In this document: in pieces, positions 1-64,000 of the stretch
How positions within the stretch are numbered: the stretch's first letter is position 1
Layout: each line of letters opens with the position of its first letter
Notes under the pieces: model-generated
What the model was told of the DNA's origin: nothing
The model's database searches: none
The model's input: the letters and a program-made list of their open reading frames with translations, nothing else
Position numbers and translations under genes: made by a program
NCBI RefSeq assembly: GCF_018129965.1
Contig: NZ_JAFCKW010000026.1
Location: forward strand, 1-64,000
Length of the DNA stretch: 64,000 nucleotides
DNA from: Bradyrhizobium diazoefficiens
GTDB taxonomy: Bacteria > Pseudomonadota > Alphaproteobacteria > Rhizobiales > Xanthobacteraceae
Reading direction: 5' to 3'

Positions 1-83
1 ACAGAAGCAAGTGCCCAGCGATTGGATCAGGCAAAAAGGGATTGACTTACTGAGGCCCGTTACAGAAGCCCGGATGGTCGCCG

Positions 84-1589
84 CTACGCCTCCCCCTCGT
101 CACTCGCCAGCACGCCCTTCACCGCTTTCGCCCATCCCGCCAGCTTCCTCTCGCGGGTCGCCTGGCTCATCGCCGGCTTGAAGCGGTGCTCAAGGCGCCA
201 ATTGTCGGCGAATTTCGTCGGCTCGGGATAGACGCCGGCTGCAAGGCCCGCGAGATAGGCGGCGCCGAGCGCGGTGGTTTCCTGGATGACCGGGCGATCG
301 ACCGGCGCGTTGAGGAGATCTGCGAGGCGCTGCATGGTCCAGTCGGAGGCGGTCATGCCGCCGTCGACGCGAAGCACGACGCTGGCGGTGTCTGAGTTCG
401 GCCAGTCGGCGCGCATCGCGGCCCAGAGGTCGAAGGTCTGGTAGCAGACGCTTTCCAGCGCGGCGTGGGCGAGTTCGGCGGGGCCGGTGTTGCGGGTGAG
501 GCCGAACAGCGCGCCGCGCACGCGCGGATTCCAGTAGGGCGCTCCCATGCCGACGAAGGCGGGGACGAGGTAGACGCTCTGCAGGGAGTCCGACTTGTCC
601 GCGAGCGGTCCGGTCTCGGCGGCGTGCTTGATGATGCCGAGGCCGTCGCGCAGCCACTGCACGGCCGAGCCCGCAACGAAGATCGAGCCTTCGAGTGCGT
701 AGGTGCGTTGGCCCCCGAGCTGATAGGCGATGGTGGTGAGCAGCTTGTTCTTCGAGGCTACCGGCGTGCTGCCAGTGTTGAGCAGCGCGAAGCAGCCGGT
801 GCCGTAGGTCGACTTCATCATGCCGGGGCGGAAGCAGGCCTGGCCGATGGTCGCGGCCTGCTGGTCGCCGGCGATGCCGGAGATCGCGATCGCGCCGCCG
901 AACAGGTCCGGCGTGCTCTCGCCGAAATGGGCGGAGGAATCCTTCACCTCGGGCAGCATCGAGCGCGGCACGCCGATGATCTCGAGCAACTGGTCGTCCC
1001 ATGCGCCGGTGTGGATGTTGAACAGAAGCGTGCGCGAGGCATTGGTGGCGTCGGTCGCGTGCACCTTGCCGCCGGTGAGGCGCCACAGCAGATAGCAATC
1101 GACGGTGCCGAACAGCAGCTCGCCGCGCGCGGCGCGCCCCCGCGCGCCGGGGACGTGGTCGAGAATCCAGGCAACCTTGGTGCCGGAGAAATAGGGATCG
1201 ACGATCAGGCCGGTCTTCTCCGAGATCACCGGTTCATGGCCGTCGGCCTTCAGCTTGGCGCAGACATCGGCGGTGCGGCGGTCCTGCCAGACGATGGCGC
1301 GGTGCACGGCCTGGCCAGTGGCGCGGTCCCACACCACGGTGGTCTCGCGCTGGTTGGTGATGCCGATCGCGGCGATGTCCTTGGCCGTGATTCCGGCCTG
1401 CTCGATCGCGTCGCGGCAGACCATCACGGTCGAGGTCCAGATATCCTCGGGTTCGTGCTCGACCCAGCCCGAAGCCGGAAAATGCTGCGGAAACTCCTGC
1501 TGCGCCTTCGCCGCAATGGAAATGTCGCCGCGAAACACGATCGCGCGGGAGGAGGTGGTGCCCTGGTCGATGGCGAGGACGTAAGACAT
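84..1589 (-). CDS. glpK: Glycerol kinase
   Basis: The protein phosphorylates glycerol with ATP to give sn-glycerol 3-phosphate in the cytoplasm. At 501 aa it has the normal family length. The FGGY-kinase phosphate loop [12 protein letters not shown] starts at residue 8. The second ATP-binding region ([17 protein letters not shown]) and the C-terminal block [10 protein letters not shown] are both present. The ATG at 1589 starts directly at the conserved N-terminus [10 protein letters not shown]. No glycerol facilitator, dehydrogenase or regulator gene is next to it, so it appears to stand alone in this window; its downstream neighbour lies outside. Identification is firm from family motifs. 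Confidence 0.96.
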
Positions 1590-1761
1590 GGCGGGGTCCC
1601 TTGGCGTGTTCCCGGAAGAGGGTCGTTGTGTCGGGGCAGAGAAAACGGGATTGCCGGCGCGAGGTCAAGGCGGGCTGCCGCTTACCTTCCGCGGAGGGGT
1701 CCGGGACGAGCGTAGCTCGTCCGTGGGTCGGCTCACATGGAGCGAAGCGGAGTGCGCGACT

Positions 1762-1926
1762 TTCTCCCGCTTGCGGAAGAGGCCGACGCGCCTCGGGCGA
1801 TGCGAAGCATCGTCCGCGCGCGGCGGGTGAGGGTTCTCCACTTAAGGATTTCCTCCGCGCTTCTCGACAATCCCAATGCGGAGAGAGCGCTCTCCCCGAC
1901 CTTCCCCCGCACGCGGGGGAGGGAGT
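1762..1926. repeat. Intergenic palindromic repeat, 'CTCCC-GCG-GAGAGG' family (copy 1)
   Basis: The spacer between glpK and the MBOAT gene (1590-2033) holds a composite inverted repeat. It opens near 1764 with a CTCCCGCTTGCGG hairpin, passes a cgaagcatcg / cgggtgagggttctcc segment and closes at about 1905-1926 with CCCCCGCACGCGGGGGAGGG. Related copies occur near 27420, 32411, 34466, 38874 and 40701. A separate short hairpin, GGACGAGC-GTA-GCTCGTCC, lies at 1704-1722. I see no convincing gene in this spacer. Confidence 0.7.
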
Positions 1927-2033
1927 TCACTGCCGTTGCGGCCACAGCGGGCACGCCATGTGCGATTGCCCGCCCCCCGACTAGGACTGCCCGTGCCGAA
2001 ATGCTACATGACGGACCGGGCGGACGGGGCGGC

Positions 2034-3392
2034 ATGATTTTCACTTCGTATCAGTTCGGCTTATTCGTCGCGGTGGTGTTTGGCGCTTATTACTGGCCGC
2101 CGCTGCGCCGCTTCCAGGTTCAGCTGCTCGTGCTGGCGAGCCTGGTGTTCTATGGCTCGGGCCAGCTGGAGCTGCTGCCGCTGCTGCTGCTGGCCGTGCT
2201 TGGGACTTATCTCTGCCTGGTGCGGGCCTTCGACAACCGCGCGGTCTGGATGCCGGTTGGAATCGCCTTCAATCTCGCGCTGCTGGCGTTCTTCAAATAC
2301 AAATTCCTGTTCGTCGCAGCGGCCACGACTCACCCCTCAGGGCTCGCGCCGCTGGATGTCCTGCTGCGGCTGCCGTTGCCGATCGGCATCTCGTTCTTCG
2401 TGTTCCACAACATCAGCATGCTGGTCGACCTCACGCGCGAGAAGCGGCCGCCGCCGCTGCGCGACGTCTTCCTCTACATCATCTTCTTTCCGCAGCTCGT
2501 GTCCGGACCGATCACGCGCGCGGGCCAGTTCATGCCGCAGATCGCGCCCAAACGGCTCTCCGACGTCGATGTCGTCGCGGCGGCCAAATGGATGCTGGCC
2601 GGCTTCTTCTTCAAGCTCTACGTCGCCAACAATCTCAACGAGATGACGTCCTACATGGACTATCCGCTCTACGAGACGGTGGCGACGCCGGACCGCTGGC
2701 TGCTCGTGTTCCTGTACAGCTACCAGATCTATGCCGACTTCTTCGGCTATTCGGCGATCGCGCTCGGACTTGCTTTGCTGTTCGGCTACCGCTTGCCGGT
2801 CAATTTCAACCTGCCCTACATCTCGGCCTCGTTCTCCGAGTTCTGGACGCGCTGGCACATCTCGCTGTCGACCTGGCTGAGGACCTATCTCTACATCCCG
2901 CTCGGCGGCAACAGGAAGGGACCGGCCAAAACCTGCCTCAACCTGATGATCGTGATGACGCTCGGAGGCCTGTGGCACGGTGCGGGCCTGAGCTACGCAT
3001 TGTGGGGCCTGATGCACGGCCTGCTGCTCGTCATCGAGCGGCCGTTTCTGAAGGTGCTGGGCGAGGCCGGCCCGGTCATTCGGGCCACCCGCATGGGCGT
3101 CGTCTTCTTCTGCGTGACGATGCTCTGGATCTTCTTCAAACTGCCGGACTTCGATCATGCGCTCGGCTATCTCTCGGGCATGTTCGTGCCGACCGACAAT
3201 CCCAATCCGACGAAACTGTACCGCAACATGGCCCTGCTCTACGCCCTGCCCGTGCTGATCCAGCATCTCGGCCTCGGTGCGCTCGCCGGCGGCGGGCTGC
3301 GGCGATCGGAGCCCTATCTCTACGGCGCGCTCGCGGCGCTGGCCTGGCTGGAAGCGGGGCCGGAATCCGCCTTCATCTACTTCCAGTTCTGA
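2034..3392 (+). CDS. MBOAT family O-acyltransferase (AlgI/DltB-like)
   Basis: This polytopic inner-membrane protein (452 aa from the ATG at 2034) belongs to the membrane-bound O-acyltransferase family. Family members move acyl, often acetyl, groups across the membrane to exported polysaccharides or other surface polymers. Many hydrophobic segments are visible. The MBOAT signature WHGAGLSYALWGLMHG carries the conserved histidines, H315 in WHG and H328. The block SFSEFWTRWHISLSTWLRTYLYIPLGG is the usual AlgI-type core. The reading frame stays open upstream to 1737, but MIFTSYQF is the typical start. The stop overlaps the next gene (TGATG), so the two are probably translationally coupled. Substrate polymer is unknown. 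Confidence 0.9.
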   Translation: MIFTSYQFGLFVAVVFGAYYWPPLRRFQVQLLVLASLVFYGSGQLELLPLLLLAVLGTYLCLVRAFDNRAVWMPVGIAFNLALLAFFKYKFLFVAAATTHPSGLAPLDVLLRLPLPIGISFFVFHNISMLVDLTREKRPPPLRDVFLYIIFFPQLVSGPITRAGQFMPQIAPKRLSDVDVVAAAKWMLAGFFFKLYVANNLNEMTSYMDYPLYETVATPDRWLLVFLYSYQIYADFFGYSAIALGLALLFGYRLPVNFNLPYISASFSEFWTRWHISLSTWLRTYLYIPLGGNRKGPAKTCLNLMIVMTLGGLWHGAGLSYALWGLMHGLLLVIERPFLKVLGEAGPVIRATRMGVVFFCVTMLWIFFKLPDFDHALGYLSGMFVPTDNPNPTKLYRNMALLYALPVLIQHLGLGALAGGGLRRSEPYLYGALAALAWLEAGPESAFIYFQF

Positions 3393-4291
3393 TGATGACA
3401 CAGATGTCCGCCCTTTCCTGGTTGATCAGATGCGCGGGCACGGCCTTGGCGCTGCTGCTGGTCTGCGGCCTTGCCACGGCGCGGTTCGGCTCCGCGCTCC
3501 AGCAGCCCTCCGTCACCACCCGCGACGGCAGCCTCGTCACCCTCAACCGCTATGTGAGAGAGCCGGTCCCTGACACCGTGCTGGTGGGCAGTTCGGTCGC
3601 CTGGCGCCTCAAGGAAGACTATTTCTCGACTCCTCGCTTCCGCAATCTCGCGTTGGCCGGAGGCTCGCCGGTCACCGTCCTCGAGATTCTCGCGAAGCAG
3701 TCGGCCTTGCCCAAGACCATCCTGATCGAGACCAACATCCTGTCGCGCGAATCCGACGGCGAACTGATCGCGCAATTCTCCGGCAGCGGCCGCGCGGACG
3801 CGCTGTTCCTGCGCCCCGTGCGGACGGCGGTTGCGGCCTATGAGACCTGGAATCACGCGCCGCCCAATGCCGCCCAGGCCCGCGCCGAGCAGGATCGCCT
3901 GCTGAGGGACTCCCCGAGCAATTTCGACAACGGGGCCTATGTGGCGCTCGTGCTGCGGCAGATGAACGAAGGCGACCCGACGACGTCGGCGCGCGCCAAT
4001 GTCGCGCGCATGAGAGAGCTGATCGACGAGATCCAGCGGCGCGGATCGCGTGCCTTGCTGATCGAGATTCCGTTCGAGGCCGAGGTCGAGAATACCCGCC
4101 TCGTCACGATCAGCAGGGCGGTCGTTCGTGCAGCTTTTCCCGATCCGTCGCTGTGGCTGCCGATCAATCCGCCGCGCAGCGAATTGCGCTGGGCCGACGG
4201 CGTGCATCTCGACGAGCGATCGGCCGTGATCGTGGCGCGCGCCATCGAAGCCGCACTCAGCGAGCGCGACGGCTCCGGCCGGGACAAGTGA
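3392..4291 (+). CDS. SGNH-like membrane-anchored protein paired with the MBOAT gene
   Basis: This 299-aa protein starts inside the stop of the MBOAT gene; a second ATG lies one codon downstream. It has an N-terminal hydrophobic segment at about residues 9-28 (signal anchor or signal peptide). Two regions recall the SGNH/GDSL hydrolase fold: a block-I-like VLVGSSVAW after the signal region, and a terminal DGVHLDERSA with the Asp-x-x-His pair of block V. In alginate and other acetylation systems (AlgI with AlgJ/AlgX, DltB with DltD) an SGNH-like periplasmic partner finishes transfer of the acyl group. Family assignment rests on these motifs and the gene pairing; overall similarity to a named protein was not recognised. 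Confidence 0.7.
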   Translation: MMTQMSALSWLIRCAGTALALLLVCGLATARFGSALQQPSVTTRDGSLVTLNRYVREPVPDTVLVGSSVAWRLKEDYFSTPRFRNLALAGGSPVTVLEILAKQSALPKTILIETNILSRESDGELIAQFSGSGRADALFLRPVRTAVAAYETWNHAPPNAAQARAEQDRLLRDSPSNFDNGAYVALVLRQMNEGDPTTSARANVARMRELIDEIQRRGSRALLIEIPFEAEVENTRLVTISRAVVRAAFPDPSLWLPINPPRSELRWADGVHLDERSAVIVARAIEAALSERDGSGRDK

Positions 4292-4294
4292 TGC

Positions 4295-5068
4295 CTACGG
4301 CGCGGCCGTCGTGACGCCGCCGTCGATGACGATGGTTTGGCCGGTCATGAAGCTCGACGCGTCCGAGGCGAGATAGGCGACGGCGCCGGCGATCTCGTCC
4401 GGTTCGCCGATGCGGCGCAGCGGGGTGGTGGCGGTGCGGCGCTTGAGGTTGGCTTCGTCCTCCCAGAGGGCGCGGGCAAAATCGGTCTTGACGAGGCCGG
4501 GCGCGATACAGTTGACGCGGACGCCCTTCGGGCCCCATTCGCCGGCGAGCGAGCGGCACAGCGCGAAGTCGGCGGCTTTCGAAATGCCGTAGGCGCCGAT
4601 CACGGTGGAGCCGCGCAAGCCGCCGATCGATGAGATGATGATGACGGAGCCGTTGCCGCGCTCGGCCATTTGCGGGATTGCGAGGGCCGAGAGCCAGATG
4701 TTGCTCTTGACGTTGCTGCCCATGATCTTGTCGAAGGCCTCATCGGTGATGTCGAGCAGCGGGCCGTAATAGGGGTTCACCGCAGCGTTGCAGACGAGGA
4801 CGTCGATCTTGCCGTAATGCCTGATCGTGCCTGAGATCAGCGCCTCGACCTCGGCCCTGCGCGCGATGTTGCAGGGAATGACCGTGGCATCGCCGCCGGC
4901 CGCATTGATGCCGTCGGCGACCTCCTTGCAGGCCTCGGCCTTGCGCGAGGAGACCACGACCTTGGCGCCGAGCTTCGCCAGCAATTCGGCGGAAGAACGG
5001 CCGATGCCGCGGCTGGAGCCGGTAACCACTGCGACTTTTCCGGTGAGATCGAACGGGGTGTTTTTCAT
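4295..5068 (-). CDS. SDR family NAD(P)-dependent oxidoreductase
   Basis: This classical short-chain dehydrogenase (257 aa) has the cofactor motif TGSSRGIG at residues 16-23, NAA at 94-96 and the catalytic Ser147-Tyr160-x3-Lys164. The C-terminal MTGQTIVIDGG block is typical. Arg42 after the second beta strand is compatible with NADP(H) use, but this is weak evidence. The gene lies last in a minus-strand run of beta-oxidation genes, about 150 bp below the second acyl-CoA dehydrogenase, with a palindromic repeat between them. It may oxidise a 3-hydroxyacyl-CoA or a related alcohol. The exact substrate cannot be read from sequence. Confidence 0.88.
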   Translation of the reverse strand: MKNTPFDLTGKVAVVTGSSRGIGRSSAELLAKLGAKVVVSSRKAEACKEVADGINAAGGDATVIPCNIARRAEVEALISGTIRHYGKIDVLVCNAAVNPYYGPLLDITDEAFDKIMGSNVKSNIWLSALAIPQMAERGNGSVIIISSIGGLRGSTVIGAYGISKAADFALCRSLAGEWGPKGVRVNCIAPGLVKTDFARALWEDEANLKRRTATTPLRRIGEPDEIAGAVAYLASDASSFMTGQTIVIDGGVTTAAP

Positions 5069-5101
5069 GGGGGTGGGGCTCCGCTACGTCCACTTGTTCG
5101 G

Positions 5102-5208
5102 TGTCATCGCCCGCGAAAGCGGGCGATCCAGTATTCCAGAGACCGCAGTGATTAAGCCGATGGGCCACGGCGTACTGGATCCCCCGCTTTCGCGGAGGAT
5201 GACAGCAC
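5102..5208. repeat. Intergenic palindromic repeat, 'GTCATCCCCGCGAAAGCGGGG' family (copy 1)
   Basis: The element starts GTCATCGCCCGCGAAAGCGG and ends CCCCCGCTTTCGCGGAGGATGAC. Two hairpins therefore flank a central segment holding CAGTATTCCAG and GGCGTACTGGATCC. A closely related copy lies at 6410-6506. Confidence 0.8.
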
Positions 5209-5215
5209 CCGTGGA

Positions 5216-6358
5216 TCAGATCAACCCACCCGCATCCGCGACGCGGCGCTGGTGGTAGTCGGTGTCACCAAAGCTGTTCTCGATCATGGTGAGGCGCTTG
5301 AAGTAGTGGCCGATTCTAGCCTCCATGGTCATGCCGATACCGCCGTGGAGCTGGATCGCCTGCTGCCCTACGAACTTCAGCGACTTGCCGATCTGGACCT
5401 TGGCCGCGGCGATCGCGTTGGAACGCTCCTTGGCATCCTCGAAATCACCGGCCATGGTCGCGAACATCGACATCGAGCGCGCCTGCTCGGCGGCGACGAA
5501 CATGTCGGAGGCGCGGTGCTGCAGCGACTGGAAGGTGCCGATCGCGACGCCGAACTGCTTGCGCGTCTTGATGTACTCGACGGTCGTCTTCAGCGACTCG
5601 TCCATCAGGCCGACCGCCTCGGCGCAGAGCGCGATGCGGGCTTCGTCGACGACGCGCTCGATCAGCGCGAGGCCGTCCTCGGGATTGCCGAGCGCGGCGT
5701 CGCTGCCAACTTCCACACCGGTGAAGGTGATGTCGGCGGCGTGCAGGCCGTCCTGGGTCGGATACGACTTCTTCGTCACGCCCTTGGCGTTCGCGGGAAC
5801 CAGGAACACGCCGATGCCGCTGGTGTCGCGGCGGGCACCCTTGGTGCGCGCAGTGACGATCAAGGTGTCGGCGTTCTCGCCGTTCAGCACGACGAATTTC
5901 TCGCCGTCGATGATCCAGCCGTCGCCCTTCTTCTTCGCGGTCGTCGAGACGTCGAATAGATCGTAGCGAGAGTTCTTCTCGAGCTGGGCGAAGGCCAGCG
6001 TCTTGCTGCCGTCGATGATGCCGGGCACGTGCGCGGCCTTCTGCGCGTCGGTGCCGGCATGGCGCAGGAAGCCGCCGCCGATCACGACCGTCGCCAGATA
6101 CGGCTCGAGCACCAGTGCCTTGCCGAGCGCCTCCATCACGATCATGGTCTCGACGCCGCCGCCACCGAAGCCGCCATCGGCCTCGCTGAAGGGCAGGCCC
6201 AGCAGGCCCTGCTCGGCGAGCTTGCCCCAGACGGCTTTGCTCCAGCCGCCCTTCTCCTTCATGTAGGCCTTGCGGCTGTCGAAATCGTAGGAATCGGTCA
6301 GCAGGCCGTCGATGCTGTCCTTGAGAAGCCGCTGCTCCTCGGTCAAATCAAAATCCAT
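5216..6358 (-). CDS. pimD: Acyl-CoA dehydrogenase, pimeloyl-CoA dehydrogenase small-subunit type
   Basis: This FAD-dependent acyl-CoA dehydrogenase (380 aa) introduces the alpha-beta double bond into an acyl-CoA. The ATG at 6358 is preferred over an in-frame TTG at 6370 because GGAGAG ends about 5 nt before it. The N-terminus MDFDLTEEQRLLKDSI and the C-terminal LHGGIGMTMEARIGHYFKRL are family landmarks. The pairing with the neighbouring 396-aa dehydrogenase matches the PimC/PimD two-subunit pimeloyl-CoA dehydrogenase of R. palustris, which acts on dicarboxylyl-CoAs. Family is certain. The pimD name rests on similarity recalled from memory and on gene order. Confidence 0.85.
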   Translation of the reverse strand: MDFDLTEEQRLLKDSIDGLLTDSYDFDSRKAYMKEKGGWSKAVWGKLAEQGLLGLPFSEADGGFGGGGVETMIVMEALGKALVLEPYLATVVIGGGFLRHAGTDAQKAAHVPGIIDGSKTLAFAQLEKNSRYDLFDVSTTAKKKGDGWIIDGEKFVVLNGENADTLIVTARTKGARRDTSGIGVFLVPANAKGVTKKSYPTQDGLHAADITFTGVEVGSDAALGNPEDGLALIERVVDEARIALCAEAVGLMDESLKTTVEYIKTRKQFGVAIGTFQSLQHRASDMFVAAEQARSMSMFATMAGDFEDAKERSNAIAAAKVQIGKSLKFVGQQAIQLHGGIGMTMEARIGHYFKRLTMIENSFGDTDYHQRRVADAGGLI

Positions 6359-6409
6359 GTTTCTCTCCAAATCGGCGGGAATTGTCCTGCCGTCGCCTCA
6401 CCCTCGGAC

Positions 6410-6506
6410 GTCATCCCCGCGAAAGCGGGGATCCAGTAAACGCAAGCGTCTCTAGGACTTACGACTGCCGCGGCGTACTGGGTCCCCCGCCTTCGCGGGG
6501 GACGAC
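6410..6506. repeat. Intergenic palindromic repeat, 'GTCATCCCCGCGAAAGCGGGG' family (copy 2)
   Basis: It lies between the two acyl-CoA dehydrogenase genes. It begins GTCATCCCCGCGAAAGCGGG, contains ATCCAGTAAACGC and CGGCGTACTGGGTCC, and ends CCCCCGCCTTCGCGGGGGAC. The layout is the same as at 5102-5208. Confidence 0.85.
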
Positions 6507-6526
6507 AGCGTCATCTGTTCAATCGA

Positions 6527-7717
6527 TCACAGCCCCAGCACCGCCTTGGCGATGATGTTGCGCTGGATCTCGTTGGAGCCGCCGTAGATCGAGACCTTGC
6601 GGTTGTTGAAGTAGCTCGGCGCGATCTGGGCGGTCCAGTCCATGGCTTCGTTGGAGCCGTCGTCGCCGTGCACGTCGTAGGGCGCGGCGAAGGGGCCGAT
6701 GACTTCCATCAGGAGCTCGGTGGTGGTCTGCTGGATCTCGGAGCCCTTGATCTTCAGCACCGACGAGGCCGGATTGGGCTTGCCCTTGCCGTGCTTGCCC
6801 TCGTCGGCGACGACGCGCAGCTGCGTCAGCTCGAGCGCCTTCAGCTCGATCTCGCAGGCCGCCAGCTTCTCGCGGAAGGCGGCGTCCTGGATGATCGGCT
6901 TGCCGGCGGATTCGACCTTGCCGGCGAGATCGCGGATGCGGCGCAACCGCTCCTTGGAGACGCCGACCCGGGCGATGCCGGTGCGTTCGTTGCCGAGCAG
7001 GAATTTGGCGTAATCCCAGCCCTTGTTCTCCTCGCCGATCAGGTTCTCGATGGGAACCTCGACGTTGTCGAAGAAGACCTCGTTGACCTCATGACCGCCG
7101 TCGATGGTCTGGATCGGGCGCACGGTGACGCCCTTCGACTTCATCGAGAACACGATGAAGGAGATGCCCATCTGCTTCTTGGCATTGGAATCGGTGCGGC
7201 AGAGGCAGAAGATCATGTCGGCGTGCTGGGCCAGCGTGGTCCAGGTCTTCTGGCCGTTGATGATCCACTTGTCGCCCTTCCGCTCGGCCTTGGTGCGGAG
7301 CGAGGCGAGGTCGGAGCCGGAGCCGGGCTCGGAGAAGCCCTGGCACCACCAATCATCGACATTGGCGATGCGCGGCAGGTACTGCTTCTTCTGCGCCTCG
7401 CTGCCGAAGGTATAGATGACCGGGCCGACCATGCTGACGCCGAAGGCGAGCGGCTGCGGCGCCGGATAGGCCTGCAGTTCCTCGTTGAAGATGTAGTGCT
7501 GCACGGCGCTCCAGCCGGTGCCGCCATACTCCTTCGGCCAATGCGTGACGCCCCAGCCCTTCTTGTTGAGGATGCGCCACCAGGTCACCATCTCGTCCTT
7601 CGAGAGATGACGGCCCTCGACCAGCTTGCGCCGCGTATCCGGCGGCACATTGTCGCGGAAGAATGAACGCACTTCCTCGCGAAACGCCTGCTCTTCTTTC
7701 GTGAATGCGAGATCCAT
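6527..7717 (-). CDS. pimC: Acyl-CoA dehydrogenase, pimeloyl-CoA dehydrogenase large-subunit type
   Basis: This 396-aa FAD-dependent acyl-CoA dehydrogenase starts at an ATG preceded by a strong AGGAGG, 6 nt upstream. The N-terminus reads MDLAFTKEEQAFREEVRSFF. The FAD-contact region WCQGFSEPGSGSDLASLRT and the C-terminal block IYGGSNEIQRNIIAKAVLGL are canonical. It should form a heteromer with the downstream 380-aa paralogue, as proposed for PimC/PimD, and oxidise pimeloyl- or other (di)acyl-CoAs. It sits only 25 bp after the acyl-CoA ligase stop, in the same transcription direction. The family call is firm; the substrate is inferred from context. Confidence 0.87.
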   Translation of the reverse strand: MDLAFTKEEQAFREEVRSFFRDNVPPDTRRKLVEGRHLSKDEMVTWWRILNKKGWGVTHWPKEYGGTGWSAVQHYIFNEELQAYPAPQPLAFGVSMVGPVIYTFGSEAQKKQYLPRIANVDDWWCQGFSEPGSGSDLASLRTKAERKGDKWIINGQKTWTTLAQHADMIFCLCRTDSNAKKQMGISFIVFSMKSKGVTVRPIQTIDGGHEVNEVFFDNVEVPIENLIGEENKGWDYAKFLLGNERTGIARVGVSKERLRRIRDLAGKVESAGKPIIQDAAFREKLAACEIELKALELTQLRVVADEGKHGKGKPNPASSVLKIKGSEIQQTTTELLMEVIGPFAAPYDVHGDDGSNEAMDWTAQIAPSYFNNRKVSIYGGSNEIQRNIIAKAVLGL

Positions 7718-7742
7718 CGGATCCTCCTGTGAGCTTTCTCGT

Positions 7743-9404
7743 CTATGGGGTGGATTGTGCAGGTTTCTGCTGCTGGCGCAATTCATGGCGCGACAGCTTG
7801 CCGACCGGCGTGCGCGGCAGCTCGTCGACGAACTCGACCTCGACGGGCAATTCGTGCTTGCCGACCTTGCCAGCGAGCTGCGCGCGCAGCTCGTCGAGCG
7901 AGAACGGCCTCGCATCCGGCTTGAGCTTGATGAAGGCTTTCGCCGCCTCGCCGCGATAGGCGTCGGGAATGCCGAGCACGATCACCTCGTGCACGCCCGG
8001 AACGGTGTAGATCGCCTGCTCGATCATCTGCGGATAGACGTTGAAGCCGCCGGAGATGATCATGTCCTTCTTGCGGTCGACCAGGAAGAAATAGCCGTCC
8101 GCATCGACATAGCCGATGTCGCCGGTGAGGAAGCGGCCGTCGGCAAAGGACTCCGCCGATTCCCTCGGCTTGTTCCAGTAGCCTTTGGTGACGTTCGGGC
8201 CCTTGATACGAATCTCGCCGACTTCGCCCGGCGGCAGCACTTTTGTCGGATCGTCCAGCGCGACGACGTCGAGTTCGATGCCGGGCAGCATCAGGCCGAT
8301 CGAGCCCGGCTTGTCCGGGCCGGCGGGCGGATGGCCGGTGCCCGGCGAGCAGGTCTCGGTCATGCCCCAGCCGCTACGGAGCTTCTTGCCGACCTTGCGC
8401 TCGAAGAAATTGGCGATCTCCACCGGCAGCGGCGCACCGCCGGAACCGATGGTGGCGAGCGAGGAGAAGTCGCGCTTGTCGAGATCCGGCAATGCTGAGA
8501 TCGCAATCCACATCGTCGGCACGCCCGGGAAATAGGTGGCGCGCTTGACCTCGATGTCGCGCATCACGGCTTCGATGTCGAAGCGCTGATGCAGCGAGAT
8601 CAGATTGCCGCGGCTGAGCGCGGACAGCAGCACGACGGTGAGCGCGTAGATGTGGAATAGCGGCAGCACACAGATCACGCGTTCGATGGCATCGCCGCGC
8701 GCCGCACGCGCCGGCTTGCCCCAGACGTCGTAGATCGACACTGCCGCGGTGAGATTGCCGTGGGTCAGCATCGCGCCCTTGGGCAGGCCGGTGGTGCCGC
8801 CGGTGTATTGCAGCAGCGCGACGTCATCCGCCGTGACTTTGGGCCACTCGGCAGGTAGCGTCGCGCCCTCGACGAAAGTCCTGAAGGTGACGATGCGGGG
8901 ATCGGCCGGAATCGCGGCCTGCGGCGTGCCGACCTTGCCCCAATCGTCGTCCTCGCAGACGATGAGGCGATCGATCAGCCCCTTGTCCAGGAACTTCAGC
9001 GCGGTCGGCAGCAGCGCGGCGAGGTTCGAGGTGACCAGAACGCGCGAGCCTGAATCCGAGACCTTGTGGGTCAGCGCGATCTCGCCGTCGAGCGGCGACA
9101 GATGCGCGACGCGGGCGCCCGCCTTCAGCGCGCCGAAGAAATTGACGGGATGGTCCGGCGTGTTGCCGAGGAACAGCGCGACGGAGGAGTTCTTGCCGAT
9201 GCCGGCACGCAGGAACGCCGCGGCCGCGCGCTCGGCCATGGCGGCAAGCTCGGTATAGGTGAACGGCCGATCGCGGAATTCCAGCGCGATGCGCGGGCCA
9301 TAATCGGCGGCGGACTTCGCCAACAGGTCAGGCAGCGTGCCCTGGGCGATCGGGTCGTCCCAACGCACGCCTGCGGGGTAAAACTGTTCGCCGGGATGGG
9401 TCAT
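7743..9404 (-). CDS. pimA: Long-chain/dicarboxylic acid acyl-CoA ligase (PimA-like)
   Basis: This adenylate-forming enzyme (553 aa) activates a carboxylic acid with ATP and CoA. The AMP-binding P-loop YTGGTTGLPKGAMLTHG, the GWGMTETCSP motif and the hinge region VDRKKDMIISGG are intact. The C-terminal PRTPVGK ends at Lys536. It fits the P-x4-G-K motif around the catalytic lysine that Pat acetyltransferase modifies in R. palustris acyl-CoA synthetases, so acetylation control is plausible. The ATG at 9404 follows AAGGAAG. In the classical pim operon a thiolase gene follows this one. Here the dehydrogenase comes next with no thiolase between. Confidence 0.88.
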   Translation of the reverse strand: MTHPGEQFYPAGVRWDDPIAQGTLPDLLAKSAADYGPRIALEFRDRPFTYTELAAMAERAAAAFLRAGIGKNSSVALFLGNTPDHPVNFFGALKAGARVAHLSPLDGEIALTHKVSDSGSRVLVTSNLAALLPTALKFLDKGLIDRLIVCEDDDWGKVGTPQAAIPADPRIVTFRTFVEGATLPAEWPKVTADDVALLQYTGGTTGLPKGAMLTHGNLTAAVSIYDVWGKPARAARGDAIERVICVLPLFHIYALTVVLLSALSRGNLISLHQRFDIEAVMRDIEVKRATYFPGVPTMWIAISALPDLDKRDFSSLATIGSGGAPLPVEIANFFERKVGKKLRSGWGMTETCSPGTGHPPAGPDKPGSIGLMLPGIELDVVALDDPTKVLPPGEVGEIRIKGPNVTKGYWNKPRESAESFADGRFLTGDIGYVDADGYFFLVDRKKDMIISGGFNVYPQMIEQAIYTVPGVHEVIVLGIPDAYRGEAAKAFIKLKPDARPFSLDELRAQLAGKVGKHELPVEVEFVDELPRTPVGKLSRHELRQQQKPAQSTP

Positions 9405-9425
9405 TGCTTCCTTAAACCACACGGA

Positions 9426-9506
9426 CGTCGTTCCGGGGCGCCCGAAGGGCGAACCCGGAACCTCGAGATTCCGGGTTCGATGCTTACGCATCGCCCCGGA
9501 ATGACG
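9426..9506. repeat. Intergenic inverted repeat, 'CGTCGTTCCGGGGCG' family
   Basis: The arms CGTCGTTCCGGGGCG (9426-9440) and CGCCCCGGAATGACG (9492-9506) pair almost perfectly. Two inner hairpins lie between them, GCGCCCGAAGGGCG and AACCCGGAACCTCGAGATTCC. It fills the gap between the ligase and the bifunctional FadB-type gene, and its transcript could fold there. Confidence 0.8.
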
Positions 9507-9513
9507 CGAACCA

Positions 9514-11610
<2,097 letters not shown>

Positions 11611-11655
11611 GGTGTCCCTCCTTGGTGGGGATGTTACTTTTATTCGATTTCGCAG

Positions 11656-11674
11656 TGCGGAATTTAATTCCGCA
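11656..11674. promoter_or_regulatory. Candidate IclR operator, 19-bp perfect palindrome
   Basis: TGCGGAATTTAATTCCGCA is a perfect odd-length palindrome centred on 11665. It lies in the short spacer between the divergent pimF-like and iclR genes. IclR-family proteins bind short AT-centred palindromes and are usually autoregulated. This site could therefore serve both directions: the beta-oxidation operon, and the regulator with its transporter. Confidence 0.65.
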
Positions 11675-11741
11675 TCTTGACGGCAGGGTTATTTTGAAGC
11701 ACGCACGTTGTCAACGACTCCGCGCAAGAAGCAGATCAGGG

Positions 11742-12608
11742 ATGAAGCGTACAGGAAAGAAGACTGCGACAGATCGGAATTTCGTCGTGGCTCTTTCCCG
11801 CGGACTTGATGTATTGCGCGCATTCCACCCCAACGACGGCCTGCTCGGCAACCAGGAAATCGCAGCCCGCACCAATCTGCCGAAGCCGACCGTGTCACGG
11901 CTGACTTACACGTTGACCAAGCTTGGCTATCTGACACCGGTTCCCCGTTTCGAGAAGTATCAACTGGCCCCGGCCGCGATGGCGCTCGGTTATGCGGCGC
12001 TGGCCAATCTCGGTGTTCGGCATTTGTCCGAACCGTTCCGCGAGGAGCTGATGCGCGCGACGGGCGGCGCCGTCGCGATCGGCGGCCGCGACCGTCACAG
12101 CATGATCTATTTCGGGCAGAGCCGCGGCAGCGAGACGGTCGGCGTTCAACTGGACGTCGGAGCGCGCGTGCCGATCGCAACCAGCGCGATGGGCCGCGCT
12201 TATTTCTGGGCACTCGACGACGACAACCGCGCCGAAGTGTCGCGCGTCCTGCGCGAACATTACGGCAGTCGCTGGCCCAAGATGCGCGACGGCCTGGAAC
12301 GTTCCGGCGAGACCGTCGCGAAATACGGTTTTGCGATTTCCGTCGGCGACTGGCACGACGACATCGGCGCCGCCGGCGTCGCGCTCAGGCTCAACGACGG
12401 AACCGGACCTTACGCATTCAATTGCGGCGCACCCGCATTCCGCTTCACGGAAGAGCGTCTGATCAACGACATTGGACCGCGTCTGCTGGCGATGGTAAGG
12501 AACATCGAAGCGGCGCTCGGTGGACTGATGCCGCAATCCAAAAAAGACGTCAGCAAAAAGCTGAAATCAGGAGGAAAAGTTGCGCGTGTGGCCGAGGGGT
12601 TCAGATAG
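11742..12608 (+). CDS. IclR family transcriptional regulator
   Basis: This 288-aa DNA-binding regulator has an N-terminal winged helix-turn-helix (LGNQEIAARTNLPKPTVSRL at about residues 39-58) and a C-terminal IclR effector domain. The latter includes the RDRHSMIYFGQSRG and GARVPIATSAMGRAYF blocks, the usual small-molecule pocket region. The start is the ATG at 11742 with AGATCAGGG upstream; the frame is open further up, but that stretch crosses the promoter. It sits between the divergent beta-oxidation operon and the Liv transporter genes, with livG only 66 bp after its stop. It is the best candidate for a local regulator sensing a (di)carboxylic acid or its CoA ester. Confidence 0.92.
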   Translation: MKRTGKKTATDRNFVVALSRGLDVLRAFHPNDGLLGNQEIAARTNLPKPTVSRLTYTLTKLGYLTPVPRFEKYQLAPAAMALGYAALANLGVRHLSEPFREELMRATGGAVAIGGRDRHSMIYFGQSRGSETVGVQLDVGARVPIATSAMGRAYFWALDDDNRAEVSRVLREHYGSRWPKMRDGLERSGETVAKYGFAISVGDWHDDIGAAGVALRLNDGTGPYAFNCGAPAFRFTEERLINDIGPRLLAMVRNIEAALGGLMPQSKKDVSKKLKSGGKVARVAEGFR

Positions 12609-12674
12609 CCTGTGTCATCACCGGGAGCGGTCCGTATCGCCCCTTCGCCCATCGACAATCGTGGGCGAGACGAC

Positions 12675-14182
<1,508 letters not shown>

Positions 14183-14194
14183 GGAGCCGGCACG

Positions 14195-15073
14195 ATGGAG
14201 CTATTCACCAACCAAGTGCTGGCCGGCATCGCCACGGGCGCGATCTATGCCTGCATGGCGCTCGCCGTGGTCATGATCTACCAGGCCATCGACCATCTCA
14301 ACTTCGCGCAGGGCGAGATGGCGATGTTCTCGACCTTCATCTCCTGGCAGCTGATGCAATGGGGCGTCTCCTACTGGGCCGCCTTCGCGATCACGCTGGT
14401 CTTCTCCTTCATCGCCGGCATCGCGATCGAGCGCATCCTGTTCAAGCCGCTGACGAAAGCGCCGGTGCTGACCAATGTCGCCGGCTTCATCGCGCTGTTC
14501 GCGATCATCAACTCGTCGGCCGGCCTGATCTGGGACTTCACCATCAAGCAGTACCCGACCCCGTTCGGCTCTTCGCCGTTCCTCGGCAGCCAGCTGATCT
14601 CGACCCACCAGGCCGGCATGATCGGCGTCACGGTGATGCTGCTGGTGGCCCTCTACTTCTTCTTCCAGTACACCCGCATCGGCCTTGCGATGCGCGCGGC
14701 CGCGTCGGTGCCTGAATCGGCTCGCCTCGTCGGCATCAACACCTCCTGGATGATCGCGCTCGGCTGGGGCATGGCGACCGCGATCGGCGCGATCGCGGGC
14801 ATGCTGATCGCTCCGGTGGTGTTCCTCGAGCCCAACATGATGGGCGGCGTGCTGATCTACGGCTTTGCCGCCGCGGTGCTCGGCGGGCTGACCAGCCCAT
14901 TCGGCGCAGTGGTCGGCGGGTTCCTGGTCGGCATCTTCGAGAACCTCGCCGGCACCTACATCCCCGGCGTCGGCAACGAGCTGAAACTTCCGATCGCGCT
15001 CGCGCTGATCATTTCCGTCCTGGTCGTCAAACCCGCTGGCCTGTTCGGCCGGCACATCGTCAAGCGAGTTTGA
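14195..15073 (+). CDS. ABC transporter permease, LivH type
   Basis: This inner-membrane permease (292 aa) has about eight hydrophobic segments. The N-terminus LAGIATGAIYACMALAVVMIYQ and the later GAIAGMLIAPVVFLEPNMM region are characteristic of LivH-type subunits. The ATG at 14195 follows GAGGAG closely. It pairs with the LivM-type permease 2 bp downstream to form the translocation channel. Confidence 0.94.
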   Translation: MELFTNQVLAGIATGAIYACMALAVVMIYQAIDHLNFAQGEMAMFSTFISWQLMQWGVSYWAAFAITLVFSFIAGIAIERILFKPLTKAPVLTNVAGFIALFAIINSSAGLIWDFTIKQYPTPFGSSPFLGSQLISTHQAGMIGVTVMLLVALYFFFQYTRIGLAMRAAASVPESARLVGINTSWMIALGWGMATAIGAIAGMLIAPVVFLEPNMMGGVLIYGFAAAVLGGLTSPFGAVVGGFLVGIFENLAGTYIPGVGNELKLPIALALIISVLVVKPAGLFGRHIVKRV

Positions 15074-15075
15074 TC

Positions 15076-16095
15076 ATGAGCGCTGCAGAAGAAGTCGTTG
15101 CAGAAGGCCACCAGGCAGTCGCAGCCGTTCCGAAGCGAGGCATGACGCTGGGCACCGGCACCTCGCTGGTGGTGCTCGCCGCACTGCTCATCATGCCCAT
15201 CTTCGTCAAGAACTTCATCATCTTCCAGATGACGATGCTGCTGATCTACGGGCTCGCGGTGCTGGCGCTGAACATCCTCACCGGCGGCTCGGGCCAATTT
15301 TCGCTCGGCCAGAGCGCCTTCTACGCCGTCGGCGCCTATACGACCGCGGTGCTGATGGAGCACTTCAACGTCAACTACGCGCTGACACTGCCGATCGCAG
15401 GCGTCGTCTGCTTCGCCTTCGGCTTCCTGTTCGGGCAGCCGGCCCTGCGGCTCTCCGGCGTCTATCTCGCGCTGGCGACCTTCGCGCTCGCCACAGCCAT
15501 GCCGCAGCTCCTGAAGCTGAACTTCCTCGAGCATTGGACCGGCGGCGTGCAGGGTCTCGTCGTCACCAAGCCGGACGCGCCCTTCGGCCTGCCGATGTCG
15601 CAGGACATGTGGCTGTACTACTTCACGCTCGTCGTCGTGATCGCGATCTACATCTTCGCGGTGAACCTGCTTCGCTCCCGCTCGGGCCGCGCCTTCATGG
15701 CGATCCGCGACAACGAGATCGCCGCCTCCGCCATGGGCGTCGACGTCGCGCTGTACAAGACGCTGGCTTTCGGCGTGTCGGCCGCGATCACCGGCATCGC
15801 CGGCTCGCTCGGCGCCATCGCGGTGCAGTTCGTCGCGCCCGACAGCTACACCATCACGCTCGCGATCTCGCTGTTCCTCGGCATGGTCGTCGGCGGCGTG
15901 GGCTGGCTGCCCGGCTCGATCGTCGGCGCCGCCTTCATCATCTTCGTTCCGAACATCGCGGAGGGCATCTCCAAGGGCCTCTCCGGCGCCGTGTTCGGCG
16001 TGCTGCTGTTCCTCGTCATCTACCTCGTGCCGCATGGCGCAAGGCAAGTCGCGATCCTGGGCCAAAAACTCGCCGGTAAGCTCAGGAAGAACTGA
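15076..16095 (+). CDS. ABC transporter permease, LivM type
   Basis: This second permease (339 aa) starts at the ATG at 15076, two bases after the LivH stop. It has a 25-30 residue cytoplasmic N-terminus and then about nine membrane spans. The LivM hallmarks LTGGSGQFSLGQSAFYAVGAY and SRSGRAFMAIRDNEIAASAMG are visible; the latter is the cytoplasmic loop contacting the ATPases. It is followed after 28 bp by the first of four binding protein genes. Confidence 0.94.
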   Translation: MSAAEEVVAEGHQAVAAVPKRGMTLGTGTSLVVLAALLIMPIFVKNFIIFQMTMLLIYGLAVLALNILTGGSGQFSLGQSAFYAVGAYTTAVLMEHFNVNYALTLPIAGVVCFAFGFLFGQPALRLSGVYLALATFALATAMPQLLKLNFLEHWTGGVQGLVVTKPDAPFGLPMSQDMWLYYFTLVVVIAIYIFAVNLLRSRSGRAFMAIRDNEIAASAMGVDVALYKTLAFGVSAAITGIAGSLGAIAVQFVAPDSYTITLAISLFLGMVVGGVGWLPGSIVGAAFIIFVPNIAEGISKGLSGAVFGVLLFLVIYLVPHGARQVAILGQKLAGKLRKN

Positions 16096-16123
16096 CCCCC
16101 TCACCCACCAAGGAGACCTCGTT

Positions 16124-17353
16124 TTGTTTCTCGCAAGAATACTGCGAACCACCGCGCTCGTCACGGCGGTCGCAACCCTCACCTCCGGCGCAGCACTGGC
16201 CCAGAAGAAATACGACACCGGCGCGTCCGATACCGAGATCAAGATCGGCAACATCATGCCGTACAGCGGTCCGGCGTCGGCCTATGGCATCATCGGCAAG
16301 ACCGAAGAAGCCTATTTCAAGATGATCAACGACAAGGGCGGCATCAATGGCCGCAAGATCACCTACGTCACCTATGACGACGCCTATTCGCCGCCGAAGG
16401 CGGTCGAACAGGTGCGCAAGCTGGTCGAGAGCGACGAAGTGCTCGCGGTGTTCAACCCGCTCGGCACTCCCTCGAACAGCGCGATCCAGAAGTACCTGAA
16501 CGCCAAGAAGATCCCGCAGCTGTTCGTCGCCACCGGCGCCACCAAGTGGAACGATCCGAAGAACTTCCCCTGGACCATGGGCTGGCAGCCCTCCTACCAG
16601 AGCGAAGCGCAGATCTACGCGAAATGGCTGATGAAGGAGAAGCCCGACGCCAAGGTCGCGATCCTCTATCAGAACGACGATTTCGGCAAAGACTACCTCA
16701 AGGGCACCAAGGACGGCTTTGGAGCGAAAGCTGCGTCGAGCATCATTCTCGAAGAGAGCTATGAGGTCTCCGAGCCCTCGATCGACGGCCACATCGTCAA
16801 GATCAAGGCCGCCAATCCCGACGTGCTGCTGATCTACACGACGCCGAAGTTCGGCGCCCAGACGATCAAGAAGACCGCAGAGCTCGGCTGGAAGCCGCTC
16901 CAGATCATCACAAACGTGTCGGCCTCGGTCGGCAGCGTGATGAAGCCGGCGGGCTTCGAGGCCTCCCAGGGCGTGCTGTCGGCGGCCTATGCCAAGGACG
17001 GCGCCGACTCGCGCTGGGCTGACGATGCCGGCATGAAGAAGTGGACCGAGTTCCTCGACAAGTACATGCCCGGCGCCGACAAGACCGATTCCAGTGTCGT
17101 CTACGGCTACGGCGCCGCGCAGACGCTGGTCAAGGCACTGGAGCAGTGCGGCGACGATCTGACCCGCGCAAACCTGATGAAGCAGGCTGCCAGCCTCAAG
17201 GATTTCGCACCGGACACACTGCTGCCCGGCGTCAAGATCAACACCGGTCCGAACGACTTCGCCCCGATCAGCCAGCTCCAGATGCAGCGCTTCAAGGGCG
17301 AGAAATGGGAACAGTTCGGCGATATCCTGAGCGGCGATGTCGCTCCGGAATAG
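16124..17353 (+). CDS. ABC transporter substrate-binding protein, Liv type (tandem copy 1)
   Basis: This periplasmic binding protein (409 aa) has a signal peptide ending ALAQ. No ATG fits the signal sequence; TTG at 16124 is chosen because AAGGAGA ends 7 nt before it. The mature protein begins with the motif KKYDTGASDTEIKIGNIMPY, shared almost unchanged by the next three genes. It is the copy closest to the permease genes and probably co-transcribed with them. Relative to copies 3 and 4 it differs in the hinge region (LLIYTTPKFGAQTIKKTAE), so ligand preference may differ. A strong terminator follows. Confidence 0.93.
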   Translation: MFLARILRTTALVTAVATLTSGAALAQKKYDTGASDTEIKIGNIMPYSGPASAYGIIGKTEEAYFKMINDKGGINGRKITYVTYDDAYSPPKAVEQVRKLVESDEVLAVFNPLGTPSNSAIQKYLNAKKIPQLFVATGATKWNDPKNFPWTMGWQPSYQSEAQIYAKWLMKEKPDAKVAILYQNDDFGKDYLKGTKDGFGAKAASSIILEESYEVSEPSIDGHIVKIKAANPDVLLIYTTPKFGAQTIKKTAELGWKPLQIITNVSASVGSVMKPAGFEASQGVLSAAYAKDGADSRWADDAGMKKWTEFLDKYMPGADKTDSSVVYGYGAAQTLVKALEQCGDDLTRANLMKQAASLKDFAPDTLLPGVKINTGPNDFAPISQLQMQRFKGEKWEQFGDILSGDVAPE

Positions 17354-17381
17354 CGCGCTGACGTCATAGCCCAACCCTGCC

Positions 17382-17412
17382 AAGCCCCCGCGGTCAACCG
17401 CGGGGGCTTTTT
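17382..17412 (+). terminator. Rho-independent terminator after binding-protein copy 1
   Basis: A 12-bp stem with arms AAGCCCCCGCGG and CCGCGGGGGCTT, loop TCAA, is followed by a T-run. It should end the iclR-liv transcript after the first binding protein, which implies separate promoters for the later copies. Confidence 0.9.
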
Positions 17413-17475
17413 GTTGACGTCAGGGCTCATTCTTGCTCAATGCGGCGCACCAATCCATTCCGGGATGGGGGAGAG

Positions 17476-18702
17476 ATGACTTCCGTTCGATTTCAGGTTG
17501 CGGGCATTATGGCCGCACTCTCGTTGTGCACTGCGATGAGCAGCCCGGTGCTGGCGCAAAAGAAGTATGACAGCGGCGCGTCCGATACCGAGATCAAGAT
17601 CGGCAATATCATGCCCTATAGCGGACCGGCCTCCGCCTATGGTGCGATCGGCAAGGCCGAGGAGGCCTATTTCAACAAGGTCAATGCGGAGGGCGGCATC
17701 AACGGCCGCAAGATCAGGTTCATCTCCTATGACGACGGCTATTCGCCGCCGAAGACGGTGGAGCAGGCGCGCAAGCTGGTCGAGAGCGACGGGGTGCTGC
17801 TGATCTTCGGCTCGCTCGGCACCTCCACCAACAGCGCCATCCGGCCATACATGAACGACAGGAAGGTGCCGCAATTGTTCGTGGCGAGCGGCGCCTCGAA
17901 GTGGAACGATCCGAAGCAATATCCGTGGACCATGGGCTGGCAGCCCAGCTACGCCAGCGAGGCGCGCATCTACGCCAAATACATCATCAAGGAGAAGCCC
18001 GACGCGAAGATCGGCGTGCTCTATCAGAACGACGATTTCGGCAAGGACTATCTGAAGGGGCTGAAAGAGGGCCTCGGCGCCCGGACGTCGATGATCGCCA
18101 TGGAAGACGGCTACGACACCTCCGAGCCCGCGATCGACGAGCATATCGTGAAGCTGAAGGCCTCCGGCGCCGACGTCTTCATCAGCATCACCACGCCGAA
18201 ATTTGCCGCGCAGGCGATCAAGAAGGCGGCCGAGATCAACTGGCATCCTGTTCACATCATCTCCAACGTCTCGGCTTCGGTCGGGGGCGTCCTGGAGCCG
18301 GCGGGAATCGAGATCTCGCAGGGCATCCTGTCGGCGAGCTACGCCAAGGACGGTTCCGATCCGCAATGGAACGCGGACGACGGCATGAAGAAATTCTACA
18401 ACTTCGTCGCGCAATACGACCCCAAGTCCAACAAGCTCGATGCCGGCGTGGTGTTCGGCTATGGCGCGGCGCAAACCATGGTGCAGGTGCTGCAGATGTG
18501 CGGCGACGACCTCACCCGCGAGAACGTCATGAAGCAGGCCGCGTCCTTGAAGGATTTCGCGCCCGACACGCTGCTGCCCGGCATCCGCATCAACACCGCA
18601 GCCGACAATTTCGCCCCGATCGAGCAGCTGCAGATGATGCGCTTCAAGGGCAGGAAATGGGAGCTGTTCGGCGACATCATCTCGAGCGAGATCGGGCAGT
18701 AA
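17476..18702 (+). CDS. ABC transporter substrate-binding protein, Liv type (tandem copy 2)
   Basis: This 408-aa paralogue of copy 1 has a signal peptide ending VLAQ. The ATG at 17476 sits just after GGGGGAGAG. The conserved N-terminal motif, the NDDFGKDYLKG block and the terminal CGDDLTRENVMKQAASLKDF block are kept. It is the most divergent of the four in the ligand-cleft region: GSLGTSTNSAIRPYMNDRK replaces N(S/P)LGTPSNSAIQKY, and SGASKW replaces TGATKW. This suggests a different ligand range. It follows a terminator, so it probably has its own promoter; no clear terminator follows it. Confidence 0.93.
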   Translation: MTSVRFQVAGIMAALSLCTAMSSPVLAQKKYDSGASDTEIKIGNIMPYSGPASAYGAIGKAEEAYFNKVNAEGGINGRKIRFISYDDGYSPPKTVEQARKLVESDGVLLIFGSLGTSTNSAIRPYMNDRKVPQLFVASGASKWNDPKQYPWTMGWQPSYASEARIYAKYIIKEKPDAKIGVLYQNDDFGKDYLKGLKEGLGARTSMIAMEDGYDTSEPAIDEHIVKLKASGADVFISITTPKFAAQAIKKAAEINWHPVHIISNVSASVGGVLEPAGIEISQGILSASYAKDGSDPQWNADDGMKKFYNFVAQYDPKSNKLDAGVVFGYGAAQTMVQVLQMCGDDLTRENVMKQAASLKDFAPDTLLPGIRINTAADNFAPIEQLQMMRFKGRKWELFGDIISSEIGQ

Positions 18703-18955
18703 AGCTGAACAATTCAAGATAGTCGTTTCTAGACGCGCAATTTTGACACTGTTGGTGAGCGGCGCCCAGAATCTGACGCGCCGCAATATTCCGTACCGCC
18801 TGGAATGGATCGCGCATCCCTGCGACAGTTGTGCAGGGGCGTTTGCCTTGCTGGCGACGAGGGATGGGTATTGAATGCGACGCTGGAGCGGCGCGCAACG
18901 ATCGCTCCCCATCAAGAACAATCGACACATTCAAACCTGGTCCAGGGAGATCAAG

Positions 18956-20185
18956 ATGCCTGCAATGCATGTGCGGTTGGGGGCCTTCTCGGCTGCCCTC
19001 CTGCTGGCTGCCGCCCTGTCCACCGCGGCGTCAGCGCAGAAGCAATACGACACCGGCGCATCCGACACCGAAATCAAGATCGGCAATATCATGCCCTACA
19101 GCGGACCCGCCTCCGCCTACGGCGTGATCGGCAAGACCGAAGAGGCCTATTTCCGCAAGATCAACGCCGAAGGCGGCGTCAACGGCCGCAGGATCAACTA
19201 TGTCAGCTATGACGACGCTTACTCGCCGCCGAAAACAGTGGAGCAGGCGCGCAAGCTGGTCGAGAGTGACGAGGTACTGATCGTCTTCAACTCGCTCGGC
19301 ACACCGCCGAACTCCGCGATCCAGAGATATTTGAACCAGAAGAAGGTGCCGCAACTGTTCGTCGCCACCGGCGCCACCAAGTGGAACGACCCGCAGAACT
19401 TCCCCTGGACGATGGGCTGGCAGCCCAACTACCAGAGCGAAACCATCATCTACGCGAAGTACATTTTGAAGAACAAGCCGGATGCCAGGATTGGGGTGCT
19501 CTATCAGAACGACGATTACGGCAAGGACTATCTGAAGGGCTTCAAGGACGGGCTCGGCGCCAAGGCAGCCTCGCTGATCGTCATCGAGGACAGCTACGAG
19601 GTTTCCGAGCCGACCATCGACTCCCACATCGTGAAGCTGAAGGCCTCGGGTGCGGACGTCTTCATGAACATCACCACACCGAAATTCGCGGCGCAGGCGA
19701 TCAAGAAGAACGCCGAGCTCGGCTGGAAGCCGCTGCATTTCCTCAACAACGTGTCCGGCTCGATCGGCAGCGTGATCAAGCCGGCCGGCTTCGAGAACGC
19801 GCAGGAGATCATCTCGTCGCAATACTTCAAGGACCCGACCGACGCGCAATGGAAGAACGACACCGCGATGATCGCCTGGAACCAGTTCCTCGATAAATAT
19901 TATCCCGAGGCGAACCGCGCCGACGCTTCGGTGATGTACGCCTACATCGTCGCCCAGGGTCTCGTGCATGTGCTCAAGGCCTGCGGCGACGACCTGACGC
20001 GCGAGAACGTGATGAAGCAGGCCGCCAGCCTGAAGGACTACGTGCCGGCGGGCCTGTTGCCTGGCATCAAGGTCAACACCTCCGCCACCGATTTCGCGCC
20101 GCTCTCGCAGTTGCAGTTGATCCGCTTCAAGGGCGAGACCTGGGAGCGGTTTGGTGAAATTCTGAGCGCCGACGTCGGCGGCTGA
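18956..20185 (+). CDS. ABC transporter substrate-binding protein, Liv type (tandem copy 3)
   Basis: This is the third paralogue (409 aa), with a signal peptide ending ASAQ. The ATG at 18956 has AGGGAGA upstream; the frame is open to 18875 but that part lacks signal character. It is closest to copy 4, sharing DVFMNITTPKFAAQAIKKN and GWKPLHFLNNVS. The 253-bp gap before it contains a TTGACA at 18743 but no convincing -10 box. A hairpin terminator follows the gene, so it may form its own unit or read through from copy 2. Confidence 0.93.
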   Translation: MPAMHVRLGAFSAALLLAAALSTAASAQKQYDTGASDTEIKIGNIMPYSGPASAYGVIGKTEEAYFRKINAEGGVNGRRINYVSYDDAYSPPKTVEQARKLVESDEVLIVFNSLGTPPNSAIQRYLNQKKVPQLFVATGATKWNDPQNFPWTMGWQPNYQSETIIYAKYILKNKPDARIGVLYQNDDYGKDYLKGFKDGLGAKAASLIVIEDSYEVSEPTIDSHIVKLKASGADVFMNITTPKFAAQAIKKNAELGWKPLHFLNNVSGSIGSVIKPAGFENAQEIISSQYFKDPTDAQWKNDTAMIAWNQFLDKYYPEANRADASVMYAYIVAQGLVHVLKACGDDLTRENVMKQAASLKDYVPAGLLPGIKVNTSATDFAPLSQLQLIRFKGETWERFGEILSADVGG

Positions 20186-20211
20186 GTTCGGACAGTCAAC
20201 TAAAGACGCAT

Positions 20212-20239
20212 CCCCTGCGGCTTTGCCGCAGGGGCTTTT
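20212..20239 (+). terminator. Rho-independent terminator after binding-protein copy 3
   Basis: Arms CCCCTGCGGC (20212-20221) and GCCGCAGGGG (20225-20234) enclose a TTT loop, with CTTTTCC after the stem. Confidence 0.85.
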
Positions 20240-20339
20240 CCTTGAAGCTCCTGCGCAAATCGTATTGAATTGCGACTGCGTCGCCAAAAAACAATCAAGA
20301 CAAGAAGAGGAACGCACACACCAAGATAGGGAGATAGGA

Positions 20340-21569
20340 ATGTCTGCTGTCACCGGCAAACTTGCAGCCGCGTCATTGGCGCTTGCGCTCGTCGCGGCCT
20401 CGACCTCCATTGCATCGGCCCAGAAGAAATACGACACCGGCGCGACCGACACCGAGATCAAGATCGGCAACATCATGCCCTATAGCGGACCGGCCTCCGC
20501 CTACGGCATCATCGGGCGGACCGAAGCCGCCTACTTCAAGAAGATCAACGAAGAGGGCGGCATCAACGGCCGCAAGATCAACTTCATCAGCTACGACGAC
20601 GCCTACTCGCCGCCGAAGGCCGTGGAGCAGGCCCGCAAGCTGGTCGAGAGCGACGAGGTGCTGTTCGTCTTCAACTCGCTGGGGACGCCGTCGAACTCGG
20701 CGATCCAGAAATACATGAACGCGAAGAAGGTGCCGCAGCTGTTCGTCGCCACCGGCGCCACCAAGTGGAACGATCCGCAGAACTTCCCCTGGACCATGGG
20801 CTGGCAGCCCTCCTACCAGAGCGAGACGCAGATCTATGCGAAATGGCTGCTCAAGAACAAGCCGGACGCCAAGATCGCGGTGCTGTTCCAGAACGACGAT
20901 TACGGCAAGGACTATCTCAAGGGCCTGAAGGACGGCCTCGGGTCCAAGGCCGCCTCGATGATCGTCATGGAGGAAAGCTACGAGACCTCGGAGCCGACGA
21001 TCGACAACCACATCATCAAGCTGAAGGCCACCGGCGCCGACGTCTTCATGAACATCACGACGCCGAAATTTGCCGCCCAGGCCATCAAGAAGAACGGTGA
21101 GATCGGCTGGAAGCCGCTGCACTTCCTCAACAACGTCTCGGCCTCGGTCGGCAGCGTGATCAAGCCCGCGGGTTTCGATGCCGCCCAGGACGTGGTTTCG
21201 GCCGCGTATCTGAAGGACACCACCGACAAGCAATGGGACAACGACCCCGGCATGAAGGCTTACGTCGAGTTCATGACGAAGTATTTCCCGGAAGGCGACA
21301 AGACCGACAACGGCACCGTGGTCGGCTACAGCGTCGCCCAGACGCTGGTGCAGGTCCTGAAGCAGTGCGGCGACGATCTTACGCGCGCGAACGTCATGAA
21401 GCAGGCGGCCAGCCTGAAGGACTTCCGCGCCGAAATGCTGCTGCCCGGCATCAAGATCAATACCGGTCCGACCGACTTCGCGCCCATCAGCTCGCTCCAG
21501 CTCCAGCGCTTCAAGGGCGAGCGCTGGGAACTGTTCGGCGACGTGATCAGCGCCGACGCCGGCGGCTAG
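20340..21569 (+). CDS. ABC transporter substrate-binding protein, Liv type (tandem copy 4)
   Basis: This is the fourth paralogue (409 aa), with a signal peptide ending ASAQ and the ATG at 20340 after AGGGAGATAGG. It keeps the shared mature N-terminus (TDTEIKIGNIMPYSGPASAYG), the DDYGKDYLKGLKDGLGSKAAS block and the C-terminal FKGERWELFGDVISADAGG. Its closest relative is copy 3. The gene is isolated between terminators, so it can be expressed independently of the permeases. It presumably delivers ligand to the same LivHM-GF complex. Confidence 0.93.
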   Translation: MSAVTGKLAAASLALALVAASTSIASAQKKYDTGATDTEIKIGNIMPYSGPASAYGIIGRTEAAYFKKINEEGGINGRKINFISYDDAYSPPKAVEQARKLVESDEVLFVFNSLGTPSNSAIQKYMNAKKVPQLFVATGATKWNDPQNFPWTMGWQPSYQSETQIYAKWLLKNKPDAKIAVLFQNDDYGKDYLKGLKDGLGSKAASMIVMEESYETSEPTIDNHIIKLKATGADVFMNITTPKFAAQAIKKNGEIGWKPLHFLNNVSASVGSVIKPAGFDAAQDVVSAAYLKDTTDKQWDNDPGMKAYVEFMTKYFPEGDKTDNGTVVGYSVAQTLVQVLKQCGDDLTRANVMKQAASLKDFRAEMLLPGIKINTGPTDFAPISSLQLQRFKGERWELFGDVISADAGG

Positions 21570-21594
21570 AAGCCGCGACCCGCGTCACGACGAC

Positions 21595-21629
21595 AGCCCC
21601 CTGCGAAGCCTCGCAGGGGGCTTTCGTTT
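21595..21629 (+). terminator. Rho-independent terminator after binding-protein copy 4
   Basis: A 12-bp perfect stem with arms AGCCCCCTGCGA and TCGCAGGGGGCT and loop AGCC is followed by TTCGTTTG. Confidence 0.88.
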
Positions 21630-21761
21630 GCGATGCGATTATGATCGCGCGATTGCACAATCGAATGACGGCAAAGCCCGCTTACGCTTTGGCGCCCGAT
21701 GCGCTAGGCATGCGATTGGCGATTTCGTCGCCGCTGCTTTCGTCTGCTCAAGGCCCTCGTC

Positions 21762-23045
21762 ATGACCGACCGACGTCCCCTGCTCCGCGCGCTCTACGAC
21801 GCCGCCGTTGCCGCCGCCCATCCCAGCACGATCCTGGCGCCGCATCTGCGGCCCGCGCCGCGGGGACGCGTGATCTGCCTCGCCGCCGGCAAGGGCGCGG
21901 GCGCGATGGCCGCCGCCGCGGAACGGCATTATCTGGACACGCTCGGGCTCGCGCCGGAGCGCCTCGTCGGGATCGCCACCACCCGCCACGGCTACGGCGT
22001 GCCGACACGCCGCATCCGCGTGGTCGAGGCCGGCCATCCGGTGCCGGACGAGGCCGGGCTCAAGGGCGCCGCCGACACGCTCGCGCTGGCGGGCGAGGCC
22101 GGGCCGGACGATCTGCTGCTGGTGCTGCTCACCGGCGGCGGCTCGGCGAACTGGATCGCACCGGTGGACGGCATCAGCTTTGCGCAGAAGCAGGCGGTCA
22201 ACAAGGCGCTGCTGCGGTCCGGCGCGCCGATCGGCGAGATGAATATTGTGCGCAAGCACCTCTCCCGCATCAAGGGCGGGCGGCTGGCGCGCGCCGGCAA
22301 GAATGCCGCCGGGATCGTCACGCTCGCGATCTCCGACGTGCCGCATGACGATCCCTCCGCGATCGCTTCGGGTCCCACCGTCCCCGATCCGACGACGCTT
22401 GCCGACGCGCGCGCCATCGTCGCGAAATACAGGCTCGACATCGACGATGCCGTCCGCCGCGCACTGGAGGATCCCCGCAATGAAGGCGCCAAGCCGGGAG
22501 ATCCTGCCTTTGCGCATGCGACGTTCGAACTGATCGCGCGGCCGAGGCAATCGCTCGACGCCGCCGTGACGCTTGCCAGAAATGCCGGCTACGAGACCAT
22601 CGATCTCGGCGCCGATCTCGAAGGCGAAGCGCGCGAGGTCGCGGCCGATCACGCCAGGCTTGCGCTGCAGGCGCGCGCGCAAGGCAAGCGCGTCGCGATC
22701 CTCTCGGGCGGCGAGCTCACGGTCACCGTGCGCGGCAATGGCCGCGGCGGCCCGAACCAGGAATATGCGCTGGCGCTCGCCGCGCTGCTGAAGGACACGA
22801 GCGGCATCTCCGCGCTCGCCGGCGACACCGACGGCGCCGATGGCGGCGCCGGCCATCCCACCGACCCCGCCGGCGCACTGATCGACGCATCGACGTTTGC
22901 AAAGATGAAGGCGCTGGCGCTTCAGCCGCAGGCGTATCTCGACAACAACGACGCGACGACGTTCTTCGAGGCCACCGGGGACTTGCTGCAGCCGGGACCG
23001 ACGCTGACCAACGTAAACGATATCAGGGTGATCTTGGTGGATTGA
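21762..23045 (+). CDS. Glycerate 2-kinase type (DUF4147/MOFRL family; formerly hydroxypyruvate reductase TtuD)
   Basis: This 427-aa protein belongs to the GckA/TtuD group, which phosphorylates glycerate to 2-phosphoglycerate; older annotations call it hydroxypyruvate reductase. The N-terminal DUF4147 part contains CLAAGKGAGAMAAAAE and LLTGGGSANWIAPVDGISF. The C-terminal MOFRL part contains ILSGGELTVTVRGNGRGGPNQE and LAGDTDGADGGAGHPTDPAG. The ATG at 21762 matches the family N-terminus. It stands alone after the strong terminator of the binding-protein array, so its role in glycerate, tartrate or glyoxylate metabolism cannot be tied to neighbours. Confidence 0.9.
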   Translation: MTDRRPLLRALYDAAVAAAHPSTILAPHLRPAPRGRVICLAAGKGAGAMAAAAERHYLDTLGLAPERLVGIATTRHGYGVPTRRIRVVEAGHPVPDEAGLKGAADTLALAGEAGPDDLLLVLLTGGGSANWIAPVDGISFAQKQAVNKALLRSGAPIGEMNIVRKHLSRIKGGRLARAGKNAAGIVTLAISDVPHDDPSAIASGPTVPDPTTLADARAIVAKYRLDIDDAVRRALEDPRNEGAKPGDPAFAHATFELIARPRQSLDAAVTLARNAGYETIDLGADLEGEAREVAADHARLALQARAQGKRVAILSGGELTVTVRGNGRGGPNQEYALALAALLKDTSGISALAGDTDGADGGAGHPTDPAGALIDASTFAKMKALALQPQAYLDNNDATTFFEATGDLLQPGPTLTNVNDIRVILVD

Positions 23046-23062
23046 GGCCCAGACATTTTCTT

Positions 23063-23148
23063 CGTCAGGGCCGGGCTTGTCCCGGCCATCCACGATCTCC
23101 TCAGCGGCACTGAGAGCGTGGATGCCCGGGACAAGCCCGGGCATGACG
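23063..23148. repeat. Intergenic palindromic repeat, 'CCGGGCTTGTCCCGG' family (copy 1)
   Basis: CCGGGCTTGTCCCGGCCATCC near 23070 pairs with GGATGCCCGGGACAAGCCCGG near 23120-23140, so the whole element can fold into a long hairpin between convergent genes. A half-size copy lies at 29223-29253. Confidence 0.85.
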
Positions 23149-23168
23149 GCGAATAGTGATCGCTCGCC

Positions 23169-23690
23169 TCAAAACTCGTTGGCGATCTTCGAGAGCATCT
23201 GAAGCAGGGCCTCGCGGTTGGCTGGCTCGAGCAACTCGTTCAGCCGCGACTCGTGCTTGGTGGCGACGAGCTTCTTGGCGCGCGACAGCACGGCCTTGCC
23301 CTTGTCGGTCAGGACCAGGATGTGCGAGCGGCGATCGTTGGTGGAGCGGATCCGCGCGCAAAGGTCGCGGCTTTCCAGATTGTCGAGCAGGGCGACGAAG
23401 TTCGGCCTGAGGATGCCGAGCGTGGAGGCGACCTCGGTTTGATTACGTCCCGGATTCTTCTCGACCAGCAGCAGCACGGAGAACTGCGCGGGCGTGAGCT
23501 GGAGCGAGGCCATGCAGCGGATGAAGTTCTCGAACACCTTGAGCTGGGCGCGCTTGAGGACGTAACCGAGTTGTTCGGAGAGTTCGCCGAGCTGCAGGGC
23601 TTCGGCGTGCCCGTGGATCTGGGCATCGCCCACGTCCTTGCGGCCCTTGGCCGCGTCGCCGGACTTTTCAGCGGTTTTGGAAACGGTCAT
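23169..23690 (-). CDS. MarR family transcriptional regulator (CouR-like candidate)
   Basis: This 173-aa regulator has the MarR winged-helix core (FSVLLLVEKNPGRNQTEVAS, then LRPNFVALLDNLESRDLCARIRSTNDRRSHILVLT with the wing Arg-Arg). A hydrophilic extension of about 40 residues precedes it. It is divergent from a Liv-type transporter without binding protein, and the spacer contains two dyads. In R. palustris the MarR protein CouR represses p-coumarate genes and lies beside a Liv-type transporter. The p-coumarate-like locus 12 kb away makes a CouR role plausible but unproven. Confidence 0.88.
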   Translation of the reverse strand: MTVSKTAEKSGDAAKGRKDVGDAQIHGHAEALQLGELSEQLGYVLKRAQLKVFENFIRCMASLQLTPAQFSVLLLVEKNPGRNQTEVASTLGILRPNFVALLDNLESRDLCARIRSTNDRRSHILVLTDKGKAVLSRAKKLVATKHESRLNELLEPANREALLQMLSKIANEF

Positions 23691-23748
23691 CGCCTCGTGC
23701 TCGTAATCCCGCTAAATTCAGGCCGGGCCGCCCGCCGCCCTTGAGATT

Positions 23749-23782
23749 ATATTTGATAATTGTTATGGACCATATCAAATAT
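23749..23782. promoter_or_regulatory. Candidate MarR operator region with two overlapping dyads
   Basis: Perfect 10-bp arms ATATTTGATA (23749-23758) and TATCAAATAT (23773-23782) flank 14 bp. Inside and partly overlapping the right arm is a second palindrome, TATGG-A-CCATA (23764-23774). The AT-rich block contrasts with the GC-rich surroundings and lies between marR and the divergent transporter operon, where a MarR autorepressor would bind. Confidence 0.65.
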
Positions 23783-23867
23783 CGCCGGCGATTTTCAACG
23801 GCTGTGAGCGGACCGTCCACCGCAATCGAGGGGACCGGTCCGGATCTTTGAGGGGGAGCGTCCGGTC

Positions 23868-24908
23868 TTGAACACCACCATCATGCTGTTCCTGGTACAG
23901 GACGGCATTACCAATGGCGCAATCTATGCGCTGCTCGGCCTGGCACTGGTGCTGGTGTTCGCCGTCACCCGCGTGATCCTGATTCCCCAGGGCGAATTCG
24001 TCACCTATGGCGCGCTGACCTATGCCTCGCTGGCGGCGGGCCAGATGCCCGGCACGGCCAAGCTCGCGCTGGCCCTCGGCATCGGCGCCTTCGCCTTCGA
24101 CATGGTCGTGGCCCGCAAGGCGCTGCATTTGCGTCTGGTCATGCGCAGCTTCCTCACCAACATCGTGCTGCCGGCCATCGTGCTGGCGCTGACCTCCTAT
24201 GTCGTCGCCCAGAAGCCGCCGGTCGCGATCTGCATCGCGCTGTCGCTGGTGATCGTCGCGATGATCGGGCTGTTTCTCTACCGGGTCGCGTTCCAGCCGC
24301 TGGCGCACACCTCCGTGCTGGTGCTGCTGATCGCATCGGTCGGCGTCCATCTCGCGCTGCAGGGAATGGGGCTGCTGTTCTTCGGCGCCGAAGGCCAACG
24401 CGGCCCGGCCGTGCTGTCCGGCTCCTTCACCGCGGGCGCGCTGCGCTTCACCGGACAGAGCATCACGGTCTACGGCATCACCATCGCCTTCATCGTCGGG
24501 CTCTGGCTGTTCTTCGGCCTGACGCTCTATGGCAAGGCGTTGCGCGCCACCGCCGTCAACCGGCTCGGCGCGCGGCTGGCCGGCATCCGCACCACGCTGT
24601 CCGGGCAGATCGCCTTCCTGCTGGCCTCCGTCATCGGCGCGCTGTCGGGCATCATGATCGTACCGATCACGACGCTCTATTACGACAGCGGCTTCCTGAT
24701 CGGCCTGAAGGGCTTCGTCGCGGCGATCATCGGCGGCCTCGTCAGCTACCCCCTCACTGCCATTGCGGCGCTGGTGGTCGGCATCGTCGAGGCGTTCTCG
24801 TCCTTCTACGCTTCCAACTACAAGGAGGTGATCGTTTTCATGCTCTTGATTCCCGTGCTGCTGCTGCGCTCGCTCGCAGCCCCCGCGGTCGAGGAAGAGA
24901 AGGACTGA
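23868..24908 (+). CDS. ABC transporter permease, LivH type (second system)
   Basis: This polytopic permease (346 aa) resembles LivH subunits (VQDGITNGAIYALLGLALVLVFAVTR at the N-terminus). TTG at 23868 is chosen because AGGGGGAG lies 9 nt upstream; an in-frame ATG at 23883 would remove five residues. It is somewhat longer than the first LivH, with extra hydrophobic segments around residues 55-135. It begins an operon with the fused LivM-LivG protein and LivF. No binding protein gene is present in this operon. Confidence 0.9.
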   Translation: MNTTIMLFLVQDGITNGAIYALLGLALVLVFAVTRVILIPQGEFVTYGALTYASLAAGQMPGTAKLALALGIGAFAFDMVVARKALHLRLVMRSFLTNIVLPAIVLALTSYVVAQKPPVAICIALSLVIVAMIGLFLYRVAFQPLAHTSVLVLLIASVGVHLALQGMGLLFFGAEGQRGPAVLSGSFTAGALRFTGQSITVYGITIAFIVGLWLFFGLTLYGKALRATAVNRLGARLAGIRTTLSGQIAFLLASVIGALSGIMIVPITTLYYDSGFLIGLKGFVAAIIGGLVSYPLTAIAALVVGIVEAFSSFYASNYKEVIVFMLLIPVLLLRSLAAPAVEEEKD

Positions 24909-24915
24909 GGCCCAG

Positions 24916-26685
24916 ATGCAAAGCCGGCTTCCCATCATCATCTTCGCAGCCGTCATGGCGGCGATCCCGTTCGTTCCCGGCATGCCGCCGTTCTGGATCG
25001 TGCTGCTCGACAATATCGGCCTTGCCGCGCTGGTCGCGATGGGCCTCGTGCTGCTGACCGGCGTCGGCGGCCTTACCTCGTTTGGCCAGGCGGCGTTCGT
25101 CGGCTTCGGCGCCTACACCACCGCGGTGCTGTCGACGACCTATGGCCTGTCGCCGTGGCTGACGCTGCCGCTGTCGCTCCTGGTGAGCGGATCGCTGGCG
25201 GTGCTGCTCGGCCTCGTGACGGTCCGTCTGTCCGGCCATTATCTGCCGCTCGGCACGCTCGCCTGGGGCCTCGGCCTGTTCTATTTGTTCAGCAAGCTGG
25301 AATTCCTCGGGAGGAACGACGGCATCTCCGCGATCCCGCCGCTGTCGATCGGCGCGTTCAAGATGCTCTCGCCGGGTTCGATCTATTACGCGATCTGGGT
25401 CGCCGTGATCGTCTCGGCCCTGCTCACGATGAACCTCCTGGATTCCCGCACCGGCCGCGCCATCCGCGCGCTGCGCCGCGGTCATGTCGCGGCCGAGGCA
25501 TTCGGGGTGCACACGCCGCGCGCAAAACTGCTGGTGTTCATCCACGCCGCCGTGCTCGCCGGCCTCTCCGGCTGGCTCTACGCACATCTTCAGCGCGCGG
25601 TGAACCCGACGCCGTTCGGCGCGCAGGCCGGCATCGAATATCTCTTCATCGCGGTGGTCGGCGGCGCCGGCTATGTCTGGGGCGGCGTGCTGGGCGCGGC
25701 GATCGTCGTGGTGCTGAAGGAGGTGCTGCAAAGCTACCTGCCGCTGCTCCTGCCCGGCTCCGGCCAGGTCGAGACCATCGTGTTCGGCATCATGCTCGTC
25801 GCGCTGCTCCAGCTCGCGCCGGGCGGCGTCTGGCCCTGGCTGATGTCGCTGCTGCCCCAGTCGGCCCGCGGCAGGACGCCGGACATCACGCTGAAGCTCG
25901 ATGACCGCGTCCGCTCGCCCGGCCAGTCCGGGGTCCTGCTCCAGGTCGAGAAGGCGCGCAAGCAATTCGGCGGCGTGATCGGCGTCAACAACGTCTCCTT
26001 CGACGTCCAGGCCCGCGAGATCGTCGCGCTGATCGGACCGAACGGGGCCGGCAAGAGCACGACGTTCAACCTGATCACCGGCGTGCTGTCGGCGACATCC
26101 GGATCGATCTCGGTGCTTGGCAAGCCGGTCGACAACGCGCCGCCGCAGGAAATCGTCAAGCTCGGCATCAGCAGGACCTTCCAGCACGTCAAACTCGTCC
26201 CTGACATGACCGTGCTGGAGAATGTCGCGATCGGCGCGCATCTGCGTGGGCATTCCGGGCCGATCGCCTCGATGCTGCGGCTCGACCGCGCCGACGAAGC
26301 CAAACTGCTCGCCGAAGCCGCGCGCCAGATCGAGAGGGTCGGCCTTGCCGACCAGATGCATCAGCTCGCGGGCAGCCTGTCGCTCGGCCAGCAGCGCATC
26401 GTCGAGATCGCGCGCGCGCTGTGCGTCGATCCGATGCTGCTGCTGCTCGACGAACCGGCCGCGGGCCTGCGCCACATGGAGAAGCAGCGCCTCGCAACGC
26501 TGCTGCGCGACTTGCGCGACGGCGGCATGAGCGTGCTGCTGGTCGAGCACGACATGGGCTTCGTGATGAACCTTGCCGACCGCATCGTCGTGCTCGATTT
26601 CGGCACCAAGATCGCGGAGGGCACGCCCGCCACGATCAAGACCAATCCCGAAGTGATCAAGGCCTATCTCGGAGTGGCGGCATGA
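24916..26685 (+). CDS. Fused LivM-type permease and LivG-type ATPase
   Basis: One 589-aa chain joins two usual subunits. Residues 1 to about 305 are a LivM-like permease with LTGVGGLTSFGQAAFVGFGAY and the cytoplasmic loop SRTGRAIRALRRGHVAAEAFG. After a linker near 305-340 comes a LivG-like ATPase with Walker A GPNGAGKST at 374-382, signature LSLGQQRIVEIARAL near 489 and Walker B LLLLDEPAAGL near 507. The gene is 7 bp after LivH and overlaps the LivF start by 4 bp. Such fusions occur in this transporter family; no frameshift is needed to explain it. Confidence 0.93.
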   Translation: MQSRLPIIIFAAVMAAIPFVPGMPPFWIVLLDNIGLAALVAMGLVLLTGVGGLTSFGQAAFVGFGAYTTAVLSTTYGLSPWLTLPLSLLVSGSLAVLLGLVTVRLSGHYLPLGTLAWGLGLFYLFSKLEFLGRNDGISAIPPLSIGAFKMLSPGSIYYAIWVAVIVSALLTMNLLDSRTGRAIRALRRGHVAAEAFGVHTPRAKLLVFIHAAVLAGLSGWLYAHLQRAVNPTPFGAQAGIEYLFIAVVGGAGYVWGGVLGAAIVVVLKEVLQSYLPLLLPGSGQVETIVFGIMLVALLQLAPGGVWPWLMSLLPQSARGRTPDITLKLDDRVRSPGQSGVLLQVEKARKQFGGVIGVNNVSFDVQAREIVALIGPNGAGKSTTFNLITGVLSATSGSISVLGKPVDNAPPQEIVKLGISRTFQHVKLVPDMTVLENVAIGAHLRGHSGPIASMLRLDRADEAKLLAEAARQIERVGLADQMHQLAGSLSLGQQRIVEIARALCVDPMLLLLDEPAAGLRHMEKQRLATLLRDLRDGGMSVLLVEHDMGFVMNLADRIVVLDFGTKIAEGTPATIKTNPEVIKAYLGVAA

Positions 26686-27404
26686 GCGCGCTGTTGTCCG
26701 TCGCGGATGCGCATGTCGCCTATGGCAAGGTCGAGGCGGTACGCTCGGTCTCGCTCGAGGTCGGGGCGAACCAGATCGTCACCATCGTCGGCGCCAATGG
26801 CGCCGGCAAGACCACCCTGCTGTCGGCCATCATAGGAATCCTGCCGCTGAAGGGCCGCGTGACGTTCGCCGGCCAGGACCTCGCCCGGCTCGATATCGAG
26901 GACCGCGTCGCGATGGGCCTCGGGCTCGTGCCGGAGCACCGCGAATTGTTCGTCACGATGAATGTGGAGGATAATCTCGAGCTCGGCGCCTTTCGCATCG
27001 AGAAGCGCAAGGCGAAAGCTTCGATGGAGCACGTCTACACGCTGTTTCCGCGCCTGAAGGAGCGCCGCAAGCAGCTTGCCGGCACGCTCTCCGGCGGCGA
27101 GCAACAGATGCTCGCCATGGGCCGCGCACTGATGGGCGCGCCGAAACTGCTGATGCTGGACGAGCCGAGCCTCGGGCTCGCGCCGATCATCGTCGCGGAC
27201 ATCTTCCGCATCGTCGGCGAGCTCCGCGCCGCCGGGGTCTCCGTGCTGCTGGTCGAGCAGAACGCACAGGCCGCGCTGAAGATCGCGGACCAGGCCTATG
27301 TGATGGAGCTCGGCGAATTCGTGCTGAGCGGCAAGGCCAGCGACGTCGCGGCGAACGAACGGGTGGCAGCGAGCTATCTTGGCTTCCAGCACGAAGGCGC
27401 GTGA
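26682..27404 (+). CDS. ABC transporter ATP-binding protein, LivF type (second system)
   Basis: This 240-aa ATPase has Walker A GANGAGKTT, signature LSGGEQQMLAMGRAL and Walker B LMLDEPSLGLAPIIV. The ATG at 26682 overlaps the stop of the fusion gene (ATGA). It completes a Liv-type importer with two permease domains and two ATPase domains on three polypeptides. The binding protein must be encoded elsewhere; the orphan at 39434-40585 is a candidate. Confidence 0.93.
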   Translation: MSALLSVADAHVAYGKVEAVRSVSLEVGANQIVTIVGANGAGKTTLLSAIIGILPLKGRVTFAGQDLARLDIEDRVAMGLGLVPEHRELFVTMNVEDNLELGAFRIEKRKAKASMEHVYTLFPRLKERRKQLAGTLSGGEQQMLAMGRALMGAPKLLMLDEPSLGLAPIIVADIFRIVGELRAAGVSVLLVEQNAQAALKIADQAYVMELGEFVLSGKASDVAANERVAASYLGFQHEGA

Positions 27405-27419
27405 TTTGGACTCGTTTTC

Positions 27420-27552
27420 CCTTCTCCCCTTGTGGGAGAAGGTGGCGCGAAGCGCCGGATGAGGGGTTCTCTCCACTTGCAAGATCAATCGTCAGGAGAG
27501 AACCCCTTACTCGTCGCTATGCGAGCCACCCTCTCCCACAAGGGGAGAGGGT
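27420..27552. repeat. Intergenic palindromic repeat, 'CTCCCC-GTG-GGAGAAGG' family (copy 2)
   Basis: It runs from CTTCTCCCCTTGTGGGAGAAGG through GGTTCTCTCC ... GGAGAGAACCCC to CCCTCTCCCACAAGGGGAGAGG. Both ends and the middle are self-complementary. It fills most of the gap between convergent livF and the PNPOx-like gene. Confidence 0.85.
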
Positions 27553-27587
27553 GCACCGGGCGCACCGCCTTAGCTTTCGCCAGCAGG

Positions 27588-28208
27588 TCAGCTCGTCTCG
27601 CCCTTCAACGCCGCTAATTCCGCCTCGAGCTCCGCGATCCTCGCATCCCTCGCGGCGAGCGCTGCCGCGACATCAGGTGCATCGAACTTCTGCGGGATGT
27701 GCTGCGGGCAGTTGGTGTCCCACGCCGCGATCTTGAACAGGATCACCTGCTCCGGCCGCGCGCGATAGCCCTTCGGCATCAGCGACGCCGTCAGCGCTTC
27801 GTCGCCCTCGACCACGCGGGCCTCGCCCCAGATCTTCACCCGGCGGCGATGCGCGTAGTCCATGACGAAGATATACGCCTTGGGATTCTCCGTCAGATTG
27901 CCCTGCGTGATGAATTGCTGGTTACCGGCATAGTCGGCAAAGGCGAGCGTCTGCTTGTCCAGCACCTTCAAAAACCCCTTCGGGCCGCCGCGGTGCTGGA
28001 TGTAGGGCTGGCCGTCCGCCGCGGCGGTGGCGAAATAGAAGCTGTTGGCCTCGGTGAGGAAGCCGGCCAGCTTCTCGTCGACCTCGGTACGCCACCCGTG
28101 CTGTTCGGCCCTAGCGTAGGACTCGCGCGACCCCTTTCGCGCCTGGATCGCCTTGACCGCGGGCGTGAAGGCCACGTCGCTCGCATAGGCATGGGCTGCT
28201 GTGGTCAT
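27588..28208 (-). CDS. Pyridoxamine 5'-phosphate oxidase family (FMN-binding split-barrel) protein
   Basis: This 206-aa protein has the split-barrel region typical of PNPOx-like flavoproteins (FATAAADGQPYIQHRGGPKGF, then IFVMDYAHRRRVKIWGEARVV). The C-terminus ends in a short charged heptad-like helix (AARDARIAELEAELAAL), a probable coiled coil. The ATG at 28208 follows AGGAGA. The role of this subfamily is not established; relatives are often annotated as general-stress or quinone-related flavoproteins. It is divergent from a LysR gene, which may control it. Confidence 0.85.
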   Translation of the reverse strand: MTTAAHAYASDVAFTPAVKAIQARKGSRESYARAEQHGWRTEVDEKLAGFLTEANSFYFATAAADGQPYIQHRGGPKGFLKVLDKQTLAFADYAGNQQFITQGNLTENPKAYIFVMDYAHRRRVKIWGEARVVEGDEALTASLMPKGYRARPEQVILFKIAAWDTNCPQHIPQKFDAPDVAAALAARDARIAELEAELAALKGETS

Positions 28209-28260
28209 CGGAACATCTCCTGAAAATTCCGGCGCATTTCTGCGTCTCCGCTTCACAAGA

Positions 28261-28323
28261 TGGACGTTTCGGCGTCCAAGACAATCAGTTCACTTGACAC
28301 TTTATCATTGCGATATATGCAAT
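28261..28323. promoter_or_regulatory. Divergent promoter region with LysR-type dyads
   Basis: The 121-bp spacer between the PNPOx-like and lysR genes contains TGGACG-N6-CGTCCA (28261-28278) and ATTGC-N7-GCAAT (28307-28323). The second fits the T-N11-A rule of LysR boxes (T28309 to A28321). A TTGACA lies at 28294-28299. Which dyad is the regulator site is inference. Confidence 0.5.
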
Positions 28324-28329
28324 AATGCC

Positions 28330-29211
28330 ATGGACCGCCTCGAAGCCATGCACGTCTTCGTCACCGTTGCCGACCTGCGCGGCTTTGCGCCGGCGGCGCG
28401 CAAGCTGCATTTGTCGCCCTCGGCGGTGACACGGCTGATCGCGGCGCTGGAGGATCACCTCGGCGCGCGACTGCTGCAGCGGACCACGCGGCAGGTGACG
28501 CTGACCGATGTCGGCACGCGTTACCTGGAACGCGCGCGGCGCATCCTCGCCGATGTCGAGGAGGCCGACGGCTCCGCGCGGGAGGAGCGCAACCGGCCGA
28601 GCGGGCGGCTTGTGGTGTCGGCGCCGGTCGGTTTCGGCCGGCTGCATGTCGGGCCGGTGATGACCGCCTATCTCAATCGCTATCCGGAAGTTGCCTGCGA
28701 GCTGCGGCTGTCGGACCACCTCGTCAACCTCGTCGAGGATGCCGTCGACGCCGCGGTCCGCATCGGCCATCTCGCCGATTCCTCGCTGGTGGCGCGCCAG
28801 GTCGGCGAGATGCGGCGGATCGTAGTGGCGTCGCCCGGTTATCTCAAGCGACACGGCGAGCCGAAGTCGCCGGAGGATTTGCGCGCGCATCAGACTATCC
28901 AGTTCGGTCCGACCAACTGGCGCTTCGTCCACGACGGCCGCGACGTCGAGGTGACGCCGGCCCCGCGCTTCAACAGCAACAGCGCCGACGCCGCCCTGCA
29001 ATATGCCGAAGCCGGCGGCGGCATCACGCGCGTGCTCGCCTATCAGGCCGCCGACGGGCTGAAGCGCGGGCGCCTGAAAATCGTGCTGGCGAAGTACGAG
29101 CCGCCGGCGATGCCGATCCACATCGTCTATCCAACCTCGCGCCTGCTCTCGGCCAAGGTACGCGCGTTCATCGATCTCGTGGTGGAGACGGCGGAGTGGC
29201 GGTTTGGGTAG
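28330..29211 (+). CDS. LysR family transcriptional regulator
   Basis: This 293-aa regulator has an N-terminal helix-turn-helix (MHVFVTVADLRGFAPAARKL, then LSPSAVTRLIAALEDHLGARLLQRTTRQVTLTD) and a C-terminal substrate-binding fold. The ATG at 28330 begins right at the conserved MDRLEAMHVF. It faces the PNPOx-like gene across a short spacer, the classic arrangement for LysR control of a divergent target. Confidence 0.92.
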   Translation: MDRLEAMHVFVTVADLRGFAPAARKLHLSPSAVTRLIAALEDHLGARLLQRTTRQVTLTDVGTRYLERARRILADVEEADGSAREERNRPSGRLVVSAPVGFGRLHVGPVMTAYLNRYPEVACELRLSDHLVNLVEDAVDAAVRIGHLADSSLVARQVGEMRRIVVASPGYLKRHGEPKSPEDLRAHQTIQFGPTNWRFVHDGRDVEVTPAPRFNSNSADAALQYAEAGGGITRVLAYQAADGLKRGRLKIVLAKYEPPAMPIHIVYPTSRLLSAKVRAFIDLVVETAEWRFG

Positions 29212-29222
29212 GTCTCTTTCTC

Positions 29223-29253
29223 CGTCATGGCCGGGCTTGTCCCGGGCATGACG
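29223..29253. repeat. Intergenic palindrome, 'CCGGGCTTGTCCCGG' family (copy 2)
   Basis: CGTCATGGCCGGGC and GCCCGGG-CATGACG arms form a single hairpin between convergent genes lysR and the thioesterase. It is the same family as 23063-23148. Confidence 0.8.
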
Positions 29254-29269
29254 ACGGAGAGAGGCTGGG

Positions 29270-29692
29270 TTACCCCATCTTCGGCACCACGCGAAACGTC
29301 CCGCTGGCGCGCGCGATCACGGCGTCGTCGGCTGTCGCAAGGCATTGCGCGAAGCAGATCGTGCTGCCGGTCTTGATCGCCTCGCCCGCGATCGCGAGCC
29401 ACTGGCCGATCCCGGCGGAACCGACGTAGTCGACCGAGAGCGAGATCGTGACGAAGGACGTCGTCCAGCCCGTCGCCTGGGCGCAGCTATAGCCCATGGC
29501 GGCATCGGCCAGCGCCGCGATCAGGCCGCCATGGATCAGCCCGCGCGCGTTGGTGTGCGGCGTCGCCAGCCGCAGGCCGATGATCACGGCCCTGTCGGTC
29601 TTTCTGGAGTAGAGCGGCTCCCAGGGATCGGTGAGCGGCGCCTTGCGGAAATGCGGCTCGAAGCCGGCGGGAATGTCGGTGCTGGTCATCAT
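29270..29692 (-). CDS. PaaI-type hotdog-fold thioesterase
   Basis: This 140-aa protein has the hotdog thioesterase signature NARGLIHGGLIAALADAAMGY, in which Asn/His and the following Asp/Gly residues line the active site. The start MMTSTDIPAGF (29692) is preferred over upstream in-frame codons; a second ATG follows at 29689. It probably hydrolyses an acyl- or aryl-CoA. It lies near the aromatic-acid genes but is separated from pobA by a repeat, so a role there is only possible. Confidence 0.85.
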   Translation of the reverse strand: MMTSTDIPAGFEPHFRKAPLTDPWEPLYSRKTDRAVIIGLRLATPHTNARGLIHGGLIAALADAAMGYSCAQATGWTTSFVTISLSVDYVGSAGIGQWLAIAGEAIKTGSTICFAQCLATADDAVIARASGTFRVVPKMG

Positions 29693-29819
29693 GGCGGTCT
29701 CGCGTTGCCGTTTCGCCGGCATTGAACGCGAAGTGGAGGATGGTTTCACCGCCTACAAAGTTTTAAACGGGGTTTGCGCGGGCGTTTGAAACGGGATCGT
29801 CATCGCGAGCGCAGAACCA

Positions 29820-29932
29820 GTAGGGTGGGTTAGCGTAGCGTAACCCACCTCTTTGGTGTCAACGGCAATGGAGGCGGTGGGTTACGCCCAGCGATTGCGC
29901 TTCGCGCATTCGCAAGGCTAACCCACCCTACG
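29820..29932. repeat. Intergenic inverted repeat, 'GTAGGGTGGGTTAGC' type
   Basis: Ends GTAGGGTGGGTTAGCGTAGC and GGCTAACCCACCCTAC are near-perfect inverted copies. Inner GTAACCCACC and GGTGGGTTAC form a second pair. The whole spacer between the thioesterase and pobA can fold on itself. Confidence 0.85.
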
Positions 29933-29940
29933 ATCCCGCT

Positions 29941-31311
<1,371 letters not shown>

Positions 31312-31364
31312 TTAAAGAAACCGGGGCCATCGAAGCCCGCCGTCGAAACAGGGAGAGACGACCG

Positions 31365-32381
31365 ATGAAGAAAGCCTGGCTGGCTTTGCTGCTCGCAGCA
31401 AGCGTGACGCCTGCGTTCGCGCAGGACAAGACCTTCGACCTGAAGGTCTCGCACTGGGTGCCCGCCTCGCATCCGCTGCAGAAGTCGCTGGAAGACTGGG
31501 TGGCCGCGGTGAACAAGGATTCCGGCGGCACCGTCACCGGCAAGGTGTTTCCGGCCCAGCAGCTCGGCAAGGCCTTCGATCATTACGACATGGCGCGCGA
31601 CGGCATCGCCGACGTCACCTATGTCAATCCCGGCTACCAGCCCGGACGCTTCCCGATCATTGGCGCCGGCGAGCTGCCGTTCCTGATCTCGGACGCCAAG
31701 GGCGGCTCGATGGGGCTGGACGCCTGGTATCGCAAATATGCCGAGAAGGAGATGAAGGACGTCAAATACTGCCTCGCCTTCGTCCACTCGCCCTCGTCCT
31801 TTCACTCCCGCACCAAGAAGATCGTGATGCCGGAGGACGTGAAGGGGCTGAAGATCCGTCCCGCGCATGCCACCATGGCGAACTTCGTCACCTCGCTCGG
31901 CGGCACCAACGTGCAGTCCTCCGCGCCTGAGGTCCGCGACATCATCGAGCGTGGCGTCGCCGACGGCGTCACCTTCCCCTGGGGCTCGCTGGTCCTGTTC
32001 GGCATCGACAAGGTGACGAAATACGACATGGAGGCGCCGCTCTACACCACGACCTTCGTGTTCGTGATCAACAAGGACAAGTACAATGCGATGTCCGACA
32101 AGCAGAAGGCCGCGATCGACAAGAACTGCTCGGTCGAGATGGCCGGCGTGGTCGGCGAGCACTGGGGCAAGTTCGAGGATGCCGGCGTCGACAAGGTGAA
32201 GGCCGAGGCCGATCACGAGGTCTACAAGCTGACGCCGGACCAGACCGCCGCCTGGAAGAAGGCCTCCGAGCCGCTGGTGAAGACGTGGGGTGACGGCGCC
32301 AGGAAGGCCGGCGCCGATCCGGACGCCGCGATGGCGGAGCTGAAGGCCTCGCTGAAGAAGTACAACGCGCTGGCGGAGTGA
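31365..32381 (+). CDS. TRAP transporter substrate-binding protein, DctP family (TarP-like)
   Basis: This periplasmic binding protein (338 aa) has a signal peptide ending PAFAQ and the ATG at 31365 after GGGAGAG. The DctP fold is indicated by FDLKVSHWVPASHPLQKSLE near the mature N-terminus and the ligand-contact stretch GLKIRPAHATMANFVTSLGG with the conserved Arg. It works with the DctQ and DctM proteins encoded next in a sodium-driven importer. Position beside pobA and feruloyl-CoA synthase suggests an aromatic acid ligand, as for TarPQM of R. palustris, which imports lignin-derived hydroxycinnamates. Confidence 0.9.
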   Translation: MKKAWLALLLAASVTPAFAQDKTFDLKVSHWVPASHPLQKSLEDWVAAVNKDSGGTVTGKVFPAQQLGKAFDHYDMARDGIADVTYVNPGYQPGRFPIIGAGELPFLISDAKGGSMGLDAWYRKYAEKEMKDVKYCLAFVHSPSSFHSRTKKIVMPEDVKGLKIRPAHATMANFVTSLGGTNVQSSAPEVRDIIERGVADGVTFPWGSLVLFGIDKVTKYDMEAPLYTTTFVFVINKDKYNAMSDKQKAAIDKNCSVEMAGVVGEHWGKFEDAGVDKVKAEADHEVYKLTPDQTAAWKKASEPLVKTWGDGARKAGADPDAAMAELKASLKKYNALAE

Positions 32382-32410
32382 CGGCCAAGCTGCGGCCCCG
32401 CACTCGCTGC

Positions 32411-32535
32411 CCCTCTCCCGCTTACTTGCGGGAGAGGTCGGCGCGAAGCGCCGGGTGAGGGCTCTCTCCTCCTTGGGATTATCGCCTTGCGGAAACACCC
32501 TCTCCCCAGCCCTCCCCCGCCAGGCGGGGGAGGGA
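32411..32535. repeat. Intergenic palindromic repeat, 'CCTCTCCCG-GGGAGAGG' family (copy 3)
   Basis: CCTCTCCCGCTTACTTGCGG and GAGAGG open the element; CGAAGCGCCGGGTGAGGG follows; CCCTCCCCCGCCAGGCGGGG closes it. It lies between the TRAP binding protein and DctQ genes, so it would be transcribed within the operon and might alter relative expression. Confidence 0.85.
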
Positions 32536-32593
32536 GCGCAGTTCGATCGCGGGTGCATCTTGAAATCGTCATGCTCTTGAACAGGACACACCC

Positions 32594-33103
32594 ATGAAGC
32601 GCTCCTGGATGGATCGCGTCATCGATTCGATCGAATGGATCGCGGCGGCCTTCGTCGGCATCGTCGCGCTCGATATCTTTCTGTCGGTGCTGCTGCGCAA
32701 CACGCTGAACTATTCGATCCCCGACTCGTTCGACATCGGCCGCATGCTGCTCGGCATCCTCATCTTCTGGGGCATCGCCGCGACCTCCTATCGCGGCAGC
32801 CACATCACGGTCGACCTCGTCTGGGGCAATGTCGGGCCGCGCTATCAGCGCTGGATCGACGTGTTCGCAACCCTGGTGCTGCTGTTCGTCGTGACGGTGC
32901 AGACCTGGACGCTGTTCGACAAGGTGCGCGGCACCTACAACGACAACGTCCAGACCTTCGACATGCACATGCCGACGTGGCCGTTCTTCGCTGTCGCCTG
33001 GATCGGCGATGCCGCGGCCGTGCTGCTGATCGCGATCCGCACCTACCGGCTGATCTTCCATCCTGAAGAGATGCACGACCCCAAGCTGAAGGCGACGGAG
33101 TAA
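32594..33103 (+). CDS. TRAP transporter small permease, DctQ family
   Basis: This 169-aa inner-membrane protein has four hydrophobic segments. The DctQ-type region includes GRMLLGILIFWGIAATSYRGSHITVDL. The start is the ATG at 32594. It scaffolds the large DctM subunit, whose gene follows after 2 bp. Confidence 0.9.
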   Translation: MKRSWMDRVIDSIEWIAAAFVGIVALDIFLSVLLRNTLNYSIPDSFDIGRMLLGILIFWGIAATSYRGSHITVDLVWGNVGPRYQRWIDVFATLVLLFVVTVQTWTLFDKVRGTYNDNVQTFDMHMPTWPFFAVAWIGDAAAVLLIAIRTYRLIFHPEEMHDPKLKATE

Positions 33104-33105
33104 TC

Positions 33106-34425
33106 ATGAGTACCGATGCCGTCGCCGTTATCGGCTTCGTTTCCCTGTTCGCCCTGATGCTGCTGCGCGTGCCGGTCGGCATGGCCATGGGCCTCGTCGG
33201 CGTCTCCGGCTTCACCTATCTGGTCGGCGCGACGCCGGCGCTGAAGCTGGTCGGCCAGACCTCGATGCGCACGGTCACCGACTACACATTCGGCGTGATC
33301 CCGATGTTCCTGCTGATGGGCTCCTTCGTCAGCAATTCCGGCATGAGTCGCGAGCTGTTCCGCGCCGCCAACGGCTTCGTCGGGCATTTGCGCGGCGGGC
33401 TCGGCATCGCCACCGTCGGCGCCTGCGGCGGCTTCGCCGCGATCTGCGGCTCGTCGGTCGCCACCGCCGCGACCTTTTCCGCCATCGCCTACCCCGAGAT
33501 GCGCCGGTTCGGCTATCCGCAATCCTTCGCCACCGGCGTGATCGCGGCGGGCGGCACGCTCGGCGCGATGCTACCGCCCTCCACCGTGCTCGCGGTCTAC
33601 GGCATCATCACCGAGCAGGACATCGGCAAGCTGTTCATCGCGGGCATCATCCCGGGCATCCTGGCGATGACCATGTACATGATCACGATCTTCCTGATCG
33701 GCTATGTCCGGCCCGACTTCCTGCCGAAGGGCAAGGTGCTGCCGTGGCGCGAGCGCTTAGCCGGATTGAAGGACATCTGGGCGCCGGTGCTGCTGTTCGT
33801 GTTCGTCATCGGCGGCCTCTACGGCCTGCCCTTCCTGCCGCGTTTCACGCCGACCGAAGCCGGCGGCGTCGGCGCCACCGGCGCCTTCATCATCGGCGTC
33901 GCGACCGGCCGGCTCGACCGCGAGAAGATCCTGGCCTCGCTGCTGCAGGCAACGCGCACGGCGGCGGCGGTCTTCACCGTGCTGATCGGCGCCCTGATCT
34001 TCGGGTATTTCCTCACGGTGACGCAGACGCCGCAGAAGGTCACCGAATTCCTCACCGGCCTCGGCCTTGGTCCCTACGGCGTGCTGGCGCTGATCATGGT
34101 GATGTATCTCGTACTCGGCTGCCTGATGGACGCCATGGCAATGATCATCCTGACCGTGCCGATCATCTTCCCTGTCATCATGCATCTCGGCTTCGACCCG
34201 ATCTGGTTCGGCGTCATCATCGTGATGACCGTCGAACTCGGCCTGATCCATCCGCCGGTCGGCATGAACGTCTTCGTCATCAAAAGCGTAGTGAAAGACG
34301 TCTCGTTCTCCACGATCTTCAAGGGCGTGATTCCGTTCGTGGCCACGGACCTCGTGCGCCTGGTGATCCTGATCGCGTTTCCGTTGCTTGCAACATGGCT
34401 GCCGACGCGCATGATGGCGCATTAG
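33106..34425 (+). CDS. TRAP transporter large permease, DctM family
   Basis: This 439-aa membrane protein with about 12 spans carries the DctM signatures LLMGSFVSNSGMSRELF, GGTLGAMLPPSTVLAVYG and a C-terminal ELGLIHPPVGMNVFVIKS. It is the transport-active subunit that uses an ion gradient to move the ligand delivered by the binding protein. It starts 2 bp after DctQ. Confidence 0.94.
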   Translation: MSTDAVAVIGFVSLFALMLLRVPVGMAMGLVGVSGFTYLVGATPALKLVGQTSMRTVTDYTFGVIPMFLLMGSFVSNSGMSRELFRAANGFVGHLRGGLGIATVGACGGFAAICGSSVATAATFSAIAYPEMRRFGYPQSFATGVIAAGGTLGAMLPPSTVLAVYGIITEQDIGKLFIAGIIPGILAMTMYMITIFLIGYVRPDFLPKGKVLPWRERLAGLKDIWAPVLLFVFVIGGLYGLPFLPRFTPTEAGGVGATGAFIIGVATGRLDREKILASLLQATRTAAAVFTVLIGALIFGYFLTVTQTPQKVTEFLTGLGLGPYGVLALIMVMYLVLGCLMDAMAMIILTVPIIFPVIMHLGFDPIWFGVIIVMTVELGLIHPPVGMNVFVIKSVVKDVSFSTIFKGVIPFVATDLVRLVILIAFPLLATWLPTRMMAH

Positions 34426-34465
34426 CGAGGACGTGTATGGTTGCCTGCTGCACGGCGAGCTGTCT

Positions 34466-34610
34466 TCCCCCTCTCCCCTTGCGGGAGAGGGGGGCTCGCC
34501 GCGGAGCGGCGAGACGGGTGAGGGGTTGCCTCCGCACGCACATTTGTGTTTGCAGAAACAACCCCTCATCCGGCGCTTCGCGCCACCTTCTCCCACAAGG
34601 GGAGAAGGAA
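34466..34610. repeat. Intergenic palindromic repeat, 'CCTCTCCCC-GGGAGAGG' family (copy 4)
   Basis: CCCCCTCTCCCCTTGCGGGA and GAGGGGGG begin the element, then CGAGACGGGTGAGGGGTT, and its inverse AACCCCTCATCCGGCGC later, ending CTTCTCCCACAAGGGGAGAA. It separates the TRAP operon from the DUF3237 gene. Confidence 0.85.
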
Positions 34611-34643
34611 ACGCACCGCGGCTGACGCGATTGGAGATGACCC

Positions 34644-35102
34644 ATGACCCCGACTCTCGAAACCAGATACGTCTTCACCATCACGGCCAAGATCGGCGAC
34701 GTCGTCACGGCCGGCGAGACCGGGATCGGCGTCCGCCGCATCATCCCGATCCTCGGCGGCGAGGTGAAAGGTGCGATATCGGGCAAGGTGCTGCCGTTCG
34801 GCGCCGATTTCCAGACCATCCGTCCCAACGAGCTGATCGACCTCGAGGCGAAATACGCCTTCGAGACCGACGATGGCGCCGTCGTCTATGTCGAAAACAA
34901 GGGCATGCGCTTCGGGCCGGTCGAGCTGCTTCAAAAGCTCAAGCGCGGCGAGCCGGTCGATCCCAAGCTGATCTATTTCCGCACCGTGCCGAAATTTGAG
35001 ACGGGACATGAGAAGTATCGCTGGCTGATGGAGCATATCTTCGTCGGCTCAGCCGCGCGCCACGCGGACCGCGTGGTGATCGACGTGCACCAGGTGGTGT
35101 GA
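34644..35102 (+). CDS. DUF3237 domain-containing protein
   Basis: This 152-aa protein spans a full DUF3237 domain, a small beta-rich family without a confirmed function. Recognisable features are the N-terminal LETRYVFTITAKIGDVV, the GGEVKGAISGKVLPFGADF strand pair and a C-terminal DRVVIDVHQVV. There is no signal peptide or membrane span. It lies between the TRAP transporter and the hydratase-ligase genes in the same direction. In several aromatic-acid loci a gene of this family holds a similar place, so a supporting catabolic role is possible. Confidence 0.8.
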   Translation: MTPTLETRYVFTITAKIGDVVTAGETGIGVRRIIPILGGEVKGAISGKVLPFGADFQTIRPNELIDLEAKYAFETDDGAVVYVENKGMRFGPVELLQKLKRGEPVDPKLIYFRTVPKFETGHEKYRWLMEHIFVGSAARHADRVVIDVHQVV

Positions 35103-35114
35103 CCACGTACTCCG

Positions 35115-35243
35115 CCGTCGTCCCTGCGAACGCAGGGACACATACCGCGTGATCCATGGATTTTGGGGGGCTGGCGCACCGAGCGGCGAATCGTCGCCCA
35201 ACCAACCCTGGGGTTATGGGTCCCTGCTTACGCAGGGACGACA
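35115..35243. repeat. Intergenic inverted repeat, 'GTCGTCCCTGCG-CGCAGGGAC' type
   Basis: GTCGTCCCTGCGAACGCAGG (from 35117) and TCCCTGCTTACGCAGGGACG (to about 35240) are two hairpins flanking a centre that includes GATCCATGGATTT. The arrangement resembles the 5102 and 6410 elements with a different stem sequence. Confidence 0.75.
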
Positions 35244-35327
35244 CCCAATTTCGAGAGAGATTTTTTCTACCTGACCGGCAGCATCCGGAGCCACCACGCC
35301 GTCCCCTTCTTGACTCCCCCGGAATTC

Positions 35328-35342
35328 GTTATACAACATAAC
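35328..35342. promoter_or_regulatory. Candidate operator, GTTAT-ACAAC-ATAAC
   Basis: This 15-bp dyad with perfect 5-bp arms ends 19 bp before the hydratase start, where a repressor would block transcription. MarR-family repressors such as CouR/FerC-type regulators act on hydroxycinnamate operons at such positions. The similar site at 31178 supports a shared regulator. Confidence 0.55.
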
Positions 35343-35361
35343 TATTCTGATAAGGACGCAA

Positions 35362-36171
35362 ATGACACAGGGAAACGCCAATACCGCTGACGCGGGCGCC
35401 TCCGGGCTTCTTCGGATCGAGCGGGCGGACCGGGTTCTGACCGTGGGCCTGAACCGGCCGGCCAAGCGCAATGCGCTCAACGACGGCATCATCCTGGAAA
35501 TCGGCGACTGTTTTTCGACGCTGCCCGAGGATATCGGCGCGGTCGTCATCCACGGAATCGGCGATCATTTCTCCAGCGGCCTCGATCTGTCCGAGCTTCA
35601 AGATCACGACGCCACCGGCGGCCTGCTGCATTCGCAGATGTGGCACCGGGTGTTCGACCGCATCCAGTACAGCCGCGTGCCCGTGATCGCGGCGCTGAAG
35701 GGCGCCGTGATCGGCGGCGGGCTGGAACTCGCCTGCGCCGCCCATATCCGCGTCGCCGAGCCCTCGACCTATTTCGCACTGCCGGAGGGGCAGCGCGGCA
35801 TCTTCGTCGGCGGCGGCGGTTCGGTGCGGCTGCCGCGGCTGATCGGCGTCGCCCGGATGATGGACATGATGCTGACGGGGCGCGTCTATACCGCAACCGA
35901 AGGCGCGTCCTACGGCTTTGCGCAATATGTGACGGAGGCCGGCAACGGGCTCGGCAAGGCGCTGGAGCTTGCGACCAAGATTGCCTCCAACGCGCCGCTT
36001 ACGAACTTCGCCGTGCTCCAGGCGCTGCCGATGATTGCGGAGGCCAATCCGCAGACCGGGCTTCTGATGGAATCGCTGATGGCCACGGTCGCTCAAAGCG
36101 ACAAGGAAGCCAAGCGCAGGATCCGCGAATTCCTCGAGCACAAGACCGCGAAGGTAAAGCCGAAGCCATGA
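35362..36171 (+). CDS. Enoyl-CoA hydratase family protein (hydroxycinnamoyl-CoA hydratase candidate, CouA-like)
   Basis: This 269-aa crotonase probably acts on feruloyl- or p-coumaroyl-CoA made by the next gene. Both glutamates used by true hydratases are present (E122 in GGGLE, E142 in PEGQRG). The well-known hydratase-lyase of Pseudomonas keeps only the second. This favours simple hydration followed by beta-oxidation, although lyase action cannot be excluded. The gene overlaps the ligase by 4 bp (ATGA), and the pair matches the couA-couB order of R. palustris as I recall it. The start is the ATG at 35362. Confidence 0.88.
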   Translation: MTQGNANTADAGASGLLRIERADRVLTVGLNRPAKRNALNDGIILEIGDCFSTLPEDIGAVVIHGIGDHFSSGLDLSELQDHDATGGLLHSQMWHRVFDRIQYSRVPVIAALKGAVIGGGLELACAAHIRVAEPSTYFALPEGQRGIFVGGGGSVRLPRLIGVARMMDMMLTGRVYTATEGASYGFAQYVTEAGNGLGKALELATKIASNAPLTNFAVLQALPMIAEANPQTGLLMESLMATVAQSDKEAKRRIREFLEHKTAKVKPKP

Positions 36172-38051
36172 GCGCGCAGCCGTCCTCTTCCAGCATGGAG
36201 CGCGGCGCGAGCACTTTCCCGCTGCGGCCGATCTCGTTCGGCGATCCCGTCATCGACATCGAGCGCCGCGACGACGGCACGATCTACCTGCGGCCCAGAC
36301 AGCCGCTCGGCGATTATCCGGTCCGCATCACCGACCGCCTGCATCACTGGGCGACGACCACGCCGGACCGTGTCTTCATGGCCGAACGCGATGGCGGCCG
36401 CTCCTGGCGCAAGATCACCTATGCCGAGTTGCTGACCGCGAGCCGGCATATCGCCTCCGCGCTGATCCAGCGCGGCCTGTCGGCCGAGCGTCCGGTCGTG
36501 ATCCTGTCCGGCAATTCGATCGATCATGCACTGCTCGCCTTCGGCGCGCTCTATGCCGGCATTCCGTTCTGCCCGGTGTCGCCGGCCTATTCGCTGGTGT
36601 CGAAGGACTACGGCAAGCTGTCCTATTTGATGAAGCTGCTGACGCCGGGCCTCGTCTTTGCCGAGGATGCCGACAGGTTTTCGGATGCGCTCGCGGTCAA
36701 CGTGCCGCCCGGCACCGAAATCGCCGCCTCCTATGGCAGCGTGGCCGGCCGCGACGTCACGCTGCTCGCCGATCTCATGGCGACCCCGATCCGCAGCGAT
36801 CTCGATGCGGTCCACGACGATATCGGCCCGGACACGATCGCAAAATTCCTGCTCACCTCGGGCTCGACCGGCAATCCCAAGGCCGTCATCAACACCCAGC
36901 GCATGATCTGCGCCAACCAGGTGATGCTGCGCGAGACGCTCGCCTTCCTCAAGGACGAGCCGCCCGTCATCATCGACTGGCTGCCCTGGAATCACACCTT
37001 CGGCGGCAACCACAATATCGGACTGACGCTGTACAATGGCGGCTCGATGTATCTGGACGCCGGCAAGCCGATGCCCGGCGGCATCGAGGAGACCGTGCGC
37101 AATCTCCAGGAGATTTCGCCGACGGTCTATTTCAACGTGCCCAAGGGCTACGAATCGCTGCTGCCTTACTTGCGCGACGACCAAGGCCTGCGCGCGAAGT
37201 TCTTCGACCGGCTGCACGCGATGTTCTTCTCGGGCGCGGCGCTCTCGCCGTTCGTGTGGAACAGCCTCGACGAGCTCGCGGTGAAGGAGAAGGGCTATCG
37301 CGTGCCGATGCTGACGGGTCTCGGCGCGACCGAGACCGCGCCGTTCTTCATGTCGGTCAATCCGCGCACCAGCCGCTCCGGCCATGTCGGCCTGCCCGTG
37401 TCCGGCAACGACGCCAAGCTCGTGCCGAACAACGGCAAGATGGAAGTGCGCTGCAAGGGCCCGAACGTGATGCCCGGCTACTGGCGCCAACCCGACATCA
37501 CCGAAAAATCCTTCGATGAGGAAGGGTTCTACAAGCTCGGCGACGCGCTCAAGGCGGTCAATCCCGACGATCTCAATGCCGGCTTCGACTTCGATGGCCG
37601 AGTCAGCGAGGACTTCAAGCTCGGCAGCGGCACCTGGGTCAGTGTCGGCCCGCTGCGCGCCCGTCTTGTCGCGGCCTGCGCGCCGCTGGTGCGCGACGTC
37701 GTCATCGCCGGCATCAACCGCGACGAGGTCTCAGCTCTCGTGCTGCTCGATCTGGACGGCTGCCGGCTGATCAACCCGACGCTGCCGGCGGACGACCTCA
37801 CCGTGACCGCGCGCGACCGGCTGGTGCGCGACGCCTTTCGCGAGCGCCTGACGCGCTTCCTCGGCCAGGCCACGGGATCCTCGACGCGGATCACGCGTGC
37901 GATCCTGCTCGACACGCCGCTGTCGATCGACAAGGGCGAGGTCACCGACAAGGGCTCGATCAACCAGCGCGCGGTGCTGGAGCATCGTGCCACGCTGATT
38001 GACGAGCTCTATGCTGCCAATCCCTCGGACCGTGTGATATCGGTCGGCTAA
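36168..38051 (+). CDS. Feruloyl-CoA synthase (CouB/FerA-like hydroxycinnamate-CoA ligase)
   Basis: This adenylate-forming ligase (627 aa) activates ferulate, p-coumarate or caffeate with ATP and CoA. The N-terminal [20 protein letters not shown] and [11 protein letters not shown], the P-loop [17 protein letters not shown] and the GATETAPF motif are those of feruloyl-CoA synthases. The C-terminus is the shortened, atypical type of this family ([19 protein letters not shown], then [20 protein letters not shown]). The 4-bp overlap with the hydratase implies coupled synthesis. It is the key entry enzyme of the aromatic cluster. Confidence 0.92.
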
Positions 38052-38076
38052 GAAACCATCGGACCAGGAGAACGCC

Positions 38077-38838
38077 ATGTTGTTGAAAGATCAGGCAGCC
38101 ATCGTCACCGGCGGCGCATCGGGACTGGGCGCCGCGACCGCTCGCAAGCTTGCGGCGCAGGGCGCCAAGGTCGCAGTGTTCGATCTCAATACCAAGCTCG
38201 CCGAAACCGTCGCCGCCGAGATCAAGGGCGTCGCCGTCACCTGCGACGTTTCCGATGCCGCGTACGCGGAAGCCGCGATCGCGCAGGCGAGCAAAGCTCA
38301 CGGCCCGGCGCGCGTGCTGGTGAATTGCGCCGGCATCGGCGTTGCCAAGCGCGTGGTCGGCCGCGACGGCCCGATGGCGCTCGCCGATTTCGACAAGGTG
38401 ATCAAGGTCAACCTGATCGGCACCTTCAACATGCTGCGTCTCGCCGCGACCGAGATGTCCAAGCTGGAGCCGCAGGCGACCGGCGAGCGCGGCGTCATCA
38501 TCAACACCGCCTCGGTCGCCGCCTATGACGGCCAGATCGGCCAGTCGGCCTATTCGGCATCCAAGGGCGGCATCGTCGGCATGACCCTGCCGATCGCGCG
38601 CGAGCTCGCGCAGTTCGGCGTCCGCGTGCTCACCATCGCACCCGGCCTGTTCCTCACGCCGCTGCTCGCCAACCTGCCGCAGGAAGCCCAGGACTCGCTC
38701 GCCGCGGCCATCCCCTTCCCGCGCCGGCTCGGCCACGCCGACGAGTTCGCGGCGCTGGCGCTGCACATGGTCGAGAATTCGTATCTGAACGGCGAAGTGG
38801 TGCGTCTGGACGGCTCGCTGCGCATGGCGCCGAAGTAA
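38077..38838 (+). CDS. SDR family 3-hydroxyacyl-CoA dehydrogenase (type II / HSD10-like)
   Basis: This 253-aa short-chain dehydrogenase has TGGASGLG at residues 11-18, Asp36 after the second strand (NAD preference), catalytic Ser146, Tyr159 and Lys163, and the terminal [18 protein letters not shown] typical of type II 3-hydroxyacyl-CoA dehydrogenases. It lies 25 bp after the ligase. It would oxidise the 3-hydroxy-3-arylpropionyl-CoA produced by the hydratase, the third step of a beta-oxidative side-chain route. A thiolase for the last step is not encoded here. Confidence 0.88.
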
Positions 38839-38873
38839 GTTGACGATCCGTATCGCAGCAGCGATCTCGACCT

Positions 38874-38897
38874 CACCTCTCCCTTTGGGAGAGGTCG
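38874..38897. repeat. Short hairpin, 'CCTCTCCC-GGGAGAGG' family (partial copy 5)
   Basis: ACCTCTCCC-TTT-GGGAGAGGT forms a single compact hairpin between the SDR and thioesterase genes. It is a reduced copy of the family at 1762, 27420, 32411 and 34466. Confidence 0.7.
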
Positions 38898-38923
38898 GCA
38901 CAACGCGAATGGATACATGACGC

Positions 38924-39355
38924 ATGTTCGTGAACCGGCGCGACGTCCAGATCCAGTGGGGTGACTGCGACCCCGCCAACATCGTCTATTACCCGCGCTA
39001 TTTCGCGATGTTCGACGATTCGACCTCGACCCTGTTCGAGGTCGCCGGCTTCTCCAAGCAGGACCTGGTCCGCAAATACGGGTTGGTCGGCATTCCCATG
39101 GTCGACACGCGGTCCAAGTTCTACATCCCCTCGACCTATGGCGACTGGATCACCATCGAAACCAGGATCGAGAGCATCAAGCGCTCGAGCTTCGAGGTGA
39201 AGCACAGCGTCTACAAGGGCGAGGCGCTGGCGATCGAGGGTTTTGAAACCCGCGTCCTGGTCGGCCGCGATCCCGTTAACCCCGACAAGCTGAAATCGGC
39301 ACCGTTTCCGCCGGAAATGGTAGCGAAATTCACGGGGAGTGAGGCCCGGAGCTAA
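38924..39355 (+). CDS. 4-hydroxybenzoyl-CoA thioesterase-type hotdog protein
   Basis: This 143-aa thioesterase has the active-site motif WGDCDPANIVYYPRYFAMFD. The Asp in DPANIVYYP is the catalytic residue of the Pseudomonas 4-hydroxybenzoyl-CoA thioesterase family. It would release free 4-hydroxybenzoate or vanillate from the aroyl-CoA. That product is the substrate class of PobA, encoded 8 kb upstream. The start is the ATG at 38924. Its presence argues that aroyl-CoA, not an aldehyde, is the intermediate in this cluster. Confidence 0.9.
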   Translation: MFVNRRDVQIQWGDCDPANIVYYPRYFAMFDDSTSTLFEVAGFSKQDLVRKYGLVGIPMVDTRSKFYIPSTYGDWITIETRIESIKRSSFEVKHSVYKGEALAIEGFETRVLVGRDPVNPDKLKSAPFPPEMVAKFTGSEARS

Positions 39356-39433
39356 ATCGCCGCATCGCCAAAAGAGGGGGCTGAATTACCCCCCGATTTC
39401 TGCTTTCAAAGAAACACGTCAAGGGAGGAATGA

Positions 39434-40585
39434 ATGAAACGCTTTTACCTGACCGCCGCCATCGCCGCGGCGACGCTTGCCCTGCCGGCCCTGCCCGCTC
39501 TGGCCCAGACCGCCGAGATCACCATCGGCATCACCACAACCACGACCGGCCCCGGCGCTGCGCTCGGCATTCCCGAGCGCAATGCGCTGGAATTCGTGCC
39601 GAAGGAGATCGGCGGCGTGCCGCTGAAGGTGATCGTGCTCGACGACGGCGGCGATCCCACCACGGCGACCACCAACGCCCGCCGCTTCGTCACCGAATCC
39701 AAGGCTGACATCATCATGGGCTCGGCGCTGACCCCGCCGACCATCGCGGTCTCCAACGTCGCCAACGAAGCGGGCATTCCGCATTTCGGCCTGGCGCCGT
39801 TCCCGATCACCCCGGACCGCATGAAGTGGTCGGTGGCGATGCCGCAGCCGATCCCGATCGTGGGCAAGGTGCTGTATGATCACATGAAGGCAAAGGGTGT
39901 GAAGACGATCGGCTATATCGGCTATTCCGACTCCTATGGCGACCTTTGGTTCAACGATCTGAAGGCCCAGACCGGACCGATGGGCATGACCATCGCCGAC
40001 GAAGAACGCTTCGCCCGCCCCGACACGTCGGTGACCGGTCAGGTGCTCAAGCTCGTCGCCGCCAATCCGGACGCGATCCTGGTCGGCGCTTCGGGCACCG
40101 CGGCCGCGCTGCCGCAGACCGAACTGCGCGAGCGTGGCTATCAGGGCCTGATCTACCAGACCCATGGTGCAGCCAGCATGGATTTCATCCGCATCGCCGG
40201 CAAGGCAGCCGAAGGCGTGCTGATGGCATCCGGTCCGGTCATGGATCCCGAAGACCAGCCGGACGAGGCCGCCACCAAGAAGCCGGGCCTCGCGCTCAAC
40301 ACGGCGTATGAGGGCAAATACGGCCCGAACAGCCGCAGCCAGTTCGCCGGCCATTCCTACGACGCGTTCGAGATCCTCAAGCGCGTGATCCCGACGGCGC
40401 TGAAGACGGCCAAGCCCGGCACGCCGGAATTCCGCGAGGCGATCCGCCAGGCGCTGCTGTCGGAAAAGGAATTGGCGGCAAGCCAGGGCGTCTACAATTT
40501 CACCGAAAAGGACCGCTACGGCCTCGACGAGCGCTCGCGCATCCTGCTCACCGTGAAGAACGGCAAGTACACGCTGGTGAAGTAG
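39434..40585 (+). CDS. ABC transporter substrate-binding protein, aromatic-acid type (CouP-like)
   Basis: This 383-aa periplasmic protein has a signal peptide ending LPALAQ and the ATG at 39434 after AAGGGAGG. The mature N-terminus EITIGITTTTTGPGAALGIP and blocks such as IIMGSALTPPTIAVSNVANE fit the Liv-type binding proteins for aromatic acids, including CouP of R. palustris, which binds p-coumarate and relatives. No permease or ATPase genes adjoin it. The Liv-type complex at 23868-27404 lacks a binding protein and is the obvious partner. The ligand is inferred from the catabolic genes immediately upstream. Confidence 0.87.
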   Translation: MKRFYLTAAIAAATLALPALPALAQTAEITIGITTTTTGPGAALGIPERNALEFVPKEIGGVPLKVIVLDDGGDPTTATTNARRFVTESKADIIMGSALTPPTIAVSNVANEAGIPHFGLAPFPITPDRMKWSVAMPQPIPIVGKVLYDHMKAKGVKTIGYIGYSDSYGDLWFNDLKAQTGPMGMTIADEERFARPDTSVTGQVLKLVAANPDAILVGASGTAAALPQTELRERGYQGLIYQTHGAASMDFIRIAGKAAEGVLMASGPVMDPEDQPDEAATKKPGLALNTAYEGKYGPNSRSQFAGHSYDAFEILKRVIPTALKTAKPGTPEFREAIRQALLSEKELAASQGVYNFTEKDRYGLDERSRILLTVKNGKYTLVK

Positions 40586-40610
40586 ACGCAGCGACGATTG
40601 AGAGACGGCC

Positions 40611-40643
40611 AGAGCCGGCCCGATGGGCCGGCTCTTTTGTTTT
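40611..40643 (+). terminator. Rho-independent terminator after the CouP-like gene
   Basis: An 11-bp stem with arms AGAGCCGGCCC and GGGCCGGCTCT and loop GAT is followed by TTTTGTTTT. It marks the end of the aromatic-acid gene run. Confidence 0.92.
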
Positions 40644-40700
40644 GGCTTCAATATTGCCGAGCTTGATGGCGAGTTGACTCACCCAACCGGGTCTCTCTCT

Positions 40701-40858
40701 CCGTTCCCTCCCCCCTTGTGGGGAGTGGGGGGCAGGGAGGGGGGTGCCGCACGGGGATTCTTTCCATCGGGCACGAGCCCTCGGTGCCTCAAAAACCATC
40801 AGCACCTTTTCCTGGGCCGCCCCTCTCCCTGGCCCTCCCCCACAAGGGGGAGGGAACG
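40701..40858. repeat. Intergenic palindromic repeat, 'CCCTCCCCC-GTGGGGAG' family (copy 6)
   Basis: CCCTCCCCCCTTGTGGGGAG begins the element and CCCTCCCCCACAAGGGGGAG ends it. The centre contains GGGCACGAGCCC. It separates the terminator from the convergent GST-like gene. Confidence 0.8.
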
Positions 40859-40900
40859 CACCTCCTTCGGGGCGCGAGATGAGTCTCACTCCATTCAACC

Positions 40901-41629
40901 TCAAGCCGCCTGCCGCAGCGGGACCCAGGCGAACTCCGGATAGTACGCGTCCATCATGCGGTCGACATAGGCCGTGAGATTTCCAAATCTCTCCGCCCGC
41001 TGGCGCAATACGGACTCGAAGAACGGCGTCAGAATTCCCGCGAGCGCGCCGAAGGCGGTGGCGTCGACGCCGCAGGGCCTGCTGCCCATCAAATAGGATT
41101 TGTCGCCGAGCTGTACCGACAGCGCGAACAGCGAGCGCACCGCGAGATCGACGTCGTCATCGGGCCCGTGGCGGCCGAGGCCGGAGAGCAGATAGTTCTC
41201 GGCGACGCGGAATTGCGCGTCCTCGCGCAGCTTCTCGCGCGTGTGTTCGGGTGCGCCGTCGAAGAAATGCGCAGGTCCCTTGGCGAAATTGACCGGGTCG
41301 ACCCAGCGCGCCCCGATCAGCGCCCAATAGACGTGATGCTCGATCATGCGCTCGAATGCCCAGGCCTGCGCACGTTCGGCCAGCGACAGGCCGGCGTCGA
41401 AGTCGAAGCCGTAGCGGCGCTCGACATGGGCGCGGATGAAGGTGGAATCGGCCACCGCCTCGCCGCCGTCGTCGATGAACGGCAATTGCCCCTTGGGCGA
41501 GGCGGGCGGCATGGCGCGCTCCTTCCGGTAGGGCAGTCCCGCCATCTTGAGCTGCACCTCGGTCTTGGTGACGAAGGGGCTGATTTCCGGCAGGCCGAAG
41601 CCGGCACCGAAGCCGTAAAGCGTGATCAT
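40901..41629 (-). CDS. Glutathione S-transferase-like protein (Fax/metaxin type)
   Basis: This 242-aa protein has an N-terminal thioredoxin-like GST domain (MITLYGFGAGFGLPEISPF, then SPKGQLPFIDDGGEAVADSTFI with the usual Pro and the Asp-Ser pair). The helical C-terminal domain contains LGDKSYLMGSRPCGVDATAFGALAGIL, typical of failed-axon-connection/metaxin-like members. The start MITLYGF (41629) matches the family; frame upstream to 41740 is non-coding in appearance. The enzymatic substrate is unknown. Confidence 0.87.
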   Translation of the reverse strand: MITLYGFGAGFGLPEISPFVTKTEVQLKMAGLPYRKERAMPPASPKGQLPFIDDGGEAVADSTFIRAHVERRYGFDFDAGLSLAERAQAWAFERMIEHHVYWALIGARWVDPVNFAKGPAHFFDGAPEHTREKLREDAQFRVAENYLLSGLGRHGPDDDVDLAVRSLFALSVQLGDKSYLMGSRPCGVDATAFGALAGILTPFFESVLRQRAERFGNLTAYVDRMMDAYYPEFAWVPLRQAA

Positions 41630-41666
41630 GAGGGCTCTCCTGAACGACCGAAAGAGTGGACGGAAC

Positions 41667-41927
41667 CTAGTGACGGGCTGCTGCCACCATGGTGGCAGCA
41701 GCCGTGATATCTTCTGCGAAACGGGCTCCCCGCCAGGCACGGCCCATCACATGGCGGACCAGCGCGTCGGAGGCCTGGACCAGCCAGCGTGCCACCACCC
41801 TGGCGACTGCAAACCGGAGGTCGACGGCCATGAGATCGAGCGAAAAGAGGCGGCCGAATGCCCGGGCGGCCCACAGCTGCGCGCGCCACAGCGGCGCCGC
41901 CGCGCCGAAATGGGTTGGAATGATCAT
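41667..41927 (-). CDS. Small hypothetical protein divergent from the WYL regulator
   Basis: An 86-aa basic ORF starts with MIIPTHFGAAAPLWRAQLWA. It is preceded by a good ribosome site, AGAGGA, 7 nt before the ATG at 41927. The composition is rich in Ala, Arg and aromatics, with amphipathic helices but no signal peptide or known motif. The last codons (AAATMVAAARH) are encoded by a perfect 28-bp palindrome. It is divergent from the regulator gene at 42039 and could be its target. I do not recognise a family. The start context supports it as a real gene, but conservation is unknown. Confidence 0.5.
   Translation of the reverse strand: MIIPTHFGAAAPLWRAQLWAARAFGRLFSLDLMAVDLRFAVARVVARWLVQASDALVRHVMGRAWRGARFAEDITAAATMVAAARH
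41676..41703. repeat. Perfect 28-bp palindrome
   Basis: The half-site GGCTGCTGCCACCA is followed immediately by its exact reverse complement TGGTGGCAGCAGCC, with no loop. No T-run follows on either strand. It lies at the 3' end of the small ORF, upstream of the GST-like gene start at 41629. Confidence 0.9.
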
Positions 41928-42038
41928 GGACAAATCCTCTTCAGTCGATGTGTTGTCACGGTATAGAAGTTCCCTGCTGCCAACATCCTGTCAGCATGCG
42001 CGCGCATTTGTCTGAGCCGCCCCGATGAGAGAATCGTC

Positions 42039-42737
42039 ATGAGACGCGCCGACCGGCTGTTTCAGATCATCCAGGTGCTGAGGCGCACGCGGAAGCCGCT
42101 GACGGCGGATGCGATCGCGGCCGAACTCGAGACCTCGAAGCGCACCATCTATCGCGACATCGCAACGCTGATGGGTCAGCGCGTTCCGATCCGCGGCGAA
42201 GCCGGCATGGGCTACATCCTCGAGAAGGGATTCGACCTGCCGCCCTTGATGCTGACACCCGACGAGATCGAGGCTGCGGTGCTGGGGGCGCAATGGGTCG
42301 CCGGCCATGCCGACTCCGCGCTGGCCCGCGCGGCCGAGGATCTGATGGCCAAGATCGCAGACACCGTGCCCGAGCGTCTGCGTCCCTTCGTGCTGGAGCC
42401 CGCGAGCCGCGCGCGGCCGAGCTGGAACAGTGAGCCGGACCGGCTGGACATGGCGCGCACCCGCGCCCAGATCCACGAAGGCAAGAAGATCATGCTGCGT
42501 TATCGCGACGAGCAGGGCCGCCCCAGCGAGCGCATGATCTGGCCGATCTCGGTCGGCTATCTCGAAGCCGTGCGCCTGCTCGCGGCCTGGTGCGAGCTGC
42601 GCGGTGACTTCCGCAGCTTCCGCACCGACCGCGTGGTCGACGCCACCTATCTCGACGACAAATATCCGGAAAGGCGCGACGTGCTGCGCGCAAGATGGCG
42701 GCAGAGCCTGGTCTGGGGCCCGCCAAAGGACACGTGA
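42039..42737 (+). CDS. YafY family (HTH-11 / WYL domain) transcriptional regulator
   Basis: This 232-aa regulator has an N-terminal HTH-11 domain (RRTRKPLTADAIAAELETSK, then RTIYRDIATLMGQRVPI) and a C-terminal WYL-type ligand domain (IMLRYRDEQGRPSERMIWPISV, then LAAWCELRGDFRSFRTDRV). This is the usual YafY length. The start MRRADRLFQIIQ is characteristic. It is divergent from the small ORF and the GST-like gene. WYL regulators bind small ligands or nucleic acids; the ligand here is unknown. Confidence 0.93.
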   Translation: MRRADRLFQIIQVLRRTRKPLTADAIAAELETSKRTIYRDIATLMGQRVPIRGEAGMGYILEKGFDLPPLMLTPDEIEAAVLGAQWVAGHADSALARAAEDLMAKIADTVPERLRPFVLEPASRARPSWNSEPDRLDMARTRAQIHEGKKIMLRYRDEQGRPSERMIWPISVGYLEAVRLLAAWCELRGDFRSFRTDRVVDATYLDDKYPERRDVLRARWRQSLVWGPPKDT

Positions 42738-42742
42738 CGACG

Positions 42743-43066
42743 ATGGAAGAGACCTCGCCCATCGACCTGTCGAGCCTCTGCCAGAGTTGCGGCGCGTGCT
42801 GCGGTTATTCGGAGAACTGGCCGCGCTTCTCGATCGAGAGCGACGAGGAGCTGGCGGCAATCCCGGAAGCGTTCGTGAACGCCCGCCAATCCGGCATGCG
42901 CTGCGAGGGCGATCGCTGCTCGGCGCTCTATGGAGAGATCGGAAAACAGACAGCCTGCGGCGTCTATGACGTGCGGCCGGACGTGTGTCGCACCTGCATG
43001 CCGGGCGACGCCGAATGCGCAATGGCGCGGCGGAAGTTCGGACTGCCGATCATCGAGGCCGCTTAA
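42743..43066 (+). CDS. YkgJ-type cysteine cluster protein
   Basis: This small protein (107 aa from the ATG at 42743) carries a CxxCGxCC motif (CQSCGACCGY) near the N-terminus, then CEGDRC, ACGVYDVRPDVCRTC and a final GDAEC. The pattern is that of the YkgJ/UPF0153 zinc- or Fe-S-binding family, whose function is not settled. A GTG at 42734 overlapping the regulator stop (GTGA) is an alternative start with AAGGA close upstream. Coupling to the WYL regulator gene is likely. It ends tail-to-tail with the next gene, overlapping by 4 bp. Confidence 0.85.
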   Translation: MEETSPIDLSSLCQSCGACCGYSENWPRFSIESDEELAAIPEAFVNARQSGMRCEGDRCSALYGEIGKQTACGVYDVRPDVCRTCMPGDAECAMARRKFGLPIIEAA

Positions 43067-43461
43067 GCGGGGACGGTCTCGCCGATCTCGTCATCGAGTT
43101 CGTCATCGATCGGTGCGAGCACCGAGAGCGGCTTGGTCGACAGCGTGATCGGCTTGCGGCTACCCGACAGCGACGGAGAAGCCTTGGCCGACCTTTCGCG
43201 CGACAGCGCGTAGAGGGTCGAGCCGACACGGCCGCCGTTCTCGATCAGGTCGCGCTCGGTGCAGCTGCCTGCGATCGCGACCGCAAGCGAATGCAGATGG
43301 CTGCGGCGATAGCAGAACAGCGCCAGCTTCGCGCGTGCTTCCGGGGAAACACTCTCGACCAACCTCGGCAGGCCACTCTCGCTGGCGCGATACATTTCAC
43401 CAAGGAGTTCGTCCTGAACCGGGCAGAAATCGCTTTCAAAGGCATCGCGGCTTGAAAACAT
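43063..43461 (-). CDS. Conserved hypothetical protein (132 aa)
   Basis: This soluble 132-aa protein has no signal peptide, membrane span or motif that I recognise. A central helical part (LLGEMYRASESGLPRLVESV, then SPEARAKLALFCYRRSHLHSLAVAIAG) is followed by a Ser/Lys-rich linker and an acidic C-terminus (DDELDDEIGE). The start at 43461 has GAGGGAGAA about 6 nt upstream, and codon usage matches its neighbours. Its stop overlaps that of the cysteine-cluster gene. Likely real; function unknown. Confidence 0.7.
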   Translation of the reverse strand: MFSSRDAFESDFCPVQDELLGEMYRASESGLPRLVESVSPEARAKLALFCYRRSHLHSLAVAIAGSCTERDLIENGGRVGSTLYALSRERSAKASPSLSGSRKPITLSTKPLSVLAPIDDELDDEIGETVPA

Positions 43462-43609
43462 TACAGTTCTCCCTCGACGTGGAAGATGCAGCGGAATTCT
43501 CTAATGAATGGTTAACCACCCTGGCGCGCAGTTACCCGACATGCTTGCGCGCCGGCCGCGAATCAGTCGCGCCTGGGTGCGTTGATAGCGGACTTGGCGA
43601 CCGCCCTGC

Positions 43610-43728
43610 GGCCATCCTTCGAGACGTCCGCTGTTGGCGGGCTCCTCAGGATGAGGTCCGTTTCTGCTGAAAGATCCTAACTCCTCATGGTGAAGAGGCG
43701 CGAAGCGCCGTCTCGAACCATGCAGGCC
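43610..43728. repeat. Intergenic imperfect inverted repeat, 'GGCC-CTTCGAGACG' type
   Basis: GGCCATCCTTCGAGACG at 43610 is mirrored by CGTCTCGAACCATGCAGGCC ending at 43728. Between them are GCTCCTCAGGATGAGG and CTCCTCATGGTGAAGAGGCG with a GGCGCGAAGCGCC hairpin. It fills the gap before the DUF3307 gene. Confidence 0.75.
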
Positions 43729-43751
43729 CGGCAGTCGCTCCGGAGAGCAAC

Positions 43752-44138
43752 TCAGTTCGTCGCCATGAAGATCGAGAGGCCGAAGCCGGTCAGATGATGC
43801 AGCGCCTGATCGACACCGATCAGGGTCCAGAACCACGGATGCGTGAGGTCGACGCCGAAATTGGCGGAGACCAGTCCCTTGGCGCGGTCGACCGTGATGT
43901 GGATCACGAAATCGATCAACGCCACGAACCAGAATCTAGGCGCCACGATCAGGATCAAAGGCAACGCAACCGCGAGATGGATCAGGCAGTGCACGAGCAA
44001 CGGCAGCGCCCAGCCGTGCTTCTGGTCCTTGCCATGCGCCATCCACGCATTCTGCAGGACGAAATCGGCGATGATGTGCTTGAAGCTGAGCAACAACATC
44101 CAGCCAATGAGCGCTTCGACCGGAACCGCCGATGACAT
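43752..44138 (-). CDS. DUF3307 family membrane protein
   Basis: This 128-aa protein has three to four hydrophobic segments and the DUF3307 hallmark HIIADFVLQNAWMAHGKDQK near its N-terminus, then HCLIHLAVALPLILI and a histidine-rich C-terminal HPWFWTLIGVDQALHHLTG. The ATG at 44138 is taken as start, although its ribosome site is weak; a TTG five codons upstream has a better GAGGG. The function of the family is unknown. Confidence 0.75.
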   Translation of the reverse strand: MSSAVPVEALIGWMLLLSFKHIIADFVLQNAWMAHGKDQKHGWALPLLVHCLIHLAVALPLILIVAPRFWFVALIDFVIHITVDRAKGLVSANFGVDLTHPWFWTLIGVDQALHHLTGFGLSIFMATN

Positions 44139-44502
44139 GGGTGGAAACGACAAGCTGACGCCCTCATTGACGTGACAAGAAAAATTGGAGCGTCCAGCGC
44201 AACTTCTTCTTGGACCGGTCAAATCACCGGAACGTTGATTTATGACATCTCCCACGGCGGAATGCAGCCGGGGGAACTCGAAAATCGCCAACTGTGGCTA
44301 ACTGGTGATAGGATGACCAGTCGCCGCGCGGGAGTGGAGTAAGGTTACCGTCGGCTTGAAATTTGCATTCCCGTATCTGCGCGGTATCATTCATGACAGA
44401 GAATATCGTTCTTTTTTCAGGCGTTTAGAAATTGCTGGGCGCACGCCGCGGATTGTATGTCGCGCGCCGCCCGCGTTCCAGGCACGAGGCCAGAGTGCTG
44501 CC
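44139..44502. other. Intergenic region without a recognised feature
   Basis: This 364-bp divergent spacer between the DUF3307 and TAXI-type genes is less GC-rich than its surroundings and must hold both promoters. An in-frame extension of the TAXI ORF to 44356 lacks a good start. I see no repeat, RNA gene or convincing operator. Confidence 0.5.
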
Positions 44503-45948
44503 ATGAGTACCGAAGGCCCTACTTCATCACCAACCGAGCCGCCGTCGCGGCGCGCCATGGCCATCAAGACCAATCAGCAGCAGGTCCTTCTCTACGTCGT
44601 TCTGACCCTGCTCCTGTCGTTTGCCACAGTCTGGGGCGGACGCGCCTTGTTGCACAATTCGGAGACGCTGATCTTCGCCGTTGGCGCTTCCAACAGCGAC
44701 GAGGCGCTGTTCGCCGCCAAGCTCGCCGCCGTCCTGGAGAACAACGCATCTCGCTTCCGGATCAAGATCGTCAACAACGGCGACACCGCCAAGGCGCTCG
44801 CACAATTCGACCGCAGGCAGGCCGACCTCGCGGTATTGCGCACCGACGCCAGGGTGCCGCTGCGCGCGCGCACACTCGCGATCCTCGAGCACGATCTCGT
44901 TCTCTTGCTCGGGCCCGGCAACAAGAAGATCAAGTCGCTTGCCGAACTGAAGAAGAAGAAAGTCGCGGTCGTCGCCGAAAACGAATCCTCGCTCGCCTTC
45001 GTGCGCAGCATCCTCGACATCCCCGACGGTCCGGATGCGGCCAGGATCCAGATGGCGCCGCAGGGCGCAACGCTCGACAAACTGTTAGCGCCGGCGAGCG
45101 GCTTCGGCGCGGTGATCGCCGTCGTGCATGCCTCCAGGGCGGTGCGCGACAAGGCCTATGAGCAGGTCGCCAAACGCGGCGGCTTCACGCTGAACGCGAT
45201 CGACGAGGCCAAGGCTCTGGCGCGCAAATTCCCCGGGCTCTCGAGCGAGACTCTGACAGCCGGCACGCTGTCGGACTCCCCGGAAATCCCCGACGACGAT
45301 CTCGACACGATCGGGCTGGAATGGCTTCTGGTCGCGCAATCCAGGATGTCGGCGAGCACGGCGGGCGACCTTGCGCGTATCATCTACGAGAACAAGCCCG
45401 CGCTCGGACTCGACAACGGTTTTGCAACCCGGATCGAGCCGGCCTCGGTCGAGAAGGACGCCTTCGTGATGGCGCATCAAGGGGCCGCCGACTACATCAA
45501 CGACGACACCAAGTCGTTCATGGATAAATACAGCGACCTGATGTATCTGGGCGCCGGCGCGCTCAGCGTGATCGGCTCGATTTTTGCCGGAATCTACGCC
45601 AAGATCACCCGGATCGCGCCGGAGAAGGCCAGCCAGCTCTCCACCGCCATCCTCGACATCGGCGAACGCATCGAGCACGCCCATTCGCTCGATCAGCTCG
45701 AATGTCTCCAGGACGAGCTCGAAAGCATCTTGCGCGGCGCCGTCATCGGGCTGAGGGACGGCACGATCAGTACCGACGGGCTCGACACCTTCAGGCTCGG
45801 CTATGAATTCGTTCGCGACGAGATCGGCATGCGCCGCGACTACCTCAAGCGCCATGCCAGCGAAGCCGACAAGACGGTCCACGAGCCCGCCCCGCCCCAG
45901 CATGACGACAGCAATGTCGTGGTGGTGAAGACGGCTCAGAGCGCCTGA
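44503..45948 (+). CDS. TAXI family protein with two membrane anchors and a cytoplasmic C-terminal domain
   Basis: This 481-aa protein has a TRAP-associated extracytoplasmic immunogenic (TAXI) solute-binding domain at about residues 55-330. Instead of a cleaved signal peptide it has a transmembrane helix at 28-46 after a Ser/Pro-rich cytoplasmic tail. A second helix lies at 347-366 (LMYLGAGALSVIGSIFAGIY). A helical C-terminal part of about 115 residues should be cytoplasmic. No TRAP permease genes are nearby, so a sensor or membrane-scaffold role is as likely as transport. The ATG at 44503 is chosen because the frame upstream is not family-like. The channel gene follows. Confidence 0.82.
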   Translation: MSTEGPTSSPTEPPSRRAMAIKTNQQQVLLYVVLTLLLSFATVWGGRALLHNSETLIFAVGASNSDEALFAAKLAAVLENNASRFRIKIVNNGDTAKALAQFDRRQADLAVLRTDARVPLRARTLAILEHDLVLLLGPGNKKIKSLAELKKKKVAVVAENESSLAFVRSILDIPDGPDAARIQMAPQGATLDKLLAPASGFGAVIAVVHASRAVRDKAYEQVAKRGGFTLNAIDEAKALARKFPGLSSETLTAGTLSDSPEIPDDDLDTIGLEWLLVAQSRMSASTAGDLARIIYENKPALGLDNGFATRIEPASVEKDAFVMAHQGAADYINDDTKSFMDKYSDLMYLGAGALSVIGSIFAGIYAKITRIAPEKASQLSTAILDIGERIEHAHSLDQLECLQDELESILRGAVIGLRDGTISTDGLDTFRLGYEFVRDEIGMRRDYLKRHASEADKTVHEPAPPQHDDSNVVVVKTAQSA

Positions 45949-45977
45949 CCGGCCTGGTGCCGACCGGGCCAGGCCTT

Positions 45978-46025
45978 CCGCACATGGCCCGTTCCGCACA
46001 TGGCCCGTTTCGCACCTGGCCCGAT
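45978..46025. repeat. Three tandem 16-bp repeats
   Basis: CCGCACATGGCCCGTT occurs twice exactly (45978-45993, 45994-46009), followed by a third unit TCGCACCTGGCCCGAT with three changes (46010-46025). The array lies in the 216-bp spacer between the TAXI-type and channel genes. Confidence 0.85.
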
Positions 46026-46164
46026 AGGTCGCCTGCCGGCTTCCTGCTGTTTGAAGAGATGACAGACGGTCGCCGCCCGTCGTTGACGGCTCCCGCCCGG
46101 GCAGGCAGGTTGGGCCGACGTCCCGGCCGGGACCGCAACAGCCAAAACCGAGCCCGCCTCCCGC

Positions 46165-47274
46165 ATGTCCAAGCCGCTGATCCCCGCACTGGCCCAGTTC
46201 CTGGCCGCCACGGCCGGCCGCAACATGACCAAGGCGGCCTATGTGGCGGTCAGCGTCGGCGTTCTCAGCATGGTGCTGCTGACGATCGGCCCGGCCTATG
46301 AGGTAACGCATCGCTGGGTCGATGTCCTACTCTGGGCTTGCCTCGTCTATTTCGTGTTCGAATGGGCGGTCCGGCTGCGCCACATGGCGCGCGCAGGGCG
46401 CCTGTCGCTCTACATCTCCTCCTCTGCCGGGCTGGTTGATGCGGTCGGCGCCCTGGCCGTACCGGTCGCGCTCCTTTTGGGTGTCGAGCCCAAGACAGCC
46501 TGGCTCCTCAGCGTGCTCTGGGTCCTGAAGGTGGTGCCCGGCATTCCCGGCTTGCGTCAGCTTCGCCGGGTGCTGGTGCTGGAATCGGGGCCGCTGCTGA
46601 GCGTGCTCGTGATCTTCCTGATGGTGGTCTTCCTCGCCTCCGTCGCCGAATATTTCCTGGAGCGGGACGTCCAGCCCCAGACCTTTGGCAGCGTCCCCGC
46701 CGCGCTGTGGTGGGCGGTGGTGACGTTGACGACGACAGGCTATGGCGACGTCGTGCCGGTGACGCCGCTCGGACGCGTGGTGGCGGCGATGGTGATGATC
46801 TCCGGCCTCGGCGTGTTCGGCCTGTGGACCGGCATTCTGGCCACCGGCTTTGCCGCCGAGACGCGGCGCGACAACTTTCTCAAGACCTGGGAATCGGTCA
46901 GCAAGGTGCCGTTCTTCGCGGCGCTGGGACCGGCGGCCATCGCCGACGTCACTCACATGCTGCGCACCATGGAGTTGCCGGCGCGCACCATGATCATCCG
47001 CAAGGGCGCGCAGGGCGACTGCATGTATTTCATCGCCGCCGGCGAGGTCGAGGTCGACCTGCCCGGAAAGAAGGTTCAGCTCGGCGAGGGCGCCTTCTTC
47101 GGCGAGATGGCGCTGCTCGGCAACAATTTGCGCGGCGCCAATGTCTCGACCACGAAAGTGTCGCGGCTTCTGGTGCTCGACCTCGTCGATTTCCGCGTGC
47201 TGATGGCGCGACATCCAGATCTCGCCCAGACCATCGACGCGGAAGCCAGGCGCCGCACGCTCGAAAACAAATAA
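46165..47274 (+). CDS. Cyclic-nucleotide-gated K+ channel, MlotiK1 type
   Basis: This 369-aa inner-membrane protein has a six-span voltage-sensor-like architecture with few S4 charges (LKVVPGIPGLRQLRRVL). The potassium selectivity filter TTGYGD is at residues 190-195. After the pore helix S6 (VFGLWTGILATGF) comes a C-terminal cyclic nucleotide-binding domain. Its phosphate-binding cassette is GEGAFFGEMALLGNNLRGANV, with the conserved Glu and Arg323. The layout and sequence match MlotiK1 of Mesorhizobium loti, a cAMP-gated K+ channel. The ATG at 46165 suits the family N-terminus. The cyclase-domain protein at 60542 could supply the ligand. Confidence 0.92.
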   Translation: MSKPLIPALAQFLAATAGRNMTKAAYVAVSVGVLSMVLLTIGPAYEVTHRWVDVLLWACLVYFVFEWAVRLRHMARAGRLSLYISSSAGLVDAVGALAVPVALLLGVEPKTAWLLSVLWVLKVVPGIPGLRQLRRVLVLESGPLLSVLVIFLMVVFLASVAEYFLERDVQPQTFGSVPAALWWAVVTLTTTGYGDVVPVTPLGRVVAAMVMISGLGVFGLWTGILATGFAAETRRDNFLKTWESVSKVPFFAALGPAAIADVTHMLRTMELPARTMIIRKGAQGDCMYFIAAGEVEVDLPGKKVQLGEGAFFGEMALLGNNLRGANVSTTKVSRLLVLDLVDFRVLMARHPDLAQTIDAEARRRTLENK

Positions 47275-47285
47275 AGGAGACAAGA

Positions 47286-48071
47286 ATGTCCGATACCGCC
47301 GAGGCGGCCTCCGGCCCCGTGCTCGACATCGCAGGCGCACGCGCCACGATCCGCCTCAACCGGCCAAAGCATCTCAACCGGCTCCAGGCCGAGGACCTCG
47401 ACGAACTGGTTCGACTGTTCGACCGGATCGAGGCCCATTCCGATATCCGCGTGCTGGTGCTGACCGGCACCGGGCGCGCCTTCTCGGCAGGCTACGATCT
47501 CAACTCGGTCGCCGAGCGCGCCATCAGCGCGAGCGAGCAGCAGAGCGCGGGATCCGCCTTCGAAGTCGTGGTCAACCGGCTGGAGGATTTGGGCGTGCCG
47601 ACGATCTGCCGGCTCAACGGCGGCGTCTATGGCGGCTCGACCGACCTGGCGCTCGCCTGCGACTTCCGCATCGGCGTCGACACCGCCGAGATGTTCATGC
47701 CGGCGGCGCGGCTCGGGCTGCATTATTACAGGAGCGGCATCAAGCGCTACGTGACGCGGCTCGGCGTCGACAACGCGAAGAAGCTGTTCCTGACCGCGCA
47801 GAAGATCAACGCCCCGGAGATGCTGCGGATCGGCTACCTCACCGCCATGGTGCCGGAGGAAACGCTCGACGAGGAGGTCGACAAGCTCGCCAACATCCTT
47901 GCGGGCAACGCGCCGCAGGCGATGCGCGGCATGAAGCGCGCCATCAACGAATTCGCCCGCGGCGAGCTGGATGAAGCCGCGGCCGACCAGCGCCACCGCG
48001 ACAGCATGCGCGGTGACGAGATCAAGGAAGGCATCAAGGCGTTCGCGGAGAAGCGAGCGCCACGATTCTGA
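47286..48071 (+). CDS. Crotonase-family protein lacking the canonical catalytic glutamates
   Basis: This 261-aa protein has the crotonase fold: RATIRLNRPKHLNRL at the start, the oxyanion-hole Ala-Gly region AFSAGYDLNS, and GVYGGSTDLALACDF. At the two positions where hydratases carry Glu it has Asp120 (GGSTD) and Ala140 (MPAARLG). Normal enoyl-CoA hydration is therefore unlikely; an isomerase, hydrolase or other CoA chemistry is possible. The ATG at 47286 has AAAGGAGA 5 nt upstream, 11 bp after the channel gene, so the two are probably co-transcribed despite unrelated roles. Confidence 0.85.
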   Translation: MSDTAEAASGPVLDIAGARATIRLNRPKHLNRLQAEDLDELVRLFDRIEAHSDIRVLVLTGTGRAFSAGYDLNSVAERAISASEQQSAGSAFEVVVNRLEDLGVPTICRLNGGVYGGSTDLALACDFRIGVDTAEMFMPAARLGLHYYRSGIKRYVTRLGVDNAKKLFLTAQKINAPEMLRIGYLTAMVPEETLDEEVDKLANILAGNAPQAMRGMKRAINEFARGELDEAAADQRHRDSMRGDEIKEGIKAFAEKRAPRF

Positions 48072-48142
48072 CGGACGCGGTCAGGGAGTGTCGGGCATCG
48101 ACGGCGAAAGCCAGAGGCCAACTCTGTTCCAGTTTCCCGCCC

Positions 48143-49429
48143 CTACGCAATTTTTGTCGCGACAGCGTCAACACCGGGTCCGATCTGGGACTGCTGGCTC
48201 AGCCAGTTTATGCGTTGGCTCACGAATTCGTTGCGCTGCGACACCCAGCTCTCAGCACGGGCAAGCCGCAAGGACGGGCTGAACAGGTAGCCCTGGCCGA
48301 TGTCGCATCCCGCGCGCCGGATTCGCGCCAGGGTCTCCTGGGTCTCGACGCCTTCGGCGACCACCTTCATGTTGAAAGCGTGCCCTAGAGCGACCGACGC
48401 CTCAACGATTTTCGCCATGTCTTCGTCGGCTTCGCAGCCGTTGATGAACGATCTGTCGATCTTGAGCTCGCTGAACGGCAGCTTCGCCAATGCCGTAAGC
48501 GACGAATAGCCGGTGCCGAAATCGTCGATCGCGGTTCCGATATTCTTCAGACGCAACCGCACCAGAATGTCGGTGGCGCGGTCGACATCCGCCATGGCCG
48601 TCGTTTCGGTGATTTCCACGATCAGGCAATGCGGCGGCACTTGTTCCTTGCGCAACACTTCCTCGATTCGTTCGGGCAGGGTCAGATCCGACAACAACGA
48701 TCCGGACACGTTCACGGCGATCGTGAAGTCGGGATATCGATTGATCAGCTTGCGCCCCTGCGACATCGCCGAGACGAGTAGCGTGTCGGTGAGCTCGGGC
48801 ATCAGGCCGCACTGCTCGGCGATGGGGATGAACGTCAGGGGAGACACGACGCCGAATTCGGCGGTGCGCCAGCGCGCCAGCGCCTCGGCTCCCACCACCT
48901 TGCCCGTCTCGAGCTCGACTTTCGGTTGAAATTCGACAACGAACTCGCCCTGGCGGATGCCTGCCGCGATGCGCTCCGGCGCGACATCGACCGTCGCGGA
49001 CCGCAGATCCGCGGAAGCCCGTTTCTGTCGCGGCAATTGCAGCAGGTCCTTCAGCTCGTCCAGATCGAGCGGCTTGCCGAGGGCGCCGATCACCGACAAT
49101 CCCAGGCTCTCGGCCACGCGCCGGGTCGATTTCAAGACCCGGCCATCGCAGCCGCTGATGACCACGATCGACATGTCGCGGAGGCCTCGCTCCGCGACGT
49201 AGCGAAGCAGCTCGACGCCGTCGCGCTCGCCGAGCGAAAGATCGACAGTCATCACGTCGAACGCTTCTCTCGACAGGGCCGACTCGGCCAGCTCGAGCGA
49301 GGGTACGACCAGGCAATCATAGCCGCTCTTCGCGCCGATCTTTCCGACCACGGTCCGCTGCACGAGATCATCGTCAACGACCAGCAGGCGTCCGAGGGAT
49401 TCGGCCGTCTGGTGAGCAAATTCCCTCAT
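48143..49429 (-). CDS. Response regulator with EAL (c-di-GMP phosphodiesterase) domain
   Basis: This 428-aa protein has an N-terminal receiver domain (acidic DDD at 19-21, phospho-acceptor Asp63, Lys119) and a C-terminal EAL domain. The EAL domain keeps the metal and catalytic residues: E182 of AEAL, N240 in AVNVSG, E272 in VEITE, D302-D303 in IDDFGTGYSSL, K323 in LKIDRSF, and a later AEGVE. It should therefore hydrolyse c-di-GMP when phosphorylated. It overlaps the HPt gene by 4 bp and is the last gene of a three-gene phosphorelay operon. Likely outputs are motility, adhesion or exopolysaccharide; none is encoded nearby. Confidence 0.94.
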   Translation of the reverse strand: MREFAHQTAESLGRLLVVDDDLVQRTVVGKIGAKSGYDCLVVPSLELAESALSREAFDVMTVDLSLGERDGVELLRYVAERGLRDMSIVVISGCDGRVLKSTRRVAESLGLSVIGALGKPLDLDELKDLLQLPRQKRASADLRSATVDVAPERIAAGIRQGEFVVEFQPKVELETGKVVGAEALARWRTAEFGVVSPLTFIPIAEQCGLMPELTDTLLVSAMSQGRKLINRYPDFTIAVNVSGSLLSDLTLPERIEEVLRKEQVPPHCLIVEITETTAMADVDRATDILVRLRLKNIGTAIDDFGTGYSSLTALAKLPFSELKIDRSFINGCEADEDMAKIVEASVALGHAFNMKVVAEGVETQETLARIRRAGCDIGQGYLFSPSLRLARAESWVSQRNEFVSQRINWLSQQSQIGPGVDAVATKIA

Positions 49430-49782
49430 CGCACGATCTCCATGTTCGAGGCCAGCAGGACCGACCTGGCAAATTCAGTGGTTTGTTCGAAGACCTTCCG
49501 CAAGGTCGCGGTTGCGCTCGCCAATTGATCCGGGCGCATGAGCGACGCCTGCTGCTCCAGGCTCTGCGCCAGCGTCGACAACTCCAGAAAGCCGAAGGTC
49601 GCTGCAGAGCTCTTGATCGAATGGGCTTCCTGCCGGATCAGCGCGGGATCCGGCGGCTCGGCGCCAAGCACGGCGATCTTTCGGCCGGTATCGTCCAGAA
49701 AAGCTCTCAAGACCTCGGCCGTGTCCTCCGGGCCCAGCTCCGAAATCAGCAAGCGGAGAACGTCCTTGTCGAAACCTGTCAT
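49426..49782 (-). CDS. Histidine phosphotransfer (HPt) protein
   Basis: This 118-aa four-helix HPt protein carries the phospho-accepting His54 in the motif [13 protein letters not shown]. It should pass phosphate from the hybrid kinase receiver to the REC-EAL protein. Both its ends overlap the neighbouring genes by 4 bp (ATGA), so the three proteins are likely made together in fixed order. Confidence 0.93.
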
Positions 49783-51944
49783 GCGATCAGTCTCCTGTCC
49801 GACCTTGCTGATTTTCGGCGTAATGCCGCGCTGAGTTGCCCGCGTGTCACCGGCTTGGTCACGAAGTCGTCCATGCCGGCGGCAAGGCAGGCGAGTTCGT
49901 CCTGCCTGCTTACGTTCGCGGTGAGGGCAATGATGTAGACGTCCCGCGCCGGTGAAGGGAGCTGGCGGATCATGCGCGCCGCGGCAAGCCCGTCCGTTTC
50001 AGGCATCATCATGTCCATGAGCACGAGATCGTAGCTGCCACTCGCCACGGCAGCCACGGCCTTGGTGCCGTTGTCGACAACATCCGGCTCCAGGTCGAGT
50101 TTCTCGAGAAGCTTGCGGATCACGAACTGGTTCGTGATGTTGTCTTCGGCCACGAGAACGCGCAGGCGCTCGACGGGCGCGGTGTCCGCTTCGACGCGCT
50201 GCGATCCCTCGCGTTCGAACGAAACAGTGTTCGACCGGCTGCGGACCGAAACCTCCACCGTGAAGGTGAACAGGCTGCCCACCCCGGGGAAGCTCTTGAC
50301 CGATATGTCTCCACCCATGCAGGTGACGAGGCGCTTGCAGATCGCCAGCCCCAGGCCCGTGCCGCCGAAGCGACGCGAGATCGAGCTGTCCAGTTGCGAG
50401 AACTCGCGGAACAGCAGGCCGAGGGCGTCCGCGGGAATCCCGACGCCGGTATCGCGAACGGCGAATGCCAGCGTCAATCGCCCGGGTCCCACAGGAGTCG
50501 CGCTCGCCGTCACCTCGACGCTACCGGCTTCGGTGAACTTGATGGCGTTTCCGACCAGGTTGAAAAGCACCTGCCGGATGCGTGCGGGGTCGCCGACGAT
50601 GGCGCCGGACTGCACCATCTCGTCGATCGTGCAGCTCAACCGCAGCCCTTTCTCCCTGGCTCTCGGTGCCAGCAGATCGATCACGGTGGAGACCACCTTG
50701 CGAACGTCGAACTCGATGCGTTCGATTTCCAGCCGATCGGCGTCGAGCTTCGAGAAGTCGAGGACGTCGTTGAGGATCTGGAGCAGATAATCCGCCGAAT
50801 CCCGCAAGGTCGAGGCGACCTGCTTCTGGTCCGGGGAAAGCTCGGTCGAGAGCATGATGTCGGCCATGCCGATCACGCCGTTCATCGGCGTCCGGATCTC
50901 ATGGCTCATCATGGCCAGGAATTCAGAACGCGCGCGCGAGCCGGCCTCGGCGGCATCCCGGGACTTCGCGAGGCCCGTCTGGTAGCGGATGATCAGAACG
51001 GTGACGACGGCGAAAACGAAGCTCAGCAACATTCCTACGACGATGTCATTGTTGCGATCGCGATTGTAGCTCGCGAAGACGTCGCGCGAGGCTTGTCCGA
51101 TGACGACGGCCAGCGGATATCCGTCCACCCTGCGAAATGACAGCAGCCGCTCGACGCCATCCAGCTTGCTGCGCGCGAAATAAGAGCCGCTGGAGGTCTG
51201 CGCGAGGTGATCCAGCAGCGCCCCTCCGCTGATCGATTCGCCGACAGCGGACGGCCCGTTCGCGCCCCGGGCACGGACCACGCCATCGAGCCCGACGAGA
51301 GTCGCCGACCCGTTCTTTCCGATATCGATCGAGTTGTAGAAGCGCGACAGATATTGCGGATCGAGCGACACGACGACCACGCCGCCGAAGCCGCCATCCT
51401 TGGCGATGATGCGCCTGGTCAGCTGGATCGACCATTTGTTCGAGACTCGCCCGAAGATCGGTTTGCTGATGAACAAAACGTCGTCGTTGCTGTCGGCGTG
51501 AACGCGGAAGTGCTCCCGGTCGTGGAGATCGAGGCCCTTGATGCTCGGATCAATGTTGCTCGTGAGCATGATCCCGCTGGGGTCGATGACCACGACCTGA
51601 AAGGAGAAGTCCGACAGGAACTGGCTATTCTTGGTCCAGAGCGAGAAATCGAAATGCTCCGGGTCTCTCGCGTAGCTGTCGCGCACGTAAAGCAGGGTCT
51701 GATCGGCCGCGCGGATCGAGCGAACGATCTGCTCCTCGAAGGCCCGCGCCAGGTTGGATCCGTTCTGGAGGGCCGCCTGCTCGGTGCGCGTCCAATCCTC
51801 GGCAAATCTGTAGAAGAGGCCGGTCCAGACGAGCGCAATCGCGGCGATGCCGAACAGCGCGCTGCCATAGCGCCCAAGCTGGCGTGCAAGCCAGTCGAGC
51901 CCCTTGAAGCGCGAGCGCTGTTCTGCGAAACGTCCGTCGGCCAT
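49779..51944 (-). CDS. Hybrid sensor histidine kinase with periplasmic Cache-type sensor
   Basis: This 721-aa inner-membrane kinase has a first transmembrane helix at about residues 29-46, a periplasmic double-Cache-like sensor at about 50-298 and a second helix at about 301-320. The HisKA domain has phospho-acceptor His348 in [14 protein letters not shown]. The HATPase domain has NAIKF, DTGVGIP and GGTGLGL. A C-terminal receiver has acceptor Asp644 ([12 protein letters not shown]). The ATG at 51944 follows GAGGAGA. It heads the operon with HPt and REC-EAL, giving a complete His-Asp-His-Asp relay. The ligand is unknown; Cache domains often bind small carboxylates or amino acids. Confidence 0.94.
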
Positions 51945-52245
51945 GTTGTCTCCTCGCGGGAGACACTAGGGAGGAACGTTAGACTTGTAGTGAAAGGTCT
52001 TCGCTAAAAGTCGAGCGGTCCCGTAAGAACCTGCTAACCAACGGAGCAGCGTCCCGGCGAGTCCGCCAAGGCGCTGATTGTTTTGAATTTATTTTGCGCC
52101 TCCCTGGCGGAGTGCGAGCGGCGGTATCCGAGCCCGGACGACAAAAGCAATCTGCGCTTAGCATCGCGTAAAAACCTCTATCGGTAACGCGCAACACGCA
52201 GAATGATCCCCCGTAATTTTCCGGTGATCGCGCCGCAGGGCGCGG
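51945..52245. other. Intergenic region without a recognised feature
   Basis: These 301 bp lie upstream of the kinase operon and downstream of the desaturase gene, which point the same way. They contain the kinase ribosome site and probably its promoter. I see no long repeat, terminator or RNA gene. Confidence 0.5.
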
Positions 52246-53199
52246 CTAGTGGCGAGCGCCTTGCCGATGCCGGCGAAACCAGTCCCAGGTCTCGCGCGTC
52301 GTCCTGATGTAGCCGCGGCCGCGATAGACGATCGCGCCGTCGACGATCTCGTTCAGCTTCGGCAGCGCGTGGAACGGGATGGAGGGATAGGCGTGGTGCT
52401 CGACGTGATAGGGCATGTTCCACGCGAACCATTTGACGATCGCGCCGGTATAGGTCGTGCGGGTGTTCTGGAATGCGCTGCGTGTCGTGTCGCAGCCGGT
52501 GTGCTCCGCATAGAGATAGGGCCGCAGGAAGAATTGTCCGACGAAGAGTGGAACGATCCAGAGCCACAGCAGCAGCGCCGATGCAAACCACAGCGACAGC
52601 GCGAGCAGCAGTGCATAGAGCGCGACATAGATCCGCGCTTCGGTCACGATGGTGGCGCGCTTGTTTTCGGGGATCCAGTGCACGACGACCTTGCCGGTGA
52701 CGGCGTGGCCGAGCATCAGCCAGAGGCGGCCGGCCACCTGGAGCAGCCCGCTATAGGCGAGCGCAAGCTGCGTATCGGTCGCCGGCTTCACGCCGACGAT
52801 CAGTTCCGGGTCCCTGTCGGGATTCTGGGTGTAGCGGTGGTGGTCCCAATGGAACAGGCAGTAATATTCGTAGGGCAATCCGATGATGAAGGCCGAGAGG
52901 TAACCGACCGCAAGGTTGAGGCCACGGCTCCTGAAGGCTGTCTTGTGCGCGGTCTCGTGCACGGCCATGAACAGAAACGCGACGAGATAACCCTGCGCCA
53001 CGATCAGCGGCAGCGCCCAAAGCACGCCGTAGCGCGATGTCACCGCCCAGATCAGCGCGCCGACCAGAATGATCATGCCGTAATGGCCGAGACTCTGCGC
53101 AGCCCCCCGAAGGTTCGAGCGCACCGACAATTCGCGCAGCATGGCCGGGCTGAGCGGCTTGAGGCGGTGGCCGGGTTCGGAAACGGTCGCGTCGGTCAT
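52246..53199 (-). CDS. Membrane fatty acid desaturase
   Basis: This 317-aa integral membrane di-iron enzyme has the three histidine boxes of the family: HETAH at 81-85, HWDHH at 117-121 and HVEHH at 265-269. Four or more hydrophobic segments separate them. It introduces a double bond into a fatty acyl chain or hydroxylates a related lipid; the exact substrate is not readable. The gene is 15 bp downstream of the MetX-like hydrolase gene and probably shares its transcript. Confidence 0.9.
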   Translation of the reverse strand: MTDATVSEPGHRLKPLSPAMLRELSVRSNLRGAAQSLGHYGMIILVGALIWAVTSRYGVLWALPLIVAQGYLVAFLFMAVHETAHKTAFRSRGLNLAVGYLSAFIIGLPYEYYCLFHWDHHRYTQNPDRDPELIVGVKPATDTQLALAYSGLLQVAGRLWLMLGHAVTGKVVVHWIPENKRATIVTEARIYVALYALLLALSLWFASALLLWLWIVPLFVGQFFLRPYLYAEHTGCDTTRSAFQNTRTTYTGAIVKWFAWNMPYHVEHHAYPSIPFHALPKLNEIVDGAIVYRGRGYIRTTRETWDWFRRHRQGARH

Positions 53200-53214
53200 G
53201 ATCGGATGCCTGGC

Positions 53215-54234
53215 TTACTTGCTGAGAAGCGCAGCGATCTCGGCCTTGATGAAGGCCTGGTCGCGCGGATTGTTGACGGGATTGCCGGCGCGGTGGCCGT
53301 GCAGTGACGGAATCGGATGCAGCATTGCCGATCGCGCGTTGACGAGCCGGCCGAGTTCGTCCGCGTTGTCGCGGACGTCGAAATAGCGGTCCGTCGCGCC
53401 CGGCATCAGCAGCATGTGCGCCTTGATCGCGGCCAGCGCCCGATCGACATCGCCGCCGAACGCCCCGCAACGGCTGATGTCGCCGCGCTGCCAGATCCCG
53501 ACCTGCGCCAGGAGATCGTTGGCATCGCGCCGGGCGAACGTCGCATCCCAGGCGCGAACGAGATAATCCTCCAGCGAGGTAAAGCCCGCCTCGCGCCAGA
53601 GTTCGTCGCGATAGAAGCCGTGCGACATCGCCCAGCCGGCATAGACGCGGCCCATGGCGCGATAGCCGGCGACGGGTTTCTCGACGAAGCGGCCGTCGCG
53701 GAAGGCCGGATCGCCGGTCAGAGCAGCCTTCACGCTTTCGAGGAAGACGTGATTGTAGGGCGCGCAGCGCGCGCTGCCGCAGACGACCGCGGCACGCTCG
53801 ACCATATTCGGATGAAGCGCTGCCCAATGATAGGCCTGCATGCCGCCCATCGACCAACCATAGACCAGCGCGAGCTTGCCGATGCCGAAACGTTCGGTGA
53901 GCAGCCTGTGCTGGACTGCGATGGCGTCATGATAGCTCAGTGTGGGGAACGGCGTGACGTCGGAATTCGACGGCGAGGACGACAGGCCATTGCCGAACAG
54001 GTTCGGGATGATGATGAAATAACGGGTCGGATCGAGCACACCGTCGGGACCGATCAGCCATTCGGTATCGAAATGCTGGGCGCTGAATGACGTCGGATAG
54101 AGGATGACATTGTCCCTGGCGGCACCCAGCGTGCCGTAGGTCTTGTAGGCGAGCTTCATCGCGGGAAAGACGATGCCCGACTGAAGCGTGACGTCGCCAG
54201 CCTCGAAGATCTCGTAGTCGCTCTGTCCCGTCAT
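53215..54234 (-). CDS. MetX-like alpha/beta hydrolase (homoserine O-acetyltransferase family)
   Basis: This 339-aa protein resembles homoserine O-acetyltransferase/MetX: the nucleophile elbow GWSMGGMQAYHWA with Ser128, PTSFSAQHFDTEWLIGP near the N-terminus, a late Asp (MLLMPGATDRYFD) and His (PSLHGHRAG) complete a catalytic triad. The start ATG at 54234 is chosen from conservation. The combination with a desaturase and an acyl-CoA ligase nearby suggests action on an ester or acyl compound rather than methionine synthesis. Confidence 0.82.
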   Translation of the reverse strand: MTGQSDYEIFEAGDVTLQSGIVFPAMKLAYKTYGTLGAARDNVILYPTSFSAQHFDTEWLIGPDGVLDPTRYFIIIPNLFGNGLSSSPSNSDVTPFPTLSYHDAIAVQHRLLTERFGIGKLALVYGWSMGGMQAYHWAALHPNMVERAAVVCGSARCAPYNHVFLESVKAALTGDPAFRDGRFVEKPVAGYRAMGRVYAGWAMSHGFYRDELWREAGFTSLEDYLVRAWDATFARRDANDLLAQVGIWQRGDISRCGAFGGDVDRALAAIKAHMLLMPGATDRYFDVRDNADELGRLVNARSAMLHPIPSLHGHRAGNPVNNPRDQAFIKAEIAALLSK

Positions 54235-54333
54235 CCGTCCAATCCCGCTCGCGCGGCCGCAGAATGCGCCGCCGGGACAGCGATGCATTGATCGTGCCGC
54301 ACGGCAACGCATCGACGCGTCGCGCTCAATAAG

Positions 54334-54348
54334 TGTACTTATTGTACA
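54334..54348. promoter_or_regulatory. Candidate operator, TGTAC-N5-GTACA
   Basis: TGTACTTATTGTACA has perfect 5-bp inverted arms and overlaps AATAAG-TGTA-CTTATT (54328-54343). It lies about 100 bp upstream of the MetX-like gene, just after the stop of the MDR gene. TetR-type regulators often bind dyads of this form; no TetR gene is in the window. Confidence 0.45.
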
Positions 54349-54352
54349 GATA

Positions 54353-55393
54353 TTAGATCAATGCAACGGGATTCTGAAGGCCGCTCGAGCCGAACTCGAC
54401 AACGATCTTGCCGAAGTGCCCGCCCTGCTGCATCAGCCGCAGCGCGTCGGGCACGGCGTCAAATCCGAACACACGGTCGATCACGGGTCTCATGGCGTTG
54501 CGGCCGACCGCAGCCGTCATCCCCTCGAACATGCGGCGGCTGCCGACCGACAGCCCGATGATGTGCAGGTTCTTGGAAAACAGCGTCGGGATCGCAATCT
54601 GCTGCGAGAAGCCGGAGAGCACGCCGATCACGAGGATGTTGCCGCCGACCCGCGCAGCCTCGAGCGATTGGGCGAAAGTATCCTTGCCGCCGACCTCGAC
54701 GACATGATCGACCCCGCCGTCTGTCCACTCCGCAGCCGCCTTGCCCCACTCGGGGATCGAACGATAGTTGATCGTATGGTCGGCACCGAGCGTCCTCGCG
54801 CGTTCGAGCTTTTCGTCGCTCGACGACGTCACGATCACGCTCGCGCCGGCAAGCTTGGCGAATTGAAGTGCGAAGATCGACACGCCGCCGGTGCCTTGCA
54901 CCAGCACGGTGTCGCCGGGCTGCACCTTTGCTTCCTCGAACAGGGCGCGCCAGGCCGTGAGCCCGGCGCAGGGCAGCGTCGCAGCCTCCTGGAACGACAG
55001 ATGCGACGGGATGGGGCTGACACCCTCGGCATCGAGCACCATGACCTCCTGCAGAACCCCCGGCCGCGTGCCGCCGAGCGCGTAGCGTCGGCTGGTCGAC
55101 GACACATTGCCGTCAATCCATGACTGGAAGAACATCGGACAGACGCGGTCGCCGACCGCGACGCGCGTGACGCCCTCGCCGATGGCGGTCACCTCGCCGG
55201 CACCATCCGAGAACGGGATCAGCGGCAACCGGGTGACGCCGCCCTTGCCCTGTACCGTGAGCATATCGCGGTAGTTCAGCGACGCCGCCTTGATCCGCAC
55301 CGCGACCTGGCCCGGCCCCGGCGCGGGCTCCGGCAGATCGGCCAGTTCCATCCCCTCGATCGACCAGTCGCGCGCGACCTGCCAGACTTTCAT
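54353..55393 (-). CDS. MDR family NAD(P)-dependent oxidoreductase (zinc-independent, quinone-oxidoreductase-like)
   Basis: This 346-aa medium-chain dehydrogenase/reductase has the N-terminal GroES-like domain (SLNYRDMLTVQGKGG, then PFSDGAGEVTAIGEGVTRVAVGDRV) and a Rossmann domain (VLVQGTGGVSIFALQFAKLAGA). The cysteine cluster for structural zinc is absent, as in quinone oxidoreductase and enoyl reductase types. It follows the acyl-CoA synthetase by 15 bp and probably shares its operon. Confidence 0.88.
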   Translation of the reverse strand: MKVWQVARDWSIEGMELADLPEPAPGPGQVAVRIKAASLNYRDMLTVQGKGGVTRLPLIPFSDGAGEVTAIGEGVTRVAVGDRVCPMFFQSWIDGNVSSTSRRYALGGTRPGVLQEVMVLDAEGVSPIPSHLSFQEAATLPCAGLTAWRALFEEAKVQPGDTVLVQGTGGVSIFALQFAKLAGASVIVTSSSDEKLERARTLGADHTINYRSIPEWGKAAAEWTDGGVDHVVEVGGKDTFAQSLEAARVGGNILVIGVLSGFSQQIAIPTLFSKNLHIIGLSVGSRRMFEGMTAAVGRNAMRPVIDRVFGFDAVPDALRLMQQGGHFGKIVVEFGSSGLQNPVALI

Positions 55394-55408
55394 TGAAATT
55401 GCTCCACT

Positions 55409-57022
55409 TCAGGTGCCAAAGCTCTTCTGCACCGCCTTGTCGAGCGTCTCGCCGCCGACGAAGCGCTGGCGCAATTCGCGCTTGAGCAGCTTGCCGCTCG
55501 GATTCTTCGGCAGGCTATCGACGAAGATCACGCGCTTGGGCACCTTGAAATGCGCCATCTGTCCGGCGCAGTGCCTGATGACGGACTCCTCGTCGAGTGT
55601 CTCGCCGGCCTTGACGACGACGATCGCGGTCACGGCCTCGATCCAGCGCGGATCGGGCAGGCCGACCACGGCAACCTCGGACACCGCGGGGATGCGATAG
55701 ACCATCTCCTCGACCTCGCGGCTCGCGACATTCTCGCCGCCGGTCTTGATCATGTCCTTGACCCGGTCGACCACGGTGATGTGGCCTTCGTCATCGACGG
55801 TGGCGAGATCGCCGGAGTGAAACCAGCCGCCGGTGAAGGCCGCCGCGGTCTTGACGGGATCGTTGTAATAGCCGGAGAGCAGATGCGGCGAGCGGTGCAC
55901 GATCTCGCCGACTTCCCCGACCTTCACATTTTCCATCGCCGTGTTGACCACGCGCGTCTCGACATTGAGCACCGGCTTGCCGGCCGAGCCGGCCTTGCGG
56001 AGCTGGTCTGCTGGCCGCAGCACGGTGGCGAGCGGCGCGATCTCGGTCTGGCCGTAGAAATTCCAGAACTTCACATTGGGCAGGCGGCGCTGCAGCTCGA
56101 GCAGCACTTCCACCGGCATGATCGATGCGCCGTAATAGCCCTTCTGCAGGGTCGACAGATCGGTCTTGTCGAAATTCGGCGAGCGCAGCATCGCAATCCA
56201 GATCGTCGGCGGCGCGAAAAAGGAGGTGATCTTGTGCCCCTGGATCAGCGAGAGGATGTTGTCGGCGGTCGGCTTGCCGGTGATCACGGCGGAGGCGCCA
56301 AGATAGACCTGCGGCCCGAGATAGACGTCGAGCTGGGCGCAATGATAGAGCGGCAGCGCGTGCAGGAACTTGTCGTCCGCGCTCATGCCGCCGTCGATGA
56401 TGCAGCTGACATACTGCCACATCACGGCTTCATGGGTCAGCATCGCGCCCTTGGGCAGCGACTCCGTGCCGCTGGTGTAGACGATCTGCGCCAGATCGCG
56501 GCTGTCGACGGACGCGTCCAGGAACGAGCCGTCGGCGTGGAGGAGATCGTCGAAGGTGGTGATCCCCGCGGGTGCCGCGGCGGGATCCTCGCCGGGCAGC
56601 CAGATCATTGTCTCGACCGCGCAATCCCTGGCGCTCGCGGCCTTCGCCGGCTCGACGAAATCAGGGCCGGTCGCAAGCAGCTTTGCGCCTGAGCTCTTCA
56701 GGATGAAACTGATCTCGTCCGGGTTGAGCATGAAGTTGATCGGCACCAGCACCGCACCGATCCGCGCCAGCGCGAAGCGCAGCGCGGCGAAGGCATGCGA
56801 ATTGCGCGAGAGCACGGCGACGCGATCGCCCTTGGTCACGCCGAGGCCGAGCAGGCCGCGACCGAGCCGGTTGCAGATCGCGTCCATCTCGGCAAAGGTC
56901 CAGCTCACATCGCCGCAGCTCACCGCAAGCTTGGTCGGCTCGCGGGCCGCCGATCGGCGCAGCAGATCGCCGATGGCGTGCTCGCGGGCTTTCGCGATGG
57001 TGGCGGCGAGATCGCTCGACAT
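55409..57022 (-). CDS. Acyl-CoA synthetase (AMP-forming, FadD-like)
   Basis: This 537-aa adenylate-forming enzyme has the P-loop YTSGTESLPKGAMLTHEAV, the FYGQTEIAPL motif, the hinge VDRVKDMIKTGGENV and the C-terminal catalytic PKNPSGKLLKREL. The last fits the P-x4-G-K motif recognised by Pat-type acetyltransferases. It activates a carboxylic acid of unknown nature. It is divergent from an ABC binding-protein gene across a 214-bp spacer with an 11-bp inverted repeat. This hints that the ligand imported with that protein is the substrate activated here. Confidence 0.91.
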   Translation of the reverse strand: MSSDLAATIAKAREHAIGDLLRRSAAREPTKLAVSCGDVSWTFAEMDAICNRLGRGLLGLGVTKGDRVAVLSRNSHAFAALRFALARIGAVLVPINFMLNPDEISFILKSSGAKLLATGPDFVEPAKAASARDCAVETMIWLPGEDPAAAPAGITTFDDLLHADGSFLDASVDSRDLAQIVYTSGTESLPKGAMLTHEAVMWQYVSCIIDGGMSADDKFLHALPLYHCAQLDVYLGPQVYLGASAVITGKPTADNILSLIQGHKITSFFAPPTIWIAMLRSPNFDKTDLSTLQKGYYGASIMPVEVLLELQRRLPNVKFWNFYGQTEIAPLATVLRPADQLRKAGSAGKPVLNVETRVVNTAMENVKVGEVGEIVHRSPHLLSGYYNDPVKTAAAFTGGWFHSGDLATVDDEGHITVVDRVKDMIKTGGENVASREVEEMVYRIPAVSEVAVVGLPDPRWIEAVTAIVVVKAGETLDEESVIRHCAGQMAHFKVPKRVIFVDSLPKNPSGKLLKRELRQRFVGGETLDKAVQKSFGT

Positions 57023-57128
57023 GTCTGCTCCCTGAACCTGTTATCGGCGCGAGGCCGGCCGACGCTCCGTCGGACCTCGGCACAAGCGCCGTTCTGAATT
57101 TGCGGGGAAGGTAGTCGGCGCCCACTGC

Positions 57129-57177
57129 CGCGTCAAATCGCCGGACCGGTCGACGCCGTCACGCAAGATTTGACGCG
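57129..57177. promoter_or_regulatory. Inverted repeat in the divergent synthetase/binding-protein promoter
   Basis: Perfect 11-bp arms CGCGTCAAATC (57129-57139) and GATTTGACGCG (57167-57177) are 27 bp apart. Their position between divergent genes suits a regulator that binds two half sites or controls both directions. Confidence 0.55.
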
Positions 57178-57236
57178 TGGCGGCGGGAAATCTAGGCTGT
57201 GCACCAATTATAAAAACTTCACAGGGGGAAATGTTC

Positions 57237-58442
57237 ATGCACCGGAATGCGCGTGCCGCCGTGGCGGCCGGATTGCTTCTTGCGTCGTTCGTCGGCCCGT
57301 CGTCTGCCCAGCAGACGCCGCTCAAGATCGGCGTGCTCTCCGACTTCTCGTCGGTCTATTCCGACATCGGCGGCCAGGGCAATGTCGAGGCCACCAAGAT
57401 GGCCATCGAGGATTTCGGCGGGCAGATGTTCGGCAAGCCGATCGACATGGTGTCAGCGGACGTCCTCAACAAGCCCGACGTCGCCTCCACCATCGCGCGC
57501 AAATGGTGGGAGACGGAGGGCGTCGACATGATCATCGACCTGCCGACCTCCGCCACCGCGCTCGCGGTGATGGAGCTGTCGAAGCAGTATGAAAAGGTCA
57601 TGATCGTGACCGATGCGGCCAGCTCCGACATCACCGGGAAATCCTGCTCGCCCTATACCGCGCACTGGACCTACGACACCTATTCCAACGCCCACACCGT
57701 CGGCAGCGCCATCGTGAAGAATGGCGGCGACACCTGGTTCTTCCTGACCGCCGATTACGTGTTCGGCCATTCGATCGAGCGCGACACCGGCGACGTCGTG
57801 CGGGCGGCGGGCGGGAAGGTGCTCGGCAGCGTCAAGCACCCGCTCAACACGGCGGACTTCTCCTCGTTCCTGCTGCAGGCCCAGGCCTCCAAGGCCAAGA
57901 TCATCGGGCTTGCCAATGGCGGCGGCGACACCATCAACGCAATCAAGCAGGCGGGCGAGTTCGGCATCGTCGCCGGCGGCCAGAACCTCGCGGCGATCGT
58001 GATGTTCATCTCCGACGTTCACAGCCTGGGGCTGAAGCTCGCGCAGGGACTGATCATCACCGAGGCATATTACTGGGACCTCAACGACAAGACCCGCGCC
58101 TTCGGCAAGCGTTTCATGGAGCGTGTCAAGCGCATGCCGACCATGAACCAGGCCGCGACCTACAGCGCGACGCTGCATTATCTCAAGGCCGTGCAGGCCG
58201 CGGGCACCAAGGACACCAAGACGGTGATGGCGAAGATGCGCGAACTGCCGGTCAAGGATGCCTTCACCGACAACGGCGTGCTACGCGAGGACGGCCGCAT
58301 GGTGCACAGCATGTATCTGTTCCAGGTGAAGAAGCCCGAGGAATCCAAGGGCCCCTGGGACTATTACAAGCTGCTCGCCGAGGTGCCCGCCGACCAGGCG
58401 TTCCGGCCGCTGAAAGACGGCGGCTGCCCGCTGGTGAAGTAG
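57237..58442 (+). CDS. ABC transporter substrate-binding protein, Liv type
   Basis: This 401-aa periplasmic protein has a signal peptide ending SSAQ. The ATG at 57237 is preferred over 57231, since GGGGGAA ends 6 nt before it. The mature N-terminus PLKIGVLSDFSSVYSDIGGQG and the SADVLNKPDVASTIARKWWE block mark a Liv-family subgroup distinct from the four tandem copies. It has no adjacent permease or ATPase genes. It faces the acyl-CoA synthetase operon, so a carboxylic acid ligand is plausible. Confidence 0.9.
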   Translation: MHRNARAAVAAGLLLASFVGPSSAQQTPLKIGVLSDFSSVYSDIGGQGNVEATKMAIEDFGGQMFGKPIDMVSADVLNKPDVASTIARKWWETEGVDMIIDLPTSATALAVMELSKQYEKVMIVTDAASSDITGKSCSPYTAHWTYDTYSNAHTVGSAIVKNGGDTWFFLTADYVFGHSIERDTGDVVRAAGGKVLGSVKHPLNTADFSSFLLQAQASKAKIIGLANGGGDTINAIKQAGEFGIVAGGQNLAAIVMFISDVHSLGLKLAQGLIITEAYYWDLNDKTRAFGKRFMERVKRMPTMNQAATYSATLHYLKAVQAAGTKDTKTVMAKMRELPVKDAFTDNGVLREDGRMVHSMYLFQVKKPEESKGPWDYYKLLAEVPADQAFRPLKDGGCPLVK

Positions 58443-58467
58443 GACAACACGGCAGACAAGTCCCCGT

Positions 58468-58956
58468 TCAGGGCTTGCGCGCTTTCTGGCGCAGTGCCTC
58501 GCTGAGGCGCTGCTTCAGCTCGTCCGCGGCTTTCTGGCTGACGTCCTGGCCGATCTGCGCGCTGGCCTGCGCCAGCGTATCCGCCTTCTCCAGATATTTC
58601 TGGCCGGCCGGCCCGGCATAGAAGGCCTCGATCTGGCGCAGTTCGTCCGGGGTGAAGGCCGCGGCATAGAGCGCTGCGATCTGGTCGGTGATCGCGGCGA
58701 AGTACGGCGTATAGATGTCGGAGCCGGGGCGCGTCATCGCGTCGTACTCCTGCTCGATTTCCGGCCGGTCCTGTGCGACCACGGACCTGAGCTTGAGCAG
58801 CAATTGCGGCAGCGCCGCGCGATACTGGTCCGGGATCCTCAGGGTGACCACGAGCTTGCGTGCCGCGGTCATCGCGTCGGGGGACGGCGTCTCGGCCGAC
58901 GCCCCGCAACCGAGGAGCAGGAGAATGCCGGCGATCGTCAACAAACGTCTGGACAT
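58468..58956 (-). CDS. DUF2059 domain protein, exported or lipoprotein
   Basis: This 162-aa protein has an N-terminal signal (MSRRLLTIAGILLLLGCGASAE). LLGC resembles a lipobox, so it may be a lipoprotein; cleavage after ASA is the alternative. The rest is a helical DUF2059 domain with YTPYFAAITDQIAALYAAAF and DELRQIEAFYAGPAGQKYLE, the typical FTxxEL(R/K)x(M/I)xxFYxxPxG pattern. The function is unknown. The ATG at 58956 follows GGAGAGG. Confidence 0.85.
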   Translation of the reverse strand: MSRRLLTIAGILLLLGCGASAETPSPDAMTAARKLVVTLRIPDQYRAALPQLLLKLRSVVAQDRPEIEQEYDAMTRPGSDIYTPYFAAITDQIAALYAAAFTPDELRQIEAFYAGPAGQKYLEKADTLAQASAQIGQDVSQKAADELKQRLSEALRQKARKP

Positions 58957-59009
58957 GGACCTCTCCACAGGAAGGCGAGCGACGCGTTTCTCTTTCGCTC
59001 GAAAACGCT

Positions 59010-60230
59010 CTAGCGGCTGGCAGGCGCCATGACGGCGATCGTCGCCGGCGCACGGTCCGGCGTGATCTCGTCAGGCTCCTCCACCTCCGTCACCTTCACG
59101 AACAGCTGCGGAACCTTGCGGGCGCGGTCGAGTAGAACCGCCGCACCGATCTGGATCAGGATGCCGGCGAAGGACACGGCGAGCTGCTCCCAGACGCCCT
59201 TGGTGTATTGCGTCAGGATCCAGTGCGCGGAGAATGACAGGAACACGCCGAGGCAGAAGATCGGCAGCGAATGCTGGCCGCAGATGATGACCGGGCGCAG
59301 CCATTTCGCATGCAGCACCTTCCAGTGGCGCGGAATGAAATAGGTCATCCAGATCGCCAGCGCCAGGAAGTGCGTGAAGCGCAACATGTCGAGATCGGTC
59401 TTGTCGATCGGGTAGATCGCCTTGATCATCCATTTCGGGATCATCGCCTCGAGCGCGGGGCTGTGCCAGGTCATCACGATCAGCAGCGCGAAGGCAATCC
59501 AGGCCGCGGCCAGGGTCATCGTCACCTTCGACCAGACATATGTCGCGATCTTGTTGATCTGGCCGATGCCGCACCAGGCCGCAAACACGAACATCAGCTG
59601 CCAGCAGAACGGATTGAAATACCAGTGGGTGCCCGGGGGATAGGATGAGACGTTCCAGTCGAACCAGCGCGACAGGACGTAGAGCACCACCGAGCCGGCC
59701 AGCGTCAGGTTCGGCCGGCGCGTCAGCCCCCACACGATGAAGGGCGCGGCGGCGACCAGCGTGATGTAGAGTGGCAGCACGTCGAGATTGACCGGCTTGT
59801 AGCGCAGCGTGAGCGCCTGACCGATCAGGATGTCCGGATGGTCGAGAAAATTGTGGACATTGAACTCGTCCGCATACATCGGATTGTCGAACCGCCTGAC
59901 CGTGCGCGCGATCTGCGCGGTGAACAGCAGGAACAGCATGATGTGGGCGACGTACATTTCGGCCGCGCGCGTCCACAGCCGCTTCAGCGCTGCGGCGAAC
60001 CAGCCGCCGGCAACGATCGGCCCGTAGATCCAGCCGACCAGATAGCCGGAGATGAAGACGAAGAACTCGGCGGCGTCGCTGAAGCCGTAATTGCGCAGCG
60101 TCAGCCACGCGACCACATCGTGGGGAATGTGATCGAGGAAGATCATCCACAGCCCGATGCCGCGGAACAGATCGAGCCGCAGATCGCGCTCGACCGGCGC
60201 CAACAATGCTGCCTGGTCACGTGTGGTCAT
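59010..60230 (-). CDS. OpgC family membrane acyltransferase
   Basis: This 406-aa protein has about ten transmembrane segments and matches OpgC. OpgC adds succinyl groups to periplasmic glucans in proteobacteria. Landmarks are RDLRLDLFRGIGLWMIFLDH near the N-terminus, NYGFSDAAEFFVFISGYLVG, and GQHSLPIFCLGVFLSFSAHW in the C-terminal half. The ATG at 60230 follows GGCGGGG. The frame continues upstream to 60494 but without membrane-protein character. No glucan synthesis genes are nearby, so the acceptor is inferred only from the family. Confidence 0.9.
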   Translation of the reverse strand: MTTRDQAALLAPVERDLRLDLFRGIGLWMIFLDHIPHDVVAWLTLRNYGFSDAAEFFVFISGYLVGWIYGPIVAGGWFAAALKRLWTRAAEMYVAHIMLFLLFTAQIARTVRRFDNPMYADEFNVHNFLDHPDILIGQALTLRYKPVNLDVLPLYITLVAAAPFIVWGLTRRPNLTLAGSVVLYVLSRWFDWNVSSYPPGTHWYFNPFCWQLMFVFAAWCGIGQINKIATYVWSKVTMTLAAAWIAFALLIVMTWHSPALEAMIPKWMIKAIYPIDKTDLDMLRFTHFLALAIWMTYFIPRHWKVLHAKWLRPVIICGQHSLPIFCLGVFLSFSAHWILTQYTKGVWEQLAVSFAGILIQIGAAVLLDRARKVPQLFVKVTEVEEPDEITPDRAPATIAVMAPASR

Positions 60231-60541
60231 GTCCCCGCCTCGTCCGGTGGGCGTCGCGCCGTGGCGACGGCAAAAAATGGGATGCAAAAAACTGAAATCA
60301 AAAGTCGGCAGGCCTTGCGGCCGGTCGCAAGCGTAGCTGACCTTGGCGTCCGCGCAAGGGCCTTCGTCATCACGGCGTCCGTGACCGTCCCGGGGCGGCA
60401 GCCTCTCCAAACTATCGAAACAACCCCATGCACAGTAGGGGGCGATTCTTAAGTGATTGCTTTCGCGACGAAATCCGAATCGCCCGTCGGGCACTCGGAT
60501 CGCACCTCAGGGCAGGAGCCCACTCGCATGAGGAAAAAGGC
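60231..60541. other. Intergenic region with a weak long-loop hairpin
   Basis: This 311-bp spacer lies between the cyclase-AAA gene and OpgC, both on the minus strand. Exact 9-bp arms GGGCGATTC (60440-60448) and GAATCGCCC (60477-60485) could form a hairpin with a 28-nt loop, without a T-run. No gene is apparent. Confidence 0.45.
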
Positions 60542-63500
60542 TTAGGTGAACTCGTCACCGCCGGCGAGCGCCTCGTTCAGCATTGCCTCGGCCTTGTGCT
60601 GGAGTGGCCGCGCGCCGCTCTCGGCTGCGATCGCGATGGCGCCGCGCAAGGCAGCCAGAATGGCCGCCTTGTTCTCCGCGCCGGAGGCCGGCGTCACCAC
60701 GGCCTCGCCGACCAGGGCCTCGGCCTCGAGGCCGGCAAAGCCCTGCTGGCGGGCGGTGTTGCGCGCCTCGCGCAGCATGGTCTGCGCCGCCTGGGCGTCG
60801 CCGAGGCGATGGGTGGCGAGCGCGAGGTAGATCGAGCTGCGCAGCACCGCCGAGGTATAGCCGACCGCCTTCGCCTCCTCGCGCGCTTCCGTCAGCATGC
60901 CGCGCGCCCGGTCGAACAGGCCCTGGTCGAGATAGGCGATGCCGAGATGGCAGGCGAGCACCGGCACGAACAGCCGGATGCCGTGCTTCTGCGCGAGCCG
61001 GTAGCCGTCTTCGAGCACGGCAGCAGCGGCCGCAGGCTCGCCGCGGCCGACCAGCAGCCAGCCGCCGCTATAGGCGGCGGCGACGCGGTCGTAGGGCCGG
61101 CCGGTCTCCTCCGCGATCGCGGAGGCCTGCCGCTGGAGTTCTTCCGCGATGTCGAACTCGCCCATGACGGTATGGGTGAAGCTCTTCATCATGCAGCAGA
61201 GCACCAGCAGATAGTTCGGGGTTGAACCGATAGGCGCCCTGGCGTCGGGGCCGGCCAACTGGGCATGCGCCAGCGCCAAAGTCTCAACCGCCGAATGAAA
61301 GCGGCCGGCGAGAAAATAGGCCTGCCCAAGGCCATATCGGGCGAGATTGAGCCAGCCGGGATCCCCCCACCGTTCGGCGAGACCAACGACATCTTCGCTG
61401 ATTGCAACGGCCTCGACCGGCGCTCCATGAAAATTCTGCGCGCCTGCCCTGACCGTCATTGCGGCAACCTTGCGCCCGATATCGTCGATCGCACCGGCGC
61501 GACGCTCAGCCTCCTTGCCGAGATCAAGCCACTCGACAACATGGCCCGACGCGATGAAGGTCGCACGGGCTTCCATGCGCAGATCGATCGCATCAGCCTC
61601 CCGCGCACGCGTCATCGGCGTCTTGTCGAGAGCGCGCATGGCGATCCCGAAATAATTGGCTGCATCGGCAAAGGCCGAGCGACCAAGACTTTTTCGACCC
61701 GCGCTTCTGCCGTGCGTGAATGACTTGAGCCAATCCTTGGCGCGAGTCGCATGGTAACAGAGTGCGTCAGGCTCGTCGGCGAGCGCCGGGTCGGACTCCA
61801 GCGCCGCGAGAATTCGGGCATGAATGCCGTCGCGAGCCTTTTCGACCATGGAGTCATACGTCACCTGACGAACCATCTCGTGCCGAAACTCCAGCGCATC
61901 ATCCAGTTCGCTGTCGATCCTGACGAGCAATTCGGCACGATCGAGCGCCGCCAGGCAATCCTGCAGCGCCGGCTCAGCCAGCCCCGCAATCGTCCTGAGC
62001 GTGGCAACGCTGGATCGCGGACCGAGCGCAGCCGCGATCTGAAGGACCGAACGTTCCTGGCGCGATATGCGATCGAGGCGCGCAGCAATCACCCCCTGAA
62101 TGCTGGTGGGAATCCCAAGCTCATTGATTGGCCGCACCAATGCGAGATTGCCCCACTGACCACGCAGCGTGCCGCTATCCTTTAATCCGCGACAGACCTC
62201 CTCAAGGAAAAGAGGGACATTGGCCGTGTGGGAGATGATCCGGCTCTTCAGGTCGGCGTTGTCCTCGGAGGGACCGAGCATGTCCTCCAGCATGGCGAGC
62301 CCGGAGTCGTCGTCCAGCGGCTGCATCGCAACGATCTCAGCCTGACATCCTGCGATCCATACCGGCATGCCGTTGGGACGGGAGGTGAGAAGAACGAGAA
62401 GGCCTGGCGCCTGCGACGATGCGATCGCGGCAATCACGCCGTCACTGGCGCGATCGATCCAATGGAGATCTTCCAGCAGCAGAACGGTATGCTGACGTGC
62501 CGCGATGGCCGTGATCAGGGCGCAACTGACATCGGTGATCGCGCGCCCGCGCGCATGCGGCTCGAGCTCGCTCCATTGCCGATTCGAAATCGGCCGATCG
62601 AGCACCGCATCGAGCGCGCATCGATGGATATCGGAAAGGTTATCTCGGAAATCGCCGGAACTTCCGGAGTCCCTCGATGCCGCCTCCTGTGCGGACATCA
62701 GCAGGCGTTTGAGCGTGCTGAAAGGGGCGCCCTGGAGATTCGGGCTGCACTCGGCGTCGATCAGGCGCCAGCCGTTCGATCTCATATTCTGGGCGAACTC
62801 GTGGCCAAGCCGCGACTTGCCGATTCCGGCGTCGCCAAGCAGCAGAACCGTCTGCCTGCCGGACCCGACATTTGCGGCCGCACGGCCAAGCAAAGCCCGT
62901 TCCTGCGTGCGGTCGACGAACCGCGAGACGCTCCGCGCCCTGCGCACCCGCCAGCTCGAAAGATCGCTCGCGCCGACGATCCGGTAGACCGGCACGGGCT
63001 GATTGAAGCCGCGCAGCGCCTTTACACCCAAAGATTCGAAGCGAACGTGACCCTCCGCCAGGGCCTGACAGGCTTCCGACACGTAGATCTGATTCGCCTC
63101 GGCCGCCGTTTCAAGCCGCGCCGCCAGATGCTGCGCGGCGCCGCCCATTTCGTAAACTTTGGAGAACTCGCTCGCGACCATGTAGGCAACGACGTGACCG
63201 GAGTGCAGGCCGACGCGGACCTGGAGTGCGGGGTCTCCCAGGCCCGCCACGCGCCGGACCAGTTCAATCGCCGCATGGCAGGCGAGCGGAGCATGATTGT
63301 CGTCCGCAATCGGCGCGCCGAACACCGCGGCAAGACCGTCGCCGAGTTCCTTGCTGACAATTCCGCCGAATTGGCGCACCGCGCCTCTCATCGCGACCAG
63401 CGCGGGCTCCAGTCGCGAGACGGCCGCCTCCGGATCCAGTTCAGCAACGAGACCCGTCGAATCGACGACATCGGCGCGAAGGATCGTCACGAAACGGCGC

Positions 63501-63595
63501 TCTGTGTCCGGCTCCGCCCGTCGCAGGGCGGCGCCGCATCTGGAGCACCAGCTATCGCTTGGGTCGACCGTCGACTGACATGCGACGCATTGCAT
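60542..63595 (-). CDS. Class III adenylate/guanylate cyclase-domain protein with AAA ATPase and TPR-like repeats
   Basis: This 1017-aa protein has four parts. Residues 1-25 form a zinc-ribbon (CVAC, then CSRC). Residues 34-205 are a class III cyclase domain with metal-site Asp42 (RADVVDST) and Asp86 (GDG). Residues 235-480 are an AAA ATPase with Walker A GDAGIGKS at 254-261 and Walker B LLLEDLHWID. From about 640 the helical repeats are TPR/MalT-like. In the cyclase domain the loop before LAAR reads GGAAQH, with His where canonical cyclases have the transition-state Asn. That change is common in AAA-linked members, and some may not make cAMP. It probably senses signals through the repeat region. 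Confidence 0.9.
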   Translation of the reverse strand: MQCVACQSTVDPSDSWCSRCGAALRRAEPDTERRFVTILRADVVDSTGLVAELDPEAAVSRLEPALVAMRGAVRQFGGIVSKELGDGLAAVFGAPIADDNHAPLACHAAIELVRRVAGLGDPALQVRVGLHSGHVVAYMVASEFSKVYEMGGAAQHLAARLETAAEANQIYVSEACQALAEGHVRFESLGVKALRGFNQPVPVYRIVGASDLSSWRVRRARSVSRFVDRTQERALLGRAAANVGSGRQTVLLLGDAGIGKSRLGHEFAQNMRSNGWRLIDAECSPNLQGAPFSTLKRLLMSAQEAASRDSGSSGDFRDNLSDIHRCALDAVLDRPISNRQWSELEPHARGRAITDVSCALITAIAARQHTVLLLEDLHWIDRASDGVIAAIASSQAPGLLVLLTSRPNGMPVWIAGCQAEIVAMQPLDDDSGLAMLEDMLGPSEDNADLKSRIISHTANVPLFLEEVCRGLKDSGTLRGQWGNLALVRPINELGIPTSIQGVIAARLDRISRQERSVLQIAAALGPRSSVATLRTIAGLAEPALQDCLAALDRAELLVRIDSELDDALEFRHEMVRQVTYDSMVEKARDGIHARILAALESDPALADEPDALCYHATRAKDWLKSFTHGRSAGRKSLGRSAFADAANYFGIAMRALDKTPMTRAREADAIDLRMEARATFIASGHVVEWLDLGKEAERRAGAIDDIGRKVAAMTVRAGAQNFHGAPVEAVAISEDVVGLAERWGDPGWLNLARYGLGQAYFLAGRFHSAVETLALAHAQLAGPDARAPIGSTPNYLLVLCCMMKSFTHTVMGEFDIAEELQRQASAIAEETGRPYDRVAAAYSGGWLLVGRGEPAAAAAVLEDGYRLAQKHGIRLFVPVLACHLGIAYLDQGLFDRARGMLTEAREEAKAVGYTSAVLRSSIYLALATHRLGDAQAAQTMLREARNTARQQGFAGLEAEALVGEAVVTPASGAENKAAILAALRGAIAIAAESGARPLQHKAEAMLNEALAGGDEFT

Positions 63596-63881
63596 TTACG
63601 AACCTTCAGAGCTTCCGATGCCGTTCTGCGCTGACCGGCGACCTCGGGAAAGCCTGCCACAAGATTACCTATCAGAAGATTCGTGGCAATCGACCTTACA
63701 AACGAAGCAAGGCTGCATCACGCAACCGGTTTGCTGGACGAAGCACGATTCCGGGTGATAGCGTTCGAGCGCGCGACTATGGGCATTTCAGCAGTGATTT
63801 GGCGGTCGAATCGAGCCGGAGCACTTTGTTGGACGGCGCGTAAACCATTTTTTTTGGCTGGATCAAATCGAGGACGAGACG

Positions 63882-64000
63882 ATGGGCGGACGGACATACG
63901 GCAGCAAAGCTTTCCGGGACGTAATGAACAGCAATTACTACCCTTTGGCGAACATGAAAAAGAGCGTGGCCAAGCTCAAGGCGTCGGGCGACATCGACCT
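63882..64000 (+). CDS. Partial ORF at window end (hypothetical)
   Basis: An open frame starts at the ATG at 63882 with GAGGACGAG upstream and runs out of the window after 39 full codons. It begins MGGRTYGSKAFRDVMNSNYY and continues with a basic MKKSVAKLKASGD stretch. The frame has no stop and good start context, but the fragment is too short to name a family. Confidence 0.45.
   Translation, partial: MGGRTYGSKAFRDVMNSNYYPLANMKKSVAKLKASGDID

Follow-up and report, generated by a model that had tools for sequence, protein, structure and literature searches.

An old array of four binding-protein genes beside a pim-linked Liv transporter in Bradyrhizobium diazoefficiens

We analyzed a 64,000-nt stretch of Bradyrhizobium diazoefficiens DNA (hereafter, the window). 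It carries four tandem binding-protein (SBP) genes on the plus strand at 16124-21569, together with a Liv-type importer, a run of pim-like genes, and a second Liv set (Liv2). The pim gene names follow position and domain content. The features are as follows.

4295..5068, minus strand: short-chain dehydrogenase
5216..6370, minus strand: pimD-like acyl-CoA dehydrogenase
6527..7720, minus strand: pimC-like acyl-CoA dehydrogenase (start uncertain)
7743..9491, minus strand: pimA-like acyl-CoA ligase (AMP-binding)
9514..11610, minus strand: pimF-like hydratase/3-hydroxyacyl-CoA dehydrogenase
11622..12608, plus strand: IclR-family regulator (Pfam scan)
12678..13472, plus strand: livG ATPase (start codon uncertain)
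13469..14182, plus strand: livF ATPase
14195..15073, plus strand: livH permease
15070..16095, plus strand: livM permease
16124..17353, plus strand: SBP copy 1 (c1; 409 aa, TTG start; probable RPA3724 orthologue type)
17382-17409, plus strand: hairpin terminator after copy 1 (hairpin-plus-T scan)
17476..18702, plus strand: SBP copy 2 (c2; 408 aa; most divergent copy)
18743..18772, plus strand: sigma-70-like promoter match in the c2-c3 spacer (10 of 12 positions; weak evidence)
18817-18839: weaker hairpin in the c2-c3 spacer (8 pairs)
18956..20185, plus strand: SBP copy 3 (c3; 409 aa; patchy occurrence within the genus)
20212-20234, plus strand: hairpin terminator after copy 3 (hairpin-plus-T scan)
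20340..21569, plus strand: SBP copy 4 (c4; 409 aa; probable RPA3725 orthologue type)
21595-21622, plus strand: hairpin terminator after copy 4 (hairpin-plus-T scan)
21762..23045, plus strand: DUF4147/MOFRL protein at the right array border (here called gckA)
23169..23690, minus strand: MarR-family regulator (Pfam scan)
23868..24908, plus strand: livH2 permease
24916..26685, plus strand: livM2-livG2 fusion (permease and ATPase)
26676..27404, plus strand: livF2 ATPase (start uncertain)
39434..40585, plus strand: likely SBP of Liv2

The open reading frames and their PF13458 matches (185-208 bits against a cut-off of 31.7; E 4e-54 to 5e-61) confirm the first-pass annotation's description of four tandem paralogous SBPs of 408-409 aa, which share 65-75% amino acid identity. 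Pairwise values are 65% for c1-c2, 68% for c1-c3, 71% for c1-c4, 65% for c2-c3, 67% for c2-c4, and 75% for c3-c4. Because copy 2 reaches only 65-67% with the others and c3-c4 reaches 75%, copy 2 stands furthest apart and copies 3 and 4 form the closest pair, as had been proposed; the SGASKW and GTSTNSAIRPY changes reported for copy 2 are real in the translated sequence. At E≤0.001 the four copies matched PF13458, PF01094, and PF13433 alone; the TctC-type profile match expected of a TTT (TctC/Bug) SBP is absent. The predicted model of copy 4, the sole copy modelled, has a type-I periplasmic binding fold (pLDDT 90.5).

In the synteny comparison, livHM adjoins the SBPs in 16 of 18 family and genus stretches, and the pimF-like and IclR genes flank the Liv cassette in 13 of 18, some stretches being incomplete at their edges. 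The two stretches without a matching livHM beside the SBPs carry five SBPs (L139) and one SBP (L147). We take a complete pimFABCDE operon to include the thiolase gene pimB, and on this gene the pim run of the window falls short: no pimB-like thiolase was found in it, and the pimA-like and pimC-like genes leave no gap. At locus L158 a thiolase-like ORF lies between these two genes, and the best thiolase match in the host's own genome (61%) is on a different contig.

How old are the four copies? Local duplication had been suggested from the sequence, with a tree as its check. In the tree, each copy clusters with the same-position copies of other Bradyrhizobium, and a single clade of all four window copies is rejected (AU p=3e-44). 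These separate old clades are the outcome that had been named as speaking against local duplication, and that claim does not stand. The clades of copies 1 and 4 contain Rhodopseudomonas rows; those of copies 2 and 3 contain none in our trees. On this evidence the four copies date far back and were inherited separately, not freshly duplicated, and an old tandem origin of the array is likely. A recent tandem duplication in the host's own lineage, widening the ligand range, would fit the tandem layout, equal lengths, conserved ends, and similar terminator hairpins. We nevertheless give it almost no credence: apart from the AU test, the best same-position matches in the tree rows of other species are 89-94% identical and so exceed the 65-75% found within the window, and the copies share no long identical DNA runs, the longest being 46 nt between copies 1 and 4 around the NFPWTMGWQPSYQS block. 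Gene conversion homogenizing the copies is a weak candidate, given a raw codon identity of 0.65-0.75 at shared residues and the same 46-nt maximum. Array size varies: 65 named loci out of 80 are in full view, and among these 2 have two SBPs, 31 have three, 25 have four, and 7 have five.

This locus corresponds to the pim-linked RPA3723-RPA3724-RPA3725 SBP cluster of R. palustris CGA009, which lies beside the pimFABCDE operon according to the available text of its description (PMC3223731). Both loci place Liv-type SBPs in tandem beside an ABC transporter and pim genes, here IclR-livGFHM and the pim-type run. However, the R. palustris cluster has three copies, the first belonging to a diverged type that occurs in Rhodopseudomonas rows, whereas this array has four, two of which (copies 2 and 3) fall in clades without a Rhodopseudomonas row, and it lacks the pimB-like thiolase nearby. 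The available text gives RPA3725 as 71% identical to RPA3724 and 60% to RPA3723 (PMC3223731). In R. palustris XCP, copy 3 is 72% identical to its own copy 2 and 56% to its own copy 1, near those published values. XCP copy 2 shares 79% identity with our copy 1, and XCP copy 3 shares 80% with our copy 4. This identity pattern suggests RPA3724 as the type of copy 1 and RPA3725 as that of copy 4. The Rhodopseudomonas rows in the c1 and c4 clades, from sources other than CGA009, indicate that these copies are orthologous to members of an RPA3723-3725-type cluster.

The strong hairpin terminators first noted after copies 1, 3, and 4 are present, and the c2-c3 spacer has none that strong. Between 12000 and 23300 we found 21 terminator-like sites against 8.3 expected from shuffles. 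A stricter scan of the window and 65 related loci, for which single-base shuffles expect ≤0.2, placed hairpins in 35/48 c1-c2, 26/32 c3-c4, and 34/53 post-c4 spacers and in 0/21 c2-c3 spacers. Where copy 2 is of a diverged type (<75% identity), 6 of 10 c2-c3 spacers carry a hairpin, and a spacer matching the hairpin spacer that follows copy 3 is present in 27 of the 27 loci typed c1-c2-c4. These conserved terminators are compatible with separate transcription units in the array. Sigma-70-like promoters occur at chance level in the scanned array region (2 found, 1.7 expected), and the case for separate units therefore rests on the terminators. No known RNA family reached the gathering threshold in the window.

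What do these proteins bind? By analogy with the R. palustris orthologue types, the ligands are probably fatty and dicarboxylic acids. RPA3723 and RPA3724 shift with such acids in differing profiles, and the published screen found no ligand for RPA3725, as far as the available text reports; the same paper notes that lipid binding in this assay may be non-specific (PMC3223731). Since RPA3725, the c4 type, was without a ligand, not every copy need be a dicarboxylate or fatty-acid SBP. Thermomonospora curvata, which we take to belong to another phylum than the array host, is the source of the solved fatty-acid ABC SBP 4n03, the fourth-ranked PDB fold match of the copy 4 model; the two share the fold (TM 0.77/0.81) at 21% identity. 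The position equivalent to LBP Glu226, presumably the acid residue for the amino group of the ligand, is Val266 in copy 4 numbering and Val in all four copies, which argues against amino-acid ligands. With PRK15404 (NCBIfam) at 54-65 bits, below its cut-off of 477, a branched-chain amino-acid SBP (LivK/LivJ) or amino-acid transporter is disfavored. The proposal that the copies differ around the cleft held in part: overall variability is no higher there (0.165 vs 0.178 elsewhere), but clade-fixed differences are about twofold enriched, with 16/40 such positions near the cleft vs 7.6 expected at ±4 residues, for an approximate cleft set, a contact list with eight positions of our own choice, mapped by distant alignment.

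We propose that an old, mostly vertical, slowly changing SBP array serves one Liv importer (IclR-livGFHM) for medium- and long-chain dicarboxylic and fatty acids, feeding pim beta-oxidation from separate transcription units (probability about 0.7). Gene content, synteny, clades, terminators, the fold of the copy 4 model, and family expansion form its observed basis; the acids would be those suggested by the R. palustris types, and docking to LivHM and separate regulation are presumed. Each SBP would act as a periplasmic Venus-flytrap that delivers a particular part of the acid range to the common LivHM permeases. The PimA-like ligase next door would activate the imported acids, and the pim-type beta-oxidation genes would then degrade them. 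With the terminators as boundaries, liv-c1, c2(-c3), and c4 would form separate units, which would allow the SBP mix to be adjusted.

Alternatively, the copies may be redundant, their multiplicity reflecting SBP dosage or neutral birth-and-death with no ligand specialization. Copy 3 is missing from 34 of the 65 loci in full view (27 of them typed c1-c2-c4), with a footprint consistent with its deletion at L097, copy 1 is fragmented at L110 and L113, and the cleft shows no overall excess of variability. Against this stand the clade-fixed differences near the cleft, the fact that the c1 and c4 types have long been retained, and the differing binding profiles of RPA3723 and RPA3724 in the available text (PMC3223731), and we regard redundancy as unlikely. 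That at least one copy is a ligand sensor with no part in transport is suggested by RPA3725, which bound nothing tried in the published account (PMC3223731), and by the discussion of such a role for expanded TTT SBPs in the text available (PMC5994714). However, no sensor kinase or chemoreceptor was found among the window neighbors scanned with Pfam, and the two regulators beside the array are of IclR and MarR types; a sensor seems very improbable.

The single permease/ATPase set assumed at first is contradicted by Liv2 at 23868-27404. Some array SBPs might serve Liv2 (livH2-livMG2-livF2), instead of or besides livHMGF: it lies 2.3 kb from copy 4, with no SBP gene directly beside it in the window. 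All three Liv2 genes are visible in the flank of 50/68 loci, and fewer than three in 18/68. However, a gene at 39.4 kb probably encodes the SBP of Liv2 itself, for which reason we dropped Liv2 as an SBP-less partner of the array. Relatives of this SBP, at 82-90% identity, occur on the minus strand in 17 loci; among those listed, 15 (from the 68 loci examined) are 3' of livF2. Its type occurs once in 57/60 genus genomes, twice in 2, and not at all in 1. Service to Liv2 is very unlikely.

The proposed array-importer pairing sits within an expanded family. Across 60 genus genomes the median number of array-family SBPs is 14, vs 1 matching LivH (exactly one in 51/60) and 1 neighboring Liv2 SBP, with membership set by E-value cut-offs that say nothing on a shared docking surface. 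In the host's own genome, 10/11 non-array relatives have no permease within 8 kb, and 6/9 orphan stretches carry acyl-CoA ligase, dehydrogenase, hydratase, or CoA-transferase genes, raw counts from one genome. Tentatively, and at somewhat less than even odds, the array could be the hub of a one-core, many-receptors network, in which ~14 SBPs feed the single pim-type LivHMGF and each catabolic cluster brings its own receptor and borrows the common pump. Genome G040, with two family SBPs and zero LivH, counts against this reading.

Related arrangements are known. In R. leguminosarum, BraC and the orphan BraC3 work with one Liv/HAAT membrane complex (Bra), but for amino acids, and the available text describes no tandem SBP array (PMC2978685). 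TTT SBPs of Bordetella and Rhodoplanes have expanded in a lineage-specific way, include orphans and tandem arrays, and are accompanied by few membrane components; they belong to another transporter family and number up to 434, with 43 counted in Bradyrhizobium icense, whereas the PF13458 SBPs here number ~14 per genome (PMC5994714, in the text available). Among the titles and abstract openings that our searches of open-licence PMC papers listed, none indicated an expansion of the array SBP family in Bradyrhizobium.

As a locus, the array is a further instance of a cluster known from R. palustris. The wider expansion, if it stems from sharing, would parallel the TTT receptor expansions within the ABC (Liv) transporters. 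Were sharing true, the docking partners of the orphan SBPs would be directly testable, and dicarboxylate and fatty-acid uptake in Bradyrhizobium, a major genus of soil bacteria, could be dissected through one permease deletion.

The locus lies at G000:C19 (G000 being the window's own genome, 7.13 Mb in 54 contigs) and is laid out as follows.

4295-11610, minus strand: acyl-CoA catabolic run of SDR, pimD-, pimC-, pimA- and pimF-like genes (pim names from position and domain)
Next, plus strand: IclR regulator gene, livG, livF, livH, livM
16124-21569, plus strand: four tandem periplasmic binding protein (SBP) genes, copies 1 to 4 (copy 3, 18956-20185)
Right border of the array, plus strand: DUF4147/MOFRL gene, here called gckA
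Beyond gckA, minus strand: MarR gene
23868-27404: second Liv set (livH2, a livM2-livG2 fusion, livF2)
39434-40585: single SBP gene
57318-58331, plus strand: further PF13458 SBP gene

The four array ORFs are real, and all score above the PF13458 cut-off. Their pairwise identity is 65-75%, and the first-pass annotation was right that copy 2 is the most divergent and copies 3 and 4 the closest pair. Read by eye, each copy has a hydrophobic leader ending right before Q-K-K/Q-Y-D, with one Cys in the leader of copy 2, and we infer that all four proteins are periplasmic. At the pimA/pimC junction (7720-7743) the window has no pimB-like thiolase; a related stretch, L158, has a thiolase-like ORF there, and the best match in the window's own genome is 61%, on another contig.

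A tandem array of this kind is a known type of locus, seen before in Rhodopseudomonas palustris. A report on strain CGA009 (PMC3223731) places RPA3723-3725 next to ABC transporter genes and pimFABCDE, and gives RPA3725 as 71% identical to RPA3724 and 60% to RPA3723. There, fatty and dicarboxylic acids shifted RPA3723 and RPA3724 with differing profiles, RPA3725 bound no ligand, and seventeen SBPs in the same screen shifted with fatty and/or dicarboxylic acids. In another R. palustris (XCP), copy 3 is 72% identical to copy 2 and 56% to copy 1. Typed through these XCP copies rather than the CGA009 sequences, window copy 1 (79% identical to XCP copy 2) would be RPA3724-like and window copy 4 (80% identical to XCP copy 3) RPA3725-like.

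The array had been read as the product of local duplication. In both a quick tree (101 rows) and a careful one (64 rows), each copy instead clusters with the genes that occupy its position in other species. Bootstrap/SH-aLRT support in the careful tree is 98/99 for the copy 3 clade, 100/100 for a narrow copy 2 clade, and 99/99 and 99/92 for the copy 4 and copy 1 clades, both of which take in Rhodopseudomonas. Forcing the four window copies into one group costs 663 log-likelihood units (p=3e-44). Local duplication is therefore rejected by the first-pass annotation's own standard, and the simplest reading is a tandem origin long ago, in a common ancestor. The array is old as well as real, at a locus of known type.

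Copy number varies. Almost all of the 80 named loci that match copy 4 best, a sample biased by selection for high similarity to that copy, come from Bradyrhizobium; a few are from Rhodopseudomonas or carry odd labels. The whole array, livM through gckA, can be seen in 65 of them but not in the other 15; the 65 hold two (n=2), three (n=31), four (n=25) or five copies (n=7). A copy 3-type gene is absent from 34 of these, 27 of which are typed copy 1-copy 2-copy 4. In all 27, the spacer between copies 2 and 4 resembles the copy 3-copy 4 spacer. One of them, L097, additionally retains the beginning of the spacer between copies 2 and 3, which is what a lost copy 3 could leave behind; in the remaining 26, the spacer fits loss and later gain equally. 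Window copy 3 falls in the tree beside rows that include B. jicamae, apart from those of B. nanningense and B. manausense, next to which the other window copies are placed. An AU test gave p=0.039 against grouping copy 3 with these two species, a tentative hint of exchange between lineages, since the group was picked with the tree already seen. Copy 1 is fragmented in loci L110 and L113, which suggests pseudogenes or assembly errors.

The terminators described after copies 1, 3 and 4 are present in the window. Counted over the window plus 65 loci, a hairpin-plus-T site occurs in 35 of 48 copy 1-copy 2 spacers, 26 of 32 copy 3-copy 4 spacers and 34 of 53 spacers after copy 4 (single-base shuffle expectation, 0.2 or less), and in none of 21 copy 2-copy 3 spacers. 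Loci with a diverged-type copy 2, counted apart, have it in 6 of 10 copy 2-copy 3 spacers. This distribution makes transcription units of liv-copy 1, copy 2(-copy 3) and copy 4 plausible. Promoter-like sites were no commoner than chance (2 found, 1.7 expected).

Ligand-pocket positions were mapped by alignment to E. coli LBP, in which we take Ser79, Thr102 and Glu226 to be ligand contacts. Ser79 corresponds to Thr116, Thr102 to Thr141 (Ser in copy 2) and Glu226 to Val266 in all four copies. This pattern is compatible with ligands that are acids lacking an amino group. Forty positions differ between the four clades (63, 48, 32 and 66 sequences) while being fixed, at 85% or more, inside each of them. 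Of these, 16 are no further than 4 residues from one of eight mapped contacts, against 7.6 expected (P=0.0009); half-widths of 2 to 6 gave P=0.0159, 0.0074, 0.0009, 0.0035 and 0.0012, the contact list, the half-widths and the eight contacts out of 15 mapped being the analyst's choice. General variability near the contacts was not raised (0.165 versus 0.178). The predicted model of copy 4 (pLDDT 90.5, from a 31-row alignment) best matches 4kv7, 3lop, 3lkb and the fatty-acid SBP 4n03.

The premise of a single transporter is wrong in the strict sense, since the window also holds the second Liv set. This set is likely served by its own SBP, encoded at 39434-40585. Relatives of that gene (82-90% identical, minus strand, 17 loci) sit downstream of livF2 on the opposite strand in the 15 of 17 listed; in the window the distance is 12 kb. 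Among 60 genus genomes the gene occurs once in 57, twice in 2 and is absent from 1.

In 18 family and genus stretches, with one to five SBPs each, livHM matches adjoin the SBPs in 16, and pimF-like and IclR genes flank the cassette in 13, some stretches being incomplete. No matching livHM was found within L139 (five SBPs) or L147 (one SBP). L139 (G084:C3:50000-69000) has a gckA-like gene on one side of its five family SBPs and no matching livHM on the other, so that the array is here separated from its transporter. Stretches L161 (7578-11431) and L165 (7167-11022) hold extra livMHFG cassettes beside other acyl-CoA genes, each with one array-type SBP 70-72% identical to copy 4, as if the entire SBP-transporter unit had been copied.

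Across the 60 genus genomes, the array SBP family (E-value cut-off 1e-100) has a median of 14 members per genome (range 0-30; the best 30 candidates were scored, so some counts are "at least"). A single pim-type LivH (at least 85% identity) occurs in 51 genomes and more than one in 7; none is present in 2: G040, with 2 family SBPs, and G047, with none. The median SBP:LivH ratio is about 13 to 1, some SBP counts being minima. The window's genome has 16 members at 1e-100 and 15 at 1e-120, the four array copies and 11 others. Ten of these 11 have no PF02653 permease within 8 kb, measured between gene starts, versus 19 of 43 other PF13458 genes in the genome (Fisher P=0.007). The remaining one (C12:83.9 kb) has another livGFHM cassette, with identities of 82/86/85/76%, at a distance of 7.5 kb. 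The 11 are spread over nine stretches; among 20 neighbours scanned, six stretches have acyl-CoA ligase, acyl-CoA dehydrogenase, enoyl-CoA hydratase or CoA-transferase genes (raw count) and three have none of these.

A second pim-type livGFHM with two orphan-type SBPs is seen in L157 (1765-5200) and L131 (G000:C12:70-106 kb), accompanied by acyl-CoA dehydrogenase-like genes, in DNA of reduced GC content (0.51 at its lowest in L157, mean 0.53 in L131). The SBP gene at 57318-58331 is 1 of 13 in its genome scoring 338-375 bits with PF13458, 11 of which have no permease within 8 kb; these genes may form another orphan SBP family that has expanded.

We found no description of this SBP expansion in Bradyrhizobium in the open-licence literature searched. 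The SBP excess over LivH, the orphan positions and the acyl-CoA neighbours together suggest, tentatively and with a probability we put at about 0.38, that one Liv core may be common to many SBPs as a network. It is this excess of SBPs over LivH, rather than the tandem array, that is worth following up.
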